NCBI RefSeq assembly: GCF_003628535.1
Contig: NZ_RBCI01000011.1
Span: 1-64,000, forward strand
Source of the DNA: Flavisolibacter nicotianae
GTDB taxonomy: Bacteria; Bacteroidota; Bacteroidia; Chitinophagales; Chitinophagaceae
DNA: 64,000 bases
Direction of reading: 5' to 3'
In this document: piece after piece, positions 1 to 64,000 of the stretch
How positions within the stretch are numbered: the stretch's first letter is position 1
Layout of the letters: each line of letters begins with the position of its first letter
Position numbers and translations under genes: made by a program
The notes under the pieces: generated by a model
The model's input: only the letters and a program-made list of their open reading frames with translations
What the model was told of the DNA's origin: nothing
Database searches by the model: none

Positions 1-56
1 TCGTGCTCTTGAATAGCCTTGACAATCTGTGTTTCGGTGAAGTTTGATTTTTTCAT
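1..56 (-). CDS. IS3-family transposase OrfA, N-terminal fragment
   Basis: Only the first 18 codons are in the window: M-K-K-S-N-F-T-E-T-Q-I-V-K-A-I-Q-E-H. This is the characteristic opening of IS3-family OrfA proteins, the helix-turn-helix half of the transposase made with OrfB by programmed frameshifting. The ATG is at 56-54. The gene runs off the left edge, so nothing can be said about the catalytic DDE half or whether the element is intact. The call rests on the N-terminal motif and on the truncated gene beside it. Confidence 0.6.
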   Translation of the reverse strand, partial: MKKSNFTETQIVKAIQEH

Positions 57-95
57 ATTTACTCATTTAAAATTAAGCGCCTTTGCTAACTTTCA
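1..95 (-). mobile_element. End of an IS3-family insertion sequence (partial)
   Basis: The window opens inside an insertion sequence read on the minus strand. It contains the first codons of an OrfA-type transposase and a short leader. On the minus strand the probable terminal repeat begins TGAAAGTTAGC at position 95, and its TGA serves as the stop codon of the interrupted hsdS. The exact terminus is inferred, because the other IS end and any target duplication lie outside the window. Confidence 0.55.
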
Positions 96-1208
96 AATGA
101 GCGAATTATAGGGAAGCCGACATACTCTTGCTTTGAAAATGTGATTTTGATGAATACAATTATCTATCTCATTATTCCAAATTGCATTGCGGCCTAACTT
201 ATCCCTATCACCACCTTCTGTAAATAGAATGTCACCTGCCTCTAATTTAAACTTTTCGAACTCATCTGGCAATATCTCAATCGATTTTACTTCATCTAAA
301 TCGAGAAATCCATCTTGAACATTGGCTACCCTTAGATATGGAACTCTGATTAAACGTTTGCCCTTCAAATTTCTTCCTTTGGTAACGCCACTTGAAATTT
401 CAGCAATATCTAAGAGGCGGGTCCAATGCCATGTTTTTGGAATTTTTTCGTTTTGCTGGATTATCTCGTCTACCTCGAAGTTTAAAACACCATTGGCAGT
501 TCTTCTTTTCTGAACTATGAGTTTAAACAATTGTAAACCAGTTCCGTTTTTGTTGTTCTTTCTCCAATCATTGGTTAAGGCTCCGCTCACAGCATCATCT
601 ATGACCTTTTGTTTTGCAGCTTTAAGCATTTCTGGTATCTTGTTTAAAACCGTTTGTGCTTGTTGAAGCTTTCCTAGCAGATCTTCGAGCTCATCTACTA
701 TCAAATGTTGTATCTCTGGTGATGGAAGAGGAATAGGATAATCATTTATTATACCTAGGCTGATATTTTGTTGGGCATCTCCCTTTCCAAGAGACATGAG
801 CTTGTCTCTTTCACTTAATAGATAATAAAAAATATACTTGGAAGGTATTCCGCCGAAGATTTTTCTTGTAAAGGCAATTGCCTGATTTGTTGTACATGGC
901 ATTTTATTGATGCCTAATTTGCCGATACTGTTGCCATACATAGCAAGAAGAACAGAATTCGCTGGTACCCATTTCGCGCTGCTATTCTCCAAACCAAGTT
1001 GAGTAATAGTCTTCTGTGATCTGCTTATTTCACCGTCATTTAAGTCACCGATGACAACCCAAGGTATATCGCCATTATAATATCGTTTGACGGATGCGCT
1101 AGGAGTACCTCCAGAACTCCAAATAGCTATTTCACCCAAACTGCGTAATGCCCAACCATTAGGTATTTTTCTGCTTACCAGAAAATTTGAATCTTTTTTA
1201 CTCTTCAC
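93..1208 (-). CDS. hsdS: Type I restriction-modification specificity subunit HsdS, 3'-truncated
   Basis: HsdS supplies the target-recognition domains (TRDs) of a type I methyltransferase or restriction complex and partners HsdM. The 371 residues show a first TRD (about 15-170, opening with the usual WxxxxLGEIA-like segment), a central conserved helix (about 170-215) and a second TRD (about 255-360). It ends abruptly just after a C-I-H-Q-N-H-I-F motif, where family members continue for roughly another 80-100 residues including the second long helix. The stop lies at the inferred IS3 terminus, so the gene is probably disrupted by insertion. Start is GTG at 1208, 2 nt after the hsdM stop. The truncated protein may lack proper dimer geometry. 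No hsdR is visible; it could lie left of the window. Confidence 0.85.
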   Translation of the reverse strand: MKSKKDSNFLVSRKIPNGWALRSLGEIAIWSSGGTPSASVKRYYNGDIPWVVIGDLNDGEISRSQKTITQLGLENSSAKWVPANSVLLAMYGNSIGKLGINKMPCTTNQAIAFTRKIFGGIPSKYIFYYLLSERDKLMSLGKGDAQQNISLGIINDYPIPLPSPEIQHLIVDELEDLLGKLQQAQTVLNKIPEMLKAAKQKVIDDAVSGALTNDWRKNNKNGTGLQLFKLIVQKRRTANGVLNFEVDEIIQQNEKIPKTWHWTRLLDIAEISSGVTKGRNLKGKRLIRVPYLRVANVQDGFLDLDEVKSIEILPDEFEKFKLEAGDILFTEGGDRDKLGRNAIWNNEIDNCIHQNHIFKARVCRLPYNSLI

Positions 1209-1210
1209 TT

Positions 1211-2614
1211 TTATATTGATTTCCCAAGCAAGGAAAGTACATCCTTGAGATCATTTAATACTTCTTGAACTTCATCGATTGAGTCTTTGATAATATTATG
1301 TGCAGTTAGACCGTCGTAGTCATTCTCATTTGTTTCATCTTTTAGCCAACTTATATCCAGTTTGAAATTTCGGTTTTTAATAAAGTTTATATCGAATTCT
1401 CGGAATCGTCCTTGCATACCCTGGTCTATCCGACGACTTTTGCCATTTGGATCTTCCCCGAAACATAATTCGAATTCTTCAAAATGACTTTTGTGTAATG
1501 GCCTGTCTTTTTTGGTTATTGCTTGTACATTACTCCTTCCGTCGTAGATCCAAACAGAACTTGTTGGCAAACCTTTTTGAAGGAATACCACGTTTGCTTT
1601 AACACCTTGCGCATATGGTGTAAAAGTGCCTGACGGCAATTTAAGGATAGTATGAACATTACACAATTGCATCAAATACTTCCATAATTCGGCAGCTTTT
1701 TCTTCGAAAAGAACGCTATCAGGAAGTACTAAAGCTGCACGGCCATTATCTTCCAAGCAGCTAAAAACATGTTGTATAAAGTTTAATTGTTTATTGCTTG
1801 TTTTTATTTTAAAGTCCTTCCGATCTGGAACCTGGTTCGCTCCTTTGTTTCCAAATGGAGGATTGGTAAGTATGCAGGAAAATCTATCGCTACTCAAGGG
1901 ATCATAGATCGTGTCACCCCAAACAATATTAGGTATGATGCCGTGAAGGTATAAGTTCATTTGTGCCATACGTCGCGGCCGGATAACAAGCTCTTGTCCG
2001 AAATATGTTCTTTCGAATATTTTTTTTCTTTGAGTAGGAGTTAATCTTTTTAGTTCAACCTTTGATTTCAGCCATTCGAAGCTCGAAATGATAAAACCCG
2101 CAGTACCACAAGCAACGTCTGAAATTTTAAAGTTTTTTGACTCCAATGGGTCTGGCTTCATGACTCTAACTATCGTCTCAATCAGAGGCCTGGGTGTAAA
2201 ATATTGCCCTGCTCCTTTTTTACTCTCGTTTGCAGCTTTTTCTAACAATCCTTCGAACATTGCGCCAAGAACATCTTCATTGTACTCAGACCATTTCTCT
2301 TCGTCAATTAGAGTTAAAAGTTTTTTTAACGTTGAAGAGTTCCTTATTTTAGCAATAGGCTGCGTGAATATGTCTCCTAATATGTTTTTTTCTTTACTTA
2401 GTATATTTAGTACCTCATTGTATTTTTGTAATAGGTTTTGATTTTCAGGGTCGATTAAGTCACTCCATGCACAACCCGGAGGTGTTGAGATATTTCTTTC
2501 TTCGGCAATTTTCAAAAAAAGCAAATATGTAAGCTCCTCGATATAATCGGAGTAATCAACACCTTCATGCCTTAAAGTATGACAGAAATTCCAAAATTTA
2601 GCTACAAGATCCAT
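1211..2614 (-). CDS. hsdM: Type I restriction-modification N6-adenine methyltransferase HsdM
   Basis: HsdM transfers a methyl group from S-adenosylmethionine to adenine within the site chosen by HsdS. The 467-residue protein has an N-terminal HsdM helical domain (about 1-120), the G-A-G-Q-Y-F-T-P-R motif before the catalytic fold (about 136-145), SAM-binding motif I D-V-A-C-G-T-A-G-F (about 165-173) and catalytic motif IV N-P-P-F-G (about 252-256). The length is normal for the family. It is followed after 2 nt by hsdS, so the two are probably co-transcribed. The usual third gene hsdR is not seen. Methylation may be lost if the truncated HsdS is inactive. Confidence 0.93.
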   Translation of the reverse strand: MDLVAKFWNFCHTLRHEGVDYSDYIEELTYLLFLKIAEERNISTPPGCAWSDLIDPENQNLLQKYNEVLNILSKEKNILGDIFTQPIAKIRNSSTLKKLLTLIDEEKWSEYNEDVLGAMFEGLLEKAANESKKGAGQYFTPRPLIETIVRVMKPDPLESKNFKISDVACGTAGFIISSFEWLKSKVELKRLTPTQRKKIFERTYFGQELVIRPRRMAQMNLYLHGIIPNIVWGDTIYDPLSSDRFSCILTNPPFGNKGANQVPDRKDFKIKTSNKQLNFIQHVFSCLEDNGRAALVLPDSVLFEEKAAELWKYLMQLCNVHTILKLPSGTFTPYAQGVKANVVFLQKGLPTSSVWIYDGRSNVQAITKKDRPLHKSHFEEFELCFGEDPNGKSRRIDQGMQGRFREFDINFIKNRNFKLDISWLKDETNENDYDGLTAHNIIKDSIDEVQEVLNDLKDVLSLLGKSI

Positions 2615-2983
2615 TCTTAAGTGGTGGCTTTGGAATAAGAATAATGATTTTACACGAAATAGACAAAAAATCTAAATCTGGTGCAAACTTAGGGCGTTAA
2701 AAACGAAATGAGTAGAGATTAAGTATTTGCTACTTAAGATAATTTGAAAGACTTGGCTATTGAAAGCTTAAATGCAACATTGTTGATTTTAACCTCGCAT
2801 CCTAGTGATGATTTTATTGACAGCTTGGTTTCTTATACAATAATCGTAATATTTCTAGTCAAGTAGGGATTCTTTTAGCTGATAATCTACTATGTTTTTC
2901 CAGGGAAATTTATGGCTTCCTATGTCAGAGATACCAACATAATATCATGCAAATGGTTTTTGACGAAAGATCAAAGATTAGTT
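2615..2983. other. AT-rich intergenic region, nothing recognised
   Basis: About 370 nt between hsdM and mobC without a convincing ORF, RNA or terminator. It should carry the hsdM promoter near its left end. It may hold the boundary between the restriction genes and the mobilisation module, but I see no repeat that would mark one. Confidence 0.4.
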
Positions 2984-4951
2984 TTAATCAAGAGCTTGAT
3001 TTTTATTCTGGATTTTCTTTAGTTCTTGCTGTACGAGCTTTTTAATTTCAATTTTTATTTGATAGAATGTGTCTCCTACACTTTGGGCATCTGAGCTTGA
3101 AACAATTGGGATATTTATGTATGTACTATTTTCTTTTTTTGGTTTATGATAATTATTAAGCACCTCCGAGTGAAATATTTTTAAACTAATTTTTTCATAC
3201 GGGTTATCCGCGACCATCCCCACAAATTCACCTGAAGAAAGTGAGGCAATTTTGGATGCCGGGAGAGCACTATCTAATTGCTTCGAGTGGCTAATAGAGG
3301 TGTCTGTTCTGTTGATCGAAACGCTCTGCCGATCCTGCATTATTTTCCCAAACCGTTCGGACAATACTTTGGCTGTTTCTCCCATCACCTGGCCACTGAT
3401 AATGTTGCCTGCAATGTTAACAATCACATCCGCCTGTTCACGGCCATAATCTTTCTTTAACTGGCTGAAATCCTGCATGGCTAAGGTGGTCGCCACTTTG
3501 TTGCTCCGGGCGGTGGCAATCAGGCTATCAATGCCTCCAAAATAAATGGTCGGAAATTCATCAAACACCAGGCTGCATTTCAGCCGGTCTTTTTTGTTCA
3601 CCTGCCGAACTAAACGGGAGATGTAAAGCGAGAGCACAGCCCCATAAATCTGCTGCTTTTCCGGGTTGTTAGCCATGCACACAATCTTAGGTGCTTCCGG
3701 GTTGTTGATGTCAAGGGTAAAATCATTGCCAGAGAGTACCCAGTAAAGCTGCGGCGAAGCCAGTCGGGCCATGCCAATTTTAGCAGAGGCAACCTGTCCT
3801 TCCAACTGCTCCATGGCATCGTTCTGATAAGCCGTAATAAACGGGTTCACCAGCACTTCAATTTCCGGCTCGGTATTGAGCACCGGAAAGAGTTCCTCGT
3901 AGTCCGTTTGCATAAGCTCAATCACGTGCGGCAGGGTGCAGTATTTTCCGTCTTCGTACTTGCGCAAAAACCAGATCACTGCTGTTAGAAAGTTTATAGG
4001 TGACTCCACAAAAAAATCACCCTGCTTGTTTACCCACTCCCGGTTTAGCCCCAATAGGATGGTTCGTGCAGACTCGGTGGCATCGGTAATATCGTTCATG
4101 CTTTGCGGGTCCAGAGGATTGCAGCGGTGCGATTGCGAAAGGTTGTCGAAATTGATAACATAGAAGGAGGGAGGCACGGCGTATTTGTCCTTGTGTCTTT
4201 GTAGCCAGTTGTAGGCAATCTTGGATAGGTCGTCGTACTTAAAGTCGTACACAAACATGGCAAAGCCTTTTTCTATGTGCTGCTTGATGACATGCTGAAT
4301 CACAAACCAGCTTTTTCCGGCACCCGGAGAGCCAATCACCAGGAGCCCACGAAAGGGGTTGATGATGTTGATCCAGCTTTTACGCTGCTTTCCTTTGAGG
4401 TTGTAGCGTGCCGACAGGTTGATGGAGTATTCATTGCCCAAAAACCGCTCCTCCTGCGGAAAGGTTTCGTTCAGGTGATTAAAGACATCATTTTGCAGGC
4501 TATTCCGCACCAGCCGGCTTAAGAGACTACCTCCAGCAAGTATGAGTAAGAAACCGGTGACAGTGGTAACCATGTAGGCACTCGCAATTGTGGACATTGG
4601 AAGTGCAAGATGAAGCAGGACGTCACTGCCAACGAAAAGAACAAGACCGCTCAGCAAATAAACGGCAATCAAACGCCGCCTGATTTGCTCGTCTTTTCTG
4701 CCTTGCCAGCCAAGCAGGGAAACCACCAGCAAACCAACGGATAGCGCCTTTGAATTCAAGGCTGAAGAAAAGAGGCCCGTATTGGCAATGTTTTGTAACA
4801 GCCGGTCCGAAATTTCTGAGCGCAATCCCCACTGGACAAAAGCACCATAGCAGTAAAAGTAAATATGCAGCAGCAAAACAAAAATGCTGGCAAACCGTGT
4901 CAGGTCTATTATCTTCCGTAGCCCCTGTTCATTTTCTCCTGTAACAGACAT
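2984..4951 (-). CDS. mobC: Type IV coupling protein MobC (TraG/VirD4 family)
   Basis: Coupling proteins are inner-membrane ATPases that deliver the relaxase-DNA complex to the conjugation channel. This 655-residue protein has a hydrophobic N-terminal region with several membrane helices (about 17-150), Walker A G-S-P-G-A-G-K-S at 207-214 and Walker B C-S-L-V-F-D-E-F at 459-466. A C-terminal helical tail is rich in Lys and Gln. Length and order match MobC of Bacteroides-type conjugative transposons. It follows mobB by 11 nt in a mobA-mobB-mobC operon. The start ATG at 4951 gives the expected N-terminal membrane segment. Confidence 0.9.
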   Translation of the reverse strand: MSVTGENEQGLRKIIDLTRFASIFVLLLHIYFYCYGAFVQWGLRSEISDRLLQNIANTGLFSSALNSKALSVGLLVVSLLGWQGRKDEQIRRRLIAVYLLSGLVLFVGSDVLLHLALPMSTIASAYMVTTVTGFLLILAGGSLLSRLVRNSLQNDVFNHLNETFPQEERFLGNEYSINLSARYNLKGKQRKSWINIINPFRGLLVIGSPGAGKSWFVIQHVIKQHIEKGFAMFVYDFKYDDLSKIAYNWLQRHKDKYAVPPSFYVINFDNLSQSHRCNPLDPQSMNDITDATESARTILLGLNREWVNKQGDFFVESPINFLTAVIWFLRKYEDGKYCTLPHVIELMQTDYEELFPVLNTEPEIEVLVNPFITAYQNDAMEQLEGQVASAKIGMARLASPQLYWVLSGNDFTLDINNPEAPKIVCMANNPEKQQIYGAVLSLYISRLVRQVNKKDRLKCSLVFDEFPTIYFGGIDSLIATARSNKVATTLAMQDFSQLKKDYGREQADVIVNIAGNIISGQVMGETAKVLSERFGKIMQDRQSVSINRTDTSISHSKQLDSALPASKIASLSSGEFVGMVADNPYEKISLKIFHSEVLNNYHKPKKENSTYINIPIVSSSDAQSVGDTFYQIKIEIKKLVQQELKKIQNKNQALD

Positions 4952-4962
4952 ACTTGATCATT

Positions 4963-6246
4963 TTAAAGTGATGAATTTGGATTTCTTCCTTTTTTCTTTT
5001 TGCGTTTTTTGGGTAGCAAGCTTCCGGAAACACTATCGTATTGTTCTTTTGAGGAAAGCAGTTGGTTGAGGGTTTTTTCGATGTCCCGGCTGAGTCCCTC
5101 ATTTCTACCGGTTAGAAGTTGTTTCCTAACACCAGCGCCTTGCCATTGCGAAAAGTCTTTTTCATTTGCTGGTGTTTTTTTGGCAGGTATTGCTTCCGTT
5201 TTAGACAACCGGCTTTGCAACGCGGCGGCACTGTAGGCCGTGCCTATGTCACTGCCGTTGAAAACACATTTGGTTCGGTTATCAACGAAGGTGATGCCGT
5301 AGACTTTCCCATCACCGTTTTGCGGGGGAAGCAGGTACACGTTTTGCGCTGCCAATCGTTCACTGAATTGAGTTAAACTGCCGGCTGTTAGTAAGCTGTC
5401 ATCTAGAAGGGTTTTTAGGCGGAGTTTTGCGCTCCATTTTAATGGCTCGTTTTGGCTAAATTTCTGCTCCAATGTCTTGAGTGTAGGAGAGCAGGGGATC
5501 GAGCTTGCTTTGATGGGAACACCCACTTTGTTTCCGCTTTCATCCAGAAGCCGGTAAACCAGCCCACCGTTGCGATAAATTCGTCCACCTTCTTTTCCCC
5601 GGTCAGCTACGACGTTAAACTGCCGGAGTGCCGCATTGTATTCTGCAAGGGAGTTAAACCTGTACGATTGAAAAACGGCCATCACAATGCCGGCAATTGC
5701 CCGTTTCGTTTCAGTATTTCCGTAAACTGCTTTTTCTACAGCAGCCGGCTTAAGCGTTGCTTCACTTTTTTGCTGAAGTGCTTCTGCTCTTTTCAAGCCA
5801 AACCGAAGTTCAATTTCCTTCCGGGCTTTTTCAGATGCATTGCGACCGATATTGTGCGTGTTAATGCGGCTGCCATCGTGTTTGATAGTGGTGCTGACAA
5901 TGTGAATGTGCGGGTGGCCGGCGTCCTGGTGCCGGTAAACAAGGTAAGGCTGCTCACCAAATCCAATCTTTTCCATGTAACAACTGGCGATCTGGAGTAA
6001 CCTTTCGTCAATCAGTTTTTCCGAGGTGTCGAAATTGAGCGATACATGTAGGGTCTTGGTGGTAGCTCTGTCGTTGAGTGAGTTGAAGCGTTCCAGCCCT
6101 TCCAATTTCTGATAGAAGGTCAGTTCACCTGGTTCTCTCAAGTAACCGCTGGCGGAAAGACAAGCTGCCTTTCCTTTGTCCACCTTGTTTTCGTTGTAGT
6201 TCAGTGCTGCTTCCACCCGTTTCGGGAATGTTATTTTAGCAACCAT
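4963..6246 (-). CDS. mobB: Relaxase MobB (MOBP-type mobilisation nuclease)
   Basis: The relaxase nicks one DNA strand at oriT and stays covalently attached through a tyrosine. The N-terminal relaxase domain (about 1-170) contains the metal-binding histidine cluster: H106 followed by H-P-H-I-H at 111-115. Tyr17 is a plausible catalytic tyrosine by position; this assignment is inference. The C-terminus is strongly basic (K-K-R-K-K-K-K-G), as expected for a DNA-binding tail. The start overlaps the 3' end of mobA by 16 nt, suggesting translational coupling. The 427-residue length is typical for Bacteroidota MobB. Confidence 0.9.
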   Translation of the reverse strand: MVAKITFPKRVEAALNYNENKVDKGKAACLSASGYLREPGELTFYQKLEGLERFNSLNDRATTKTLHVSLNFDTSEKLIDERLLQIASCYMEKIGFGEQPYLVYRHQDAGHPHIHIVSTTIKHDGSRINTHNIGRNASEKARKEIELRFGLKRAEALQQKSEATLKPAAVEKAVYGNTETKRAIAGIVMAVFQSYRFNSLAEYNAALRQFNVVADRGKEGGRIYRNGGLVYRLLDESGNKVGVPIKASSIPCSPTLKTLEQKFSQNEPLKWSAKLRLKTLLDDSLLTAGSLTQFSERLAAQNVYLLPPQNGDGKVYGITFVDNRTKCVFNGSDIGTAYSAAALQSRLSKTEAIPAKKTPANEKDFSQWQGAGVRKQLLTGRNEGLSRDIEKTLNQLLSSKEQYDSVSGSLLPKKRKKKKGRNPNSSL

Positions 6247-6626
6247 TGTTCGTAGAGTTGATTCATACGTAGGCGTATCTCTTCCACTTTGCTCACCAAC
6301 GCCTTTTGAAGGCTGTCATTCTGCAGGATCCAGATTCTGAATTCTGGTATCTTGTCGAGGATGTGCAGCTTGTTTACAGCCTGATTGAAATTGCTGCCGA
6401 TCACATTTAGCTCTTTTCGGAGTTGCAGCATTTCTTTCAGAAAATCATCGGCTGATTGGTTGCGGTAGGTGACTGTGACCGGCTTTTGAAGGGCGATTTT
6501 TCGCAAGTAACTGCTAACGTCTTTTTCGGTAGTTTGCCGCTGAAACCTGACCACTGTCTGGAGTTCAGCATCGTTCATGCGGGTCTTGACAAAATGCCGG
6601 CGTACTTCTTTCTCCTCTTTTTTCAT
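6231..6626 (-). CDS. mobA: Relaxosome accessory protein MobA (ribbon-helix-helix)
   Basis: A 131-residue basic protein at the head of the mob operon. It has the layout of small relaxosome proteins: a charged N-terminus, a ribbon-helix-helix-like segment (R-M-N-D-A-E-L-Q-T-V-V-R-F near residue 15), and a helical C-terminal half with the recurring G-S-N-F-N-Q-A-V-N-K motif near residue 77. Such proteins bind oriT inverted repeats and help the relaxase nick. Inverted repeats lie directly upstream (6706-6722, 6743-6766, 6889-6913), fitting that role. In some naming schemes this family is called MobC, so the symbol follows the Bacteroides usage. Confidence 0.8.
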   Translation of the reverse strand: MKKEEKEVRRHFVKTRMNDAELQTVVRFQRQTTEKDVSSYLRKIALQKPVTVTYRNQSADDFLKEMLQLRKELNVIGSNFNQAVNKLHILDKIPEFRIWILQNDSLQKALVSKVEEIRLRMNQLYEQWLLK

Positions 6627-6639
6627 TCTTCACAATTTT

Positions 6640-6930
6640 GGCTTTACCAATTCTAATGGCTGATAGCTCACCCCAAAGCGAGTTCCGAGCGTAGGGGCAT
6701 TTTCCCAAACGTGGCACGTTTGTACATCTTGCCGTGGGCAAAATCCGGCACACTGATCTACCGGATGTCTGTTTGAAGCGTGTCTGTGAACGAATAGAAA
6801 TTCGGATTAAATCTTAGTTTGGGAATGTTGACCATCAGCTTTTTCCATTATCTGAAATTAGCGTAAAGAATGTGCCTTTTCGTTGACTTACCTGACTAAT
6901 CTTTGGTCAGGTAGTCTAATGCTGGCGTGA
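6640..6930. other. Candidate oriT / mob operon control region with inverted repeats
   Basis: The non-coding stretch 6627-7219 lies upstream of mobA, where oriT sits in Bacteroidota mobilisation modules. It holds an odd palindrome with 8-bp arms caaacgtg/cacgtttg around one base (6706-6722). It also holds a 6-bp repeat atccgg/ccggat spaced by 12 (6743-6766) and an 8-bp stem tacctgac/gtcaggta with a 9-nt loop (6889-6913). The last is extended by a further gac/gtc. The position of the nick cannot be read from sequence. The rest of the gap, 6931-7200, shows nothing else I recognise. Confidence 0.5.
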
Positions 6931-7206
6931 TTTAGTTGGTGTCAGTGGCTGCACAAACCAGAATTGCATTTTATTAAGGGGAAGAATTTAGCTGCAAATT
7001 GGTTTGAATTCGCTGGCTTGTACGGCGGATTTGTTTGCTTAGTTGATATAGTTTTTCACACAATAACTGACAAAACTCTGTGGTTTTGTTTGCGAATTTT
7101 TAGTTGATTACGGCGAGGAAAAAATGATCAAAAACTTGCTCTTTTTTAGATGAAAAAGGATGGTGGCTTTTTGTTACAGATGAAAGTAAAAAGTCTTATG
7201 GTTGGA

Positions 7207-7233
7207 ACAAAAAAAGGGCTCATAAGAGCCCTT
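7207..7233 (-). terminator. Rho-independent terminator overlapping the radC stop codon
   Basis: On the minus strand an 8-bp stem aagggctc/gagccctt with loop ttat (7233-7214) is followed at once by a run of seven T. The stem encodes the last residues of the RadC-like protein and includes its TGA stop, so the 3' UTR is essentially absent. Confidence 0.8.
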
Positions 7234-7690
7234 CATCTGCAAAAGAGTAATACCCTTCCGAAGAAAGGATGACGTGGTCAAGAACTTTGATGTCAAGGAA
7301 AGCGCCGGCACTTTTGATTTTTTGTGTCAACTCCTCGTCTTGCCGTGACGGCTTCAGGGCACCAGAGGGATGATTGTGAGAGAGGACAAGCGAGACTGCG
7401 TTAACCTTCAGGGCTGCCGTGTATATAATGCGGGGATCGGCGACTGTTCCTGTGATGCCACCAGAAGAAACATTAAAGAGACATAGCACTCGGTTGGCCC
7501 TATTCAGGAACAAGACTTTGAATTGCTCTACCAGGTCAATTTTGCCTTCTTCCCAGAGTTCCTTTAGGACATTGTATGCGTCCAAAGAAGAAGAAATCAA
7601 TGGGCGTTCGGATGCTTTTACTTTTGACTTGTAAATCAGTTCCACTTCGGCAACTTGAGACATCATTTCCAGAAGGGCTTTCTTTTCCAT
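7220..7690 (-). CDS. radC: RadC-like JAB/MPN domain protein
   Basis: This 156-residue protein is the short RadC form common on plasmids, phages and conjugative elements. It lacks the N-terminal helix-hairpin-helix of chromosomal RadC. The JAMM metalloprotease-like signature is complete: S-H-N-H-P-S-G near residues 120-126 with a downstream Asp (S-R-Q-D), preceded by a conserved core near 60-80. Despite the name, no role in DNA repair is established for this family. An anti-defence or element-maintenance role is often suggested. It ends in an embedded terminator. A structured element lies 67 nt upstream of its start. Confidence 0.85.
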   Translation of the reverse strand: MEKKALLEMMSQVAEVELIYKSKVKASERPLISSSLDAYNVLKELWEEGKIDLVEQFKVLFLNRANRVLCLFNVSSGGITGTVADPRIIYTAALKVNAVSLVLSHNHPSGALKPSRQDEELTQKIKSAGAFLDIKVLDHVILSSEGYYSFADEGLL

Positions 7691-7756
7691 AATCTATCGT
7701 TTTTGAGGTTTAAAAAATTGATTATGGAACATGCTCCGGTGCTCCCTTTCAACAGG

Positions 7757-7830
7757 CGCAAGGAGGAACGGAATAAATCACATCTAACTCCTTATGTGAA
7801 AGCTTTTGTTTATGCCGTAGTTCCTTGCCA
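7757..7830. ncRNA. Structured element, copy 1 (undescribed RNA motif candidate)
   Basis: Plus-strand arms at 7759-7777 and 7809-7827 pair as caagga/tccttg, a 3x3 internal loop (gga/agt), acgg/ccgt, one A-G mismatch, and ataaa/tttat. An inner stem cacat/atgtg lies at 7779-7783 and 7794-7798. Copy 2 (9909-9982) keeps the same architecture with a different outer stem. Orientation is unsettled. A plus-strand terminator follows at 7917, favouring a small plus-strand RNA. The element also sits in the 5' region of minus-strand radC, as copy 2 does for the next minus-strand gene, favouring a minus-strand leader. Confidence 0.55.
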
Positions 7831-7916
7831 GCCTTTGAATGGGAGCGCCGAATTTTGTTGAATAATCAGTGAAAACCAACCGTCTTTATCATTCCTAAAT
7901 CTGTAACAACAGGAGC

Positions 7917-7941
7917 CCGCCCGCAGGGCGGCAATTTTTTT
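7917..7941 (+). terminator. Plus-strand terminator without an annotated plus-strand gene
   Basis: Stem ccgccc/gggcgg with loop gca (7917-7931) is followed by caa and seven T. No protein gene on the plus strand precedes it, so it may end a small RNA containing the structured element at 7757-7830. Confidence 0.6.
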
Positions 7942-7961
7942 GATTTGGACATTGCGGAATA

Positions 7962-7984
7962 AATGAAAGGAGGCTTTCGCCTCC
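7962..7984 (-). terminator. Terminator of the DUF932 gene
   Basis: On the minus strand, 6-bp stem ggaggc/gcctcc closed by a GAAA tetraloop (7984-7969), followed by TTTCATTTATT. It lies 15 nt beyond the stop of the DUF932 gene. Confidence 0.6.
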
Positions 7985-7998
7985 CTTTTAATTGGTGG

Positions 7999-9060
7999 TT
8001 AATTAAGATGTAATGCGCTGCGTCCAAGTCGCATAAATTCCGTACAAAGCCGAAAAGCTTTTGTGCCTCTTTGCTGTGCGGTACCGCCCAATACAATCGA
8101 CTTGAGCTTTGCTTCGCCGTCCTTGTAGTTCCTTACGTTTTGATAGTAGCCGGTAACAGCGTTGTAAGCACCGAAAAGAGTACCTCTCGTGGTTTCCATT
8201 TGCTGGGTGGAGTTGCTCAAAGCACAAGCGAAAGCCGCCTCGCAGGTGTTTTGAAACTGTTTGGATAAGGCTTCCCTTTTGTCTGCTGCCAAATGGTGCA
8301 ACGACTCTTTCCCTGGGGCCAGCGCAAGTTGAATGAGTCTCTTTACCTCTGTATCTGTGATTGGTATTTTTACCCACTGGTTAAATAGTTCTTCCAGTTC
8401 GGTAGAAAGCTTGTTGGAAATTCCCATTAGCCTGTGTGCCTGCTGCAGCCTTTCTTTTGCATTGGCGGTGTGACGAATTTTGATACTGTTGGTGTGGTTG
8501 TGCATGGCTGCATTAAGGGTGTTTGCACAAACAATCCGGACCGGCGTAAAGGCAGCGGTAATGGCTCCAAAGCCATCGTGTGAGGTAGTCAGAAAGAGGT
8601 ACTTTTCCACTAAATCTTCGCCACCTACACGAATGTAGTTTGGCAGTTTGGCCGTGATAAAAATACGTTCCCCTTTCCCCAACGCTCCTGCGGTTTCATA
8701 CCGGATACCTTCGCCTTCCACAATGCTGTCAAAAAATGAAAATGCGTCCGTATTCTGCACGACCTGATAATCTTTGCCGACCACCCCTAAAATTGCGTCG
8801 TTGTCGGTTCTTACCGTAGCAAAGTAGGATGGGACTTCAATAGACGGTTGAATAGTATCTGCATTGCCAAAACTGTTGCGACTGTCGAAAGTGAAAAGCC
8901 GGCGTTTTTCTACCCGGTAGTCCAATCCTGCAAACTGGATTGCTTCGGTACTGGTGGGGTATTCTGAAACGATTTGACCAAGGCCGTGCCATGCTATTTG
9001 GTTAACGGAAAAGAAACTGTGTTTGCCTGTTTGCTCATTAAAATTAATGTTGTGTGCCAT
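7999..9060 (-). CDS. DUF932 / phage-plasmid-like protein
   Basis: The 353-residue protein belongs to the DUF932 (phage/plasmid-like, LGT_TIGR03299) family. It shows the family opening with a W-H-G-L-G motif near residue 29, followed by the Y-R-V-E-K-R and K-D-Y-Q-V-V-Q-N segments, and a long helical C-terminal half. The function is unknown. Homologues are encoded on plasmids, phages and conjugative elements next to ssb and replication genes, as here (ssb is the upstream neighbour). The length is normal and no disruption is seen. A terminator follows the stop codon. Confidence 0.85.
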   Translation of the reverse strand: MAHNINFNEQTGKHSFFSVNQIAWHGLGQIVSEYPTSTEAIQFAGLDYRVEKRRLFTFDSRNSFGNADTIQPSIEVPSYFATVRTDNDAILGVVGKDYQVVQNTDAFSFFDSIVEGEGIRYETAGALGKGERIFITAKLPNYIRVGGEDLVEKYLFLTTSHDGFGAITAAFTPVRIVCANTLNAAMHNHTNSIKIRHTANAKERLQQAHRLMGISNKLSTELEELFNQWVKIPITDTEVKRLIQLALAPGKESLHHLAADKREALSKQFQNTCEAAFACALSNSTQQMETTRGTLFGAYNAVTGYYQNVRNYKDGEAKLKSIVLGGTAQQRGTKAFRLCTEFMRLGRSALHLN

Positions 9061-9130
9061 AATTGCTACCCAGCTTTAATCTTTATACTGCAGGCGGTAC
9101 TTCTGCAGATTTGTTTAATAAATCGTAACG

Positions 9131-9159
9131 AAAAGCACTGGCAGGCAGTCTGCCAGTGC
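9131..9159 (-). terminator. Terminator of the ssb gene
   Basis: Perfect 10-bp stem gcactggcag/ctgccagtgc (9135-9144 and 9150-9159) with a 5-nt loop, followed on the minus strand by TTTTCG. It separates ssb from the DUF932 gene, which must then have its own promoter in 9061-9130. Confidence 0.7.
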
Positions 9160-9168
9160 AGGAAAGAT

Positions 9169-9552
9169 TTAGAACGGAACATCATCGCTTTCGGCTTCTG
9201 TTGCGGATGTGTTTTGGGCCGCACTACCTATCACCTCAACTTCCCTGGGCCATGCGTGGATTTTAATAGTAGAAACATGGCAGTTGAGAGACGCTTTTGC
9301 GGTTCCGTCCGTGCCTACATAGGCAGAAACATAAATGCGACCAATGACTTCCAAAAGGGTTCCTTTCTTTAGCTGTTCCGCTATCTTTTCGCTTAACCAA
9401 TAAGAGCAGTTACAATAAGTTGTAACCTTTACCCGTTCGCCACCTTTGGGCTTGTAGCTTTCGTTGATAGCGATAGAAAAATTGACCACTTTGCGGTCGT
9501 CTTTCAGTGTGTTAACTGCGGCGTCTTTCGTGATCCTTCCAATGATTGTCAT
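9169..9552 (-). CDS. ssb: Single-stranded DNA-binding protein
   Basis: A 127-residue SSB with an OB fold (M-T-I-I-G-R-I-T-K-D-A opening, then the V-N-F-S-I-A-I-N and Y-W-L-S-E-K-I-A segments) and the acidic tip D-D-V-P-F that recruits replication and repair partners. It coats single-stranded DNA during replication or conjugative transfer. The linker is short compared with chromosomal SSBs. The neighbourhood (DUF932, RadC, mob genes) marks it as an element-encoded copy that protects transferred single strands; this use is inferred. A strong hairpin terminator follows. Confidence 0.93.
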   Translation of the reverse strand: MTIIGRITKDAAVNTLKDDRKVVNFSIAINESYKPKGGERVKVTTYCNCSYWLSEKIAEQLKKGTLLEVIGRIYVSAYVGTDGTAKASLNCHVSTIKIHAWPREVEVIGSAAQNTSATEAESDDVPF

Positions 9553-9587
9553 AACTGTTTATTTAAAGTGAAAAAATGCTTTGAAGT

Positions 9588-9845
9588 TTACAGGTGTCCG
9601 CCACAAAGAGGGCAGAAGCAACGGGCTTTCTTGTAGTTCTTGAGTTTCCGCTCAAATGACCTGTCGGCACCCCGCCAGATTCGCACCACATGCCAGTCAA
9701 TTCCTACCTCGTTCACAGCGGCTAACAGCTTGGCTCCTCTGCTCATTTTGTGCAAGGCAATGCGCTGTCCCAAATCACCTTCCACAAAACCGATGTAGTG
9801 CTGTGCATGATGCAGTTTGCTTTCGAAGTGGATCAGATGAACCAT
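9588..9845 (-). CDS. Short GIY-YIG-like endonuclease-superfamily protein
   Basis: An 85-residue protein resembling compact GIY-YIG-like proteins: H-Y-I-G-F-V near residue 16 stands where the second GIY-YIG strand would be. It is followed by a Leu/Arg-rich helix, G-A-K-L-L-A-A-V-N-E-V-G-I-D-W, and a C-terminal R-x-F-E-R-K-L-K-N-Y-K-K-A-R with C-P-L-C. The first GIY strand is weak (M-V-H-L-I-H-F), so catalytic competence is uncertain. The C-terminal two-Cys motif may bind metal. Its target is unknown. It sits at the 5' end of the ssb-DUF932-radC series, with structured element copy 2 upstream. Confidence 0.6.
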   Translation of the reverse strand: MVHLIHFESKLHHAQHYIGFVEGDLGQRIALHKMSRGAKLLAAVNEVGIDWHVVRIWRGADRSFERKLKNYKKARCFCPLCGGHL

Positions 9846-9906
9846 AAAAAACTTTTAAAAGAAAAAGGACAAAAAGAAAGCTGTCCGGAAGCGGGCTGCC
9901 GTGGAT

Positions 9907-9984
9907 TGGCCAAAAGGAAACGGAATAAATCGTGTCTAACGGAATAGTGGAGCCGCTTTGTTTTATGCCGTAGTCTTTTGGCAC
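9907..9984. ncRNA. Structured element, copy 2 (undescribed RNA motif candidate)
   Basis: Arms 9909-9929 and 9962-9982 pair as gccaaaag/cttttggc, a 3x3 internal loop (gaa/agt), acgg/ccgt, one A-G mismatch, ataaa/tttat. The inner core is the same as copy 1 at 7759-7827, but the outer stem has changed on both sides. Shared unpaired pieces include tctaac and a gcttt-tgttttatgcc tract. A plus-strand hairpin with a T-run follows at 10004. The region 9846-10234 holds nothing else I can identify beyond a presumed promoter for the gene at 10235. Confidence 0.55.
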
Positions 9985-10003
9985 TTTGCAGCATTCTTCC
10001 CTT

Positions 10004-10031
10004 GGCAGCCCATAGCTTCGCTGCCCTTTTT
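10004..10031 (+). terminator. Plus-strand terminator-like hairpin after structured element copy 2
   Basis: Stem ggcagc/gctgcc (10004-10009, 10020-10025) with a 10-nt loop, followed by cttttt. As at 7917, no plus-strand protein gene precedes it, so it may end a small RNA. Confidence 0.5.
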
Positions 10032-10234
10032 GTCCTGATCTTTTAAAAGACTTTATAAAACCTGTTTTCTTCTTTTTGGTGGATCTATCTTCAATCGTTA
10101 CGGAAGGATATTCTATATAGGACAATCTTTTCCAGACATCTTGCCGGAAACAAGATTTTCATTTGTTTCAAATTCTTGCGGGACTTACTTGTATAATTGA
10201 AGGGGAAGTCACTTCTTTGCAGCACTAACTGACT

Positions 10235-11413
10235 ATGAAAGAGTACAAACTATCAAAAGGGTGGGCTTGGTTTATTTACATTATGGCGCCCTTGCTTGCC
10301 GCTGTTTTTATTTATCTGCTCGTGATGCCTTTTTTGCCGGATACAAAATCCTCCGGCACAGACCAACTGAAGTGGTTTTTAGTACCCATCTCACTTTTAA
10401 TGATTGGCGTTTGTGTAGCTGGTGTCATTGATGCAGTAAAGGGCCGCTTTGTCATTACGCAGGACAGCGTGTATGCAAAAGGCGTGTTTACCAACCGGGA
10501 ATTGCTCTTGCACGAAATTGAAGGCTATCGTACCGATGATCGGTACATCTACATTGTGCCTTTTGATAAAAGTTTGAAGCAAATAAAGGTTAGTACCTAC
10601 TTCAGCGGCACCGGTGATATTCTGGCCTGGCTCTCGGAACGTTTTCCAGACCTTGATGAGCAGAAGGCTGCTGCGGAAGAAGCCGAAATTCTTTCGGATG
10701 AAACGCTTGGCATGGGTGTGGAGGAAAGGGAAGAACAGCTAAGAAAAGCCCGTTTAAAAGCAAAAGCCTTGAACTGGGCCGGCGGATTGGTTGCGGCTTG
10801 GACCTGGTTTTTACCGCAGCCTTACGAGGTAGTCATTTTTCTATGCATTTTGCTACCCATCATTTGTCTTCTTTTGGTGAAAAGCTCCAAAGGACTTATT
10901 CGCATGGAAGAAAAAAAGAAGAGCGCTTATCCCAGTGTTTTTTCCGGTGTGCTTTTCCCGAGCCTTGCACTTTGCATCAGGGCACTGATGGATTTTAACC
11001 TTCTTCAATACGGTAATGTTTGGAAAGGAACGCTGATGTTGGCAGGGCTGTTCATGACCGTTTTGCTGGTGCGAAGCAAAGAATTCACCTTTCGTTCGGC
11101 AAAGGACTATGGTTTGGCGTTCGGCATCACTATTCTGGTGCTCGCCTATAGCTTTGGTGCCGTTGTAACGGCCAACTGCACATGGGATAATTCCACCACG
11201 TCAGTTTACCATGCACAGGTTACCGGGAAACACATTAGCTCGGGCAAAACAACCACGTACTATGTGTCGCTTACGCCTTGGGGACCTCAAACGAAGGAGG
11301 ATGACGTGTCGGTTTCAAAAGCATTGTACAACCGGCTTCAGGCGAAAGATGACGTTAGCGTTTATTTTCGACAGGGATGGTTTGGTATTTCCTGGTTCTT
11401 TATTACGCCTTGA
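10235..11413 (+). CDS. Multi-pass membrane protein of unknown function with PH-like domain
   Basis: The 392 residues begin with two membrane helices (about 12-33 and 46-66). A soluble segment follows (about 70-150) whose strand pattern (R-F-V-I-T-Q-D-S-V-Y, E-I-E-G-Y-R, Y-I-Y-I-V-P) resembles bacterial PH-like domains. Then come a charged helical stretch (150-175), four or five further membrane helices (180-310), and a final soluble beta-rich segment. I do not recognise a specific function. It stands alone, upstream of the MmeI-like gene on the same strand. ATG at 10235 is the natural start. Confidence 0.6.
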   Translation: MKEYKLSKGWAWFIYIMAPLLAAVFIYLLVMPFLPDTKSSGTDQLKWFLVPISLLMIGVCVAGVIDAVKGRFVITQDSVYAKGVFTNRELLLHEIEGYRTDDRYIYIVPFDKSLKQIKVSTYFSGTGDILAWLSERFPDLDEQKAAAEEAEILSDETLGMGVEEREEQLRKARLKAKALNWAGGLVAAWTWFLPQPYEVVIFLCILLPIICLLLVKSSKGLIRMEEKKKSAYPSVFSGVLFPSLALCIRALMDFNLLQYGNVWKGTLMLAGLFMTVLLVRSKEFTFRSAKDYGLAFGITILVLAYSFGAVVTANCTWDNSTTSVYHAQVTGKHISSGKTTTYYVSLTPWGPQTKEDDVSVSKALYNRLQAKDDVSVYFRQGWFGISWFFITP

Positions 11414-11498
11414 AAGACCAACTAACTCTGGAAAGAGCGATGAAACGTTCCATTCTGTAAATTTACCCTCACGCATAACCTCCAAAACAACTGAACTT

Positions 11499-14400
11499 GT
11501 GAGTACAATCGCTGCCGCATCATCCCCAATTGAAAGCTTTATTTCCCGCTGGAAAGCCTCCGGAGCCTCAGAGCGGGCCAATTTTCAACCGTTCCTAACA
11601 GAACTCTGCGAATTACTTGGTGTAGAAAAGCCAAAGCCTGCAACTGATAAAGTGTATGAGGCATCCTACACCTTTGAGCGTCCCGTAATTTTTGACGATG
11701 GTGAGGGCAAAACAACGACCAATTTTATTGACCTCTATAAACAGCACTGCTTTGTTATGGAAGCCAAGCAAGGCGCCGATAAGGCAACTGTTAGCGAGGC
11801 AGAAATGCTTGGAGCGGCAAAAGTCAAAACCAAGGCTGGTACAGCTACCCGTGAAACCCGCCTTTGGGAACGAGAAATGAAAAAGGCAAAAGAGCAGGCC
11901 TTGCGCTATGCCCGATCTCTGCCAACAGAGGAAGGCTGGCCACCATTCCTAGTAGTCGTGGACGTAGGATACTGCATTGACCTTTACGCCGACTTTGCCC
12001 GCCAGGGCAAAACATATGTTCCGTTCCCGGACCCGCAGCGGTACCGCATCTTCCTCTCTGAATTGCACAACGATAAGGTTCAGGAACGGCTACGGCTCTT
12101 GTTCACGGCACCTCTGGAATTAGACCAAAGCAAAAGGGCCGCAAGGGTGACACGGGAGTTGGCCGAGCGGCTGGCAAAGCTAGCCGCCTTGTTCGAAACG
12201 GCAGGCCATGCGCCGGAGAAGGTAGCTGGTTTCCTGATGCGCTGCCTCTTTACCATGTTTGCTGAAGATGTGGGCCTTCTGCCTGAAGGTTCTTTTACCC
12301 AACTTCTGAAAGACTACCGCAACAACCTTCAATACTTGCCAAATGCCTTGCAAGCTCTTTGGACAACCATGGACAAGGGAGGCTTTGACCCAGCCTTGCG
12401 AATGGCAATACCGCAATTCAACGGCTTTCTTTTCAAAAACCAGGAAGCGTTGCCGTTAACCGAAGCTCAATTGGATTTGTTGATAGATGCCGCTTCTGCT
12501 ACGTGGGCTGATGTGGAACCGGCAATTTTTGGTACACTACTCGAACGTGCCTTACAGCCAAAGGAGCGTCATAAGCTGGGAGCGCATTTTACCCCTCGTG
12601 CTTATGTTGAGCGACTAGTGATGCCTACCGTTATTGAACCGCTACGGGAAGAATGGGAGGCGGCTCGAACTGCATCGGCCATACTCGAGAATAGTGGGGA
12701 TGAGACAGGAGCCTTAAAAGAAATTGAAAAGTTTCACCGGCGGCTCTGCTCTGTACGCATACTTGATCCGGCATGTGGCAGTGGAAATTTCTTGTATGTG
12801 ACTTTGGAGCATCTTAAACGGCTTGAGGGGGAAGTAGCGGAATACCTGAAACATTTTCCCAGGCAGTTAGGCTTGGACATGACGGGCGGCTACACCGTGA
12901 CCCCTGCGCAATTCCTTGGGCTGGAAGTAAACCCGAGAGCCGCCGCCATTGCGGATGTGGTGCTTTGGATTGGTTACCTGCAATGGCACTTCCGCACACA
13001 TGGTAATGCAAAGCGCCTCGAAGACCCAATCTTGCGGCAGTACGGAAACATCAAGCAACAGGATGCAGTGCTTAGTTATAGTAGCCGAAAGCCAAGGCTT
13101 GACAGCAACGGAAATCCTATTACCCGTTGGGATGGGCACACCACCAAACAGCATCCGGTAACCGGTTTGGAAGTACCGGATGAAACAGCACGAACATCGT
13201 TGTATGATTATGTTGAACCGAAACCTGCGGAATGGCCAGAAGCGGACTTTGTTGTGGGTAACCCGCCTTTTGTTGGAAACAAAAGAATGCGGGAAGCTTT
13301 AGGCGATGGATATACAGAAGCATTGAGGTTAGCATACAAAGGTTCAGTTCCAGATAGCGCCGATTTTGTAATGTATTGGTGGTACAGGGCTGGACAACTA
13401 CTTTCGTTGAAGAAGATTGAACGTTTTGGATTCATTACAACAAATAGCATTACACAATCTTTTAACCGGAGAGTTCTCCAAGACTTTTTAGAAGATGTAA
13501 ATAAGATTGCAATAGTTTATGCTATACCTGACCATCCTTGGGTTGATAGCAACGATGGTGCAGACGTTCGAATTGCTATGACAGTTGTAAAACATGGATT
13601 TTCTAATGGCAGGCTGGATTTAGTTGTTGGAGAAAAAGAGTCAGGAGACTTTTATATTGAAGTCAAATTCGTTACAAAAACAGGTGTAATTCACTCCGAT
13701 TTAAAGACAGGCGTCGATTTATCATCGGCAATACCACTAAAAGCTAATCAAGATGTAAGCGCTAGAGGTATAATTCCTCACGGAGAAGGTTTTATTGTTA
13801 GTGAAGAAGTCAAAGCAAAACTTTTAGATGCTAAGAATAATAAATCAATCATTAAGCCTTACCGGAATGGAAGAGATATAAACCAAAGTTCAAGGAACGT
13901 TTACGTAATCGATACTTACGGATTTTCTGACATCGGATTAAGAAATGAATACCCTGCAATATACCAATGGCTTTTTGAACGAGTTAAACCAGAACGTGAC
14001 GAGAACAAGGACAAAGTTAGACGTGAGAACTGGTGGCTACATGCACGTTCTAACGAAAAGCTACGGAGTGCCATCAGTGGTTTGACACGATATATCGTAA
14101 CGGTACAAACATCAAAGTTTAGAAATTTTCTTTTTCTCAATGGCGAAATCATGCCCGATGATAAGCTGATTGCTATTGGTTCTGGAGATGCATACATTTT
14201 AGGAATTTTGGCTTCAAATATTCACTCTAGCTGGTCCGCTGCAACTGGAAGTCGTTTGGGAGTAGGGAACGATTTAGTTTATGATAAAACTCGTTGCTTC
14301 GAGACTTTCCCTTTTCCTGACGCTACAGAATTTCAGAAGCAACAAATCCGGACCATTGCTGAACGCCTCGATGCTCATCGCAAGCAACGCCAGGCCTTGC

Positions 14401-14972
14401 ATCCTACACTTACCATCACTGACATGTACAACGTGCTGGAAAAACTCCGAAACGGTGAAACATTGAATGCTAAAGAGCAAAAAATTAACGAACAGGGTCT
14501 CGTCAGCATTCTCCTGCAAATGCATAATGAACTTGATGTGGCAACGGCCGCTGCTTATAGTTGGCCAGCAAATCTTTCAGAAGAAGAAATCCTCGAAAAA
14601 CTGATGGCGCTTAACGGGGAAAGGGCTGCGGAAGAAGCCCGTGGCTTGGTGCGCTGGATTCGCCCTGAACACCAGAACCCTGGCGGCGTACAGCAATCAG
14701 GCATCAACGTTGAAGCAATTGACACCAAAGCTGCAAAAGCAAGCGAGGAAGCAGCCGAATGGCCGAAAACATTGGCCGAGCAGGCACAAGTTGTTCAGCG
14801 TCTTCTACAACAATATCAGCAGCCTGTTTCTGCTGGTGATTTAAACAAGCAATTCAAACAAGCAAAGAAACCTGCTCGGGAAGCCCGGCAACAGCAAATT
14901 GAAAGTATATTAGAGATGTTCAGCACTTTGGGTTCGCTGCGTAAAACAGAGAAGGGCTTATATGTAAAATAA
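11499..14972 (+). CDS. MmeI-like single-chain restriction-modification enzyme (type IIL/IIG)
   Basis: One polypeptide combines DNA cleavage, adenine methylation and target recognition. From a GTG start at 11499 (1157 residues) the order is as follows. An N-terminal nuclease has D78-x9-E88-A-K90 (PD-(D/E)XK type). A helical spacer follows. The methyltransferase has A-H-F-T-P-R, SAM motif I D-P-A-C-G-S-G-N-F at 423-431 and catalytic N-P-P-F at 588-591. Then come a target-recognition domain (about 640-900) and a helical C-terminal domain. The frame is open further upstream to 11211, but that part overlaps the preceding gene and does not look like protein. Bases about 13280-14300, covering the recognition domain, are clearly AT-richer than the flanks, suggesting domain exchange. 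Stand-alone defence enzyme; BREX or DISARM partners are absent. Confidence 0.85.
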   Translation: MSTIAAASSPIESFISRWKASGASERANFQPFLTELCELLGVEKPKPATDKVYEASYTFERPVIFDDGEGKTTTNFIDLYKQHCFVMEAKQGADKATVSEAEMLGAAKVKTKAGTATRETRLWEREMKKAKEQALRYARSLPTEEGWPPFLVVVDVGYCIDLYADFARQGKTYVPFPDPQRYRIFLSELHNDKVQERLRLLFTAPLELDQSKRAARVTRELAERLAKLAALFETAGHAPEKVAGFLMRCLFTMFAEDVGLLPEGSFTQLLKDYRNNLQYLPNALQALWTTMDKGGFDPALRMAIPQFNGFLFKNQEALPLTEAQLDLLIDAASATWADVEPAIFGTLLERALQPKERHKLGAHFTPRAYVERLVMPTVIEPLREEWEAARTASAILENSGDETGALKEIEKFHRRLCSVRILDPACGSGNFLYVTLEHLKRLEGEVAEYLKHFPRQLGLDMTGGYTVTPAQFLGLEVNPRAAAIADVVLWIGYLQWHFRTHGNAKRLEDPILRQYGNIKQQDAVLSYSSRKPRLDSNGNPITRWDGHTTKQHPVTGLEVPDETARTSLYDYVEPKPAEWPEADFVVGNPPFVGNKRMREALGDGYTEALRLAYKGSVPDSADFVMYWWYRAGQLLSLKKIERFGFITTNSITQSFNRRVLQDFLEDVNKIAIVYAIPDHPWVDSNDGADVRIAMTVVKHGFSNGRLDLVVGEKESGDFYIEVKFVTKTGVIHSDLKTGVDLSSAIPLKANQDVSARGIIPHGEGFIVSEEVKAKLLDAKNNKSIIKPYRNGRDINQSSRNVYVIDTYGFSDIGLRNEYPAIYQWLFERVKPERDENKDKVRRENWWLHARSNEKLRSAISGLTRYIVTVQTSKFRNFLFLNGEIMPDDKLIAIGSGDAYILGILASNIHSSWSAATGSRLGVGNDLVYDKTRCFETFPFPDATEFQKQQIRTIAERLDAHRKQRQALHPTLTITDMYNVLEKLRNGETLNAKEQKINEQGLVSILLQMHNELDVATAAAYSWPANLSEEEILEKLMALNGERAAEEARGLVRWIRPEHQNPGGVQQSGINVEAIDTKAAKASEEAAEWPKTLAEQAQVVQRLLQQYQQPVSAGDLNKQFKQAKKPAREARQQQIESILEMFSTLGSLRKTEKGLYVK

Positions 14973-15024
14973 ATAGTACTAGCTACCAGCGCCAAAGCTT
15001 TCATCTGCAACAAATTGCAATCAC

Positions 15025-16257
15025 ATGGCAAACATAATTGACCATACGTCAATGCTGCAATGGGGAGAACGGGAAGGCGTTCTTTACTTTGTTGATGATG
15101 TAGAAAATGGCGATGCCTGTAAATGTGTTTGTTGCCGCTGCGGCCGACCACTTATTGCTAAAAATAAAGGGTTGATTAAAACACACCATTTCGCCCATTG
15201 GTCCGATATGGCCTGTGAAGGTGCCGTTGAATCAGCCGTTCATAAATTAGCAAAGCAAGTGCTGGCAAATACACGTAAGCTGATGTTGCCACCCTGCGAA
15301 GGCAATGGACCGCATGGGCCGAAGGATTACGTTTTAGAAGCGCTGATCGAGTTCGAACGTGTGGAAACTGAAGTCAATATCGAAGTAGAAGGAGAAATCA
15401 TACGTCCGGATGCCATCGGCTATGCCGGAGGAAAGAAGATATTCATTGAGTTTTGTTTCACACATCAGGTATCGGACCTAAAGGGAGAATTAATAAGGAA
15501 GTCAAATACATCGTGCATTGAGATCTTCTTGGATCTTACTCTCCAGGAGCCGGGGAAAATGGAAGCACTTTTGCATGATTCGCTTGACTCAAAACAGTGG
15601 ATTTTTCACAGGGCACTTGAAAGAATGGTTTTGGCTGATTGGGAGCAGGAGAGGGAAAGGCTGAAAGCACGAGAGAAGAAACTTGCCGAGCAGGATAGGC
15701 TGCGCCGGATAAGAGAAGAACAAAGAAAGAAAGCAGAATTAGAAAGGCAACGGCGAGAACAAGACTTGCGGAATTGGCGGGAGGCGAAACGACAGGCGAA
15801 ATTGGAGGAGGAGCGTCGAAAAAAAGAACATGAGCTTACAGAAGCTAAGAAGAAAGGTTATTTATATAAGCATTGTCCTATTGTGGGGCAGTTCTTAGAA
15901 AAGTTTTACCACACCTCGTGGGCCCGAAATGAGGTAATCAATGCATTACGAAGTGGCGTCTGGTTTCAACGGAAAATATTCTATAACTGGCCGGAGGGGC
16001 CAATTGATATTTTCGTGGACAATAAACAATACATCTTGGTTCCCAGGAAAGAAGAGTACGACCAATTACCTGAGGAGCAACAGCGATACCATTATTACCT
16101 CATGGAGTCGGTAGAGAAGTATGATAAACTTTACCATCGTTCAGTAAATCATTGTACATATTGCAACATGTTCGCCGGCAACGTTTACGACTTCATTATT
16201 TGTAAATTCAATCATAGCAATAACACTGAAAGTTGTTTTGACTATGATAAGTTGTGA
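15025..16257 (+). CDS. CoiA-like nuclease-family protein
   Basis: The 410 residues start with a zinc-ribbon-like cluster (C34, C36, C37, C39 with H-H-F-A-H at 54-58), typical of competence protein CoiA-like proteins. A putative PD-(D/E)XK core follows, with R-P-D at 127-129, then I-E-F at 141-143. After that comes a long basic coiled coil (about 205-285) and a C-terminal domain with extra Cys and His residues. CoiA is linked to recombination during transformation, but stand-alone copies on mobile elements are uncharacterised. It follows the MmeI-like gene by 52 nt on the same strand and may be co-transcribed, giving a defence-like pair; this is inference. Confidence 0.7.
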   Translation: MANIIDHTSMLQWGEREGVLYFVDDVENGDACKCVCCRCGRPLIAKNKGLIKTHHFAHWSDMACEGAVESAVHKLAKQVLANTRKLMLPPCEGNGPHGPKDYVLEALIEFERVETEVNIEVEGEIIRPDAIGYAGGKKIFIEFCFTHQVSDLKGELIRKSNTSCIEIFLDLTLQEPGKMEALLHDSLDSKQWIFHRALERMVLADWEQERERLKAREKKLAEQDRLRRIREEQRKKAELERQRREQDLRNWREAKRQAKLEEERRKKEHELTEAKKKGYLYKHCPIVGQFLEKFYHTSWARNEVINALRSGVWFQRKIFYNWPEGPIDIFVDNKQYILVPRKEEYDQLPEEQQRYHYYLMESVEKYDKLYHRSVNHCTYCNMFAGNVYDFIICKFNHSNNTESCFDYDKL

Positions 16258-16470
16258 ATGTTGCACTAATCATTAAAGGCAAATCGGACGTGCAAGAGTG
16301 CGAGGTAACAGACATTGAATAGGAATTCTGTTGCTTGTTTAAGTAAATCAATCTTCCATTTCATGGGCTTAATTAACCGGTAAAATCTCAATGAAGGGAT
16401 TTGATGCATTTAATAATACGAATACTGCCTTTGCTGCAAAAAAAACGTTGGCTAAAAGAGAATGCCGTAA

Positions 16471-16541
16471 GGAACGAAATGACTCTTGCTGCGGGAAGCC
16501 GAAGGCCGCTAATGTGTTGCTCTGTGCGTTGGCTTAGCGAC
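16471..16541. repeat. Dispersed intergenic repeat, copy A (paired with 29166-29236)
   Basis: About 70 bp, roughly 80% identical to 29166-29236, centred on actcttgctg-gggaag and a downstream hairpin. The stem here is cgctaa/ttagcg (16507-16512, 16534-16539); in copy B it is ggtggctaa/ttagctacc, so paired positions change together or through G-U pairs. The surrounding gap 16258-16610 contains no credible gene on either strand. Confidence 0.55.
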
Positions 16542-16610
16542 TGCAGGCCAATGAAAAAACGTTTGCCACTAAGAGATAGGCATAAAGAGGTTTTATTATT
16601 TTCAATTACC

Positions 16611-17281
16611 TTACTGATTGAAATAGTTGAAGTTCCAATCTATCTTCAAATGATGGTTCTTTTTAAACTCTGGTATCTTATCCATTATTTTCCTCCTGTG
16701 CTCTACACCAACGAGAAACAAACCCTTTTCATACCTATTATTCTCAACATACTGATAAATATTCTTAATCATTTCATTCTCTCGAACGTCGAGTTCATTT
16801 GACCAGTCTTTAGCCCGTTGGTACAATTTCTCATTATTAGTCTTTTTTATTACCTCCTGTTCTAAGACATCCATACGTTCCGACAACATTGTCCACTCTT
16901 TGCTATTCAGGAAAGGGAAACCATTATTGTCCGCCAAAAGTTGCCGTTGATTGTATAAGGTTTTGTATTTAGGGCAATAATTCACAAATATGTAAGACAT
17001 AGTATTGAAATCGCTCCTGGAAAAAAAACCATCCACTTCATCTATGTCTAAATCTACCGGAAAATGTGGAATGGGGTGGCTTTGCAAGTATCTTTTGATT
17101 GTGAGTACTTCTAAAGAAGGGTGACGCAATCCTTTATAAACTGCATCAAATTTACCCGGGGAATTTCCTCAAAAATTACATCCGGAGCAATTCGTTCGAT
17201 AATTTGATACAACTCAATTGAATTGCATTGACCATTTTCTTTGTGCCTGGTAGCAATTAATGTTATACTACATCGTTGCAT
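16611..17281 (-). pseudogene. Frameshifted gene, possible TraB/PrgY-like protein
   Basis: The downstream part reads as 172 residues without a proper start. Upstream from ATG 17281 a second frame encodes S-I-T-L-I-A-T-R-H-K-E-N-G-Q-C-N and ends in A-P-D-V-I-F-E-E-I-P. The two join naturally (E-E-I-P, then P-G-K-F-D-A-V-Y-K-G) if one C is added to the run of four C near 17156-17159. The intact protein would be about 223 residues. The T-x-H near the N-terminus and the x-x-x-E-E-x-P segment recall TraB/PrgY/GumN-type proteins, a tentative match. A single-base sequencing error in the C-run is the alternative to a real frameshift. Confidence 0.6.
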
Positions 17282-17399
17282 TGTCGTTCCGTTGGTTCAA
17301 TCAAATATAAAAAGGAAGTCCTCGTGAAAACGAAGGCTGTAAGCAAGACTACTGCTTGTAAAGCACAATAGAATTGTATCTGTTTATAGTAAAACCCAG

Positions 17400-18000
17400 T
17401 GCGTTGGCAAAAAAGGTAAAAGCGCCTGCGGCAAAAAGAAGGGTCGGCCGTGCCGGGAAGTAACCGGCACTGGAGCCTGGCAGCATAGCGAGCCGTTAAA
17501 GACGCCGGAGAGGAACGCAGGCGGCTGCGAGTGCCTGCACCTGTGCTGACTGAAAAAGCAGCGAAGCGGCGTCAGACAGCAACAGTGAGACGCAAGGGTT
17601 TGGCGTGTGTTTTTGTTTTATCCGGTCGCTCTGTGTGGTCGAACAAAAACCATGACAAACCCGTAGCCGGGGCAGGCGGCAAGGCGAGCAAAATTATTGG
17701 CAGCGGGTGGACTGAATGCGACTGAAATGAATGTAGGATGTAGTGGAGCGGAATGGAACCCAGTGAGTATTGTAGCGTGGGTTTGCGAAAAGGTATGTGC
17801 ATCACTTGTGCTTTGCTTTGTGTGTTTGATAGTGCGCCATGCCTTGCAGCAAATGGTCGGGCTACGAACGTGGTGTAATGGAGCGAAACGAAGGACGAAA
17901 TGAACGAGGTGGCATGAAGGACACAGGAGCTGCCGTGACGAATGCCGTATGAGCTGCAAGCAGTGTGCTTAAACTGCGTAGCGCAGCGGAGCACCCGAAG
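17400..18000. ncRNA. GC-rich non-coding region with extensive secondary structure
   Basis: No believable protein is encoded here; frames on both strands have low-complexity composition and no family resemblance. GC content is near 60%, well above the flanks. Structures include: long-range pairing cgcctgcg (17423-17430) with cgcaggcg (17516-17523) enclosing hairpin gtgccgg/ccggcac (17450-17470); a two-part stem gggtttg/caaaccc (17596-17602, 17656-17662) enclosing gtttttgtt/aacaaaaac (17609-17617, 17642-17650); stem aaccca/tgggtt near 17757-17790; and nested gtgct/agcac (17965-17994) around ctgcg/cgcag (17974-17986). I cannot assign it to tmRNA, RNase P, 6S or SRP RNA. The transcribed strand is unknown. 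Flanks 17282-17399 and 18001-18133 hold nothing recognised. Confidence 0.5.
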
Positions 18001-18133
18001 GGCATTGTCAGCTTTGCCAATACCATACAAGTTTCATAAATCGCTTTATTGGCTATGCTGCAATGGTTTGGCGCATCTGCTTGCCGAATAGGCATGAGGA
18101 ACACCGCTTTACCTTGCAGCGTGGGCTTCACCT

Positions 18134-20341
18134 TTATAACTTCAATCCCAAAGAGACGTAAAAGCTGCGGCCATCACCGGGCAGTATGCCGGGACCGGGA
18201 TACATGTTGATGCGACGGGTAAAGTATTTTGCGTTGGCAATGTTGTTTATGCCACCGGAAAGGGAATAATTTTTCAGGAAACGCCAGTTCACGCTAAGGT
18301 CCCAAAGATGATAGGCCGGCACGATGCCAGTTGCACCATTGGGATTGAAAACCGTGTTGTTGGCATCGCTGTAGCTCTTTCCCACGTAGGTAAAGGTTAG
18401 CTGGGTAACAAAGGTTTTCTGCTGCCATGCAAGGCCGGTGCGGTTGGTCCACTCCGGTGTGCCTTCTACCCAGTTTCCTTTGAGTGGTGTGTTGATACCG
18501 CCTTTGTTGATAGAACCATTCAGGTATCTTGCATGCGTATAGGAAAGGGCATTAAATAAACGCAACCTGTACAAACGGCTGGCACTGTATTCCGGTAATA
18601 TCAGACGTGCAAAAGAGAAGGAAATATAGGCTTCCACACCTTTGCTAACTGCATCGCCAATGTTGGTTGTGTAGAGATAAGTTTTGTCGTTTTGGCCTTT
18701 AAGCGTTAGCTGCCCGACACGATTGCCATAGAAAAGATAAAAACCGTTCACATCAAACTTCAGGATGTCCTTCACCTGTCCCCGATAGCCCAAATCAATG
18801 TCGTAGCCTTTGCTGTCCTTCAGGTTTGGGTCAACCACGTCAATACGGTCAGCCGGTGTAACATTAGCATACAGAAAAGGACGGTAGGCTTGTGAAGCGT
18901 TGCCGTATAGTTCTGTTGCTTTGGTGAGGCTGTATTGTAGCCCTGTTCCAAAAAGCGGAAAAGAACGATTGCTCTTGTAGCTTACAGGCACCGAAGCGTT
19001 GTTGATAACACCTTCCATTTTCGTGTCAATCATCTCGTAGCGGACGCCTGGTGTAATGGAAAAAACTTTCGTCAATTGGAAAATATTCTCTGCAAAAGCG
19101 GCATAGTTGGTCGAGTGTAGCCGAAGGTCTGTTCCGTAGGGCTTTACCAGGCTTAAATCAAAGTCGCTGCCCGTTGTACCCACTCCTTTCTGCCTGCGCT
19201 TGGTTGTCTGGTCGAAAAAGCGAACCCCCGTTGAAAGGGTGTTCGAGAGGCCTTTTAACCGGTACTGATGTAGCAGCCTTGCTTCGGTGGTAAAGCCACT
19301 GTAGTAATCCCTGTCCACCTGACGAGGGTTATAGGTGCCAAGCTGCGTATTCACCGTGTCGGGGATGTTGGGCGGGTTGAGAAACTGTACACTGTTTCGC
19401 TCTCCACCCAGGTAATGCGACGTTACTTGCAGTTTTGTAGCCGTCGAGAATTGGTGGTGAAACAGAAGTGCTGGAATGTTGATAAAGGGAGAAAAGAAGT
19501 TGCGGCTCCGCCCTGATGCTCTTGGGTCCTGATGGAACTGTTCATCGGTCAGGCCACCGGCTATTTGCTCCCGGTAGTCCATGCGGGAAAACTGAAGGGC
19601 CAGCGAACTTTTGTTGGAGAAAGCATAACGAACATTGACATAGTAAGCATGATAGCTGAAAGCGGCGTTTTTGCGCCAGCCATCGCCGTGTCTTTTGTCG
19701 TAATAGGCGTAGTAGCTCCATTTGCCGCTTCTGCCACCAATAGACGTAAAAGAGTTGAAGAAATTAAACGAGCCAGCAGTTTGCTCTGTCTCAAGCGAAA
19801 AAGGTTTTGTGCTGTCGCCTTCTTTCATCTGGTAATTGAGCATCCCACCAAACTGCGGCCCAAACTGAAGGGCGGCAGAACCACGCACCAGCTCGACCTT
19901 TTGTACGCCTTGCATGGGTGGCGTATAGTGAGCTTCCGGGTAGCCAAACACGTCGGAATTGATATTGTAACCGTTCTGCCGCATGTTCATTTCAATAGAA
20001 CGATGTGCATCAGTGCCTCTTGTTCCAAGGTTGATTTGTGTTCCGCTGCCGCTCATGTCCCAAAGGGTAAGACCTGGAATTTGGGAGAACAACTGGCGGG
20101 AAACGTTGGCTGCAAGATTGGCTTTGGCCGGGTCTAAAATGACACTGTTGGTCTTTTTGCCGGCATAGACGTTCATACCCTCCACGGCTTTCAGGTAGGG
20201 TGTATGGTTTAACCGCATAGAAGAACTGACAATAATGCTGTCCAGGTCCCTTCCATTCACGGTATCGGCAGCAGATTGTCTATTTTGGGCATGGATAAAA
20301 GAAACGGTTAGCACAAAAGCAGCACAAAACAATCGTCTCAT
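18134..20341 (-). CDS. TonB-dependent outer-membrane receptor (FecA-like)
   Basis: A 735-residue receptor for energy-driven uptake of a metal chelate or similar ligand. Start taken at 20341 (M-R-R-L-F-C-A-A-F-V-L), giving a clean signal peptide ending at I-H-A-Q; the frame is open 12 codons further. After a short linker a TonB-box-like D-S-I-I-V-S-S is followed by the plug domain (about 50-170, with V-R-G-S-A-A-L-Q-F-G-P-Q) and a 22-strand barrel ending F-Y-V-S-L-G-L-K-L, the usual aromatic-hydrophobic C-terminus. There is no N-terminal signalling or carboxypeptidase-like domain. The plug resembles Fe(3+)-dicitrate receptors; the substrate is unproven. Confidence 0.88.
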   Translation of the reverse strand: MRRLFCAAFVLTVSFIHAQNRQSAADTVNGRDLDSIIVSSSMRLNHTPYLKAVEGMNVYAGKKTNSVILDPAKANLAANVSRQLFSQIPGLTLWDMSGSGTQINLGTRGTDAHRSIEMNMRQNGYNINSDVFGYPEAHYTPPMQGVQKVELVRGSAALQFGPQFGGMLNYQMKEGDSTKPFSLETEQTAGSFNFFNSFTSIGGRSGKWSYYAYYDKRHGDGWRKNAAFSYHAYYVNVRYAFSNKSSLALQFSRMDYREQIAGGLTDEQFHQDPRASGRSRNFFSPFINIPALLFHHQFSTATKLQVTSHYLGGERNSVQFLNPPNIPDTVNTQLGTYNPRQVDRDYYSGFTTEARLLHQYRLKGLSNTLSTGVRFFDQTTKRRQKGVGTTGSDFDLSLVKPYGTDLRLHSTNYAAFAENIFQLTKVFSITPGVRYEMIDTKMEGVINNASVPVSYKSNRSFPLFGTGLQYSLTKATELYGNASQAYRPFLYANVTPADRIDVVDPNLKDSKGYDIDLGYRGQVKDILKFDVNGFYLFYGNRVGQLTLKGQNDKTYLYTTNIGDAVSKGVEAYISFSFARLILPEYSASRLYRLRLFNALSYTHARYLNGSINKGGINTPLKGNWVEGTPEWTNRTGLAWQQKTFVTQLTFTYVGKSYSDANNTVFNPNGATGIVPAYHLWDLSVNWRFLKNYSLSGGINNIANAKYFTRRINMYPGPGILPGDGRSFYVSLGLKL

Positions 20342-20583
20342 CAAGTCAACATTTTGCAACGAAAGTAAGAAGTTCAAAAAATTATCGTTGGTCTTGCATA
20401 ATCAGCTTCCTAATAGGGTATTCCGCTGCAATTTGCGGGAAGCATTAGATTGCCAACGACGGACCTTGTGTTTTAGCTTCGTTATCGAAGGACAAAGCCA
20501 AATTGCTAAATAAAATTACCGAACGTACAAGTGAGTGACACAACGAATGTGCAAGCAGGGTACTGATGCTGGCCACATAAGAA

Positions 20584-20606
20584 AACAAAAGCTACCGAAG
20601 TAGCTT
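20584..20606 (-). terminator. Terminator of the 20632-22905 receptor gene
   Basis: On the minus strand, 7-bp stem aagctac/gtagctt with a TTCG tetraloop (20606-20589) followed by TTGTTTTC. It lies 26 nt beyond the receptor stop and separates it from the FecA-like gene downstream. Confidence 0.7.
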
Positions 20607-20631
20607 CTACTTTACTTTGTTCGATAAGGGT

Positions 20632-22905
20632 TTAAAAAAATAAGGTGAAACTTGCCCTTGCAAAAAATGGCGTGCCCGCCGTGAAATGAATTTCTGAAAC
20701 AGGGGCAGGCTCGTTCTGCAACCTGCTTTCTGTGTCAAACTGTGTTTCTTTCCATTTGACGTTGAAAAGATTTTGAATAGCTATTCCAGCTTCCCAATTT
20801 CTTTTCGTATAGTTAATGGCCGCATCGGTAACAAAGTAACCTTTTGCGATGACTGAATTGTCTTCGTTGGCTGGCCTGTCTGCCATATACCGGTAACGCA
20901 AGCTACCGTTCCAGCCCAATTCTTTTCTGTACGTTAAGCCGCCAACACTTGTAAAGCGAGGAGCCAATGGCAGGTAACTATTTGCTTTGTCAACTTCTAA
21001 TGCTCTCGGGTTAGCAAGGCTTATGTCAGCATCTGCATAAAGATTGTTTAGCACCTCATATCTCGCTGAAAAATCAAAGCCATATCTTCTTGTTTTTCCA
21101 CCTGGTTCCACCACCCCTTCATCACCGACATAAATAAATTCCTGGTCAAGCCACAAGTACCAGAGTGCCGATTGCAATACTAAATTCCTGCCTACTTTGA
21201 AGATGCCGCCCAAATCAGTTCCATAAGCGGGTGGCAGCACTTTCTTTCCGTCTTGCCGTACAGCTACTCTTGTGTCGTTGCTGTGAAAGCCCCTGCCATT
21301 GTACAAGTATAATTGCACTTTATCATTCAGCTTGTAGTTTACGTTTAGCTTTGGGCTTACGATTGCAGAATTGGTTGATAAGACTTGTGCCGTTAATTTA
21401 TCATTGTATTGATTGGTAAAATAATCAGCTCGTAATCCGCCGGTAACATCCAACTTTTTAGACAAGGAAAATCGTTGTGACCAATACGCACCTGCATTCA
21501 ATTCGTGAATGTCGCCCCGCATAATTTCAGCCGTGTTGACAACCCTGTCTTTTGTCCTTGTGAGTTCTATGTTATTGATGTCACCATAGCGTAATTGAAC
21601 ACCGGCATTGGTTTCTGTTTTGATATTGCCGAAGAAATACTCCTTGCGATATGAGCCATTATACCCGTAAATGTTTCGATCCTCTTTCTGCCTTATCTGG
21701 TCACCGTTGACCGGGTCTTCCTTGTAGAATGTAAAGTTGGAATAGAGTTCAAATTTGTACCGGGTGTAATAGACTTGATTGCGGATTGCACCACCGTTGT
21801 GCAGGTTTGTCAGGAGCTCCACATTTGCATTGTACCGGGATGTTTTTCCGCCTTCGGTGCTGTCGATGGCACCATAAAAATCAATCATACCGCTTTCAAC
21901 AGCCCTATCCGGTATTTGTCCTGATGCATTCCATTTGCTGGTAAAACCCGTTATACTTGCACTGATCGTGCTGGTGGGGCTGACGCTGCCATGATATTTT
22001 AGTATTCCATTAAAGCGACTAAAGTTCTGTGGATGGTCGAAATAGCCATCAGAGTAGGAGGCTTCACCGGCAAAGTACAAACTTTGGTTTCGTCTGTCAC
22101 CTGTTGATTTTAGCAGGTTGATGCCTGTGATGCCTCTGAATGTGTTGAACTGACCCCCTTCCAGTTTTACGAAATTGTTCTCCAGGTAATCTTTTGTTTT
22201 GAACTCCACAAAACCTGCTGTTGTAAAATTGCCTTTGTCGGCAAAGTAGGGTCCTTTATTGAAATTTACTTTGTCTATCAGTTCAGGAATAACAAAATGC
22301 AAGTCGGCATATCCCTGGCCGTGTGCATGGCTTACCATGTTTACTGGTATGCCATCCACTGAAATGTTGATGTCCGTGCCGTGGTCCAGGTCAAAGCCCC
22401 GTAAAAAGATTTGCTCCGCTTTGCCGCCACCGGCATGTTGACCGATGAACAGGCCTGGAACCATCCGCAATACTTCCTGTGAATTGTTGATGGGCCGTAA
22501 ATGAATGTCAAGGTCGCTGATGGTTTTAAAAATACCGCCATTGGCAGTTGCTTTGACCTGTACTTCCTGAAGGCTTGAAACTTTCGAATTGAGATAGATA
22601 ATAGCCGTATTATTGGTGCCCGTAAGTGTGTCTACAGCCACTCTTTTGACTTCAAACCCGATGCGGCTAATCAACAATTGTAAAGAGGATACTGGCAGAT
22701 TTCTGAAACTCACAAAGCCGTTTTCGTCTGCGGATGCATTGAAGCTGGCATCTTCATTTTGAACAAAGGCATCCTGGACAGGCACTTTGGTGTCGGCATT
22801 GACAATGTAAATGCCTTTAAGCTGTGACTGGCAAAAAACCCGGCCCGAAAGGCCAAGAAAAAGTAAAAAGAAGACTGCTCTCAGAAGTGATGCACAATGT
22901 CCCAT
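20632..22905 (-). CDS. TonB-dependent receptor with carboxypeptidase-regulatory-like N-terminal domain
   Basis: 757 residues: signal peptide (1-25), carboxypeptidase-D regulatory-like Ig domain (about 27-110), plug (about 115-240) and barrel ending T-L-F-F. The plug carries S-H-A-H-G-Q-G-Y near residue 190, a His-rich loop in a segment that often lines the ligand site; a metal or metallophore substrate is possible but not proven. It lies directly downstream of the metal-locus genes on the same strand, but has its own upstream region with a 12-bp inverted repeat and its own terminator. It is therefore probably a separate transcription unit. Confidence 0.88.
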   Translation of the reverse strand: MGHCASLLRAVFFLLFLGLSGRVFCQSQLKGIYIVNADTKVPVQDAFVQNEDASFNASADENGFVSFRNLPVSSLQLLISRIGFEVKRVAVDTLTGTNNTAIIYLNSKVSSLQEVQVKATANGGIFKTISDLDIHLRPINNSQEVLRMVPGLFIGQHAGGGKAEQIFLRGFDLDHGTDINISVDGIPVNMVSHAHGQGYADLHFVIPELIDKVNFNKGPYFADKGNFTTAGFVEFKTKDYLENNFVKLEGGQFNTFRGITGINLLKSTGDRRNQSLYFAGEASYSDGYFDHPQNFSRFNGILKYHGSVSPTSTISASITGFTSKWNASGQIPDRAVESGMIDFYGAIDSTEGGKTSRYNANVELLTNLHNGGAIRNQVYYTRYKFELYSNFTFYKEDPVNGDQIRQKEDRNIYGYNGSYRKEYFFGNIKTETNAGVQLRYGDINNIELTRTKDRVVNTAEIMRGDIHELNAGAYWSQRFSLSKKLDVTGGLRADYFTNQYNDKLTAQVLSTNSAIVSPKLNVNYKLNDKVQLYLYNGRGFHSNDTRVAVRQDGKKVLPPAYGTDLGGIFKVGRNLVLQSALWYLWLDQEFIYVGDEGVVEPGGKTRRYGFDFSARYEVLNNLYADADISLANPRALEVDKANSYLPLAPRFTSVGGLTYRKELGWNGSLRYRYMADRPANEDNSVIAKGYFVTDAAINYTKRNWEAGIAIQNLFNVKWKETQFDTESRLQNEPAPVSEIHFTAGTPFFARASFTLFF

Positions 22906-22923
22906 ACAGTGGGTTTTGAGTTG

Positions 22924-23020
22924 CGGTTTCTGTATCTACGAAAAAACCAATGCAGTGGATGTTCCGCCGCATGGCAGGACAATGTTTTCCGATAAATACA
23001 TTTCAAAAATACAGAAACCG
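22924..23020. promoter_or_regulatory. Widely spaced 12-bp inverted repeat upstream of receptor gene
   Basis: cggtttctgtat (22924-22935) and atacagaaaccg (23009-23020) are perfect inverted copies 73 nt apart, immediately upstream of the receptor start at 22905. They could be paired operators bending DNA, the base of a leader hairpin, or the ends of a miniature element. The intervening DNA has no ORF. Confidence 0.45.
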
Positions 23021-23066
23021 AAAAAATCTACCGTTTTACCGTAAATGGCTGCGAGTCGATTCAAAA

Positions 23067-24284
23067 TCAGGGTAACAGCGCCCGTTTTACCAGCACATAA
23101 TCCTTGCTATTGTTGTTTGCTGTATAAGCAATTAGAGCCTTTTTGGCGTCAACAGGATAAACGACTGGAAATGACGCATCGCCATCGTGGGTGATATATT
23201 CTTTCACGGTTCGCTTACCCGATAGATCCCGCTGCTCCAATCCAATCCGGCTACTGACATTACTGCCATTCACAAAATTTTCATTCCAAACAATCAAGAT
23301 GTTGTCGTTTGGAAGCGTGGTGATCTGGCAGTGCTTGGATGCTTTACCACTTACACTGTCACGTGCTGTAAACGACTTGCCATTATCTAAAGAATGGTTG
23401 TAATAAATGCCTGAACCCTTGCCACCAGTGAACCAGGTAAACTGCAGGCCATTTTTGTTTTCTGTCATGGCAGGGCCGGTATGGGGGCAGCCGCTGATCA
23501 CCCAATCATCCTGACTTATTCGCTGGGGTTGGGAGAAGGTGCTCCCACCATCTGTTGAAACGATGTGCACCATGTCCCGGATGCTGTGATCCAAAATTGC
23601 TCTGTACAGCACATGAATGTTTTTTGCTTTGTCAATAAACAAATCGGTACGGCAACACTGGCAGCAAGGACCACTAATCAGCTTTTCATTCTGAAAGCCA
23701 TTCCTGCCGCTGGTGACAGCATAATACAACCCTGAACCTTCTTTTTTCCATGTCTTGCGATTGTCCAACCAGGTGATACCTGCTTCACCGTTTGGCAGCA
23801 GGGCCATGTCAAAATACCGCTGGTCGAAGCTGGTGGTATCGGTAGTCAGGCTTCTTGGTTTAGTCCACGTTTTTCCATTATCAAAGGACTGGCTGTAAAA
23901 CACCAGGCCGGAGTATTTGTTTCTTGGGTCAGGGTTTGCCGCACCCCAGGCGGCGACGATTTCACCCGAAGGCTTGAAAAGGATTTTCGGCATGTTTTCA
24001 CCATGCGGATGCACATTGGTGCTGCCGGGTATTGCAATGGGTTTATCAAAGGTCGCGCCTTCGTCAGTTGAAACAGCATAACAAACAATGGAACTGTCTG
24101 CACCTGATTGTTTAATCCAGCTTAGCACCACGTTGTTCTTGTTGTCTTTTGTCAGGTAGGGACAGGAGCCGGGGCTATTGTCTACCTGGATAGCATCGGT
24201 AGTCGAGACGAGTGGCTTTGGCTCTTGATTTTTACAAGCTATCAAACAAATAGAGAGAATTGCTATCGAAAGAAATCGTTTCAT
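23067..24284 (-). CDS. Sialidase-fold (BNR/Asp-box) lipoprotein with Cys/His-rich loops
   Basis: 405-residue lipoprotein: lipobox ending at Cys17, then a six-bladed propeller marked by four Asp boxes (72-79, 133-140, 243-250, 298-305). Sialidase catalytic residues are not evident. The protein instead has possible soft-metal ligands: H-P-H at 92-94, C-C-Q-C-C at 207-211, C-P-H at 266-268 and H-C at 318-319. These fall in loops between blades, where propellers bind ligands. Its ATG overlaps the TGA of the upstream receptor (4 nt), so the two are translationally coupled. I infer a surface or periplasmic metal-binding partner of that receptor rather than a glycosidase. Confidence 0.7.
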   Translation of the reverse strand: MKRFLSIAILSICLIACKNQEPKPLVSTTDAIQVDNSPGSCPYLTKDNKNNVVLSWIKQSGADSSIVCYAVSTDEGATFDKPIAIPGSTNVHPHGENMPKILFKPSGEIVAAWGAANPDPRNKYSGLVFYSQSFDNGKTWTKPRSLTTDTTSFDQRYFDMALLPNGEAGITWLDNRKTWKKEGSGLYYAVTSGRNGFQNEKLISGPCCQCCRTDLFIDKAKNIHVLYRAILDHSIRDMVHIVSTDGGSTFSQPQRISQDDWVISGCPHTGPAMTENKNGLQFTWFTGGKGSGIYYNHSLDNGKSFTARDSVSGKASKHCQITTLPNDNILIVWNENFVNGSNVSSRIGLEQRDLSGKRTVKEYITHDGDASFPVVYPVDAKKALIAYTANNNSKDYVLVKRALLP

Positions 24285-26620
24285 TGGTTCTTTTTAAAAA
24301 GGTTTGCAAAATCATAGGATACTCCCACATTGAAATTCCTGGGTTCGGCCAGTTGATAGCTCCAGCCGAAAGAGCTTTTCGTCGTGATGTAGGAGTAATA
24401 GTTGTTGGTGGCGTTGAGCACATTCACCCACACATCAAAGCCTTTGAACTGATAACCGGCTCTTAGATTAAAGGCATTGTATCCATCGTATGTAGCCGTG
24501 TTCTGCGGGTCCACAAAGTAGCTGCCAACATGCTGTAGCTCTGCCCCTATGCGAAAGCCTTTTACAAAAGAGGGCTTGTACCAAACCTCCGCGTTGTAAA
24601 TCCAGTGTGGCGCATTGGCCATCTCGTTTCCGTTGTAGGAAACGCCTTTCTCTACATAATCCACAAACTCGTGCTTGCTGTAGGCACCGCTAAGGCGGAA
24701 AGAGACATCTTTTATCGGTGTAGCATTCAAGCCAGCCTCAATGCCCCTGTGCAAGGTGCGTCCGGCGTTTTGATTGGCAAAAGAGCCATCATCGAGTTTC
24801 ACGGAAATAATTTCATTGGTTCCCTCCAGGCGGTAAGCACTGACATCAATAGAGAGTTTGTTTTTCACCAGTTCTACCCAGCCACCTACTTCGTAATTGT
24901 AAAAGATAGACGGATTTAAGTTCGGCACTTTAACACCCGTGTAAAGCTCTGTGACCTGTGGTGGCACAAAGCCCTCGGAATAGTTGGCATAGATGCCGGT
25001 CCGTGCAGAGAAGTTGTACGTAAAGCCCACTTTGGGACTGACCCGGTGAAAGTTGCTGACGGTGTCGGGTGAGCCACTAAAGGCCGAGGGGGTCAGGTGG
25101 TTATCGAACCCGTAATGGAAATAGTCATAACGCAATGATGCCACCACACGCAGCTTTTCAATCGGATTAAACTCAACGTTCAGGAACGCTGCATAGTTGT
25201 TCAGTTTTGTGGCATAATCGGTCAGTGTGCTGTCGGTATTCTGATAGCTGACATACTTTTTACTAATCGTATCTTTTTTAATGCGGATGTAATTCGCATT
25301 ATACGTGGAGGGGCTTATGTCAACGTTCAACCCTCCGATGACAACGGCTTTTTTCCAATTTAGGTTTTGCCTGTGTTGCGCTATCAGGGAATAAGAATGG
25401 AAGCGGTTTTCGTTGATCTCGCCATGTGCCAGATCTTTTTTGCCCACATTCACACCGTTTACTTTGCGGTAATCATCTTTTACCCGGTAAGCAGGGTTTT
25501 GCCCGATGGTATTGTCACGGTACAAAGCGGCTACTGTTGTCTTGCTGTTATCATTCCATACATGCGTTAGCGTGGAATGATAACGGAGTGCATCCACTTT
25601 CCGGTAGGTAAAGGTTTGCGGATTGGAGAAGGCTTTGCTCGCAAACATGGTGCTGTCAATACCCCCGGCCATGTCGCTGTAATAGTTTAGGTACGTGAGG
25701 CTGTTTGATAAAGTGGTCTTATCTGAAAAATGATAGTCTGCTCTTGCGGTGAAGGTGCCCTTGTGAAAATCGCTGTACTCCAAATAGCCGTTACGCTTGT
25801 CGGCATAATAGCCGCTTAGCACAAAGCCCCATTTACCTGTCGAAACGCTACTCATGAGGTCGGCCCGTTTGTAACCCACGTTATTGCCCTGTGCCGATAG
25901 TTTCAGCACCGGAACGGCAGTTGGTGCAGCGGTGATAAAGTTCACCACACCGCCAATGGCTTCGCTGCCGTAAAGCGAGGAAGAAGGGCCTTTGATGACC
26001 TCAATGCTTTTGGTAGCCGCCAGGTTCATTTCCAGTAAAGCGTTGTGGTTGTAAAGTCCCGATGTGCGAATAGGAATGCCATCTTCCAGATACAGGAAGA
26101 GGCTACGGGTGGTCATGGGCTGGCGGATGCTCATCTCGTGTTGCTCGTTGCCGAGGTTTACCATATTCACACCGCTCACTTTGTTCAGCACCTGGTCGGC
26201 CATTGTGGGCTTGGCATCCTGAATGGTCTTGCTTGTGATGGTGGTGATGGCAATGGGTGCTTCGGAACGTTTGGCGCCTTCGCCCCGGTTGGCAGTGAGT
26301 ACCACTTCCTGAAGCTGGGAAGCAGCAGGATTTAAGGAAACAATGTAGGCTTTGTTGGATACGGCAAATTGTTGGGGCGTGTACCCGATGTAGCTAACCG
26401 CAAGTGTCCGGCAATCGGTGCATCGCATTTCAAACTCCCCTGAGGCATTGGTGGTACAGCCGCAATGACAGTTTTCGTCTGTACAGTGAATGGTGGCGCC
26501 GGCTACCGGTTCTTTGGTGGTGGCATCAATGATTTTTCCTTTCACATTGGTTTGTGCATAGGTGGCCCTGGCAGCAAGGAATAAGACTGCCAACAGCACG
26601 GCTTTATAGAAACGTGACAT
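24281..26620 (-). CDS. TonB-dependent receptor with Cys-rich N-terminal domain, putative copper-type metal receptor
   Basis: 779 residues from ATG 26620, which gives a standard signal peptide (M-S-R-F-Y-K-A-V-L-L); the frame extends 8 codons further. The carboxypeptidase-regulatory-like domain (about 25-100) carries an unusual cysteine cluster C-T-D-E-N-C-H-C-G-C, followed by C-T-D-C about 12 residues later. Plug and barrel follow (V-I-K-G-P-S-S-S-L-Y-G-S-E-A-I-G-G-V), ending in a long C-terminal strand region. Such Cys insertions are not general features of the family, so they suggest thiol-metal binding before the plug. It is flanked by a Cys-containing small protein upstream and the coupled propeller lipoprotein downstream, likely one operon. 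Confidence 0.85.
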   Translation of the reverse strand: MSRFYKAVLLAVLFLAARATYAQTNVKGKIIDATTKEPVAGATIHCTDENCHCGCTTNASGEFEMRCTDCRTLAVSYIGYTPQQFAVSNKAYIVSLNPAASQLQEVVLTANRGEGAKRSEAPIAITTITSKTIQDAKPTMADQVLNKVSGVNMVNLGNEQHEMSIRQPMTTRSLFLYLEDGIPIRTSGLYNHNALLEMNLAATKSIEVIKGPSSSLYGSEAIGGVVNFITAAPTAVPVLKLSAQGNNVGYKRADLMSSVSTGKWGFVLSGYYADKRNGYLEYSDFHKGTFTARADYHFSDKTTLSNSLTYLNYYSDMAGGIDSTMFASKAFSNPQTFTYRKVDALRYHSTLTHVWNDNSKTTVAALYRDNTIGQNPAYRVKDDYRKVNGVNVGKKDLAHGEINENRFHSYSLIAQHRQNLNWKKAVVIGGLNVDISPSTYNANYIRIKKDTISKKYVSYQNTDSTLTDYATKLNNYAAFLNVEFNPIEKLRVVASLRYDYFHYGFDNHLTPSAFSGSPDTVSNFHRVSPKVGFTYNFSARTGIYANYSEGFVPPQVTELYTGVKVPNLNPSIFYNYEVGGWVELVKNKLSIDVSAYRLEGTNEIISVKLDDGSFANQNAGRTLHRGIEAGLNATPIKDVSFRLSGAYSKHEFVDYVEKGVSYNGNEMANAPHWIYNAEVWYKPSFVKGFRIGAELQHVGSYFVDPQNTATYDGYNAFNLRAGYQFKGFDVWVNVLNATNNYYSYITTKSSFGWSYQLAEPRNFNVGVSYDFANLFKKNQ

Positions 26621-26722
26621 GTGGTTGAAGTTGTGTGTAAACAATGGTGTGCAAACAGCATCCGTAGTTTCTCTTTTAAAAAAACAAAGAAGGATGAAGA
26701 GGCTGTTTTTCTAAAGGTTTGC

Positions 26723-27097
26723 TCACACCAGGGCCGGTGGATGGAAAATGTCGGCGTAGATGCCTTTGGGGAAAGAAGTGTCGGCGTAAAGAGAATAGGA
26801 AACGGGAAGGTTCAGTTGATGAAAGGCCAAGGTGGCAAAGGAGGATTTTGCGTAAACCACCTCGTTCCTGTTCCCGCCTTTCCGTTCAGGGTTTTGCTCC
26901 TCTTTCTTTTCCTGCTCTTTGAGCTTTTTCATCATCTGGCACTTGCCGTTGCAGTGCAGCATGGGCCGGGCCTTATTCTCACAATTTTTGGCAAAGGAAG
27001 CCGTGTTTGCATAGTAATCCAGCACAATAACAGCCTGGCTGAAGCTATAGGCTGCAAAGGCAAGAATAAGCAATATGGCTGCAATTTGCCGGTACAT
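26723..27097 (-). CDS. Small exported protein with HCxxxC motif
   Basis: 124 residues starting at ATG 27097: one N-terminal hydrophobic segment (about 3-22, signal peptide or anchor), then C39, H48-C49 and C53 in the order C-x8-H-C-N-G-K-C-Q-M-M. A charged Lys/Glu stretch and a C-terminal tail follow. The Cys/His/Met cluster resembles metal-binding sites. I do not know a characterised homologue, although similar small proteins are familiar beside metal-related TonB receptors in Bacteroidota. It is first in the presumed operon with the Cys-rich receptor and the propeller lipoprotein. Confidence 0.7.
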   Translation of the reverse strand: MYRQIAAILLILAFAAYSFSQAVIVLDYYANTASFAKNCENKARPMLHCNGKCQMMKKLKEQEKKEEQNPERKGGNRNEVVYAKSSFATLAFHQLNLPVSYSLYADTSFPKGIYADIFHPPALV

Positions 27098-27106
27098 AAA
27101 GCGACA

Positions 27107-27135
27107 CAAAGGTATTTTAAGATTGAGTGCCGCAA
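27107..27135 (-). promoter_or_regulatory. Bacteroidota-type promoter for the metal operon
   Basis: On the minus strand TTG (27135-27133) is followed after 18 nt by TACCTTTG (27114-27107), fitting the Bacteroidota TTTG / TAnnTTTG consensus. The ATG at 27097 lies only about 10 nt beyond the -7 box, so the mRNA would be nearly leaderless. Confidence 0.45.
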
Positions 27136-27142
27136 CTGACTG

Positions 27143-27164
27143 AAATCAGCCGGGTTGCTGATTT
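27143..27164. promoter_or_regulatory. Dyad operator candidate between divergent metal genes
   Basis: Perfect 8-bp inverted repeat aaatcagc/gctgattt separated by 6 bp, in the 142-bp divergent region between the small Cys protein (minus) and the HMA protein (plus). Position and symmetry fit a dimeric repressor or activator site controlling both directions. Confidence 0.5.
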
Positions 27165-27239
27165 ATGCAAAATAACCATGCCCACCGAACGTTCTAATGG
27201 GTGAGTATGTCCCGGAATTTCCTTTGTAACTTTAAATGA

Positions 27240-27755
27240 ATGAAAACTGCTTTTTTTCTGTTACTGACCTTTGTTTCGCTGCGGGGCCTCGGTCAGCTCA
27301 AAGCTGTCGAGGTGCAGGTCGGTGGATTATCCTGTGCCCTTTGTTCGAAAACCGTTCAAAAAAGCCTGGAGAAAATTTCCTTTATTGGGGCGGTAAAACC
27401 GGACTTAAACAGCCAAGAATTTCGTCTGGTCTTTCGGGAAAACAGCTTTGTGGATTTGGAACAAATCAAAAAACAGGTTGAGGATGCCGGCTTTTCGGTG
27501 GCCCGTTTGCAGGTAGTGGCTGATTTTGGGGATGTTCCTGTAGAAAGCAACAGTCCCGTAAAAATTGGCTCCCTTCAGTTTCAGTTAATGGACGCAGGAG
27601 CGAACGTTTTAAAAGGCGAACACACCCTGACACTGACGGAAAAGGATTTTCTCTCGGCAAAAGCCTTTAAAAAATACTGTGGTAACTCTTTGCAAAAATG
27701 CAGTGCCAAAACCCTTTCCCCGGATGGCAGTCGAATTTACAAGGTGGTAATATGA
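27240..27755 (+). CDS. Exported heavy-metal-associated (HMA) domain protein
   Basis: 171 residues with a signal peptide (about 1-19) followed by an HMA/ferredoxin-like fold. The metal-binding loop is G-G-L-S-C32-A-L-C35-S-K, then a helix and the strand pattern with F-S-V near residue 83. HMA domains bind Cu(I) and related soft metals through C-x-x-C. Here the domain is exported, so it would act in the periplasm rather than as a cytoplasmic chaperone. A second, less recognisable C-terminal segment (about 100-171) adds C146 and C153. It is divergent from the receptor operon and 43 nt upstream of an outer-membrane protein gene. Confidence 0.8.
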   Translation: MKTAFFLLLTFVSLRGLGQLKAVEVQVGGLSCALCSKTVQKSLEKISFIGAVKPDLNSQEFRLVFRENSFVDLEQIKKQVEDAGFSVARLQVVADFGDVPVESNSPVKIGSLQFQLMDAGANVLKGEHTLTLTEKDFLSAKAFKKYCGNSLQKCSAKTLSPDGSRIYKVVI

Positions 27756-27798
27756 TGGCTGTCTCTTTCCTTTACTGTCAGGCAGTCTTTGGTTGATT

Positions 27799-28620
27799 AT
27801 GTACAAGTATTTTCTCTTGCTTTTCGTTGGCATCGTCCAGAAAACAGCGGCACAAGAACTATTTGTGTTTACAGATCCGGCTTCGGGACTGGCGGCCCGT
27901 TCGTTAAACCTAAAACTTTCTGACCATTATATGCCGTATGACAGGGTGTACAGCCGGCCGGCTCATCGCCTGATGCTGGATGCGGAGGTAGGCATTTCCA
28001 GAAAACTGACAGCAATGGCAGGGGTCAGCGTTTCCAACATGCACACTTATCAGGTAAAGCAGGAAGCCTTGTTTGTGGAAGCAAAATACCGTTGTCTTTC
28101 TCTTGATGAAGTGCACCGGCATTTTCGCATGGCGGCTTTCGTCCAGGCTTCACATACCAAGGCACCTTTTCACTACGATGAAACGAATTTGACGGGTGAC
28201 AAAAGTGGCGTAAGGCTTGGAATGATTGCAACGAAACTTTGGAACCGGTTTGCACTTTCCGGCACCCTCAGCCACACACAAGTGCTGGATAGTTCACGCT
28301 TCAACGAAACGGTTTATATACCCAGGCGTATTTACCAGACGCTAAACTATTCGCTGTCCGGTGGCTACCTGGTGCTTCCCCGTCGCTATACCAGCTACCG
28401 GCAAGTGAATGTCAACCTTTATGGTGAACTGTTGGCGCAACAGGCCTTGGACCACAAAAGCTACTATGTTGATGCTGCCCCGGCGCTGCAATTCATTTTC
28501 TTCAGCAACACAAAACTAAACGTGGGTTACCGCTTCAAACTGGCAGGGAATGCGCAGCGGATGTCGAACGTAAGCTGGCTGTTTAGCATTGAAAGAAGTT
28601 TTTTGAACGTTTGGAAGTAG
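27799..28620 (+). CDS. Outer-membrane beta-barrel-like protein, metal locus
   Basis: 273 residues from ATG 27799 (an in-frame TTG lies two codons upstream). A signal peptide ends near A-A-Q-E. The rest alternates hydrophobic and polar residues as in transmembrane strands (for example Y-R-F-K-L-A-G-N-A near the end), with short turns. I cannot assign a named family. It is 43 nt downstream of the exported HMA protein on the same strand, so it is probably co-transcribed and may work in the same metal process. Confidence 0.6.
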   Translation: MYKYFLLLFVGIVQKTAAQELFVFTDPASGLAARSLNLKLSDHYMPYDRVYSRPAHRLMLDAEVGISRKLTAMAGVSVSNMHTYQVKQEALFVEAKYRCLSLDEVHRHFRMAAFVQASHTKAPFHYDETNLTGDKSGVRLGMIATKLWNRFALSGTLSHTQVLDSSRFNETVYIPRRIYQTLNYSLSGGYLVLPRRYTSYRQVNVNLYGELLAQQALDHKSYYVDAAPALQFIFFSNTKLNVGYRFKLAGNAQRMSNVSWLFSIERSFLNVWK

Positions 28621-28633
28621 CAGCAACGGTTGC

Positions 28634-29035
28634 TTAGTTGGTTGACACATCCACTTGAGCTGTTGCCAGGTTTTGCGATGGGTCAAAGGCAATAATCTTA
28701 ATGATATAAGAAAGGCCTGTTTGTGCAGTAAAGGCGTCCTGCACGGTTCCCGTTTTAGCATCGGGATAGGAATGAATGTCACGAAGCAAAGCGCCAGTTT
28801 CTTTGTTCAGTACATGGATGTGGAGTTCTGATACTTTGTTGTTATCAGTGGCGGATGCGGTTACCTGGATAGTTTGACCAGAAGAAAAGATTTGGTTGTT
28901 GGTAGGTGATGTGATAGTTATAGCCGGTGCGGTGGTGTCTTTTGTATTTTCTGTACCGATTGTACTGCCGTTTTTTGAACAGGCAAAAAAGAGGCAGGTG
29001 AATAAAAGCAATATGGTTGTACGGAAAAAAGTCAA
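28634..29035 (-). CDS. Lipoprotein with Ig-like (DUF4625-type) domain
   Basis: 133-residue lipoprotein: lipobox F-A-C with Cys19, a short linker, and one Ig-like domain (about 35-133). The domain resembles DUF4625 and related Bacteroidota folds (A-P-A-I-T-I-T-S-P and I-Q-V-T-A-S-A-T-D-N-N-K-V-S-E-L-H-I-H-V). It has no cysteines after the lipobox; the H-I-H near residue 73 may bind metal. It ends tail-to-tail with the outer-membrane protein, 13 nt apart. Lipoproteins with this fold often lie beside metal-related TonB receptors, so I place it in the metal locus with moderate confidence. Confidence 0.7.
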   Translation of the reverse strand: MTFFRTTILLLFTCLFFACSKNGSTIGTENTKDTTAPAITITSPTNNQIFSSGQTIQVTASATDNNKVSELHIHVLNKETGALLRDIHSYPDAKTGTVQDAFTAQTGLSYIIKIIAFDPSQNLATAQVDVSTN

Positions 29036-29165
29036 ATCGCTGAATTTTGTATAAAGTTATCAATCTGCAATCGTAAAAAGGCCAATGAAGGACTAAAAAG
29101 GCAGGCAATAGGAATAATAGTTACGCTGCCTTGACAGAATGCTGCAACCAGTGCAAGTGGCATGA

Positions 29166-29236
29166 GGCACGAATGGCTCTTGCTGTGGGAAGCAGAAGGT
29201 GGCTAATGTTTTGGCCTGTGTGTTTGCTTAGCTACC
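29166..29236. repeat. Dispersed intergenic repeat, copy B (paired with 16471-16541)
   Basis: Shares about 80% identity over 70 bp with 16471-16541. The stem ggtggctaa/ttagctacc (29198-29206, 29228-29236) pairs along its full length with one G-U, closing a loop rich in T and G. The gap 29036-29357 otherwise holds only the presumed lipoprotein promoter and the palindrome at 29344. Confidence 0.55.
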
Positions 29237-29343
29237 TTCAGAAACTGCAGTAATTGCTCAACATATCTGTTTCAAAAGCAATTAAATTCGGATAATTAAT
29301 GGTTCGTAGGGAGAATTCTCCCTTGTTTCGGTTATCATGAACT

Positions 29344-29363
29344 CTTCACTTTGAAAAGTGAAG
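29344..29363. promoter_or_regulatory. 20-bp perfect palindrome at the start of the XRE regulator gene
   Basis: cttcacttt-ga-aaagtgaag is symmetric over 9 bp per arm. It overlaps the GTG start of the downstream regulator, or lies about 40 bp before an alternative ATG. This is the classic layout of an autoregulatory operator for an XRE-family dimer. Confidence 0.6.
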
Positions 29364-29597
29364 AAACATTCGCCCCGGAAATACTTTAAAGATCAAACTT
29401 TCATGAAGCAGGTTGGCGAAAGGATCCGAGAAATCAGGAACAAAAAGAATGTTTCGATAGAGGAGCTGGCAAATGATTGTGAAGTGGATTACAGCCAGGT
29501 GCTACGCATGGAACTCGGTAAAGTAAACTTCAGCATTTCCTACCTCAATAAAGTTGCTACAGCTTTGGGTGTAAACCCGAAAGAACTGCTACCCTAA
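29358..29597 (+). CDS. XRE-family helix-turn-helix regulator
   Basis: 79 residues if started at GTG 29358, or 64 from ATG 29403. The shorter form places the 20-bp palindrome wholly upstream of the gene. The helix-turn-helix spans about 22-75: V-G-E-R-I-R-E-I-R-N-K-K, then S-I-E-E-L-A-N-D-C-E-V-D-Y-S-Q-V-L-R-M-E-L-G-K, with N-P-K-E-L-L at the end. This is the compact Bacteroidota XRE type with no extra domain. It probably represses its own promoter through the palindrome. The wider targets are unknown; a Crp/Fnr-type gene follows on the same strand. Confidence 0.85.
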   Translation: MKKHSPRKYFKDQTFMKQVGERIREIRNKKNVSIEELANDCEVDYSQVLRMELGKVNFSISYLNKVATALGVNPKELLP

Positions 29598-29675
29598 AGA
29601 GACGTTGCCTTTCAATTTGTGTCTACAATTTGAAGACCCTTTAACCTTATTGAATTGCACCAAACTTGCGAAACC

Positions 29676-30239
29676 ATGTTGGAGTTATTACGCTTCCTGG
29701 AGTCGATTCACCCGATGAGTGACGAACTTAAACGGTATCTGTCTGTTACGCTGAAGGAAAAGCACCTCGCAAAAAAAGACTATCTTCTTAAAGCTGGTCA
29801 CGTCTCTCGTGCAATCTGTTTTATTGCAAAAGGGCTGCTTCGCTGCTTTTACATAAAGGAAAATCATGAAGTTTCTTCCTGGTTCATGAAAGAGGGAGAT
29901 GTGATTGTTTCTGTTGAGTCCTTCTTTCAGCAGAAAGCGAGTTATGAGGCTATTCAGGCTTTAGAGGATTGCTTGGTCTACTACATTACCTACGATGAAT
30001 TGCAATTCATCTACAAGCAATTTACTGAATTCAATTTTATTGGCAGAGTGCTGCTCGAGAGGTATTACATACTTAGTGAGCAACGACTTTATTCTTTGCG
30101 CATGCAACGTTCACAGGAACGTTATGAGTATTTGCTGGAACACCACCCGGACTTATTATTGAGAGTTCCGGCAAAGCATCTTGCATCTTATCTGGGAATT
30201 ACGGAAGTCACCATGAGCAAAATTCGGGCACGCATCTAA
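29676..30239 (+). CDS. Crp/Fnr-family transcriptional regulator
   Basis: 187 residues from ATG 29676 (an in-frame TTG lies 21 nt upstream). The N-terminal cyclic-nucleotide-binding-like beta roll (about 15-115) shows A-K-K-D-Y-L-L-K-A-G-H and the F-I-A-K-G-L-L-R-C-F-Y strand. The C-terminal helix-turn-helix (about 150-187) ends L-A-S-Y-L-G-I-T-E-V-T-M-S-K-I-R. No Fnr-type cysteine cluster is visible. Bacteroidota carry many such regulators, few with known ligands. It may be co-transcribed with the XRE gene 78 nt upstream. Confidence 0.88.
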   Translation: MLELLRFLESIHPMSDELKRYLSVTLKEKHLAKKDYLLKAGHVSRAICFIAKGLLRCFYIKENHEVSSWFMKEGDVIVSVESFFQQKASYEAIQALEDCLVYYITYDELQFIYKQFTEFNFIGRVLLERYYILSEQRLYSLRMQRSQERYEYLLEHHPDLLLRVPAKHLASYLGITEVTMSKIRARI

Positions 30240-30315
30240 TTTCTTATCCATTTTTAATTCTAATCGCCTCTTAGCCAATCTATTTTTACATCAGAAACCA
30301 GAAAACACCCACACC

Positions 30316-31662
30316 ATGAAACAAATCTTACTCATCGCACTTGTTGCACTATTTGTCGTAAGCTGTCAAAAGGATTTGCAGCCGAGTAACAATGATTATT
30401 TGGAAACCGCCAAAAAAGCTTTGCAAGATAGCTTGAGCGCTACAGACTTTGCGGCCTTGGACTTTTCGAAAGCTACTCGTTCAAGCGTGGACAGCACCAG
30501 CTTCTATGCTCTTAGAATACCATTCAAAGGAAAAGTTTCCCAAGAAGATTTTGTTTTTATCAAAACAAATGAAAAAGGGAAAATTGAGAAAGGAAAGATT
30601 ATCCATCTGCAGGGCAAAGTGACCGAGGATGATAGTAACCCTTTAAAAAGAAAGCGTTGGGACGGAAGCGTTTCAATAACTTCTTTGGATAGGAAAGCTG
30701 CAATTGAATCTCCAATAGTTGATGGATACATCACCGGTTTCCATCGGCAGAATAGCTACAGAACCGCCTCACAGGAGCCACAGGGAGAAATGATGCCTGA
30801 AGTTATCATCACATATGTCCGAACAGCAGATTATGGCTACTCTTGGTCCAACATGTTTATGCTACAGGCACTCCTTGCAGATGGAGGTGGGGGCGGGGGT
30901 GGTTATTATGGCCCATTGTCCGGCGGAAGTGGTGGAGGCGATCCTTATAACGGAGGTGGCGGCTACGGTGGTGGAGGTGGCGGCTCAACTGGCGGTGGTA
31001 GTTCCAACGACCCGGTTGTACTAATTGATAAAGAGTCGCAGGATGTTAACCCGGCTATCGACGTTCAGAAATACGTTAAATGCTTTAGTAATATCCCTGA
31101 TGCCGGTTCAACGTGTTATATTGAAATATCCAGTGATATTCCTGTAGACAACAACCCGAATGCATTCTTTGATTTCTCGACCATGTCACCTGGGCACACT
31201 TTTATCACGATTTCGAAGTCGAATGGAACGCAGCATGTGACGCAAAACATAGGCTTTTATCCGAAGTCCGGTTATAAGTCGATGACCTATGCGCCAACAG
31301 CAGGGAAACTTGTTGACAATGCAAAGCACGAGTTTAATGCCTCTCTGTACATGAGTTTGACACCTGCCCAACTGTCTACCGTGCTACTGCGCATTCAACA
31401 GCTTTCGAACCTGAACTATGATATTGACCAGTACAATTGTACGGATTGGGCACTGGACATCTTCAACAGCGTTCGGACAAACAAATTGGAAATACCGCTT
31501 TATGGCTTACCGGACAGCCCAATGACCCAAAGTACCCGAACGCCACAGGGGCTTTACAATAAACTGCAGCAGATGGTCAATAACAATGACCCGGAGAAGA
31601 AAAACATTACAATTGATATTATAAAAGGTTATGCCGGTGGCAGCAATGGTCCATGTAATTAA
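30316..31662 (+). CDS. Gly-rich lipoprotein with NlpC/P60-like C-terminal domain (possible exported effector)
   Basis: 448-residue lipoprotein: lipobox V-V-S-C at residue 17, an N-terminal segment resembling other Bacteroidota surface lipoproteins (about 20-180), and a glycine-rich linker (about 188-240) made almost wholly of G, S and Y. The C-terminal domain (about 260-448) has His294 in G-H-T-F-I-T-I-S and Cys375 in Y-N-C-T-D-W-A-L. This order (His before Cys) fits permuted NlpC/P60 or papain-like amidases; the fold is my inference. It lies just upstream of a small membrane protein that could be its immunity or anchor partner. Confidence 0.55.
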   Translation: MKQILLIALVALFVVSCQKDLQPSNNDYLETAKKALQDSLSATDFAALDFSKATRSSVDSTSFYALRIPFKGKVSQEDFVFIKTNEKGKIEKGKIIHLQGKVTEDDSNPLKRKRWDGSVSITSLDRKAAIESPIVDGYITGFHRQNSYRTASQEPQGEMMPEVIITYVRTADYGYSWSNMFMLQALLADGGGGGGGYYGPLSGGSGGGDPYNGGGGYGGGGGGSTGGGSSNDPVVLIDKESQDVNPAIDVQKYVKCFSNIPDAGSTCYIEISSDIPVDNNPNAFFDFSTMSPGHTFITISKSNGTQHVTQNIGFYPKSGYKSMTYAPTAGKLVDNAKHEFNASLYMSLTPAQLSTVLLRIQQLSNLNYDIDQYNCTDWALDIFNSVRTNKLEIPLYGLPDSPMTQSTRTPQGLYNKLQQMVNNNDPEKKNITIDIIKGYAGGSNGPCN

Positions 31663-31676
31663 GTAAATTTATAGCT

Positions 31677-32108
31677 ATGAAACTCTTTCGAATACTATCG
31701 CATCCATATACGTTGATATTCTGTTTCTCGTTTATGATTATCAGTGGAGAAAGCATTGGTGGGTTTTACATCATGTACATCCTTTTAGGCCTTCTGCATG
31801 GTGTGCTTCATTCGCTCCTAGGCTTCTACGGTATGCTGGCATTAATCATCAGCTATCATCTGCCACTGAAACGGAATATTTTTATAAGGCAGATATTAAA
31901 CGTAATTGGAATTGCCTTACTGTTTGCTTCCGTTTTCTTCTTTTTCCAGAATGATAAAGCGCATTACAACTGGGGAACACTAGAACAAGGACTTCCCATG
32001 TTTACCCTCATGTTTACGGCTCTTATTGCAGTTTGTTGCTTGATAGGCACTTTCTGGAAACCCCAGCCAAAGAACGATGAAGAACAAGGCGTTCTAAGCA
32101 AAGTGTAG
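31677..32108 (+). CDS. Small four-helix membrane protein of unknown function
   Basis: 143 residues with about four membrane helices (10-30, 33-60, 68-90, 103-125) and a charged C-terminal tail. I do not recognise the family. It begins 15 nt after the Gly-rich lipoprotein with the predicted catalytic His/Cys pair, so co-expression is likely. An immunity-type or accessory role is possible but unsupported by motif. Confidence 0.5.
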   Translation: MKLFRILSHPYTLIFCFSFMIISGESIGGFYIMYILLGLLHGVLHSLLGFYGMLALIISYHLPLKRNIFIRQILNVIGIALLFASVFFFFQNDKAHYNWGTLEQGLPMFTLMFTALIAVCCLIGTFWKPQPKNDEEQGVLSKV

Positions 32109-32157
32109 CGGGTCTCTTCGAGACGATATTGTTTGTGTAGTTTGAAAATCGTGTGTT

Positions 32158-32652
32158 ATGTTCAACAATATTAGCTGGCAAGGCTACTGGATAACTATTG
32201 CCCTACTTACAGCAGGTTATTACCTGGTTATTTACCTGCTCTACTTCAGAAAGGATTTTTCAATTGAGTGGAGAAAAGACTCAAAGCGCAATGAGGAAAG
32301 TCCTTTCCTTTCAACATCCCCAGACAGCGCTGTTTCGTTTTCCGACGCTGTTCAGCAATCTTCTCTGTTCGACAATTTCGAAGAATTTCAACGTCCGTCG
32401 GCCGACACCATCGAACATGCTGTTTATACTTGCATGGACGAAATCAATGCCTACTTGGAAGAGGCAAAGCGAAGCAAATGCATCAAAGAAGAGATGCTAT
32501 ACGCTTTGTATTCTATCCTAAAAAAATTTCCTGCAATCTCGACTTCAGAATACAAAGAGTCAGTGACAAACGTAATTGTCAACCAGTGCGAATATCTGTG
32601 TTCCGTTCACTTGAATGCTGATGATGTGGTGCGTGTGTGGGTTGGATGGTGA
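32158..32652 (+). CDS. Membrane-anchored protein at the head of the tra operon
   Basis: 164 residues: one membrane helix near the N-terminus (about 10-28, I-A-L-L-T-A-G-Y-Y-L-V-I-Y-L-L-Y-F) and a soluble helical part with acidic and Ser-rich stretches. No named family is recognised, but a protein of this layout is common immediately upstream of traE in Bacteroidota conjugative elements. It is separated from traE by a large hairpin at 32662-32705, so its expression may be uncoupled from the rest of the operon. Confidence 0.6.
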   Translation: MFNNISWQGYWITIALLTAGYYLVIYLLYFRKDFSIEWRKDSKRNEESPFLSTSPDSAVSFSDAVQQSSLFDNFEEFQRPSADTIEHAVYTCMDEINAYLEEAKRSKCIKEEMLYALYSILKKFPAISTSEYKESVTNVIVNQCEYLCSVHLNADDVVRVWVGW

Positions 32653-32661
32653 ACTTGGAGC

Positions 32662-32705
32662 TACTCCCTGGCCCTGCCCCGTAAGGTGGGGCCACTAAGG
32701 GAGTA
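32662..32705 (+). promoter_or_regulatory. Long intergenic hairpin upstream of traE
   Basis: tactccc (32662-32668) pairs with gggagta (32699-32705) and tggccc (32669-32674) with gggcca (32689-32694), with a four-base bulge on the 3' side and an inner stem possible (gcccc/ggggc). There is no T-run, so it is more likely a processing, stability or translational control element than a terminator. Confidence 0.5.
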
Positions 32706-32740
32706 TTCTGGAAATTGAAATCTGTTATTTATCAAAAAGC

Positions 32741-33079
32741 ATGAATATGAAAAATGTGAGAAAGATTTTTTTGAAGAAAAATAGTTGGAAACGCCCCGTA
32801 TTGTTTGGTGCCATGTTCCTTTTGCAAGCTGCGGTTTACGCTCAAGATGGCAACGCCGGTATAAACGAAGCTAACACAAAAGTGCGTTCTTACTTTGCTT
32901 CAGGCACAAACCTGATGTATGCCGTTGGTGCCATCGTCGGCCTAATCGGTGCCGTAAAGGTTTATCAAAAATGGAACAGCGGTGACCATGATACGGGCAA
33001 AGTAGCGGCAGCCTGGTTTGGAAGCTGTGTGTTCCTCGTTGTTGTGGCTACTGTGATCAGAAGTTTCTTTGGTGTGTAA
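32741..33079 (+). CDS. traE: Conjugative transposon protein TraE (DUF4134)
   Basis: 112-residue membrane protein of the Bacteroides tra system. A positively charged N-terminus leads into a signal-like hydrophobic segment (about 17-35, ending A-Q-D-G). Two membrane helices follow (about 58-76 and 88-108), with the conserved V-G-A-I-V-G-L-I-G-A-V-K-V-Y-Q-K-W stretch. DUF4134 proteins are small pilus- or channel-associated components, comparable in place to VirB2. Followed after 11 nt by traF. Two ATGs (32741 and 32747) are possible starts. Confidence 0.88.
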   Translation: MNMKNVRKIFLKKNSWKRPVLFGAMFLLQAAVYAQDGNAGINEANTKVRSYFASGTNLMYAVGAIVGLIGAVKVYQKWNSGDHDTGKVAAAWFGSCVFLVVVATVIRSFFGV

Positions 33080-33090
33080 AGCTTTAGCCG

Positions 33091-33402
33091 GTGTCAGTTG
33101 TTTACAATATCAACAAGAACATCAACAAGCCGGTTGAATTCAAAGGCTTGAAAGCACAGTACATCTGGTATTTGGGTGGAGGTCTGTTAGTTCTGCTCGT
33201 TCTTTTCGCTTTCTTGTATATCTGTGGTGTTAATCCTTTTATTTGTTTGGGCCTGATTTTACTCTTGGGCGCAGGACTTTTTATCCACATTTATGGCCTT
33301 AGTCACAAATACGGCGAACATGGAATGATGAAAAAAATAGCCAAAAAAGGAGTGCCCACCATTTTAAAAGCCTACAGTCGGAAATACTTCCTTGTAAAGT
33401 GA
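33091..33402 (+). CDS. traF: Conjugative transposon protein TraF (DUF4133)
   Basis: 103 residues starting at GTG 33091. Family pattern: N-terminal soluble segment with I-N-K-P-V-E-F-K-G-L-K-A-Q-Y-I, two adjacent membrane helices (about 27-70), and a basic C-terminus. DUF4133/TraF corresponds in position and size to VirB3-type channel proteins that pair with the VirB4 ATPase, here encoded next (traG). The spacing of 18 nt to traG supports a single transcript. Confidence 0.88.
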   Translation: MSVVYNINKNINKPVEFKGLKAQYIWYLGGGLLVLLVLFAFLYICGVNPFICLGLILLLGAGLFIHIYGLSHKYGEHGMMKKIAKKGVPTILKAYSRKYFLVK

Positions 33403-33420
33403 AATAGTCAAAACTTAAAA

Positions 33421-35892
33421 GTGATGGAAAGGTTGTTATATGAGATGCTTCCTATCATGGAGGTCGAGCATAATGCTATCCTGTCAAAGCATGGGGACAT
33501 TACAATTGGCTTCAAAGTAAGCCTACCGGAACTGTTTACTTTGTCCGATAGAGATTTCGAAGGGCTCCACCAGGCTTGGGTAAAGGCTATCAAGGTTCTT
33601 CCTAAGCATAGCATTTTTCACAAACAAGATTGGTTTATACAATCGAAGTACCGGCCTGACTTCTCCAAAGATGACAAAAGCTTCCTTTCTCTTAGTAGCG
33701 AACGTTTTTTCAACGAACGGCCATTCCTGGAACATACGTGTTACCTGTTTCTCACAAAGAAGGCATCGGGTAGAAAATCGGTGAATTCGCTTTTGTCAAA
33801 TCTTCTTCGCAGAAGCATTGTGCCGGAGCAAGCGATTAAGCAGCATTTTCTTCAGGATTTTCAGGACGCCTGTGGCCAATTCAAGCAGATTGTGGAGGAT
33901 AGCGGGTTTGTAAAGTTGCAACGCCTAACGAACAAAGAGCTTTTTAGTTTGGAGAACAAGGCCGGTGCGGTTGAGCGGTACTGCTTTTTGCTCCCCGATG
34001 AAAAGGAAGTTGCCATCAAAGACATTGTGCTAAAGGACGAGGTAAAAATAGGTGACCAACACGTACAGTACTATACGCTTTCGGATGCACAGGAGTTGCC
34101 GGCATTCTGTGGCTCTCGCATCAATTATGACCGTTATTCAACAGACCGGACGAAATTCTCCATTGGTTTTACGTCGCCGCTTGGACAGTTGCTGCCCTGT
34201 AACCACATTTTTCACCAATACATTTTTGTGGAGGATGCTGCAAAAACGATAAACAAGTTCGAAAGCAAACGGCTTCGGCTCCAGTCGCTGGCGGCTTATT
34301 CAAGGGAGAACGCCATTGTGAAGGATGCAATCAACGAATTTTTGAATGAAGCTTTATCCGGGCAGCGTTTACCAGTGAAGGCACACTTTAATGTAACGGT
34401 TTGGACAGATAAAAAAGAGGAGTTGAAGGACCTCAAGAACCTGGTGTCAAGTGCCATGGCCCAGATGGATGCAGTTCCGAAGCAGGAAGTGGATGGAGCT
34501 GCGCAAATCCACTGGGCTGGCATACCAGGGAATGAAGCGGAATTTCCGATGAACGACACCTTTGACACCTTTGTGGAGCAGGCTTGTTGCTTTCTGAACA
34601 TGGAAACGGCTTACCAGTCTTCACTTTCACTCATTGGACTTCGCTTGGGAGACAGGCTGACCGGCAAACCCGTTCATGTTGATATATCGGATGAACCGAT
34701 GCAAAAAGGCATTTGCACAAACCGGAACAAATTCATTTTAGGTCCCAGCGGCAGCGGTAAATCCTTCTTCACCAATCACATGGTCCGTTCTTATTACGAG
34801 CAAGGAACGCATATCGTTCTGGTGGATGTAGGCCATTCCTATAAAGGGCTGTGTGATTTGGTGGAAGGATACTATTTCACTTACGATGAAAAGAATCCCA
34901 TCAGGTTCAATCCCTTTTATATCGAAGAAGGTGATTTGCTGGACACAGAGAAAAAGGAAAGCATCAAAACGCTGTTACTGGCTCTTTGGAAAAAAGACAA
35001 CGAAAACTACAACCGGAGCGAGTACGTAGCACTTTCCAACGCTTTGCAGCTCTATTACAAGCATCTTGACAATAACGAGGGAGTTTTTCCCTGTTTCAAT
35101 ACTTTTTACGATTTCCTGCAAACCCAGTTCGTAGAAATCTTGAAAGAGGACAAGGTAAAGGAAAAGGATTTTGACATTTCGAACTTCCTCTACGTGTTGC
35201 GGCCTTACTACAAAGGTGGTGAGTTCGATTACCTGCTGAATGCCTCGGCAAATCTTGACCTGTTAAGGCAGCCATTTATTGTCTTCGAGCTGGACAACAT
35301 CAAGGACCATCCCATACTTTTTCCGGTGGTGACCATTATAATCATGGAAGTGTTTATTTCTAAAATGCGGAACCTGAAAGGTGTTCGGAAAATGATATTG
35401 ATTGAAGAAGCATGGAAGGCTATTGCGAGGGAAGGAATGGCGGAGTACATCAAATACCTGTTCAAAACGGTTCGAAAGTTCTTTGGTGAAGCCATCGTGG
35501 TGACACAGGAAGTAGAAGATATTATTTCATCACCGGTGGTGAAGCAAGCTATTATCAACAACGCCGATTGCAAAATCCTGTTGGACCAGTCGAAGTACCA
35601 GAACAAATTTGACCAAATTCAGGAATTACTGGGTTTGACAGATAAAGAAAAGGCATTGGTGCTCTCCGTCAATAAGGCAAACGACGTAACAAAACGGTAC
35701 AAAGAAGTCTTTATTTCTCTTGGTGGAGTTCTTTCAAAAGTTTATCGTACGGAAGTGTCTTTGGAAGAATATTTGACGTACACTACCGAGGAAAAAGAGA
35801 AAATTAAAGTGGCTGCTTACGCTAAAAAATGGGGAAGTATGCGAAAGGGAATTGCAGTTCTTGCAGAGGAAATGAAAAACTCCAAATTCTAA
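33421..35892 (+). CDS. traG: Conjugative transfer ATPase TraG (VirB4 family)
   Basis: 823-residue VirB4-type ATPase that powers assembly and operation of the conjugation channel at the inner membrane. The N-terminal half (about 1-400) is the membrane-associated VirB4 domain. Walker A G-P-S-G-S-G-K-S-F is at 441-449 and Walker B M-I-L-I-E-E-A-W near 657-664. Later motifs include V-T-Q-E-V-E-D-I and L-L-D-Q-S-K-Y. The length is normal and the frame intact. Despite the shared letter, this is not the coupling protein, which is mobC at 2984-4951. Confidence 0.93.
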   Translation: MMERLLYEMLPIMEVEHNAILSKHGDITIGFKVSLPELFTLSDRDFEGLHQAWVKAIKVLPKHSIFHKQDWFIQSKYRPDFSKDDKSFLSLSSERFFNERPFLEHTCYLFLTKKASGRKSVNSLLSNLLRRSIVPEQAIKQHFLQDFQDACGQFKQIVEDSGFVKLQRLTNKELFSLENKAGAVERYCFLLPDEKEVAIKDIVLKDEVKIGDQHVQYYTLSDAQELPAFCGSRINYDRYSTDRTKFSIGFTSPLGQLLPCNHIFHQYIFVEDAAKTINKFESKRLRLQSLAAYSRENAIVKDAINEFLNEALSGQRLPVKAHFNVTVWTDKKEELKDLKNLVSSAMAQMDAVPKQEVDGAAQIHWAGIPGNEAEFPMNDTFDTFVEQACCFLNMETAYQSSLSLIGLRLGDRLTGKPVHVDISDEPMQKGICTNRNKFILGPSGSGKSFFTNHMVRSYYEQGTHIVLVDVGHSYKGLCDLVEGYYFTYDEKNPIRFNPFYIEEGDLLDTEKKESIKTLLLALWKKDNENYNRSEYVALSNALQLYYKHLDNNEGVFPCFNTFYDFLQTQFVEILKEDKVKEKDFDISNFLYVLRPYYKGGEFDYLLNASANLDLLRQPFIVFELDNIKDHPILFPVVTIIIMEVFISKMRNLKGVRKMILIEEAWKAIAREGMAEYIKYLFKTVRKFFGEAIVVTQEVEDIISSPVVKQAIINNADCKILLDQSKYQNKFDQIQELLGLTDKEKALVLSVNKANDVTKRYKEVFISLGGVLSKVYRTEVSLEEYLTYTTEEKEKIKVAAYAKKWGSMRKGIAVLAEEMKNSKF

Positions 35893-35916
35893 TTCAATCA
35901 TATAAAATTCTGGTTT

Positions 35917-36309
35917 ATGAAACTTGGTTTTTTGTCTTTGCTCGTCATCCCGGTTGTTCTCTCTTGTGGAAATACAAGCAGCCAACTGCCTGGAAGAACC
36001 GTTGAAGGAAACTATGTGGCGCAATCGAAGAGTGAGTTTAGCGTTGCCGATGATACGCTTTCCATCAACGCCATTGCAGGCCAGCAATCAATGTACTCTA
36101 TTAAAAGGAGCGTTAGTTACCAAAGAGTAACAGAGAAAGGAACCAGGCCGAAGGAGTCAAAGCAGGAGTTTGCCACTGCGATTTGGGAGCCCCAGAGCAG
36201 CCAGCTGAAAGAGCAAAAACATGGGAGAGTGTATTCCCTATCGGCCGACGGCAGTCAACTGATGATTGGAACAATGATTTATACAAAAATCCTTCCTGGT
36301 AAGGGATAA
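35917..36309 (+). CDS. Small lipoprotein in the tra operon
   Basis: 130-residue lipoprotein with lipobox V-L-S-C at residue 17, followed by a polar beta-rich domain containing G-N-Y-V-A-Q-S-K-S-E-F-S-V-A-D-D-T-L. It belongs to no family I can name. The position between traG and traI is constant in several related tra operons as I recall them, which suggests an envelope role such as lipoprotein partner of the channel (VirB7-like). That assignment is inference from place and lipobox only. Confidence 0.6.
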   Translation: MKLGFLSLLVIPVVLSCGNTSSQLPGRTVEGNYVAQSKSEFSVADDTLSINAIAGQQSMYSIKRSVSYQRVTEKGTRPKESKQEFATAIWEPQSSQLKEQKHGRVYSLSADGSQLMIGTMIYTKILPGKG

Positions 36310-36316
36310 GAAATTT

Positions 36317-36991
36317 ATGAAAAAGGTGAGATTGATACTGTGCGTTGTGATTATTGCAATTTCATGTCCGCAGAGCCGGTTGCTAGCTCAAGACCCGATA
36401 ACTGTCATTATTCAGCAAGGGATTAAAAAGGTGATTATTGCCGTTGACTTAAAAATTCAGCGACTGCAAAACCGGGTAATCTGGTTGCAAAATGCACAGA
36501 AAGCGGTGGAGAATACCATGTCGAAACTTCGCCTGGACGAAATTTCAGATTGGGTGGAAAAGCAGCGTAATCTGTACCGGGACTACTTCGAGGAGCTTTG
36601 GAAGGTGAAGGATCTCGTGAGCTATTATCATAAGGTGAGAGACGTCACAAGCCGGCAAATCCTGTTGGTAAAGGAATATAAACGTGCCTGGAATGGTATA
36701 CAGCAGGACAAGCATTTTACGCCTGAAGAGGTAACATACATGGGAAAAGTCTATTCGGGCATTATGGCAGAGAGCTTGAAGAACTTAGAACAGGTGATTT
36801 TGGTTATTCAATCATTCTCACTTCAGGTGACAGATGCAAAACGCATGGAGTTAATTAATGCGGCTTCAGATGCCATGCAACAGAATTACACTGACTTGAA
36901 AGCTTTCAATTTTCAAAATGTTCTACTTTCCCTCCAGAGAGCGAAAGACGCAGAGGAAATAGCAGCAGTCAGAAGGCTATACGGAATGTAA
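36317..36991 (+). CDS. traI: Conjugal transfer protein TraI (DUF4141-like)
   Basis: 224-residue secreted helical protein: signal peptide (about 1-25) then long amphipathic helices. Typical segments are L-L-V-K-E-Y-K-R-A-W near 117-126 and the F-T-P-E-E-V-T-Y-M-G-K-V turn. TraI of Bacteroides conjugative transposons is a periplasmic component of unknown structure, often compared with VirB5 minor pilins. It is the first of three tandem proteins of this type; this copy has the clearest resemblance. Confidence 0.75.
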   Translation: MKKVRLILCVVIIAISCPQSRLLAQDPITVIIQQGIKKVIIAVDLKIQRLQNRVIWLQNAQKAVENTMSKLRLDEISDWVEKQRNLYRDYFEELWKVKDLVSYYHKVRDVTSRQILLVKEYKRAWNGIQQDKHFTPEEVTYMGKVYSGIMAESLKNLEQVILVIQSFSLQVTDAKRMELINAASDAMQQNYTDLKAFNFQNVLLSLQRAKDAEEIAAVRRLYGM

Positions 36992-37018
36992 TTGTTTACT
37001 TACAAAACGTGAAAGACA

Positions 37019-37651
37019 ATGAAAAAGGTCATGGCTGCCATGGCAGTGCTTTGTATTGCCCTAGGCGCAAGCGCTCAAACTTGGGACGAGTGGTTTCGCC
37101 AGAAGAAAACGCAAATCAAGTATTTGGTGGAACAGTTATCTGCTTTGCGAATCTATGGTAGCGCTGTAAAGAAGGGCTATGACTTGGCAAATAGTGGTTT
37201 GCAGACTATCGGCCACCTAAAAGAGAGTGATTTGGCCCTCCATCAGGAACATTTTACCTCTTTGCTCCAGGTAAAGGAAGGTGTAAAGGACAGCAAAGTA
37301 TTGCAACGTATGAATTCGTTACAAACTGCAATCCAACGTATAAATACTGAATGTAGAAAGCGGTTATTAAATGACGGTGAGTTTACAACTGACGAGAAAG
37401 GATATTTCGCCAAGGTTTTGAATAATGTGATGAAAGAGAGTACGGCTATAGGACAGGAGGCGGTATTGCTCACGTCTGACGGTAACTATCAAATGGCGGA
37501 TGACGAAAGGCTGAAGCGGCTCCAGGCTTTGCTGATAAGCACCGAGGATCTGTATGTTTTCCTAAGACAATTTAGAAACAACTTGGCAACAATGGCGCTG
37601 AACAGGATGAGGGAGCAAATCGATGCACAAAGACTAAGGTCGCTTTATTGA
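37019..37651 (+). CDS. TraI-like protein, second tandem copy
   Basis: 210 residues with signal peptide (about 1-20, G-A-S-A-Q) and a helical body. It resembles the neighbouring TraI proteins in length, signal, helix pattern and a C-terminal M-A-D-D-E-R-L-K-R-L-Q segment that matches M-S-D-D-E-R-L in the third copy. Direct sequence similarity to the first copy is low, so these are old duplicates or functionally distinct. Probably periplasmic. Confidence 0.65.
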   Translation: MKKVMAAMAVLCIALGASAQTWDEWFRQKKTQIKYLVEQLSALRIYGSAVKKGYDLANSGLQTIGHLKESDLALHQEHFTSLLQVKEGVKDSKVLQRMNSLQTAIQRINTECRKRLLNDGEFTTDEKGYFAKVLNNVMKESTAIGQEAVLLTSDGNYQMADDERLKRLQALLISTEDLYVFLRQFRNNLATMALNRMREQIDAQRLRSLY

Positions 37652-37669
37652 GCAATTCAAATGTGATGT

Positions 37670-38305
37670 ATGAAAAAGTGTGTTGTTGGTTTATTTATGA
37701 TGTTCACGATGTTTCTTTCAAGGGAAGCACACAGCCAGGCCCAAGAAGTGCAACAGCTGCTTTTAAACGTTGAGAAGCTGGCGCAGCTTAAGAATATTTT
37801 AGAAGACCTGAAAAAAGGTTATGAAATCGTTTCTCAAGGATACTCGACCATCAAGAACCTGTCACAAGGAAACTTCAACATCCATGAAGCCTTTCTTGAC
37901 GGTTTATTAGAGGTAAGTTCCGCGGTACGAAACTACAGGCGCATCACGGATATCGTTAGCGCACAAATAAGCCTGGTGAAAGAGTACAAAGCAGCTTATC
38001 GTCGTTTCGCCAGCAGTGGTTTTTTCTCTGTCGAAGAGCTGACGTATATGAAAACTGTCTTTGAAAATCTTTTCAACCAAAGCGTCAAAAATATAGAAGC
38101 GCTGATTATGGTAATTACAGACGGAAAGCTCCGTATGTCTGATGATGAGCGGTTGACATCAATCGACGCCATCTGGAAAGAAGCTTCCGACCAGTTAACC
38201 TTTCTTCGGCATTTCAATCAAGATACAAAATTGCTGGCCCTCCAGCGGGCAAAGGCATCAGCAGATGCACAATTGCAAAAGAAACTTTTCTCCATCAACA
38301 AGTAA
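37670..38305 (+). CDS. TraI-like protein, third tandem copy
   Basis: 211 residues; signal peptide (about 1-24) then helices with I-S-L-V-K-E-Y-K-A-A-Y and F-S-V-E-E-L-T-Y-M-K-T-V, which align with L-V-K-E-Y-K-R-A-W and F-T-P-E-E-V-T-Y-M-G-K-V in the first copy. This is therefore a genuine paralogue. It lies 18 nt after the second copy and 9 nt before traJ. Three copies could form a hetero-oligomer or tip complex. Confidence 0.7.
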   Translation: MKKCVVGLFMMFTMFLSREAHSQAQEVQQLLLNVEKLAQLKNILEDLKKGYEIVSQGYSTIKNLSQGNFNIHEAFLDGLLEVSSAVRNYRRITDIVSAQISLVKEYKAAYRRFASSGFFSVEELTYMKTVFENLFNQSVKNIEALIMVITDGKLRMSDDERLTSIDAIWKEASDQLTFLRHFNQDTKLLALQRAKASADAQLQKKLFSINK

Positions 38306-38314
38306 GTAGACAAT

Positions 38315-39499
38315 ATGAAAATATATGTAAAAGCTGTGCTTAGCATAGCTGCAGGGATGTTTTTGCCCCAACTAAGTCAGGCGCAAGGGATTGCCAATGA
38401 AATCGGTGGGCTTCAGAAGGTGTTGGAACAACTCTATGACGAGATGCTGCCGCTTTGCAGCCAGTTAATAGGGGTGGGGAGGGGCATAGCTGGGTTTGCT
38501 GCCACCTGGTACATTGCCTCCCGTGTTTGGGGCCATATTTCCAGAGCGGAACCAATAGACTTCTATCCTTTGTTTCGCCCCTTTGTGATTGGCTTTGCTG
38601 TTATCATCTTTCCTTCTGTCATATCTCTCATTAATGGCGTCATGAAGCCCACAGTCACAGCTACAGGTGCTATGGTCACCAACTCGGACAAATCGATTGC
38701 TGTTTTGCTGAAACAAAAAGAGGAGGCTATTAAGCAAACCACCGTTTGGCAGATGTACGTTGGTGAGACAGGTAGCGGGGACAGGGATAAATGGTACAAG
38801 TACACCCACCCAGATGACCCTACTGGTGACAATGAAGGTTGGATAGAGTCCATTGGCAATGACGTGAAATTTGCCATGGCAAAGGCATCTTACAATTTCC
38901 GCAACTCCATCAAAGAATGGCTAAGTGAAGTGTTGCACATTCTATACATGGCAGCAGCCCTCTGCATCAACACCATACGAACCTTTTACATGATTGTTCT
39001 CGCTATTCTTGGCCCTCTCGCTTTTGGAATGGCAGTATTTGATGGTTTTGGGCATACGCTGACCGTCTGGATAGCTCGCTATATCAATATTTTTCTATGG
39101 CTCCCTGTGGCCAACATCTTTGGTTCCATTATCGGCAAGGTGCAGGAAAAAATGATCGCCATGGACATTCAGGAAATCAGTTCCACCGGTGACACTTTTT
39201 TCTCCTCTGCCGACACTGCCTACCTCATTTTCATGATTATTGGCATCATCGGCTACTTCACTGTACCGTCAGTAGCCAACTATATAGTTCATGCAGGAGG
39301 TGGTAATGCTCTTTTGCAGAAGGTGAATTCTGTCTTCAGTTCTTCTGCTACCTCTTCGGCACAGACGGTTTTGCAAGGCGGAGCCTCAATGGTGAAAGAT
39401 ATTTATGGCAATGTGCCGGCCGTTATAAACTCCGGCATGGCTACAGGAAGTGCCGTTAGCAACTATTTCAAAGATAAAATCAGCGGAGGTAAAGAGTAA
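38315..39499 (+). CDS. traJ: Conjugative transposon protein TraJ (VirB6-like)
   Basis: 394-residue polytopic inner-membrane protein with a signal-like start, a periplasmic loop (about 120-205), and a cluster of helices (about 210-345). Conserved pieces are L-G-P-L-A-F-G-M-A-V-F-D-G-F and I-A-R-Y-I-N-I-F-L-W-L-P-V-A-N-I-F. TraJ is the VirB6-type channel component of the Bacteroides system. The stop overlaps the traK start (TAATG), a sign of translational coupling. Length is typical. Confidence 0.9.
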   Translation: MKIYVKAVLSIAAGMFLPQLSQAQGIANEIGGLQKVLEQLYDEMLPLCSQLIGVGRGIAGFAATWYIASRVWGHISRAEPIDFYPLFRPFVIGFAVIIFPSVISLINGVMKPTVTATGAMVTNSDKSIAVLLKQKEEAIKQTTVWQMYVGETGSGDRDKWYKYTHPDDPTGDNEGWIESIGNDVKFAMAKASYNFRNSIKEWLSEVLHILYMAAALCINTIRTFYMIVLAILGPLAFGMAVFDGFGHTLTVWIARYINIFLWLPVANIFGSIIGKVQEKMIAMDIQEISSTGDTFFSSADTAYLIFMIIGIIGYFTVPSVANYIVHAGGGNALLQKVNSVFSSSATSSAQTVLQGGASMVKDIYGNVPAVINSGMATGSAVSNYFKDKISGGKE

Positions 39500-40116
39500 T
39501 GTTTCAGAAAGCAAAGAATATAGATACCGCCTTTCGACAGGTTCGGCTCTTTTCTGTCACCATTATTGTTTGTGTGGTTGGACTGGCCGGTTTTGTAACG
39601 TACAAAAGCTACCACTTGGCAGATAACATTCAATCGCACATATATGTGCTGGCGAACGGAAAGGCCATTGAAGCTTTTGCAAGTGACCGTAAGGAAAACA
39701 TTCCAGTTGAAGCAAGAGACCATGTGCGTACGTTTCACCAGTGGTTCTTTACACTGGCTCCGGACGAAAAAGCCATTCAAACGAATATCACGAGAGCATT
39801 GTATTTGGCCGATGGCTCTGCCAAGAGCATCTATGAGAGCCTGAAGGAAAACAACTACTACACCGGCATCATTACGGGTAATGTTAGCCAGGAAGTGACG
39901 GTGGATAGTGTTTCTCTCAACCTTGACGTAGCGCCTTATTCTTTCCGGTGCTGGGCAACGCAGCGGATTACCCGGCCAAGTGCAATCACCATGCGCTCCC
40001 TGGTAACAGAAGGGTTTCTGCGGTCGATTACGAGGTCTGACAACAATCCTCATGGCTTCCTGATTGAAAAATGGCGCATCCTCGACAATCATGACCTCAA
40101 AACAGAAAAACGATAG
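39499..40116 (+). CDS. traK: Conjugative transposon protein TraK (VirB8-like)
   Basis: 205 residues: short cytoplasmic N-terminus, one membrane helix (about 18-38, T-I-I-V-C-V-V-G-L-A-G-F-V-T-Y), then a periplasmic NTF2-like domain. It shows family segments R-T-F-H-Q-W-F-F-T-L-A-P-D-E-K-A-I and C-W-A-T-Q-R-I-T-R-P. TraK is a VirB8-type scaffold linking inner and outer parts of the channel. The start is overlapped by the traJ stop, and traM follows after 2 nt. Confidence 0.9.
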   Translation: MFQKAKNIDTAFRQVRLFSVTIIVCVVGLAGFVTYKSYHLADNIQSHIYVLANGKAIEAFASDRKENIPVEARDHVRTFHQWFFTLAPDEKAIQTNITRALYLADGSAKSIYESLKENNYYTGIITGNVSQEVTVDSVSLNLDVAPYSFRCWATQRITRPSAITMRSLVTEGFLRSITRSDNNPHGFLIEKWRILDNHDLKTEKR

Positions 40117-40118
40117 CC

Positions 40119-41843
40119 ATGCTCTGGAAACCGAAAAAGAAGGAAGCTGTCGACCGGAAAGTGCCATCCTTTTTCCTGAAGGCCTTAATACAGTTAAATG
40201 ATAAGCTGATTTGGTCGGCAGCGTACTTGCAGGGCAAATCAAGTTGCCTTCCTCCTCGAAGATTGAAGTTATTGTTAGGTCTCTTTTGTCTTCTTTTTCT
40301 TTCGTCAAGTGCTTATCTAATTATCAGCGCTCTTAAAGAAAAAGCATTGCCTTTCCGGATTACATCAATACAAGCCATACCATTGGCACCACAGCCTCTC
40401 CAACAGCCGACGATTACAGACAAGGATTTTTTACGTCTCCGAAGACTTAGACTGTCGCTTGACAGCTTAGCGAAGACGCCCTCTGGAAAGGTGCGCCTTG
40501 ACAGTTTACTACAAAGACATCCAAAGCTCCTCGACACATTAGCACTCTTGGAAAACATCTATTACGAACAACATAAAAAAAGGCATATGAACGTTCAGCT
40601 AACAAATCTTCAGCGAAAACGCAAGGCACTACTTATACTGCCCTTGCTAGTCATTCCGTTCTTTACGATGGCCTTCTGGGCAACGGGAGGTGGTAAAGGA
40701 GAAAACTCCACCGCCAAAGCGAACAGTGATGGATTAAACCTACAACTCCCGAGCGCCCAATTAGGTGATGATAGAGACAAGACGAAGCTTAGCTTCTATG
40801 AGTCGCAGAAAAAGGAGGATACTCCTGTTTCCGACAGCACGGTAGATTTTTCTTTCCGCCAGGACAAAAACGTCCCAGACGCTTCACTCACAATTGCTGA
40901 AAAGGCCAGACATGTCTATGACCCGACACCTCCCAATTCAATTTCTGTAAAGGATCCGAATGAAGCCAAAGTTTATCAGAAGCTAGCGGAGTTGAACGGT
41001 GCACTTAAGGCCCAGGCTTCTACCACAAAAAAAGTAAATGGGATTGGTCTACAAAGCAGAAAAGAAATAGTGGCAACGGAGGATGTAGAACGACTTGCCG
41101 GCATGATGCAGAACGCACAGAGTAAAAATGAACCTGACCCGGAACTGGCACAATTAAACGGAATGATGGAACGTATCCTTGACATTCAGCATCCTGAACG
41201 GGTTAAGGAAAAGCTTAAGGAACAATCGGCGCAAAACAAGAAAGGCGTTTACCCGGTAAGTCCGTATAAAATGGAGGTCAAGGCGTCGCTACTTGGGTCT
41301 GTAGATAGAAATGGCGACACGAATCAGCACAACACGTTTCTGGACGAAAAGAGCCAACATACAGACGAAGCAAAGGATGCAAATGCTGTTATGGCCGCCA
41401 TTGGTGAAGATGGTGCCGTTTCTTCCGGCTCTACGATAAAACTGCGCCTTTTGACGGATGTATATGTAGGGGGAGTGCTGATTTCCAAGGGAACCTTTGT
41501 TTTCGGTACAGCGGCTCTTTCAGAGAATAGACTGAAAGTCTCCATTCCGTCCATTCGGTACAAAGAAAACTTGTACCCGGTTTCGCTAAATGTTTACGAT
41601 TTAGATGGCTTGGAAGGGATTGGTGTACCCGGTTTGATTTCCCGTGACGTGGCAAAAGGCACCGCCGAACAAAGTCTCCAATCTGTTGGCCTTCTAACAC
41701 TTGACCCTTCGCTCAAAGCTCAGGCAACAGCAGCCGGTGTCCAAGCCGCAAAGGGGCTCCTTTCCAAAAACGTGAAGCTCGTAAAAGTGACGCTGAAAAC
41801 CGGCTACCAGGTGCTTCTAAAAGACGAAAATCAGCAGCAGTAA
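40119..41843 (+). CDS. traM: TraM (VirB10-like) with fused N-terminal TraL-like segment
   Basis: 574 residues. From about residue 157 the protein matches TraM: membrane helix (169-188, A-L-L-I-L-P-L-L-V-I-P-F-F), a long Pro/Lys/Asp-rich periplasmic spacer, and the conserved C-terminal beta domain (about 410-574, V-Y-V-G-G-V-L-I-S-K-G-T-F-V-F-G). The first 156 residues add a separate membrane helix (51-70) and a short coil, the layout of the small TraL protein that normally lies between TraK and TraM and is missing here as a gene. The join at M157 is in frame. I infer a TraL-TraM fusion. Confidence 0.8.
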   Translation: MLWKPKKKEAVDRKVPSFFLKALIQLNDKLIWSAAYLQGKSSCLPPRRLKLLLGLFCLLFLSSSAYLIISALKEKALPFRITSIQAIPLAPQPLQQPTITDKDFLRLRRLRLSLDSLAKTPSGKVRLDSLLQRHPKLLDTLALLENIYYEQHKKRHMNVQLTNLQRKRKALLILPLLVIPFFTMAFWATGGGKGENSTAKANSDGLNLQLPSAQLGDDRDKTKLSFYESQKKEDTPVSDSTVDFSFRQDKNVPDASLTIAEKARHVYDPTPPNSISVKDPNEAKVYQKLAELNGALKAQASTTKKVNGIGLQSRKEIVATEDVERLAGMMQNAQSKNEPDPELAQLNGMMERILDIQHPERVKEKLKEQSAQNKKGVYPVSPYKMEVKASLLGSVDRNGDTNQHNTFLDEKSQHTDEAKDANAVMAAIGEDGAVSSGSTIKLRLLTDVYVGGVLISKGTFVFGTAALSENRLKVSIPSIRYKENLYPVSLNVYDLDGLEGIGVPGLISRDVAKGTAEQSLQSVGLLTLDPSLKAQATAAGVQAAKGLLSKNVKLVKVTLKTGYQVLLKDENQQQ

Positions 41844-41871
41844 CAATCAATCAACAATTAAATCCAGTGTT

Positions 41872-42720
41872 ATGAATCGATATCTGTGTGCTTTTGCCCT
41901 TTTACTCGTGTGCATGGCAATCAAATCAAATGCACAAACCATACGGCCGTTTGCTTCTTCGGCCATTCTTCAGCCCTATAGCCTGGAGGTGGGCTATAAC
42001 AAAACAACCCATTTAATTTTCCCCTTTTCCATTGTCTCTATTGACAGGGGAAGTGCCGCTATCCTGGCGCAGAAAGCTGTTGGGGTTGAAAACATCTTGA
42101 GAGTAAAAGCGGACCAGAAGGCCTTTGAAGAAACCAACATGAGTGTTATCACCAGTGATGGAAAGCTCTATTCCTTTCTTGTTTGCTATAATCCTAATCC
42201 TGCTTATGTCAGTGTAGACCTGGGCAGTGTTTCGGAAAAGTCACAGACTTATGTGCATAAACATAATGGTTCAGGCACCCTGAACGATGGCAGCTTAGCT
42301 CACTATGCCAAACTCTCGCTGAGTGCTGATAAAAACCTTTACCTAAGCACAAAGTCAGCTGGCATATCAATGTCCGTTGTGGGTGTGTTTATCAAGGAGA
42401 ATGTCATGTTTCTCCGTTTCTGCTTCCAAAACCGTTCGAATATCAACTACGACACAGACCAGTTTCGGCTTTATGTACGGGATAAAGCAAGGAGTAAGCG
42501 AACAGCGGTTCAAGAAAGAGAGATTGTACCCTTACTCACTGAAGGCGAGAAAACGTTTGTGAAGGCTGACAGTGTACAAAGAGTTGTAATCGCAATTCCC
42601 AAACTGACCATCCCCGAGGGAAAATACTTAATGATTGAAATGACGGAAGCGGCTGGCAGCCGAAACCTTCTGCTGAAGCTAAAAGGTAAGCATCTCCTTA
42701 AGGCAAAGCCACTGGATTAA
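41872..42720 (+). CDS. traN: Conjugative transposon protein TraN (DUF4138)
   Basis: 282-residue exported protein: signal peptide (about 1-21, S-N-A-Q), then the DUF4138 beta fold. It has the family opening L-E-V-G-Y-N-K-T-T-H-L-I-F-P-F-S-I-V-S-I-D-R-G and L-R-V-K-A. TraN is an outer-membrane-associated, VirB9-like partner of TraM. Length and order after traM are typical. It ends 12 nt before the next gene. Confidence 0.92.
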   Translation: MNRYLCAFALLLVCMAIKSNAQTIRPFASSAILQPYSLEVGYNKTTHLIFPFSIVSIDRGSAAILAQKAVGVENILRVKADQKAFEETNMSVITSDGKLYSFLVCYNPNPAYVSVDLGSVSEKSQTYVHKHNGSGTLNDGSLAHYAKLSLSADKNLYLSTKSAGISMSVVGVFIKENVMFLRFCFQNRSNINYDTDQFRLYVRDKARSKRTAVQEREIVPLLTEGEKTFVKADSVQRVVIAIPKLTIPEGKYLMIEMTEAAGSRNLLLKLKGKHLLKAKPLD

Positions 42721-42732
42721 AAACGTGAAGCG

Positions 42733-44169
42733 ATGAGCGAGGAAAACATATGTGAGTTGCAAAAGACGCTGGAAAAGCTAGGCTTTTCCGGAAGAACAGC
42801 TTGGCAACTCGAAAATTATAGGCATACAGTGGCGCCTTCTTTTCATCTTTTTTATAGCCGCTCAGTTGGTGAAGACAACCTCTTGTACGGTTTGGAATTT
42901 CAAAGAGGTGAAACTGGAAACTACTCCCTTGCCGGGTTTGACCTTTCTCTGACTAGAGTTGAAATACCGAGGGTTAGCATCAGAGATATTGATGTCCTCG
43001 TGTTAGAACAAAATCTAAAGCAGGTAGACAAGTATTATGACTTCTTTCTGAGCGAAAACTGGACGGAAAAAATAACCAAGGAAGAATACGACCGCATTAC
43101 GGGTTACATGGAGGCCACAAACGCTGCACTGGAGCGGCTTGCCTCCTGGAAAGAAGGCAAAGTAGTGGCCAAGCTGCTAATGTTTAAATACTGGCCGGAA
43201 GTGCGGTATAAGCAGCACTTTTCCGATTACACTTCGATAGAGAGCCAGCACAGGGTCATACAAACCTTTCCTATTTCCCCTGAAAACATCATTACACCTA
43301 ATCAATCTTATCAACAATTAAAATCGAGTTTTATGAATGAGAAAAATTTTGAGTACCTGAAGGACAACTTGAAATACATGGGATTTGGAGAAGGACTTGG
43401 TGAGGCTTTGAAAGAGCAGATGAAAGCAGGTGCACCGGCTTTCCATTTGTCGTTCGATGCAGGAATCAACAAAAAGGCCTTTTCGGCCGTCCTTAGTTTC
43501 CGCAAGTCAGAAAAAGGAGACATGTACTTTTTCAACAGCTATCATGCGACGCTTCAGCGCTCCAATGGTGAAACCAAGGACCAGGCTTTTTACCTCAACA
43601 AAGGCAAAGGGGTTACGGTTAAGGAGGCGTATAACTTACTGGAAGGCCGTGCTGTGTACAAGGAGTTGGAAAACAAAGATGGCCAGAAGTATCATGCTTG
43701 GCTACAGATCGACTTTGAAAAGCGGGATAAGAACAACAACCACGAGATGAAACAGTTTCACGAGGCGTATGGATATGACCTGAAGCAAGCGTTGGGCAAG
43801 TTTCCCATCCGTGACATGAAGGAGCCTGATTTAGCTGACATTCTCTTGTCGTCGTTGCAGAAAGGAAACCTGCAGGCGGTCGCCTTCGAAAAAGATGGTG
43901 GCGCTATAAGAGTGTTTGTGGAGGCCAATCCACAGTACAAAACCATCAATCTGTACAACAGCGAATTGAAACGGGTGCCGAAAGAAGAACTTGCTATGTA
44001 TGGCGTTGAGGGAAAAGGAAAGGTAAACGGCAAAGAGGTGAAAACGGATAAGGATGGTAATAAGGAGGTAAAACAGAAGTCAAAAACAGATAAACAAAAG
44101 CCAGAATACAACAGCTCACTGCTGCCGAAAAAAAGAGAGGGCAATAAAAAGGGGTTGGGAATGGCTTGA
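42733..44169 (+). CDS. Two-domain cytoplasmic protein of the tra region, internally duplicated
   Basis: 478 residues without signal or membrane segments. The N-terminal half (about 1-195) and the middle (from about 200, M-N-E-K-N-F-E-Y-L-K-D-N-L-K-Y-M-G-F-G) share a fold. Both start with a helix ending in a G-F turn, then a region with P-A/S-F-H-L and a strand-rich segment. The second unit is the form common in Bacteroidota conjugative elements (Y-F-F-N-S-Y-H-A-T-L; L-N-K-G-K-G-V-T-V-K-E-A-Y-N-L-L-E-G-R-A-V). The tail is basic (K-K-R-E-G-N-K-K). The gene at 44209 encodes a third copy of the first unit. Function unknown. Confidence 0.65.
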   Translation: MSEENICELQKTLEKLGFSGRTAWQLENYRHTVAPSFHLFYSRSVGEDNLLYGLEFQRGETGNYSLAGFDLSLTRVEIPRVSIRDIDVLVLEQNLKQVDKYYDFFLSENWTEKITKEEYDRITGYMEATNAALERLASWKEGKVVAKLLMFKYWPEVRYKQHFSDYTSIESQHRVIQTFPISPENIITPNQSYQQLKSSFMNEKNFEYLKDNLKYMGFGEGLGEALKEQMKAGAPAFHLSFDAGINKKAFSAVLSFRKSEKGDMYFFNSYHATLQRSNGETKDQAFYLNKGKGVTVKEAYNLLEGRAVYKELENKDGQKYHAWLQIDFEKRDKNNNHEMKQFHEAYGYDLKQALGKFPIRDMKEPDLADILLSSLQKGNLQAVAFEKDGGAIRVFVEANPQYKTINLYNSELKRVPKEELAMYGVEGKGKVNGKEVKTDKDGNKEVKQKSKTDKQKPEYNSSLLPKKREGNKKGLGMA

Positions 44170-44208
44170 GGGCCATTCCTTTCATGCTGGTATATCAACT
44201 TAGATTAT

Positions 44209-44949
44209 ATGAACAGACAAAACATAAACGAATTAGCGGAGAAAATCCACCGAGTTGGGTTTGAGGGCGTGTTGCCATATCTGGTGCAGCGGATCTGTTT
44301 CCAGCCGCCGCAGTTTGTAGTCTCGAGAGTGTTACAGAAGGGGAGTGAAAAAGCTATTTTCCACTTTTGCATCACACGCCAGACTGGAACCGGCAATTAT
44401 GTCTTAGACTTTTATGATGCGGTGCTACAAAAAGAGGCTGCCTTAGCAGAAGAGATAGACGGAATTAACCTTGCTTTACTGAACCATCGAATGGTGGAAG
44501 TCGACTGGCAAAAAGTATTGCGTTCGGGAAGTGCCGAAGCCAGTACTACTGAGGAGAGAAAAATATGGGCAGAAGCGGAAGCCATCGAAGGCATCGTTCG
44601 TGATTTAGCTAAGTTAGAAAAGACTGGTGGCGCTGAAGCTGCTCTACGGCTCAAACAAAAGTATTGGGCCGGAACCGAGTATCAGGAATTTACTGGCACC
44701 TCTCTTTCGGGAAAGGTAAAAGATGAAATAAGCCAGCGTTTCTTCCTTCAAGATGAGAGTATCATTTCCGCCGATGAGGCCTTTCGTTTTTTACAAAACC
44801 GTTGGCTGGAAAGGAAACTGCAGGTAAAACGCAGGAGTGAAAAGCACAGTGAACTAACTAGCCAGGAAGGAACAGGTAAACATCGTTACAGTGATGACGT
44901 TCGTAAAAAGCGGAAAAAACGGCGTCCTATTTCAAATCCTGGTGACTAA
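44209..44949 (+). CDS. Paralogue of the 42733 gene product, single-domain
   Basis: 246 residues, similar in layout to the first unit of the preceding protein. A helix ends G-F-E-G, followed by P-Q-F-V-V-S-R, a G-T-G-N-Y-V-L-D-F-Y-D-A-V-L strand pair (compare G-N-Y-S-L-A-G-F-D-L-S-L), then K-Y-W-x-x-x-x-Y-x-x-F near residue 163 (compare K-Y-W-P-E-V-R-Y). It ends in a very basic tail (K-K-R-K-K-R-R). It is probably cytoplasmic and nucleic-acid-binding by charge. No named family. Confidence 0.55.
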   Translation: MNRQNINELAEKIHRVGFEGVLPYLVQRICFQPPQFVVSRVLQKGSEKAIFHFCITRQTGTGNYVLDFYDAVLQKEAALAEEIDGINLALLNHRMVEVDWQKVLRSGSAEASTTEERKIWAEAEAIEGIVRDLAKLEKTGGAEAALRLKQKYWAGTEYQEFTGTSLSGKVKDEISQRFFLQDESIISADEAFRFLQNRWLERKLQVKRRSEKHSELTSQEGTGKHRYSDDVRKKRKKRRPISNPGD

Positions 44950-44964
44950 AGTATTTAAAATACC

Positions 44965-45255
44965 ATGGAACTGTTTACGCCACTTTCTAGCTTCTACTTG
45001 GTTGCTGCTGATGACGCCCGTATAGGTGCCACTCATGTCTGTCTTTACATGGCTATATTAAACCAGTGGAGCATGGTCGGTGGTACCAATCCTATTATCA
45101 TCAATAGACAAGCCATAATGCGGGATGCGAAAATCAGATCTAGGCAAACCTATAACAAGTGCATGAATGACCTTCAGGATTCTGGCTATATAAAATATCA
45201 TCCATCCGTGAACTCTTTCCGCAGGAGCACGGTGCAACTAAATATTTTGTCGTGA
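44965..45255 (+). CDS. Small winged-helix-like DNA-binding protein
   Basis: 96 residues with the pattern of a winged helix: helix (T-H-V-C-L-Y-M-A-I-L-N-Q-W), helix (N-R-Q-A-I-M-R-D-A-K-I), recognition helix (S-R-Q-T-Y-N-K-C-M-N-D-L) and a wing (G-Y-I-K-Y-H-P-S). Small regulators of this form are common at the downstream end of Bacteroidota tra operons, where they may control transfer. It starts 15 nt after the preceding gene. Confidence 0.65.
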   Translation: MELFTPLSSFYLVAADDARIGATHVCLYMAILNQWSMVGGTNPIIINRQAIMRDAKIRSRQTYNKCMNDLQDSGYIKYHPSVNSFRRSTVQLNILS

Positions 45256-45396
45256 TGTATAAAAGCGTTACTTATTTATATCAAGGCAGACTTACAAGGT
45301 TTAAAAAGAAAAAGGGGGTATAGTTATAGGCTCTCTGCTTTCATGTGGAATTAATTAAAAGTCATTTCATATCCTACAATCACAAAAATTCTATTT

Positions 45397-45666
45397 ATGG
45401 GTGTTGATATCGTGACAAGAGAGGATTTGCAAGTATTTCGAACACAACTGTTGGAGGATATAAAATCACTTCTTCAACAGAGCAAAGACACTTCTTCCGG
45501 TGGTGTCGAAGGTTATAAAACCGCAAACGTTAGAAAAATATTGGGTTGCTCGGTGAACAAGCTGGTTTCTTTAAGAATTGCCAAGAAAATCCGAACAAAG
45601 AAAATCGGCGGGACGGTTTATTATAACAAAGAGGATGTGAAGCGGCTTGTGGAAGAAGGATTTTGA
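45397..45666 (+). CDS. Excisionase-like helix-turn-helix protein
   Basis: 89 residues with an N-terminal coiled segment (about 8-28) and a MerR/excisionase-type helix-turn-helix (about 40-89). It reads Y-K-T-A-N-V-R-K-I-L-G-C-S-V-N-K-L-V-S-L-R, then the wing K-I-G-G-T-V-Y-Y-N-K-E-D-V-K-R-L-V. Its place 64 nt from the convergent serine recombinase suggests a recombination directionality factor, although a regulatory role is equally possible. About 140 nt of AT-rich DNA before it probably hold its promoter. Confidence 0.7.
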   Translation: MGVDIVTREDLQVFRTQLLEDIKSLLQQSKDTSSGGVEGYKTANVRKILGCSVNKLVSLRIAKKIRTKKIGGTVYYNKEDVKRLVEEGF

Positions 45667-45729
45667 TAAAAGACTTCTGGTTGAGCCTTTTTATTGCCAC
45701 GTTTCGAGTAAAAAGTTACTTTTTGCAAA

Positions 45730-47316
45730 TTACATTAAAGATTGAAGTTGCTTTAAATCTGCAAGTAAATCTATTAGTTCGACTCCCGTCACCTCCACTT
45801 GACCGGAAGGGAGTGCAAAAATTTTTGCACTCCCTTTTTTATTTCCTCTGAAATCCTTGCCAGGCTTGATTAATTCCGAGATGGCACTATCAGGACAAGC
45901 GGTTCGAACTACTCCATCTTTAAAAATCAACTTTTCTGGAAAGGTCGAACCAAGAATCATAGATCTTTCCTCCAAAGTGGCTACAGCAAAGAGTTTCGGA
46001 AGATTCCTTAGAAAATGAAAACCATACTCCAGGATTTCTTCTACATTGTCTTCCTTACAGTTAAGTTCTGCTTGTTTCCGAAGCAATCGTTCTACTTCAG
46101 GTTCCAATTTAGCTTTGATATTCCTGTATTCAGTTGCGTCTAAAGCTCCGTCGAGGGTCATCATCTGTGCATTATCCAGGCGTTTTCTGAGCAGTTCCAG
46201 TTCCTTGGCCACTTTTTCTGATTCCCCCTTTTTTTCTTTGTTGTCTTTTAAGTAGTAATCCCTGAGAATCCTTTCCCAAGATGTTATTGCTTTTTCATTA
46301 CCGCTGATTTCATCCAAGTATTCGTAGAAGGAATTATTGCCTTCTGTGGCTCTAAAGCGCTCTTTGCACCCATTTTTACAGTGGTAGTAATAATATTTGC
46401 CCCCATTGCCCTTTGATGCACTCCCGGTTAAATTCTTACCACAAGCGGTGCATTTGAAGTACCCTCTAAGCGGCAGATCTTCTTTCTGCGAGTAGTGTGC
46501 AGGCAAGTCTCTTCGCTTCTTTCCTTCCAATAAATCCTGTACCTCGTAGAATAACCGTTCAGAGATGATAGGTTCATGCTGCCCTGGTACAATCATCATC
46601 GGCTCGTCTTTGTAGGGAGGGACAATGACTTTTCCGATATACACGGGGCTGCGCATCATCCACCAAAAGGCAGCTCTTTGAGTGGTAAGCCCCTTTTTAT
46701 TTACTTTTCGTCGCAGCTCATCTATGTGATAATTCCCCGTAGCCATTTGTTCAAAGGCCCATCGAATTAGCTCTGCTTCTTTGGATGGAATAATACAGGG
46801 CCTATTGTTTTCATCTCTACTCCGCCTGTAGCCTTTAGGAGCGCCTCCCATCCATCTGCCTTCTTTCATGGCTTTTCGCATGCCAGCAAGGATATTAAGC
46901 GCCCTTCGGTCATTTTCTACTTCTGGAGCAGCCAAATAGATGGCCAGCATAAACTTATGCTCTGGAATTTCCATATTTAGCGGCTGTTCCATTGCTTGTG
47001 GCTCTACACCCAATCTCATTAGCTGATTGATCATCGCATAAGCGTCTGCTGCATTGCGGGAGAAGCGGTCCCACTTCAGGAACAGTAGTGTATCAGCTAA
47101 CTTTTTGTTGTTCTTGATAAACTCCAAAAGTCTTTTGAACTGTGGTCGCTCGAAACTTTTGGCTGAATGGTCTTCTTTGAAAAAGGCAACGACTTCAATA
47201 TTGTTGTGCAAGCAGTAATTTCTCAGACGTTCTTCTTGGTGGGCAAGGCTATGTCCTTTTTCAGCTTGCTCGTCTGTGCTTACTCTTACATACAGAATGG
47301 CTTTGCGTGTTTTCAT
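45730..47316 (-). CDS. Large serine recombinase (site-specific integrase)
   Basis: 528 residues: N-terminal resolvase catalytic domain with the nucleophile Ser in Y-V-R-V-S-T-D-E-Q (Ser13) and R-F-S-R near residue 84; Recombinase domain (about 165-265); zinc ribbon (C-T-A-C-G-K near 300, second pair C-K-N-G-C); and a coiled C-terminal region. Such enzymes integrate and excise Bacteroidota conjugative elements. The last 35 residues read through a perfect 30-bp palindrome and a tRNA-3'-like sequence, a feature I recall from other element recombinases that overlap their att site. The true functional end may be earlier. Confidence 0.9.
   Translation of the reverse strand: MKTRKAILYVRVSTDEQAEKGHSLAHQEERLRNYCLHNNIEVVAFFKEDHSAKSFERPQFKRLLEFIKNNKKLADTLLFLKWDRFSRNAADAYAMINQLMRLGVEPQAMEQPLNMEIPEHKFMLAIYLAAPEVENDRRALNILAGMRKAMKEGRWMGGAPKGYRRSRDENNRPCIIPSKEAELIRWAFEQMATGNYHIDELRRKVNKKGLTTQRAAFWWMMRSPVYIGKVIVPPYKDEPMMIVPGQHEPIISERLFYEVQDLLEGKKRRDLPAHYSQKEDLPLRGYFKCTACGKNLTGSASKGNGGKYYYYHCKNGCKERFRATEGNNSFYEYLDEISGNEKAITSWERILRDYYLKDNKEKKGESEKVAKELELLRKRLDNAQMMTLDGALDATEYRNIKAKLEPEVERLLRKQAELNCKEDNVEEILEYGFHFLRNLPKLFAVATLEERSMILGSTFPEKLIFKDGVVRTACPDSAISELIKPGKDFRGNKKGSAKIFALPSGQVEVTGVELIDLLADLKQLQSLM
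45777..45797 (+). other. tRNA 3'-end-like sequence, probable attachment site
   Basis: The 21 bases from g-t-t-c-g-a-c-t to c-c-t-c-c-a read as a T-loop (ttcgact), T-stem 3' half (cccgt), acceptor 3' strand (cacctcc) and discriminator a. The bases to the left cannot form the rest of a tRNA, so this is a fragment, as left when an element integrates in a tRNA gene. A plus-strand hairpin with T-run follows. No second copy was found in the window. Confidence 0.5.
45807..45841 (+). terminator. Perfect 30-bp palindrome with T-run inside the recombinase 3' end
   Basis: aagggagtgcaaaaa pairs with tttttgcactccctt with no intervening base, followed by tttt. It is a plus-strand terminator by form, serving either the excisionase-like gene or the original tRNA locus, while lying in the minus-strand recombinase reading frame. 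Confidence 0.65.
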
Positions 47317-47542
47317 GTTCAGTAGTGGTTTGGATCAGTTTATAGTTTTGTTTTACTCTTGCGGTTACTTTTACAATCACCTCAGCCATTGAATAGAGCC
47401 AGTTTCTTATTCTCTCTAGTTCTTCCTCGGTATACTCCCGGTTCTTATCATTCCAAACTTTTCGCAACTCCTCAAGTGAGACTTTGTCTGGAAAGATTTC
47501 TTCTTTGGTTTTGATGTCTATTACTTTGGTTTTCAAGGACAT
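47261..47542 (-). CDS. Small protein overlapping the recombinase start
   Basis: 93 residues, mostly helical and charged (L-E-E-L-R-K-V-W and T-E-E-E-L-E-R-I-R-N-W-L-Y-S-M-A). Its 3' end overlaps the recombinase start by 56 nt in another frame. A small ORF with the E-E-L-x-x-I-R-x-x-L-Y pattern ahead of a serine recombinase recurs in Bacteroidota elements as I recall, which supports it as real. The C-terminal 20 residues within the overlap look unconstrained. Function unknown. Confidence 0.6.
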   Translation of the reverse strand: MSLKTKVIDIKTKEEIFPDKVSLEELRKVWNDKNREYTEEELERIRNWLYSMAEVIVKVTARVKQNYKLIQTTTEHENTQSHSVCKSKHRRAS

Positions 47543-47730
47543 GGCTAAAATACAAAATATTGATTATCAATTAGGTAAATAAAAAAAACAGTTGTTCGGG
47601 TTTTGCTTTAAGGTGGAAGGAGTGTGCAAAAATAATGGTTCACGGCAGTGGATTTTGTGCTAAAAATATTAGCATGCTTGGGGGGACGCCTGTAATTTTG
47701 TTCACACGCCACTTTGGAGCATTGGGCCAG

Positions 47731-47802
47731 TATAAGAGTGCAATAAGAAATGGATTCGATCAGGCTAAGAGTACAATGAGAGTCCAATAAGAGTCGGATA
47801 AG
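47731..47802. repeat. Iteron-like short direct repeats
   Basis: Four imperfect copies of a-a-g-a-g-t-n-c-a-a-t-a-a-g occur at 47731-47747, 47765-47780, 47778-47791 and 47788-47802, the last ones about 11 bp apart (one helical turn). They lie directly upstream of the small winged-helix gene. The rest of 47543-47857 is AT-rich and otherwise unremarkable. Confidence 0.45.
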
Positions 47803-47857
47803 GGAAGAATTGCGGAATCATTCTGAATCCGGTTGTGGAAAACTTATCAAACTGATT

Positions 47858-48310
47858 ATGCAAGAAGAAAAATCATCACTCAGAGAAAGAAAAAGACAGG
47901 AAGAAAAACTATTTACTCAAAAGCAGGTGGATGAGCTGCTGAAAGAAAAGGAAAAAACCCTGCAAGCACAGTATGTGGTGCTCAAAGAGATCTATGAAAA
48001 ATATCAACTGTTGAAAAATGAACACGGACGGGTCATAGAAAAACTGTCCAGCTATGAAAACCCGGACGACGGATACCGAAAGGACTGGACCTGGGTGGCC
48101 AAAATTGTCTTTGTGCTTCAAAAAGCAAGTAGACCCATGCGCTCTGCTGAAATCATCGAAGTATTGGAAAAGCGGGAAGCGCATTTACGAGAACATACTT
48201 CGAAAAAACAGTACTTCTCAGCCTTTCTCAACATGGCACTGAAAAACGGGCGCATCACAAAAGAAAAACGAAAAGGGGAAAGAGGGTACTATTACTCCGT
48301 TCAGTTGTGA
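47858..48310 (+). CDS. Coiled-coil protein with HARE-HTH-like winged helix
   Basis: 150 residues from ATG 47858. N-terminal coiled coil (about 1-70, rich in E, K, Q), then a winged-helix segment: W-V-A-K-I-V-F-V-L-Q-K-A-S-R-P-M-R-S-A-E-I, E-V-L-E-K-R-E, F-S-A-F-L-N-M-A-L-K, and a basic wing G-R-I-T-K-E-K-R. The P-M-R-S-A-E-I-I pattern recalls the HB1/ASXL (HARE-HTH) domain. This fits a small sequence-specific DNA-binding protein; the iteron-like repeats upstream could be its site. Confidence 0.6.
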   Translation: MQEEKSSLRERKRQEEKLFTQKQVDELLKEKEKTLQAQYVVLKEIYEKYQLLKNEHGRVIEKLSSYENPDDGYRKDWTWVAKIVFVLQKASRPMRSAEIIEVLEKREAHLREHTSKKQYFSAFLNMALKNGRITKEKRKGERGYYYSVQL

Positions 48311-48880
48311 AGTTTCAGTTACGTTTGCTGCACGCATAAGAACCGACTTCATTGCAAGCAATTTCTATTGCAGTATTCAAGGGTAGGTGAGTAAGCCCCG
48401 TCCGCTGTTCATCACTCTCAACTAAATCAATTCATACATACTTGTGTTTTGTTGTACGAGAATGAGTTTTGTGGTCATTTGCTGAATAAGTGAATATACT
48501 TATTGGATTTGCCGAAAGGAATAATTTTATTTGTGAAGGCACCATTTGTAAAAAATATTTAATTCTTCTTTATGAAAAAACTTTACAACGTTTCATCTTT
48601 TCAAAGTCTGTCCGGTGACCTAACCTATGGCATTTTATTCAAGCGACAGATTTAAAAGCTATTTTTCATCTAAGCGGGTGTATTGCATGTAAACAAATGT
48701 TTTTTTGTCAGTTCTTATAGGCAAACAACAATTGCTTCGTTCTACTCTAAATTTTTTTAAAAAAAAGGCACAAGTTTAAAAATTCTGTCCGACACTATCA
48801 CCTCTGTGCAAAAGATATTTTAGGTCATATCTATTAATCGAATAGATGGCATGTGCAATTCTCAAAAAATATTCGTACCC
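48311..48880. other. AT-rich intergenic region before the RHS cluster
   Basis: About 570 nt with no convincing gene. A 27-codon frame (ATG at 48571, starting M-K-K-L-Y-N-V-S-S-F) is possible but has no supporting signal. A tract of T and A (48750-48770) and the promoter of the next operon are expected here. Confidence 0.4.
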
Positions 48881-49816
48881 ATGAAACAAATCCTGCCCTT
48901 CGTAATGCTAATGTGTTTTGCGCGGAATTTTTCTTTTTCACAAACGATGAATTCTTTCTTTCCAGATAGTCCGGCAGGTATTGTGGTAGCAAATCCGATT
49001 TATAAATTAGGTATTGTTGGCACTATTCACAATACAGGCAATATTCGTTCAGATGCTTTTTTAATTTATAAGGCCCCTTTTTCTCCAATAAGCAAAATGA
49101 GGGTTGTAGCGACTCGTGCTAATGATCAGCTTTCTTTTTCGAGCAAGATGGCAAAACTTATTTTAGATCAGTTGGGAGATGAAGGGATGGATCCTGGAGC
49201 GCTGTTGCATATTATAAGGAACTATGGGAACATTTCTGTTGATATTAAAAACTGTCTTTATCGTTCTGCCGTTACTGTTAGCCCGAGCACATATAACGGT
49301 AAGAGCTTTATAATATCTAAAGGATTAAATGGCAAGGTACTACAAGGTGTGGTTCCTGAATCCGCAACGGCTGTTAAGCCTTTCTTGAATTTTTTTGATG
49401 GTGATATTGGCGTTGGGACTTCCGATATTGACGGCTATCGGTTAGCCGTAAGTGACAATGCTATTTTCGCCAGAGTTAAAGTACCACCCTTTGACTCTTG
49501 GGCTAATATTGTCCTAGATAAATGCGATCAGTGGTGGAATCTGCGTGAAGCAGAGCAATACATACGCAGGGATAAACACTTACACGACGTGCTTTCCACA
49601 AGTGAGATAGAAAAAGAAAATTTGGATGTCGGAACGAATCAAGGCCATTTGCTTCAGAAGGTCGAAAAATTGATATGCTGTTTCAGCCAGCAAAATAAAC
49701 GTATTGAAAAGCAAATGAAAATAGTCGCCAATCTGAGCCCAAAGGTTTCGGCACAACAGAAGGCAATTAAAAAGAATGCAAGACAAATAGCGCAACAACA
49801 GAAAACATTAGTATAG
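48881..49816 (+). CDS. Secreted protein with S74-like C-terminal tail
   Basis: 311 residues from ATG 48881 with a signal peptide (F-S-F-S-Q). The middle has short repeats of the kind seen in surface fibres (I-G-V-G-T-S-D-I-D-G-Y-R-L-A-V-S-D-N-A-I-F). The C-terminal part matches Bacteroidota S74/intramolecular-chaperone-like tails: R-E-A-E-Q-Y-I-R-R-D-K-H-L, S-E-I-E-K-E-N-L-D-V-G, L-L-Q-K-V-E-K-L, followed by a coiled coil. It is the first gene of the RHS-type cluster. The catalytic pair of true S74 peptidases is not evident, so self-cleavage is doubtful. Confidence 0.65.
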   Translation: MKQILPFVMLMCFARNFSFSQTMNSFFPDSPAGIVVANPIYKLGIVGTIHNTGNIRSDAFLIYKAPFSPISKMRVVATRANDQLSFSSKMAKLILDQLGDEGMDPGALLHIIRNYGNISVDIKNCLYRSAVTVSPSTYNGKSFIISKGLNGKVLQGVVPESATAVKPFLNFFDGDIGVGTSDIDGYRLAVSDNAIFARVKVPPFDSWANIVLDKCDQWWNLREAEQYIRRDKHLHDVLSTSEIEKENLDVGTNQGHLLQKVEKLICCFSQQNKRIEKQMKIVANLSPKVSAQQKAIKKNARQIAQQQKTLV

Positions 49817-49872
49817 TACAATTAAGATCATCTATAAGTAATAGGTAATAAAGCCAACTAACTCTTAAAGAA

Positions 49873-52173
49873 ATGAAAATTCTTGTTACGGGGATACTAC
49901 TCGCCTTATGCTTTATAAGCCGAAGTCAAAACCTGTTAAAACTTGATTCGATTCCGATTAAGCCATCATCTGTAACTCTCTCCGCGTTTGCTCCAGAGGA
50001 ATTATCCGATAAGATGTACAAAAGACTGCTAGATTCTTTTGCAAACTTCAAAAAACTTACAACTTTTATTTCTCCCGTTCCTCACTTCCCGTTACAGTTT
50101 AACAAAGGTGAGTCAAGCTATTCTGGTTTGTACGACAGTGCCTATTTCTTCGATCGATCGTATTATTTGAGTTATTTAAATATAAACACATCATGGACGA
50201 TTGCAGGCGTGCCTCTTCAACTCAATTATAAATATAGTAATTGGGATCAAGGGGCTAATGGAATTTTCTTTGCCGATTTTGATAGAGAAGGTTATGTAAA
50301 GCAATTGCAAAAGAAATTATTGGATAAGATGGATCCGAAGAAGTTTTTGGCCTCTATTGCCGATCCACTTTCGGACGTAAAAAGAAGTGCTGAGAATGCC
50401 TTGCAACGTGAAATAAATCAGCTGAAACAAACGTATCAAAATTCAATAAGCCAAGCAATTGCTGACCTTGGTGATCTGCAAAAACTTTTTACCCAAGACG
50501 CAGCAAAGCTGAGGCAACAATTTTTATCCCAAGATAATTTAAATAAACTACATGAGCAGCAACTTTTAATCGAACAACTTCAAACCAGGATCAATGTCGG
50601 TGAGAAAATTGACACAGTTCACTTGAATAGTTTGAAGAAATCAATCCGACAATTAGAAGCTACCAAAAAGTTGATAGAAGTTGTTGAACGGCATAAAAAG
50701 TTTTGGGAATCTTCTGGATTGCTCGCTAAAATGCATGAATGGGACGCCCTCAAAATTTCATCATTCGAACAACTGCTTCACAATCCTTCAAAACTTGGTA
50801 CACTGGTGCGGCAACATACTGATTTAAACAGTTTGCAGCGTCTTTTTCTCAAGATAAGTAAACTAAAGCTCGGTGCGTCATCACTTTCCTCCTCACCGCT
50901 AGCAGTTCAAAACTTTTTAAACAATGGGGGCTTCGGTGAGTTTTTGACAAAAGGTAAATCAGCTATGTTGTACATCGGTAAATCATTAGAGGGTTCATCC
51001 GTTCTTGATATGCCTTTTACCAACACAGTCTTTCCAAGCACAACAGCAAGAGGATTGCAGTTAAGTAAAAAAGCAATCTCTGGGGGTGGTTCAACTTTCT
51101 CAATAAGCGATTTCCAACAAGGTGTTAAAACACTTGGAGGTTTGCAAGACATTGCTGCTTTTCGACACATTGTGGTTGCGGGGTTCAGGAAAGAATTTTC
51201 AATTGGCTCTGGTGGAATTTTAACTGCGGAACTTTCAAGGTCACTTTCATCTTTTAAACAAAAAAGCAGTGGCAATGACGCATCTGGAGGTTTGCTTCAA
51301 CTCTTTGCTACAAACAATCTTTCCTCGAATACGTCATTCCAGTTCAATTATCGTGATGACTTTCCAAAGTTTGGTCTTCAATATCAATTTCATGTCAAAA
51401 AAGTGGCGTTAGGCTATGACAATCCAGGTACGCCATTTTTAAATACTGGTAGCAAAGAGGCTGGGCTTTCTGTGAGGAAGTATTTCCTGAAGAAAATGCT
51501 TTTGTTTTCAGCTCGTGCTGATCTACGTGAATATAATTACAATACAGAGGCAAATAGCAAATGGCGAAACATGTATGCTGTTTTTGACCTAAAATGGAAA
51601 ATGCGAAAGGGGCAATTTCTCTCATTTCGCTACATGCCGAATCAAATGTTGCGCATCAACGGTCTAGATCGGCAAAAAGTAATGTTATTTGATCAAGTAT
51701 CCTTTGAGGGAAATTTGGTAAAGAAAGTTGGACATTCTTATTATAGCAACTATATGAGTGTATCATACCAGCGTAATAAATATAACTCTAATAATACTGT
51801 CACTGCAAATAACTCTTTGGGGTTAACTGTTAATCAATCCTTGGTTATTGGCAAGTTGCTAATTTCTTCCAATACACAGGCCAGTCATTCCATGCACAGT
51901 ACGCAGCTTGTTTATTTTAATTCCAGTTTGAATTCTGACGTAGGAATCAGCTATGGACTGTTGGAAAAAATTACGGCATCTACTTCAATCTCTTACAATA
52001 CCATACAAGAATGGTATCGGCAACTAGGCATCAGACAAAATCTTTCGGTTCGGGTCGCTGAACGATTTGACATGAATCTTTATATCGACGCTCGGAAAAA
52101 TCTTAAAGTGTATCAACCGCTGATTTTCGGCCTGATTCGCGGGGAGCTTGGTGTTCATTACACCCTTAAATGA
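49873..52173 (+). CDS. Large outer-membrane protein of unknown function
   Basis: 766 residues: signal peptide (about 1-19), a beta-rich N-terminal part (20-140), a long helical and coiled-coil stretch (about 145-330), and a C-terminal region of amphipathic strands with aromatic girdles (about 420-766) ending R-G-E-L-G-V-H-Y-T-L-K. The layout suggests an outer-membrane barrel with a periplasmic coiled coil. It could anchor or export products of the following genes. No family name is recognised. Confidence 0.55.
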   Translation: MKILVTGILLALCFISRSQNLLKLDSIPIKPSSVTLSAFAPEELSDKMYKRLLDSFANFKKLTTFISPVPHFPLQFNKGESSYSGLYDSAYFFDRSYYLSYLNINTSWTIAGVPLQLNYKYSNWDQGANGIFFADFDREGYVKQLQKKLLDKMDPKKFLASIADPLSDVKRSAENALQREINQLKQTYQNSISQAIADLGDLQKLFTQDAAKLRQQFLSQDNLNKLHEQQLLIEQLQTRINVGEKIDTVHLNSLKKSIRQLEATKKLIEVVERHKKFWESSGLLAKMHEWDALKISSFEQLLHNPSKLGTLVRQHTDLNSLQRLFLKISKLKLGASSLSSSPLAVQNFLNNGGFGEFLTKGKSAMLYIGKSLEGSSVLDMPFTNTVFPSTTARGLQLSKKAISGGGSTFSISDFQQGVKTLGGLQDIAAFRHIVVAGFRKEFSIGSGGILTAELSRSLSSFKQKSSGNDASGGLLQLFATNNLSSNTSFQFNYRDDFPKFGLQYQFHVKKVALGYDNPGTPFLNTGSKEAGLSVRKYFLKKMLLFSARADLREYNYNTEANSKWRNMYAVFDLKWKMRKGQFLSFRYMPNQMLRINGLDRQKVMLFDQVSFEGNLVKKVGHSYYSNYMSVSYQRNKYNSNNTVTANNSLGLTVNQSLVIGKLLISSNTQASHSMHSTQLVYFNSSLNSDVGISYGLLEKITASTSISYNTIQEWYRQLGIRQNLSVRVAERFDMNLYIDARKNLKVYQPLIFGLIRGELGVHYTLK

Positions 52174-52186
52174 ATTTCGTATTGAT

Positions 52187-53290
52187 ATGAATAAAAGTAT
52201 AACCAAATGGATTTTCGCTTTGTTACTCCTGCTAAGTAGTAAGGCCTATACACAAATTTCAGTGCAATTCTCACCTATTGCTGCGGGGAGAAGCCTTCAA
52301 GGACTGGCAACAGTGCAAATCATGAGCACCTTCCAAACTGCTGTTCAAGTCGCTCTCACTATAAGAGTCAAAGAGGTTGGTGGTACCGAGCTACTATCAG
52401 TTAAAACACCTGAATTTTTACTCAACCATGGTGTCAACTTCATGGATAGAAATGCATTTTCAAATGCCCGTTTTTCTTTTTCGGCGGACTATGCCGCAAC
52501 TGTGATCAAACAAACGGGCAACTTCCCTGAGGGAGATTATGAGTATTGCTTTGAAATTGCAGTCATTTCAGCAAAAGATCCTGCAGTTTTACCATTTTAT
52601 GAACAGTGTTTCACTTTTTCTGTGCAGCCGATAACGCCATTACTTTTAATGAGTCCAATCGAAGGTGATGTTCTTTGTAATAAGCGTCCAACATTTATCT
52701 GGCAACCACCAATGCCTCTTGCGTCCGACGCTAGCTTTCGTCTTTTGTTAGCAGAGGTAAAGGAAAAACAGAATGCAGTGGAGGCAATCAGCTTTAATAC
52801 GCCAGTTATCAATCAAGCACAAATAAGAATAAACAGCTTGGCATTTCCGGTAAACATTCCTGATTTAAAAGATGGTGCGACTTACGCATGGCAGGTGACT
52901 GTTTATGCTGGTAAAACCATTTTAAAAAAATCAGAAATATGGGAGTTTAAAGTTCAATGTCGTGAGGAAAAGAATGCAGTAGAAAATGATGGGTACCGTG
53001 AGGTAAAAGAAAGGCTCGACGGTCATGTCTATTATGCATACGGTAAACTCCGCTTCTTTTTCTCTAATCCTTACAACGAGGGTAAACTTGCTTATCGAAT
53101 TTACCCATTGGCAGACAAACAGGAAGAGGTAAAGGGGTTGCCTACTATGAAAGTTATAAATGGTTACAATCAATTTGAAATTGATTTAAGTGAGTTGAAG
53201 CCATTTAAAGATGGCAAAGATTATTTATTGAAAGTTTGGCTTGCGGATAATAAGATACTTCAATTACGATTTGTTTACAAAGAAATATGA
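52187..53290 (+). CDS. Exported protein with Ig/Fn3-like domains
   Basis: 367 residues from ATG 52187, which gives a proper signal peptide (K-W-I-F-A-L-L-L-L-L-S-S-K-A-Y-T-Q); the frame is open 13 codons further. The body has two or three beta-sandwich-like segments. One carries the F-I-W-Q-P-P and T-Y-A-W-Q-V-T-V-Y pattern (about 170-265) usual for Bacteroidota secreted Fn3/Ig repeats. Overlaps the next gene by 4 nt. Probably a surface or periplasmic partner of the RHS proteins. Confidence 0.6.
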   Translation: MNKSITKWIFALLLLLSSKAYTQISVQFSPIAAGRSLQGLATVQIMSTFQTAVQVALTIRVKEVGGTELLSVKTPEFLLNHGVNFMDRNAFSNARFSFSADYAATVIKQTGNFPEGDYEYCFEIAVISAKDPAVLPFYEQCFTFSVQPITPLLLMSPIEGDVLCNKRPTFIWQPPMPLASDASFRLLLAEVKEKQNAVEAISFNTPVINQAQIRINSLAFPVNIPDLKDGATYAWQVTVYAGKTILKKSEIWEFKVQCREEKNAVENDGYREVKERLDGHVYYAYGKLRFFFSNPYNEGKLAYRIYPLADKQEEVKGLPTMKVINGYNQFEIDLSELKPFKDGKDYLLKVWLADNKILQLRFVYKEI

Positions 53291-53817
53291 TTATACCGTC
53301 ACGTACCCTTTTGCTCCCTCTTTTGCTAGGGGTGTGGGCATCTTGCCAAAGTACAAGAAACGATTCAGCAAAAATAATTGTCCAACAAGAACACAGTGTG
53401 CAGGTGAGAGCCAAATTTATTCGCAGTAATGGCTTATCGAATCAACGGTCAAAGCAAAATGGTGTCTTCGGGTACAATGGGGCTCTTCAAAATAAATATT
53501 TGTATTTCAACCTTCAACTCGAGCGGTCTGATTTTGAACCTGATAAAAAAACAACTGACTACCTGGACTTTGGGATCGAGAAGGATTTTAGGATGGCTTC
53601 CGGTGCAGATACTTTAGCGCCGGTTCTAGTCCATCGACTGGCGAATGGCCGAAGAGACGTGTATGATTATATTGTTGCGTTCGAAAATAATAACGCAATG
53701 AATAATGAGGATGATAAAGTAGCCATCATTTATGACGACAAATTGTTTGGCCTAGGGCAACAAATATTTTCGTTTCAGAAGAAGGATATTCTTATGATAA
53801 TAGAGAAAACCAATTAA
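53287..53817 (+). CDS. Lipoprotein of the RHS cluster
   Basis: 176 residues with lipobox W-A-S-C at residue 20. The mature part is mixed and acidic, with no cysteines and a conserved-looking Y-D-Y-I-V-A-F-E-N-N segment near 128. The start overlaps the preceding stop (ATGA), so translation is coupled. The giant RHS-type gene begins 6 nt downstream. I cannot name the family; an anchor or chaperone for the giant protein is possible. Confidence 0.6.
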   Translation: MIIPSRTLLLPLLLGVWASCQSTRNDSAKIIVQQEHSVQVRAKFIRSNGLSNQRSKQNGVFGYNGALQNKYLYFNLQLERSDFEPDKKTTDYLDFGIEKDFRMASGADTLAPVLVHRLANGRRDVYDYIVAFENNNAMNNEDDKVAIIYDDKLFGLGQQIFSFQKKDILMIIEKTN

Positions 53818-53823
53818 GTTATC

Positions 53824-56800
53824 ATGTTACAATTTTGTGATAAACACAGGAAGCGAATAGCAGCCTTTTTGTTGACGGTTCTTATGCTTGAACTTTTTAC
53901 GCCCACAACAGCGTTGGCGCTAACGTCAGGACCCGTGCAGCCCGAGATGAAGTCTTTTGAGTCTATTGGGACTTCAAACATGGTTGATCTTTTCACCGGA
54001 GATTTTGCCTATAATATTCCTTTATTGGATGTTGGCGGATACCCAGTAAATCTTAGTTATCATTCGGGTTCCGGTCTGGATGACGAAGCTAGCTGGGTTG
54101 GACACGGATGGTCTTTAAACCCAGGGGCTGTAAACCGTCAAATGCGTGGCTTACCCGATGACTTCAACGGTAGTGATGAAGTCATGAAAGAAAAGAACAT
54201 GAAAGATCACGTGACAAAGGGCATCAATCTTCGGGTGAAGCTGGATTTATTGGGCATACCGGCCTTGAGCAAGGCGTCACAGAAAATGAAGGGAAGCAAA
54301 AAAGCGAAAAAGCTAAAAGTTTCTCCATCAATTTCAATTGGAGTAAAACATGATAATTATCGTGGTATAGGAACACAACTGGGTCTAAATGTGGGCCTTA
54401 GCTTAGGTGAAGTTTTTGCAACTGATAAGACTAAAGGTAAAGGGGATGAAAAAAAAGGTGCAGATACTACGTACGATTTTGTTCCCGGTGCTGATGCGAA
54501 ATTTGGGTTGGATCTAAGTTCACTCGATGGAGCCTCCGCAAATGTCAATTTTGATGTTATTAAAAAATTTACAGATAAGCAGAATTCAGAACTTTCGGGT
54601 GCAGTTGGTTTTCCTTACAATTCCCGTAGCGGATTGCAACAAATGACACTGGGCGCAAGTTTCAGCAACGATTTTTTCAAACAGAATAAGTTGCTTTCCA
54701 CTCTCAGCCCTTCCGTTAGTTCATCCATTTCCTTTGTTGGCAATTCTTATACACCAACGGTTGATTTTCCTACAAATAATACTGCATTTACCCTAGATAT
54801 CAGTGGTGGGGCACAAATCCAACCTTTTTACGTCGGCGGAGGCATAACCGGGTTCTATACTAAACAAAAGCTTGCTTTTAAATCAATTCGAAAGCCTGCA
54901 TACGGCTTTTTGCACAGTGAATTGGGCAAAGAGGATCTCAACGCTTTGATGGATATCAACCGGGAAAAAGACATACCTTATAATCAGAAAATCAACTATC
55001 TACCTATTCCTGTTCCAACGAACGACTTATTCAGTGTGTCAAGCCAAGTGGGTGGCGGCCAGTACAGGATATACCGTGGAAGCAGTGGTGTTTTTTTCGA
55101 CGCTCAATCGGAAGGGGTCAGCAATGATGCTTCCTTGGGCCTTGAATTGGGTTTTGGTTCGTACTTTGACGTGGGTGCGGACCTGCATTTTCAACATGCA
55201 AGAAGCGCCACAAAGAAATGGGCTGCTCAAAATCCTTTTCTGTCAGTTGGTGATTTTAAGAGTTCAAGTGAAGCCCTTTTTGAAAAAGCATATTTCAAGA
55301 GGGTCGGTGAACCAGTAATGGCGGATGAGAGCTATGCAACTAAACAAAATTTTCTCGACCCGGTAGCTGTAAAGCTTGAAGATCGGTTCTTCAAACGAGG
55401 ACTGGACGGCGCAGCGACAACAACTGTTCTGCGCACTACGAAAAAGAAGATGTATTCACCTGGCGAGATGGTTCGTGAGCACCGGGATATTCGAAACAAT
55501 AGCTTTACTTATCTCACCGCCGCTGAAGCTACACTGCATGGCCTTTCAAAAACCATTAATTCTTATCCTATTAATACACTTGTTCTTTCTGATTGTATCA
55601 ATCCTGACTCAATAAGCAAGTTTCCCAGAGTTGAGTTTCCTGTTTCCCTTGGCAGACGGGGATCAAGCAAGACAAAAAATCGTCGGCCGCACCATATTTC
55701 CGAAATCAAGGTTATTGCAGAAGACGGTAAAAGAATGGTTTACGGAATACCCGTTTACAATAAATACCAAGAGGAGGTTTCGTTTAGTGTCGACGAAGAC
55801 CTATCAAAAAGAAATGAAGGAATTATTGAGTATAATCATAATAATGTTACTGGAGATAATTCAACGAATAATAAAAAGGGACGCGACAATTATTACAGCA
55901 GAGAAATAATGCCGGGTTACGCTACGTCTTATTTGTTGACGGAAGTTCTTTCTCCAGATTATGTGGATAAAAAAGGGGATGGTGTTACCGATGATGACTT
56001 GGGAACAGCCGTCAAAATCAATTATACAAAACTCACGCAGGACTACAAATGGCGAACTCCATATGACAAAGCAAACTACAATGAAGGTTTTTTAAGTGAT
56101 AAAAAAGATGACAAAGCCAACTATGTCTATGGAGAAAAGGAGATATGGTATATGCACTCTATAGAGTCAAAAACAATGCTGGCTTTGTTTGTGATGGATG
56201 ACCGGGATGATGGATTGGGTGTGTTAAATAACGCCGGTGGCAAGAATATGGCCATGCGCCTCAAAAAACTGAAAGAAATTAGGCTGTATTCAAAATCGGA
56301 TTTAATTGAGAACAAAAACGACCTGACCAAAGTTTCACCTATAAAGACTGTTCATTTCGAATACGATTATTCCATTCAAAATAACCTGCCCAACAACGCA
56401 AGTGGTGGCGGTAAGCTTACGTTGAAAAAACTGTACTTCACATTTGGCACGAATGGGAAAGGTGTCTTAAATCCATACGAATTTCAATACAATATTGACC
56501 GGCAGTATAATGACTATCAGGTACGTCAATATGATCGATGGGGAGGTTTTAAAAGTGCGGCGGCTAACCCCGGAGGGTTAAACAATTCTGAGTTTCCTTA
56601 TACACTTGAGGACAAAGCGCTTTCCGATCAGTTTGCCGGACTTTGGCAGCTAAATAAAATCACTCTTCCTTCAGGAGGGCAGATAGACATTGCATATGAG
56701 GCAGATGATTATGCGTTTGTGCAAAATAAACGGGCTTCTGAGATGTGTTTTGTTAGCGGGATTGGGTCGGAAGGAATGTCATCGGGTTTAATTGATGCCA

Positions 56801-59800
56801 ATGAAATTCTTGTTCACCTTCCAAAACCATTGAGCAGCTTTGGTAATTTTTCTGATTCTACTGAGCGCAAAAATGCATTGCGGTTCCGCTATTTCAATAA
56901 TTTAAACTATTTGTACTTTAAATTATTTGTTGATCTTGACCATAGCGGCCACAAAGAGTTTGTTCCAGGCTATGCTAAGATTCTCGATTTCAAGTATGTC
57001 AACGACAACACTGTAGCCATAAAGCTTGAAAAATGGGGCGATGAAAGAGGGCGGGCAACAAATCCAGCGGCGTTTACAGCCTGGCAGTTTATGAAGGATA
57101 ACCTTCCACAACTAGCCTACCCGGGTTACGAAAACCTGGACGATGACCGAAGTGATTTTGCAAAAGCGGTAAAGTCGTTGGCGACTGCCCTTGGAAATAT
57201 CAAAGAACTCACACAGGGCTTTTCTGGAATAGCCCGTCGCAAAGGTTATTGCGATAATGTGGATCTGCAAAAATCGTGGGTGCGACTAACTTCTCCTGAT
57301 CTAAAAAAGATCGGTGGGGGATCGCGGGTAAAGAAGGTTTCTGTTTCCGATGCGTGGGCCGACATGGTCAACAGCGACAACGGGAAAACGGCCAGTTATA
57401 CCCAAGAGTATTCTTATACGACACAGATGGATGATGAAAAAGGGAAGCCGGTTGAAATTTCAAGTGGGGTAGCTTCTTACGAACCACTAATTGGCAGCGA
57501 CGAAAATCCTTTTCACAAACCCATTTTCTACCAACAAAAAGTACCGCTTTTTCTCACCAGCCATTCCTATTTAGAAGAACCATTTGGTGAGTCTTTTTTC
57601 CCATCACCGGTCGTTGGATACAGCAAGGTAACAGTGAAGAATATTGGTTCTGGACAATCAGCATCTTCTACCGGCTCGGTAATTAATGAATACTATACTG
57701 CCAAAGACTACCCCACCAAAGTGCAAGTGTTGACTTTGGAGAAGCGAAAGCCCGGATTTGAAAAAATCCTGAAGCTTTTAAAGATAAGCATACGTGATCT
57801 TGTGGGTCTTTCACAAGGCTATGTTGTTGAAAACAACGACATGCACGGTAAACCAAAAATGGTCACAGTGCTGAATCAAGGCGGAAGTCCAATATCAACC
57901 CAGGAGTATATCTATAAAACAGAAAACAAATTAGCTGAATTAAAGACACTTTCGAATAATGTGAAATTGCTGTTCCCTGACGGTAGTCAGCACGATGGAA
58001 CGATTGGGCAGGAGGTAGAAGTGTTTACTGATATGCGGCAGCAAACAACAGAAAATTACGGTTTGCGTATCCAGGCAAGTGGTGGAAGTGGCGCAATCGG
58101 TCCCTTTCCGCTACCGTTTGCCTTTCCGGGAGTTGGCCCCAACAATGAATACCGGTCTTATCGGGCATCCTCCACTATCAAGCTGGTTAATAAATTCAGC
58201 CTGTTGGAAAAAGTGGTGAAAACAGAAAATGGCTCCAGTATAACGACCGAGAACCTGGCTTGGGATCCATTCACAGGTGAGGTACTACTGACTAAAGTGC
58301 AAAATGAATTTGACGATCCCGTGTACAACTTCACCTACCCTGCACACTGGGCCTATGATCGCATGGGACAAGCATATCGAAACGTAGGTACCTACCTGGA
58401 TGGCTTTTCAACCAATGCACAAGGCGTCATTACCAATTCCGCTTATACCACTGGAACAGATAAGGTGCTGCTTCCCGGAGATGAACTCATTGATTTGAAT
58501 GCCGCAAAAAAATACTGGGTTGTTTTTACAAACGGCGAGTACCGCCTCATTGACGAAAGTGGACAGCTGCAAACTGTATCCAATTTGTCCATCAAAATTC
58601 TTCGTTCCGGCCGGCGCAACATGCCAGATGCAGCCATTGCGACAGTGACTTCGTTACAGAACCCTATCATAAACGGAAAACTGGATATTAATTCACTGAC
58701 AAAAGTACTGGATGCAAAGGCAATAGTATTTAGCGAGGAGTGGAAGATGCCAGCACCTTGTCTTACATGCCCGGATGGTTTCCAACTAGGAAGAGATGGT
58801 GTTTGTCACAAGGATACCATGCCTAGCGTAGCATCAGGATGTTATACAATCTGTGAAGGCGACCACCATGATTTATATGGCTCACAAGGTGCTTATATCT
58901 ATCAGCCCGGATATGATGTAAATGGTAACGGATCCATTGCACAGATATTAACGGACTCATTTTGGGTAGGACGGCAATGCGCTTCAACTACAACTTCAAT
59001 GATGACTGCGGCTGCTGGCGCAAACCAAGCAACAAGCAGCACGACAAACAGTGGTCAGACGGCAAGTACATCCTCATATACCTCTATTGACACGCCCTCA
59101 AAAACGAGTTTTTCGCCATCCACATATAGCGTATCCTCAAATGAAGCTACCTTGCAATCAAGCTCATGTAATCTAACGCCTGGTCAACGATCAACCGACT
59201 GGTGCGGTCCGCTTAATAGAACCTCTATTTGGACATGCCAATCGTCAAGTAATGGCTGGGATCGACCCCCTCTCCAACAATGGCTGGGTTTTTCAACCTG
59301 TATTACAAACGCTACTGATAAAACCTATTATTTAGGCATTGCATCGGACAACGATTTCCGCGTTAAGGTAGATGGTGTTATAAAGGTTCAGAAGCTCGAA
59401 AGTTCAACGGAAAATTTCAACAAATGGTTTATTTATCCAATTCAGCTCGGACCTGGACGTCACATTATCGAATTTGAAGCTATGAATGTAGGGGGTCCTG
59501 CTGCTTTCGGAGCCGAGATCTACGACAACACACTTCAACAAATCGCACAAGCGACAAACTATACCAGCTTGAACGTGCTCTTTACGACAAAGGATATGAT
59601 CGGCCAACAGTTTCAATTGGGACAGTACACTTGTCCTGCAGGCTATGCATTGTCAACCTGTAGCGATCCTTTTATTTGTCAACAGGCGGTTTCCCCAACT
59701 GCGGTGTTCAATCCTTATCTATCAGGTATATTGGGTAACTGGCGACCACTGGAATCCAACGTCTACCACATTGATCGGAGCAAGGAGACTGATGCAAATG

Positions 59801-60789
59801 TTCCCGCTAGCAGCACAAATATTAGAAAGGGTGGTGTCTTCAGCTATTTTACCGCTTTTTGGAAATATGATGCGCAGTCGGGAGTCTTCATTCAAAGCGC
59901 AACGGATAAAAACTGGATTGCTGCAAGTCAAACAACACTGGTGAATGAAAAAGGTGTCGAAGTGGAGAACAAGGATGCCTTGAGCCGATATAACAGTGCT
60001 TTATATGGCTATCTGGAGTCTCTGCCGGTTGCTGTCGCCTCAAATGCTCAAGCATCAGAAATTGCGTATGACGGAATGGAGGACTATAACTTTGATTTAC
60101 AGTGCAACTTGATTTCTACAAATTGTGATTCTTTGGTATCAGCTTTCAACTTCAAAAAGCTGGTTAACGCTACAAGCACGATCCTGACAAGTGATGAGGC
60201 CCATAGCGGTAAGTATTCAATTAAGCTCTTAAATGGGATATCTATCACCAAAGCTGTTACCGATCCTACACAACCACTCCAACCCTTTTATACAATTGAT
60301 GCAATGGGGCAGTATCTATACAATGGGGCTGGTAGCCTGAAGCGGTTTTCTCCAATCGCCGGTAAAAAGTACGTTTTCAGTTGTTGGATAAAAGATGGAG
60401 TGGAAACAAGCGCTAATACTTCGTTTCGGGTTGTCATCAATGGCAATAATAACTACATAACCACCAACAGCAAATGGCCGCTGATAGAAGGGTGGAAACG
60501 GATTGAGTTTCCTTTTATCATGCCAGCCGGACAATTGCAGCTCCAGCTAATGACAGGAGGTGGTACGGTCTATCTCGATGATATCAGAATTCACCCCTTC
60601 GACGGCCAGCTTAAAACGTTTGCTTACGATGCTTCAAGCCAGCGTCTGATGGCTGAGATGGACGAGAACAACATGGCCACTTTTTATGAATACGATGATG
60701 AAGGCATTTTGATCAGAGTGAAAAAAGAAACTGAAAAAGGCGTTATGACCATAAAAGAGACGAGATCATCATTGCGAAAAAGAATCTAA
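53824..60789 (+). CDS. Giant RHS-related secreted protein with PA14-like domain
   Basis: 2321 residues. After a signal-type segment (about 12-35) comes an SpvB/RHS-type opening with V-D-L-F-T-G-D-F-A-Y-N-I-P-L, S-Y-H-S-G-S-G and S-W-V-G-H-G-W-S-L-N-P-G. A very long beta-rich body follows without dense YD repeats. A PA14-like lectin domain lies near 1830-1900 (Y-Y-L-G-I-A-S-D-N-D-F-R-V-K-V-D-G), and a carbohydrate-binding-like sandwich near 2130-2260 (F-S-C-W-I-K-D-G and Y-L-D-D-I-R-I-H-P-F). It closes with a short YD-like stretch (F-Y-E-Y-D-D-E-G). It likely encloses or displays a cargo, as RHS shells do. No C-terminal toxin is seen. Confidence 0.75.
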   Translation: MLQFCDKHRKRIAAFLLTVLMLELFTPTTALALTSGPVQPEMKSFESIGTSNMVDLFTGDFAYNIPLLDVGGYPVNLSYHSGSGLDDEASWVGHGWSLNPGAVNRQMRGLPDDFNGSDEVMKEKNMKDHVTKGINLRVKLDLLGIPALSKASQKMKGSKKAKKLKVSPSISIGVKHDNYRGIGTQLGLNVGLSLGEVFATDKTKGKGDEKKGADTTYDFVPGADAKFGLDLSSLDGASANVNFDVIKKFTDKQNSELSGAVGFPYNSRSGLQQMTLGASFSNDFFKQNKLLSTLSPSVSSSISFVGNSYTPTVDFPTNNTAFTLDISGGAQIQPFYVGGGITGFYTKQKLAFKSIRKPAYGFLHSELGKEDLNALMDINREKDIPYNQKINYLPIPVPTNDLFSVSSQVGGGQYRIYRGSSGVFFDAQSEGVSNDASLGLELGFGSYFDVGADLHFQHARSATKKWAAQNPFLSVGDFKSSSEALFEKAYFKRVGEPVMADESYATKQNFLDPVAVKLEDRFFKRGLDGAATTTVLRTTKKKMYSPGEMVREHRDIRNNSFTYLTAAEATLHGLSKTINSYPINTLVLSDCINPDSISKFPRVEFPVSLGRRGSSKTKNRRPHHISEIKVIAEDGKRMVYGIPVYNKYQEEVSFSVDEDLSKRNEGIIEYNHNNVTGDNSTNNKKGRDNYYSREIMPGYATSYLLTEVLSPDYVDKKGDGVTDDDLGTAVKINYTKLTQDYKWRTPYDKANYNEGFLSDKKDDKANYVYGEKEIWYMHSIESKTMLALFVMDDRDDGLGVLNNAGGKNMAMRLKKLKEIRLYSKSDLIENKNDLTKVSPIKTVHFEYDYSIQNNLPNNASGGGKLTLKKLYFTFGTNGKGVLNPYEFQYNIDRQYNDYQVRQYDRWGGFKSAAANPGGLNNSEFPYTLEDKALSDQFAGLWQLNKITLPSGGQIDIAYEADDYAFVQNKRASEMCFVSGIGSEGMSSGLIDANEILVHLPKPLSSFGNFSDSTERKNALRFRYFNNLNYLYFKLFVDLDHSGHKEFVPGYAKILDFKYVNDNTVAIKLEKWGDERGRATNPAAFTAWQFMKDNLPQLAYPGYENLDDDRSDFAKAVKSLATALGNIKELTQGFSGIARRKGYCDNVDLQKSWVRLTSPDLKKIGGGSRVKKVSVSDAWADMVNSDNGKTASYTQEYSYTTQMDDEKGKPVEISSGVASYEPLIGSDENPFHKPIFYQQKVPLFLTSHSYLEEPFGESFFPSPVVGYSKVTVKNIGSGQSASSTGSVINEYYTAKDYPTKVQVLTLEKRKPGFEKILKLLKISIRDLVGLSQGYVVENNDMHGKPKMVTVLNQGGSPISTQEYIYKTENKLAELKTLSNNVKLLFPDGSQHDGTIGQEVEVFTDMRQQTTENYGLRIQASGGSGAIGPFPLPFAFPGVGPNNEYRSYRASSTIKLVNKFSLLEKVVKTENGSSITTENLAWDPFTGEVLLTKVQNEFDDPVYNFTYPAHWAYDRMGQAYRNVGTYLDGFSTNAQGVITNSAYTTGTDKVLLPGDELIDLNAAKKYWVVFTNGEYRLIDESGQLQTVSNLSIKILRSGRRNMPDAAIATVTSLQNPIINGKLDINSLTKVLDAKAIVFSEEWKMPAPCLTCPDGFQLGRDGVCHKDTMPSVASGCYTICEGDHHDLYGSQGAYIYQPGYDVNGNGSIAQILTDSFWVGRQCASTTTSMMTAAAGANQATSSTTNSGQTASTSSYTSIDTPSKTSFSPSTYSVSSNEATLQSSSCNLTPGQRSTDWCGPLNRTSIWTCQSSSNGWDRPPLQQWLGFSTCITNATDKTYYLGIASDNDFRVKVDGVIKVQKLESSTENFNKWFIYPIQLGPGRHIIEFEAMNVGGPAAFGAEIYDNTLQQIAQATNYTSLNVLFTTKDMIGQQFQLGQYTCPAGYALSTCSDPFICQQAVSPTAVFNPYLSGILGNWRPLESNVYHIDRSKETDANVPASSTNIRKGGVFSYFTAFWKYDAQSGVFIQSATDKNWIAASQTTLVNEKGVEVENKDALSRYNSALYGYLESLPVAVASNAQASEIAYDGMEDYNFDLQCNLISTNCDSLVSAFNFKKLVNATSTILTSDEAHSGKYSIKLLNGISITKAVTDPTQPLQPFYTIDAMGQYLYNGAGSLKRFSPIAGKKYVFSCWIKDGVETSANTSFRVVINGNNNYITTNSKWPLIEGWKRIEFPFIMPAGQLQLQLMTGGGTVYLDDIRIHPFDGQLKTFAYDASSQRLMAEMDENNMATFYEYDDEGILIRVKKETEKGVMTIKETRSSLRKRI

Positions 60790-60805
60790 AAACACTTCGA
60801 AAGAA

Positions 60806-61726
60806 ATGCGAATGAATATAATGTCCAAGCGAATTATTTTCCCAACGGCAGTTGTTTTATGTGCAGCCATTGTTTTTGCACAAGCAACGGGCCATTTCAA
60901 GTTTAATAAATCAGCGCCGATTGCTTCATCGTCTAATGATAAAACAGTCCGCAACAATCAAAAAAGCACGGCCGGTGATCCATGGGCTGAATTGGAACAT
61001 CTGTTTGCAGGCTACCAAAAGGCCAGGTCAATTGTTTATGAAGGTACAATGAAGCTTACTGACGAAGAAGGAGGAGAAACAATCGAAGAAGCTGATTTTT
61101 CCGGTGAAGTACAAGGCAAAACTTCGCATTACATCATTGATTCTGTTGAATTCATTCACGAGGACAATGTGTCGCTAAATGTCTATCACCGGGAAAAGCT
61201 GGTGGTAGCTGGCACCGAAAAGTTGCCGGCTAAAACAATGTGGCAGTTTGCAAACATCGATTCCATGAAAAGCTTTGTGGCCCGGGAAGGTGCTTTGGCC
61301 GAAGTGGATTGGGATAAGGCTGACAAAGTGATCAAAGTCACCAACACGGTCAGTACCGATGTTTATGGCTATGAGATCTACTATAGCCCACAAGATTATC
61401 GGTTGAAAAAAATGGTGCTGCACTTCGCAACTCTTGATAATCTGGGTGAGAATCCAGATGAAGAGGGAGGTTCGCAAGAAACCACAGCTAGCTCCAAAGA
61501 AAAAATGAACGTTGCTGCAGATTCTACGTCAAATACTCCTTCGATTGAATTTAATCTTTACAAGCTGGAGTTTGAGTACAAATTACTGAGCATGGGCAAA
61601 ACGGCAAACAAATTTGAGCCGTTGAAAAAATATGGGCAAACAAAAGGGAGAGAATTCCATCTGAACAATTCCTATCCTGATTACCGTGTGGTGTGGATGG
61701 ACAAGGCTGAAAAAAATGATGAATAA
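60806..61726 (+). CDS. Exported protein of unknown function between RHS genes
   Basis: 306 residues; signal peptide (about 1-27, using ATG 60806 or 60821). The mature protein has a beta-rich middle (about 70-210) reminiscent of lipoprotein-carrier-like folds (Y-E-G-T-M-K-L-T-D; Y-G-Y-E-I-Y-Y-S-P-Q-D-Y-R-L-K-K-M-V), interrupted by an acidic Ser/Glu-rich loop (210-250). This resemblance is tentative. It sits 16 nt after the giant RHS gene and 156 nt before a second large RHS gene, so it probably serves the same system. Confidence 0.55.
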   Translation: MRMNIMSKRIIFPTAVVLCAAIVFAQATGHFKFNKSAPIASSSNDKTVRNNQKSTAGDPWAELEHLFAGYQKARSIVYEGTMKLTDEEGGETIEEADFSGEVQGKTSHYIIDSVEFIHEDNVSLNVYHREKLVVAGTEKLPAKTMWQFANIDSMKSFVAREGALAEVDWDKADKVIKVTNTVSTDVYGYEIYYSPQDYRLKKMVLHFATLDNLGENPDEEGGSQETTASSKEKMNVAADSTSNTPSIEFNLYKLEFEYKLLSMGKTANKFEPLKKYGQTKGREFHLNNSYPDYRVVWMDKAEKNDE

Positions 61727-61882
61727 TTCGCCCAAAAGGAGCACGTGTCGATGGGGATAAATACGCCCAAAAGGTGTAAAAAGATGATGCACTACGTCAC
61801 TATGGTGGACAAAGTATTATACTTATTGAACGGAGGGATGGATGTGTGATTACTGTAGTTGAAACAATACATAACTGACCTT

Positions 61883-64000
61883 ATGTTGAAAAAAATTTGC
61901 CTCTTTGCTTTTGCCTTATTTATCAATGTGTTTGCAGCATTTGCGGCAGATGAGCCTTATGTAAACATGTTAAGGGGGGCGCAATTAACGGCCGGGAGTT
62001 TCTTTACTGTGACTGATGAAAAAATCAGAAATGCAGGTACCAATAATTTCACGCTTTCATCAGTTGACAATATCCTCTCTTTTGAGATTGATTTTTACGC
62101 CAACAAATTTTTCTACAATACTTCATTCACTTGTACCGCCAACCTCACTATCGAAGCCTATGACCGTTTTGATACCACACAAAAAATTCCCGGTTGGCCG
62201 AAAACCATTAAACTTGAAATAAAGTATAATAAAAATGAAGGCGAACGTTACAAAGGAATGGGGTTGTACAAATTCAAGGGCGCACATAAGTTTAAAGTCA
62301 CCGTTGACAGCATCAGCAGTGCAGAGTTGGGTAGCCCGTTGCCTGAAATCTTTTTGCTAAAGGGAACAACCATTGTTCACGACCGCAAGTACGATCTGCA
62401 ACCGCCGTTATCGACCGCCCGCACAACGTATACAAAAGAGCCTGGCAAATTGAACCTGCAATGGAACCCGGGTGATTATCCGGGTGCCGAAATGTTTGAC
62501 CTGGAGTACACCTTCATTGACAAGCACAGCCTAATCAGCGAGCGGCTGCGGACAGCGTTCAGCCCCTCCACCAATGTATCGGGACCTTTTCAGGTTCCTG
62601 CTGATACGTTAAACAAATGGTTTAAAAACAACAGTACCCGGGTTACGTTGACATCACCTTCTTACTTGTTGAACCTTTCTTATGATAGTGGATATGTGTT
62701 ATTCCGGATACGTGGTGTGCAAATGTCTATGCCGCCGGATGAGATTCGACTGACAACAGTCTGGAACTACCAGGCGATAGATGGCAACACACAGGTACAA
62801 ACCACTGCGGCAATTTTTACCGATGGACATGAACAAAATTTAAACTGGCAATATGCCGCCACCTTTGCCGAAGAGGGCAAGCGTAAAGAAGTAATGTCTT
62901 ATTTTGATGGCTCACTGAAAGGCAGGCAAGCCGTTACCATCAACAATTCCGACAATCGTTCGGTGGTGCAAGAGTCGATTTACGATGAAATAGGCCGGCC
63001 AGTGGTCAGTTTGCTGCCGGCACCTGCTGACGACAGCACCTTGCACTACTTCCGAGCTTTTAACCGCAACCAGGCCGGCAATCCTTTCAGCTTTACCGAT
63101 ATTGTTTACGCAAAATGTGGTGTTACAGTCAGCCCGTTATCTACTGCTTCGGGTACTTCACAATACTATTCACCACAAAATCCATTTACCGGTTTCCTCC
63201 ATCAAGCGTACATCCCAGATGCATTGGGATATCCCATTGCCGTAACAGAGCACACGCCAGATAATACCGGTAGGATCAAGCGACAAGGTGGCGTAGGCGC
63301 TGCATTTCAATTAAACAAGGGTCACGAAACTTCGTACTTCTATGGTAAGCCTGCACAACCAGAGCTGGATAGGCTTTTCGGATCTGAGGCAGGAGAAGCC
63401 AGCCATTACCTGAAAAACATGGTCGTTGACCCGAATGGGCAAATCAGCGTAAGCTACGTGAACGCCAGCGGCAAAACGATTGCAACCGCTTTGGCAGGGA
63501 AAAGCCCACCAAACCTGCATCCGCTTCCTTCAAACAGCGAGAGTACGATAGTGAAAATGACAAATGAGCTGATTACAGGAAAGAGCTTTGTACCGAATGC
63601 AGCGTCTTATTCGCTGACAGCCTCGGCTACATTTCTTGCTCCCGTTACCGGAGATTACATCTTTACTTACAATGTAAATCCCCAGCGCCTCGATATTGCT
63701 CATGGCGAAAACGGTGAAAAGACCATCTGTAACACCTGTTATTATGACGTATTGATTACGGTAAGAGATGGTTGCGATGATACTATTCAAACCAGGCAAG
63801 TGCCTGCTGGTTTTGTATTTGACTCAACCTGTGCTGTCCCTGCGCCTATTAGTGGAACCTTTACAGCTGGGATTAGTAAGATCGGTGAATACAATGTTTC
63901 CTATGAATTAAAAGTGAGTAAGGCAGCTCTTGATTTTTACGATGCAGAGCACATTAAAAAGAATACAAACCTGAAGAAGGTAAACAGCTTTTTGCTCGAT
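61883..64000 (+). CDS. RHS-type secreted protein, N-terminal part (runs off the window)
   Basis: 706 codons are present with no stop before the right edge. Signal peptide (M-L-K-K-I-C-L-F-A-F-A-L, cleaved near A-F-A-A-D). An Ig-like region follows, then the segment usual for Bacteroidota RHS core proteins: W-Q-Y-A-A-T-F-A-E-E-G-K-R-K-E-V, S-Y-F-D-G-S-L-K-G-R-Q, S-I-Y-D-E-I-G-R-P-V-V. The C-terminal RHS core and any toxin tail would lie beyond 64000. The organisation with the upstream giant protein suggests a two-part RHS system. Confidence 0.8.
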   Translation, partial: MLKKICLFAFALFINVFAAFAADEPYVNMLRGAQLTAGSFFTVTDEKIRNAGTNNFTLSSVDNILSFEIDFYANKFFYNTSFTCTANLTIEAYDRFDTTQKIPGWPKTIKLEIKYNKNEGERYKGMGLYKFKGAHKFKVTVDSISSAELGSPLPEIFLLKGTTIVHDRKYDLQPPLSTARTTYTKEPGKLNLQWNPGDYPGAEMFDLEYTFIDKHSLISERLRTAFSPSTNVSGPFQVPADTLNKWFKNNSTRVTLTSPSYLLNLSYDSGYVLFRIRGVQMSMPPDEIRLTTVWNYQAIDGNTQVQTTAAIFTDGHEQNLNWQYAATFAEEGKRKEVMSYFDGSLKGRQAVTINNSDNRSVVQESIYDEIGRPVVSLLPAPADDSTLHYFRAFNRNQAGNPFSFTDIVYAKCGVTVSPLSTASGTSQYYSPQNPFTGFLHQAYIPDALGYPIAVTEHTPDNTGRIKRQGGVGAAFQLNKGHETSYFYGKPAQPELDRLFGSEAGEASHYLKNMVVDPNGQISVSYVNASGKTIATALAGKSPPNLHPLPSNSESTIVKMTNELITGKSFVPNAASYSLTASATFLAPVTGDYIFTYNVNPQRLDIAHGENGEKTICNTCYYDVLITVRDGCDDTIQTRQVPAGFVFDSTCAVPAPISGTFTAGISKIGEYNVSYELKVSKAALDFYDAEHIKKNTNLKKVNSFLLD

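Follow-up and report, generated by a model that had tools for sequence, protein, structure and literature searches.

Do six neighbouring genes of Flavisolibacter nicotianae form an outer-membrane route for copper or a similar metal, and would such a route serve acquisition or detoxification? The question arises from the original prediction, made on a 64,000-nucleotide stretch of this genome (the window), which combined a Cys-rich TonB receptor, a coupled Cys/His propeller lipoprotein, a small HCxxxC protein, an exported HMA protein, an outer-membrane protein, and an Ig-like lipoprotein around a divergent promoter with a dyad. The window does contain each of the six genes, and the dyad as well. 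The six-gene unit is not upheld: three genes are conserved together, the HMA and outer-membrane proteins form a second module, and nothing supports membership of the Ig-like lipoprotein.

The conserved core consists of three minus-strand genes. SMALL (26723–27097), the first gene, encodes a 124-residue protein containing HCNGKC, the predicted HCxxxC motif, and a C-terminal FHPPALV; its likelier start is the ATG at 27097 rather than the listed TTG at 27109. The second gene (24281–26620) encodes a TonB-dependent transporter (TBDT) with Pfam plug and barrel, a candidate copper importer. The third (23067–24284) encodes a CxCC beta-propeller lipoprotein, a candidate copper-capturing lid. Conserved clustering, the check that the original prediction proposed, was found: the order SMALL, TBDT, propeller is kept in most of 81 loci (the window and 80 named loci) and recurs in two further Bacteroidota families. 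In 67 of the 81 loci, no more than 400 nt separate the end of a full-length TBDT from the propeller, and four Niastella loci carry a propeller without an adjoining TBDT. The SMALL–TBDT gap has a median of 99 nt (n = 66; 102 nt, on the same strand, in the window) versus 3 nt between TBDT and propeller (n = 67), and in the window the propeller start overlaps the TBDT stop by 4 nt. From strand and gene order, the triad is a candidate operon. Some loci are the same DNA under two labels (L059 = L031, L064 = G294, L055 = L030, L065 = L033, L112 = L035, L044 = L145, L047 = L144, L051 = L028, and L076 = L034).

The window block is flanked by conjugation genes, and its propeller is a swap-in from another lineage. 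Downstream of the propeller lies a second TonB-dependent receptor (20632–22905, minus strand). A 77.5% identical receptor occupies the same place in L046, and a 57.8% relative adjoins the triad of genome G003 in the other orientation; this receptor is possibly co-inherited with the propeller.

Divergent from the triad, on the plus strand, are genes for an HMA-domain protein with a GLSCALC motif (27240–27755), predicted to be exported and now matched to PF00403 at 41.4 bits, and for its partner, an outer-membrane-type protein (OMP; 27799–28620, from an ATG at 27799 within an ORF at 27793–28620) with no Pfam match. Of 20 OMP loci fetched, 18 have an HMA homolog beside OMP; OMP homologs occur in 138 of 294 family genomes, and HMA/OMP adjoins the triad in 4 of 80 other loci (L047, L050, L062, and, with OMP only, L044). 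HMA/OMP is a metal module in its own right, widespread, and linked to the triad here and in these four loci. The Ig-like lipoprotein (28634–29035, minus strand) is a neighbour only; it matches Big_7 above the cut-off and DUF4625 below it (24.4 versus 27 bits), and the ORFs of the 80 other triad loci include no homolog.

The Bacteroidota -7 promoter consensus is TAnnTTTG. A candidate element, TACCTTTG (27107–27114, minus strand), begins 17 nt before the SMALL ATG; TAnnTTTG begins 12–26 nt before that ATG in 47 of 70 loci and is missing within 260 nt upstream in 20. Between the divergent genes lies the dyad AAATCAGC-N6-GCTGATTT (27143–27164), with perfect arms of 8 nt each and a 6-nt spacer, a possible operator. 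The dyad is present at the divergent promoter, as predicted. Upstream DNA was available for 69 other loci; a copy of an arm stands upstream of SMALL in one of them (L059) and the dyad was seen in none, which leaves a conserved operator unsupported. Several other inverted repeats upstream of SMALL resemble terminators of upstream genes.

What, then, might the TBDT and the propeller bind? In the TBDT (AF2 pLDDT 84.1), M153, H161, M163, and H192 of the plug and H624, H650, and M667 of the barrel are present in 67 of 67 triad receptors, and H416, also in the barrel, in 66. Receptors whose genes precede PepSY_TM (L193, L195, and L204) retain all eight. The Cys-rich character stressed in the original prediction is real for the window receptor, whose six Cys all lie within an N-terminal carboxypeptidase-like domain, but these Cys are mostly unconserved, in contrast to the invariant His and Met of plug and barrel. 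Since only 10 of 67 triad receptors have five or more Cys, a Cys patch as the metal site was rejected.

The coupled Cys/His propeller lipoprotein stands, on its BNR_2 match, its conserved Cys and His, and the overlap with the TBDT gene; its lipobox was seen by eye. C208, C210, C211, C266, H268, and H318 are invariant in 73 propeller sequences, and these four Cys and two His fall on successive blades (AF2 pLDDT 93.5). Judging from strand order, CxCC, CPH, and further His may cluster to line the propeller mouth; against a copper role, the conserved Cys could instead be joined in disulfides. The CxCC propeller is a candidate fold for capturing copper at the surface. Distant paralogs also carry CxCC and GCP, and some of them belong to copper islands: among 20 paralog loci fetched, three have CopA and one has nosDYZ. 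BNR_2 and BNR are the only Pfam matches at E up to 0.5, DUF4374 being unmatched. BtuG and XusB are not among the 50 VIA matches listed, an absence that excludes neither.

The neighbours of the triad point to copper. The nosZ product removes N2O, a greenhouse gas, and needs copper, and the host genome encodes N2O reductase. Specifically, locus L064 reads, on one strand, nosZ-x-nosD-nosF-nosY-SMALL-TBDT-propeller (NosZ 928 bits, NosD 424 bits; nosF and nosY assigned by size, order, and sequence look). NosD adjoins the triad in L031/L059 and, in another family, in L200; nosZ lies about 9 kb from the triad in L109, L112, and L113; SCO1 is within the cluster in L030/L055; and a copper ATPase is upstream of the triad in L050. 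On the same contig, nosZ is at most 12 kb from the propeller in at least four genomes (G013, G024, G247, and G294).

Copper/metal queries match 11 of 36 non-Chitinophaga triad loci versus 3 of 40 control stretches (p 0.02), a Chitinophaga/other split made after the loci were seen and counted on the 80 named loci only. In four of these 11 loci the match is confined to HMA, OMP, or another metal protein, and two of the three control matches are AraC-type regulators; the controls were 20 kb each, taken at round coordinates from eight genomes. For CopA, SCO1, NosZ, and NosD alone, the counts are 7 of 36 versus 1 of 40 (p 0.02; split made afterwards). The 44 loci counted as Chitinophaga, which include [Flexibacter] L084, gave no copper/metal match; the 36 include two MAGs that bear the title Chitinophaga pinensis (L061, L066). 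Over all 80 triad loci, 11 matches versus 3 of 40 is not significant (p 0.38). At the genome level, nosZ is present in 27 of 32 strong-propeller genomes versus 137 of the other 262 (Fisher p 3e-4, without correction for kinship); 164 of 294 family genomes carry nosZ, which is therefore common, and 137 of these have no strong propeller. MbnP/MbnH, PepSY_TM, SCO1, or nos genes also accompany SMALL. A copper gene (MbnP/H, PepSY_TM, SCO1, nos, NirK, COX1, or CopA; TlpA excluded) is found in 14 of 20 SMALL loci versus 1 of 40 controls, a descriptive count given no test because several queries came from the counted loci. These 20 loci, like the 20 CxCC loci, were hand-chosen, mostly from the best-scoring places. 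Together, the nosZ/nosD, SCO1, CopA, PepSY_TM, and MbnP/MbnH neighbours and the conserved His, Met, and Cys support the copper-type metal originally predicted, and we consider it probable that the substrate is copper.

A copper locus could instead detoxify, sensing excess copper or silver and then exporting or sequestering it at the outer membrane. Genes for CopA ATPases or HMBD proteins do share islands with distant CxCC propellers (L206, L208, L209), and some HMA/OMP loci carry HMBD, HMA-MauE, or AraC-type genes. However, a TonB-dependent transporter is an importer, no efflux pump was seen in the window locus, and of the seven triad loci with CopA, SCO1, NosZ, or NosD, six carry copper-using enzymes or their assembly and one carries CopA. 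Detoxification is improbable on this evidence, and of the two roles originally offered, acquisition is favoured for the triad. Some other ligand, such as PQQ, a siderophore, or another metallophore, is more doubtful still; the conserved Cys and His would then be structural. The closest solved relatives of the TBDT, by sequence and by fold, are YncD/PqqU, which are not copper importers, and in that alignment YncD has a His opposite H416 and a Met opposite M667; OprC is absent among the 60 PDB matches listed (E up to 10). Moreover, a nitrate-assimilation-like cluster lies upstream in L045 (sequence look). Against this, YncD departs from the triad receptors at the remaining six positions, nearly all eight differ in 14 outgroup receptors, and the PqqU family model matches the TBDT at 99.9 bits where its cut-off is 1200.

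Glycan uptake, in which a sialidase-, GH145-, or lectin-like propeller would bind sugar and feed the TBDT, seems very improbable. The propeller has BNR_2 and Asp boxes, and the closest folds among the matches listed are CylK, PLL lectins, and GH145-type enzymes, the CylK and PLL-lectin folds being seven-bladed propellers. But its best match to a solved sialidase has E 0.0068, its invariants include the four Cys and two His, and no SusD or glycan-enzyme neighbour recurs (sequence look). The sialidase or glycan reading was set aside as one of weak matches only.

How might such a locus be controlled? SMALL has a hydrophobic N terminus (by eye). CxGxC is present in 96 of 96 members and [HR]PP in 93, with 1–7 residues beyond PP in 91 of those 93; the two motifs are 60–68 residues apart, a near-constant spacing across a variable middle. 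In 21 sequences, C39, C49, C53, and FxPP are invariant. In its Cys motif, its PP at the very end of the chain, and the interval of roughly 100 nt before the TBDT gene, SMALL resembles the copper-responsive upstream ORFs CruR and CutF; it is therefore probably a regulator, and by this analogy we think it fairly likely to act as an upstream ORF on downstream genes. The alternative, a translated periplasmic copper chaperone with the rest of the locus unchanged, is unlikely but deserves weight: SMALL is probably exported and has three invariant Cys, and the same role was first conjectured for CutF, as PMC9426467 recounts. The F[HR]PP near the C terminus, its near-constant spacing, and the long gap to the next gene argue otherwise, as does the CruR arrest at RAPP shown in vitro (PMC12992588). 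A copper-responsive upstream ORF is judged the more probable role of SMALL, ahead of membership in the transport machinery. The SMALL motif differs from RAPP. DUF2946 (PF11162) is unmatched in all 21 members (E up to 1) and matches in 5 of 198 Bacteroidota genomes at places other than SMALL. As for an intergenic RNA switch, pairing between stop- and start-region RNA in 62 loci is weak, at -10.84 kcal/mol in cis versus -9.66 (sd 0.45) with shuffled partners, and an excess appears in a control window also (-9.58 versus -9.06, sd 0.27). Intergenic RNA folding z-scores at 12 chosen loci run from -3.2 to 1.1 (-1.1 in the window).

We lean toward the reading that the locus is an operon for acquiring copper, carried by a conjugative element, with a lid, TBDT import, and a nascent-chain sensor. 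The surface propeller would capture copper or a copper chelate at its CxCC/CPH/His mouth and cap the TBDT, a lid role that we hold to be reasonably likely. The TBDT would pass copper along its His/Met site into the periplasm, for use by copper enzymes such as N2O reductase. SMALL would act mainly as the sensor, its nascent chain binding copper via CxGxC and its C-terminal F[HR]PP arrest motif controlling translation or transcription of downstream genes; the divergent HMA/OMP pair would be an associated periplasmic/outer-membrane metal module. More tentatively, and with somewhat more doubt than trust, we suggest that Bacteroidota possess their own outer-membrane copper import system, composed of a His/Met TBDT family, a copper-sensing F[HR]PP arrest-type upstream ORF that leads it, and a CxCC propeller lid or PepSY_TM reductase. 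Such a system would supply N2O reductase and respiratory oxidases and could be spread by conjugative elements. A literature search, beyond whose scope lay most subscription journals and preprints, found no report of outer-membrane copper uptake in Bacteroidota. We know of no earlier copper-capturing surface lid; the propeller would be the first and, if the reading is true, the soft-metal counterpart of BtuG and XusB. The locus supplies named genes and residues for testing.

Among known systems, cruR-crtA-crpH of Bordetella pertussis likewise places a small Cys protein first, then a long gap and a TBDT. PepSY_TM follows there, as in the related Bacteroidota loci L193, L195, and L204, whereas the triad has the propeller in its place. 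According to PMC12914433, the copper importer CrtA is usually paired with PepSY_TM, and CrtA, compared here by description only, is without the conserved Met that our TBDT has. Neighbours overlap (MbnPH, SCO), and SMALL's set is much like that reported for CruR operons in PMC9426467. CruR differs in having CXXC and RAPP about 45 residues apart, where SMALL has CxGxC and F[HR]PP at 60–68. With CutF-like proteins, SMALL shares CxxxC, a length below 150 residues, PP within 15 residues of the C terminus, and a same-strand gene within 1 kb; the filter of PMC9973294 sets that distance at 1000 nt or less. The same paper places many CutF-like proteins in Bacteroidota (19% of 5,334) and ranks TonB-like genes as their next most frequent neighbours after OEP. 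CutF of Rhodobacter capsulatus differs in raising multicopper oxidase production on copper addition. RAPP/RGPP-type upstream ORFs of copper genes are reported in PMC12992588 to be missing from some groups, Bacteroidota for example; an F[HR]PP family could reconcile that with the CutF-like proteins reported there.

OprC and NosA are copper TBDTs with Met/His residues and an HxM motif, and NosA is linked to N2O reductase (PMC8610252). The TBDT here shares the Met/His residues and HxM; however, OprC is not among the 60 PDB matches listed for the family profile, and, unlike in OprC/NosA, HxM lies in the plug, without CxxxM among the conserved Cys/His/Met columns. BtuB–BtuG (vitamin B12) and XusA–XusB (ferric siderophores) of Bacteroides likewise pair a TBDT gene with a gene for a propeller surface lipoprotein that serves as the lid (PMC10404256 and PMC13142918), and this likeness supports the outer-membrane route of the original prediction. 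XusB is a DUF4374 protein, in contrast to the propeller here, and the triad is set apart from both pairs by its invariant Cys/His mouth and its copper context. The locus is made of known parts in a new variation.

In Flavisolibacter nicotianae, three minus-strand genes form a triad that is a candidate copper-uptake operon. The genes encode a short Cys protein that we call SMALL (26723-27097), a TonB-dependent transporter, TBDT (24281-26620), and a propeller lipoprotein (23067-24284), with the latter two genes overlapping by 4 nt. Divergent from SMALL lie plus-strand genes encoding an exported HMA-domain protein (27240-27755) and an outer-membrane-type protein, OMP (27799-28620). A minus-strand gene encoding an Ig-like lipoprotein (28634-29035) comes next.

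The named loci, the best 80 of 84 stretches encoding a relative when one genome per species was scanned, belong, judged by their titles, mostly to Chitinophaga and related genera. Of these 80 loci plus the window, a full-length TBDT ends within 400 nt of the propeller in 67/81, and SMALL is present in 71/81; 10 loci have at most 3.5 kb of upstream sequence. Four Niastella loci (L052, L053, L054, L057) are exceptions without an adjacent TBDT. The propeller occurs in 40 of 294 genomes of the window's family (E <=1e-40), and two other families contain triads (L190 and L200), with one gene separating SMALL from TBDT in L200. The window's own genome harbors a second SMALL-TBDT pair, L203 (G000:C2, 6462-9303), without a propeller. 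The record containing L046 is titled Williamsia sp. (MAG), yet its triad resembles those of Chitinophagaceae, and the label looks wrong.

The triad receptors share eight His/Met residues. Specifically, M153, H161, M163, and H192 in the plug and H624, H650, and M667 in the barrel are identical in 67/67 sequences, and the barrel residue H416 in 66/67. Fourteen other receptors from fetched loci differ at nearly all eight sites, with His at 161 in seven. Receptors that follow SMALL keep all eight in L190, L193, L195, L200, L204, and L203, the last also having a Cys-rich N terminus, and seven of eight in L196. The low-scoring receptors of L186 and L199 have none, and the receptor of L134, an HMA/OMP locus, has two. 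A PepSY_TM gene comes after the receptor in L193 and L204 (by Pfam) and in L195 (by similarity). The AF2 model of TBDT has a pLDDT of 84.1.

The propeller carries conserved residues of its own: C208, C210, C211, C266, H268, and H318 are invariant in 73 sequences, and C41 and H94 nearly so. In the AF2 model (pLDDT 93.5), the strand list places the invariant Cys/His at or just before the start of the innermost strand in successive blades; from this placement, we expect them to encircle one mouth of the propeller channel. In structure comparisons, propellers such as CylK and PLL lectins score highest (Z 30-32). A wider CxCC propeller family exists in 52/198 Bacteroidota genomes (E <=1e-25). The CxCC motif is kept in all seven distant members inspected, and C204, C206, C207, and GCP are invariant in the alignment of distant CxCC propellers. 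A TlpA-like partner occurs in 6 of 20 fetched CxCC-family loci, CopA in 3, and nosDYZ in 1, versus 2/40 controls for TlpA, whose query derived from one of the 20 loci counted, and 0/40 for CopA and nosDYZ.

The neighbors of the triad point to copper. One strand of the Pollutibacter soli locus (L064) encodes, in order, NosZ, an unassigned product, NosD, an ABC ATPase, a NosY-type permease, SMALL, TBDT, and the propeller, and NosZ and NosD exceed curated cut-offs. F. ginsengisoli (L031/L059) has nosD, ATPase, and permease genes and a cytochrome c/cbb3-like pair, then a single opposite-strand ORF, and then the triad. The triad of L200, a locus of another family, comes after a NosD gene (426 bits) and ABC genes like these. 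In Parafilimonas terrae (L030/L055), a SCO1/SenC gene separates SMALL from TBDT, and a CopA-type ATPase gene is upstream of the triad in Segetibacter (L050). Copper/metal queries matched 11/36 non-Chitinophaga loci, 0/44 Chitinophaga loci, and 3/40 control stretches. Counting CopA, SCO1, NosZ, and NosD only, the non-Chitinophaga excess is 7/36 versus 1/40 (p 0.02); across all 80 loci, the copper/metal excess over controls is not significant (11/80 versus 3/40, p 0.38). Because the Chitinophaga loci, in which we saw lipoprotein-acyltransferase-like and other ordinary genes on looking at the sequence, have a common gene order, they amount to roughly one observation. Without correction for kinship, nosZ is present in 27/32 genomes with a strong propeller (E <1e-100) versus 137/262 others (Fisher p 3e-4), and in 30/40 when all propeller genomes are counted (p 0.006). 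F. nicotianae itself carries a full nosZ, on a different contig from the triad. Instead of copper, the substrate may be iron, zinc, or a metallophore. From the concordant neighbors and residues, we infer copper. The presence of a TBDT favors import, as does the fact that nosZ, nosD, and SCO1, which make up most of the linked genes found, belong to copper-using enzymes.

By its distribution and usual neighbors, the HMA/OMP pair is a predicted general metal module. OMP occurs in 138/294 genomes of the window's family, and in 18/20 fetched loci its neighbor is an HMA homolog, frequently accompanied by another HMA protein or by TlpA-like, Porin_10, or AraC-type genes, and by HMBD in some. The window's genome has a second HMA/OMP copy in this usual setting (L142). 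Coupling to the triad is recurrent yet optional: the pair adjoins it in the window, L047, L050, and L062, and OMP without HMA does so in L044, in two orientations overall. A second short Cys protein, with HYCM/HFCM, CGxCGM, and GCC motifs, is encoded near the head of HMA/OMP clusters L129, L131, L132, L135, L137, and L139-L142. It carries H[SAG]PP about 15-18 residues ahead of the C terminus, and it may, like SMALL, be an upstream ORF product, since known arrest motifs include HAPP and HGPP (PMC10987492, PMC12992588).

The window's triad appears to be a mosaic. In trees, TBDT groups with genome G003 (support 0.995), SMALL clusters with both G003 and L060 (0.79), and the propeller falls in a six-member Segetibacter-type clade (0.934), to which it is 67-70% identical, versus 56% to G003. 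The receptor downstream of the propeller is 77.5% identical to its L046 counterpart. A gene-boundary swap between TBDT and propeller genes of different ancestries (23067-26620) would explain both the discordant groupings and the L046-like downstream receptor. An integrative conjugative element probably carries the block as cargo. A YWFCY-type coupling protein (2984-4951) and a relaxase (4963-6246) are encoded on one flank; the other flank (33421-47316) contains TraG/TraJ/TraM genes (33421-41843) and a serine recombinase (45730). The region also encodes two restriction-modification systems, comprising type I genes and an MmeI-type restriction-methylase (93-2614, 11211-14972).

SMALL is a candidate copper sensor. 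CxGxC is present in 96/96 sequences and [HR]PP in 93/96, spaced 60-68 residues apart; 1-7 residues follow PP in 91 of the 93, whereas 1/334 control ORFs of 100-150 aa have [HR]PP at such a position. A median of 99 nt (n=66) separates SMALL from TBDT, compared with 3 nt between TBDT and propeller (n=67), and a TAnnTTTG box starts 12-26 nt 5' of the SMALL start codon in 47/70 loci. SMALL occurs in 77/198 Bacteroidota genomes. Among 20 fetched loci, counted with several queries derived from those loci, neighbors include MbnP and MbnH (7; adjoining SMALL in L188, L189, L191, L194, L197, L198, and L205, all Bacteroidota), a receptor of the TBDT family (7), SCO1-like proteins (4), PepSY_TM (3), and NosD (2). 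Five of the seven MbnP/MbnH loci also encode an unnamed Cys-rich family (ACDICGC).

Several known systems offer comparisons. The solved receptors closest to TBDT are YncD/PqqU (E 7e-42, 1e-41); six of the eight His/Met residues differ in the alignment, while H416 and M667 face His and Met. The copper transporter OprC was not among the matches listed in the search of solved structures. PMC12914433 reports a PepSY_TM gene next after the CrtA gene in >75% of loci of this copper importer. As described in PMC9426467, CruR senses copper via CXXC, arrest is proposed to occur at a RAPP motif located three residues from its C terminus, and CruR operons contain TBDT, PepSY_TM, Sco, PCuAC, YcnI, MbnPH, and AhpC/TSA genes. 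DUF2946-like proteins occur in 5/198 Bacteroidota genomes (L226-L230), two over the cut-off, and carry C-terminal RGPP or RAPP in three of the five loci. SMALL differs from CruR in not matching the DUF2946 profile. CutF combines CxxxC with a C-terminal proline motif (PMC9973294), and SMALL agrees with the testable parts of a CutF-like filter. Given this likeness of anatomy, we propose SMALL as a candidate regulator that would work as CruR and CutF do.
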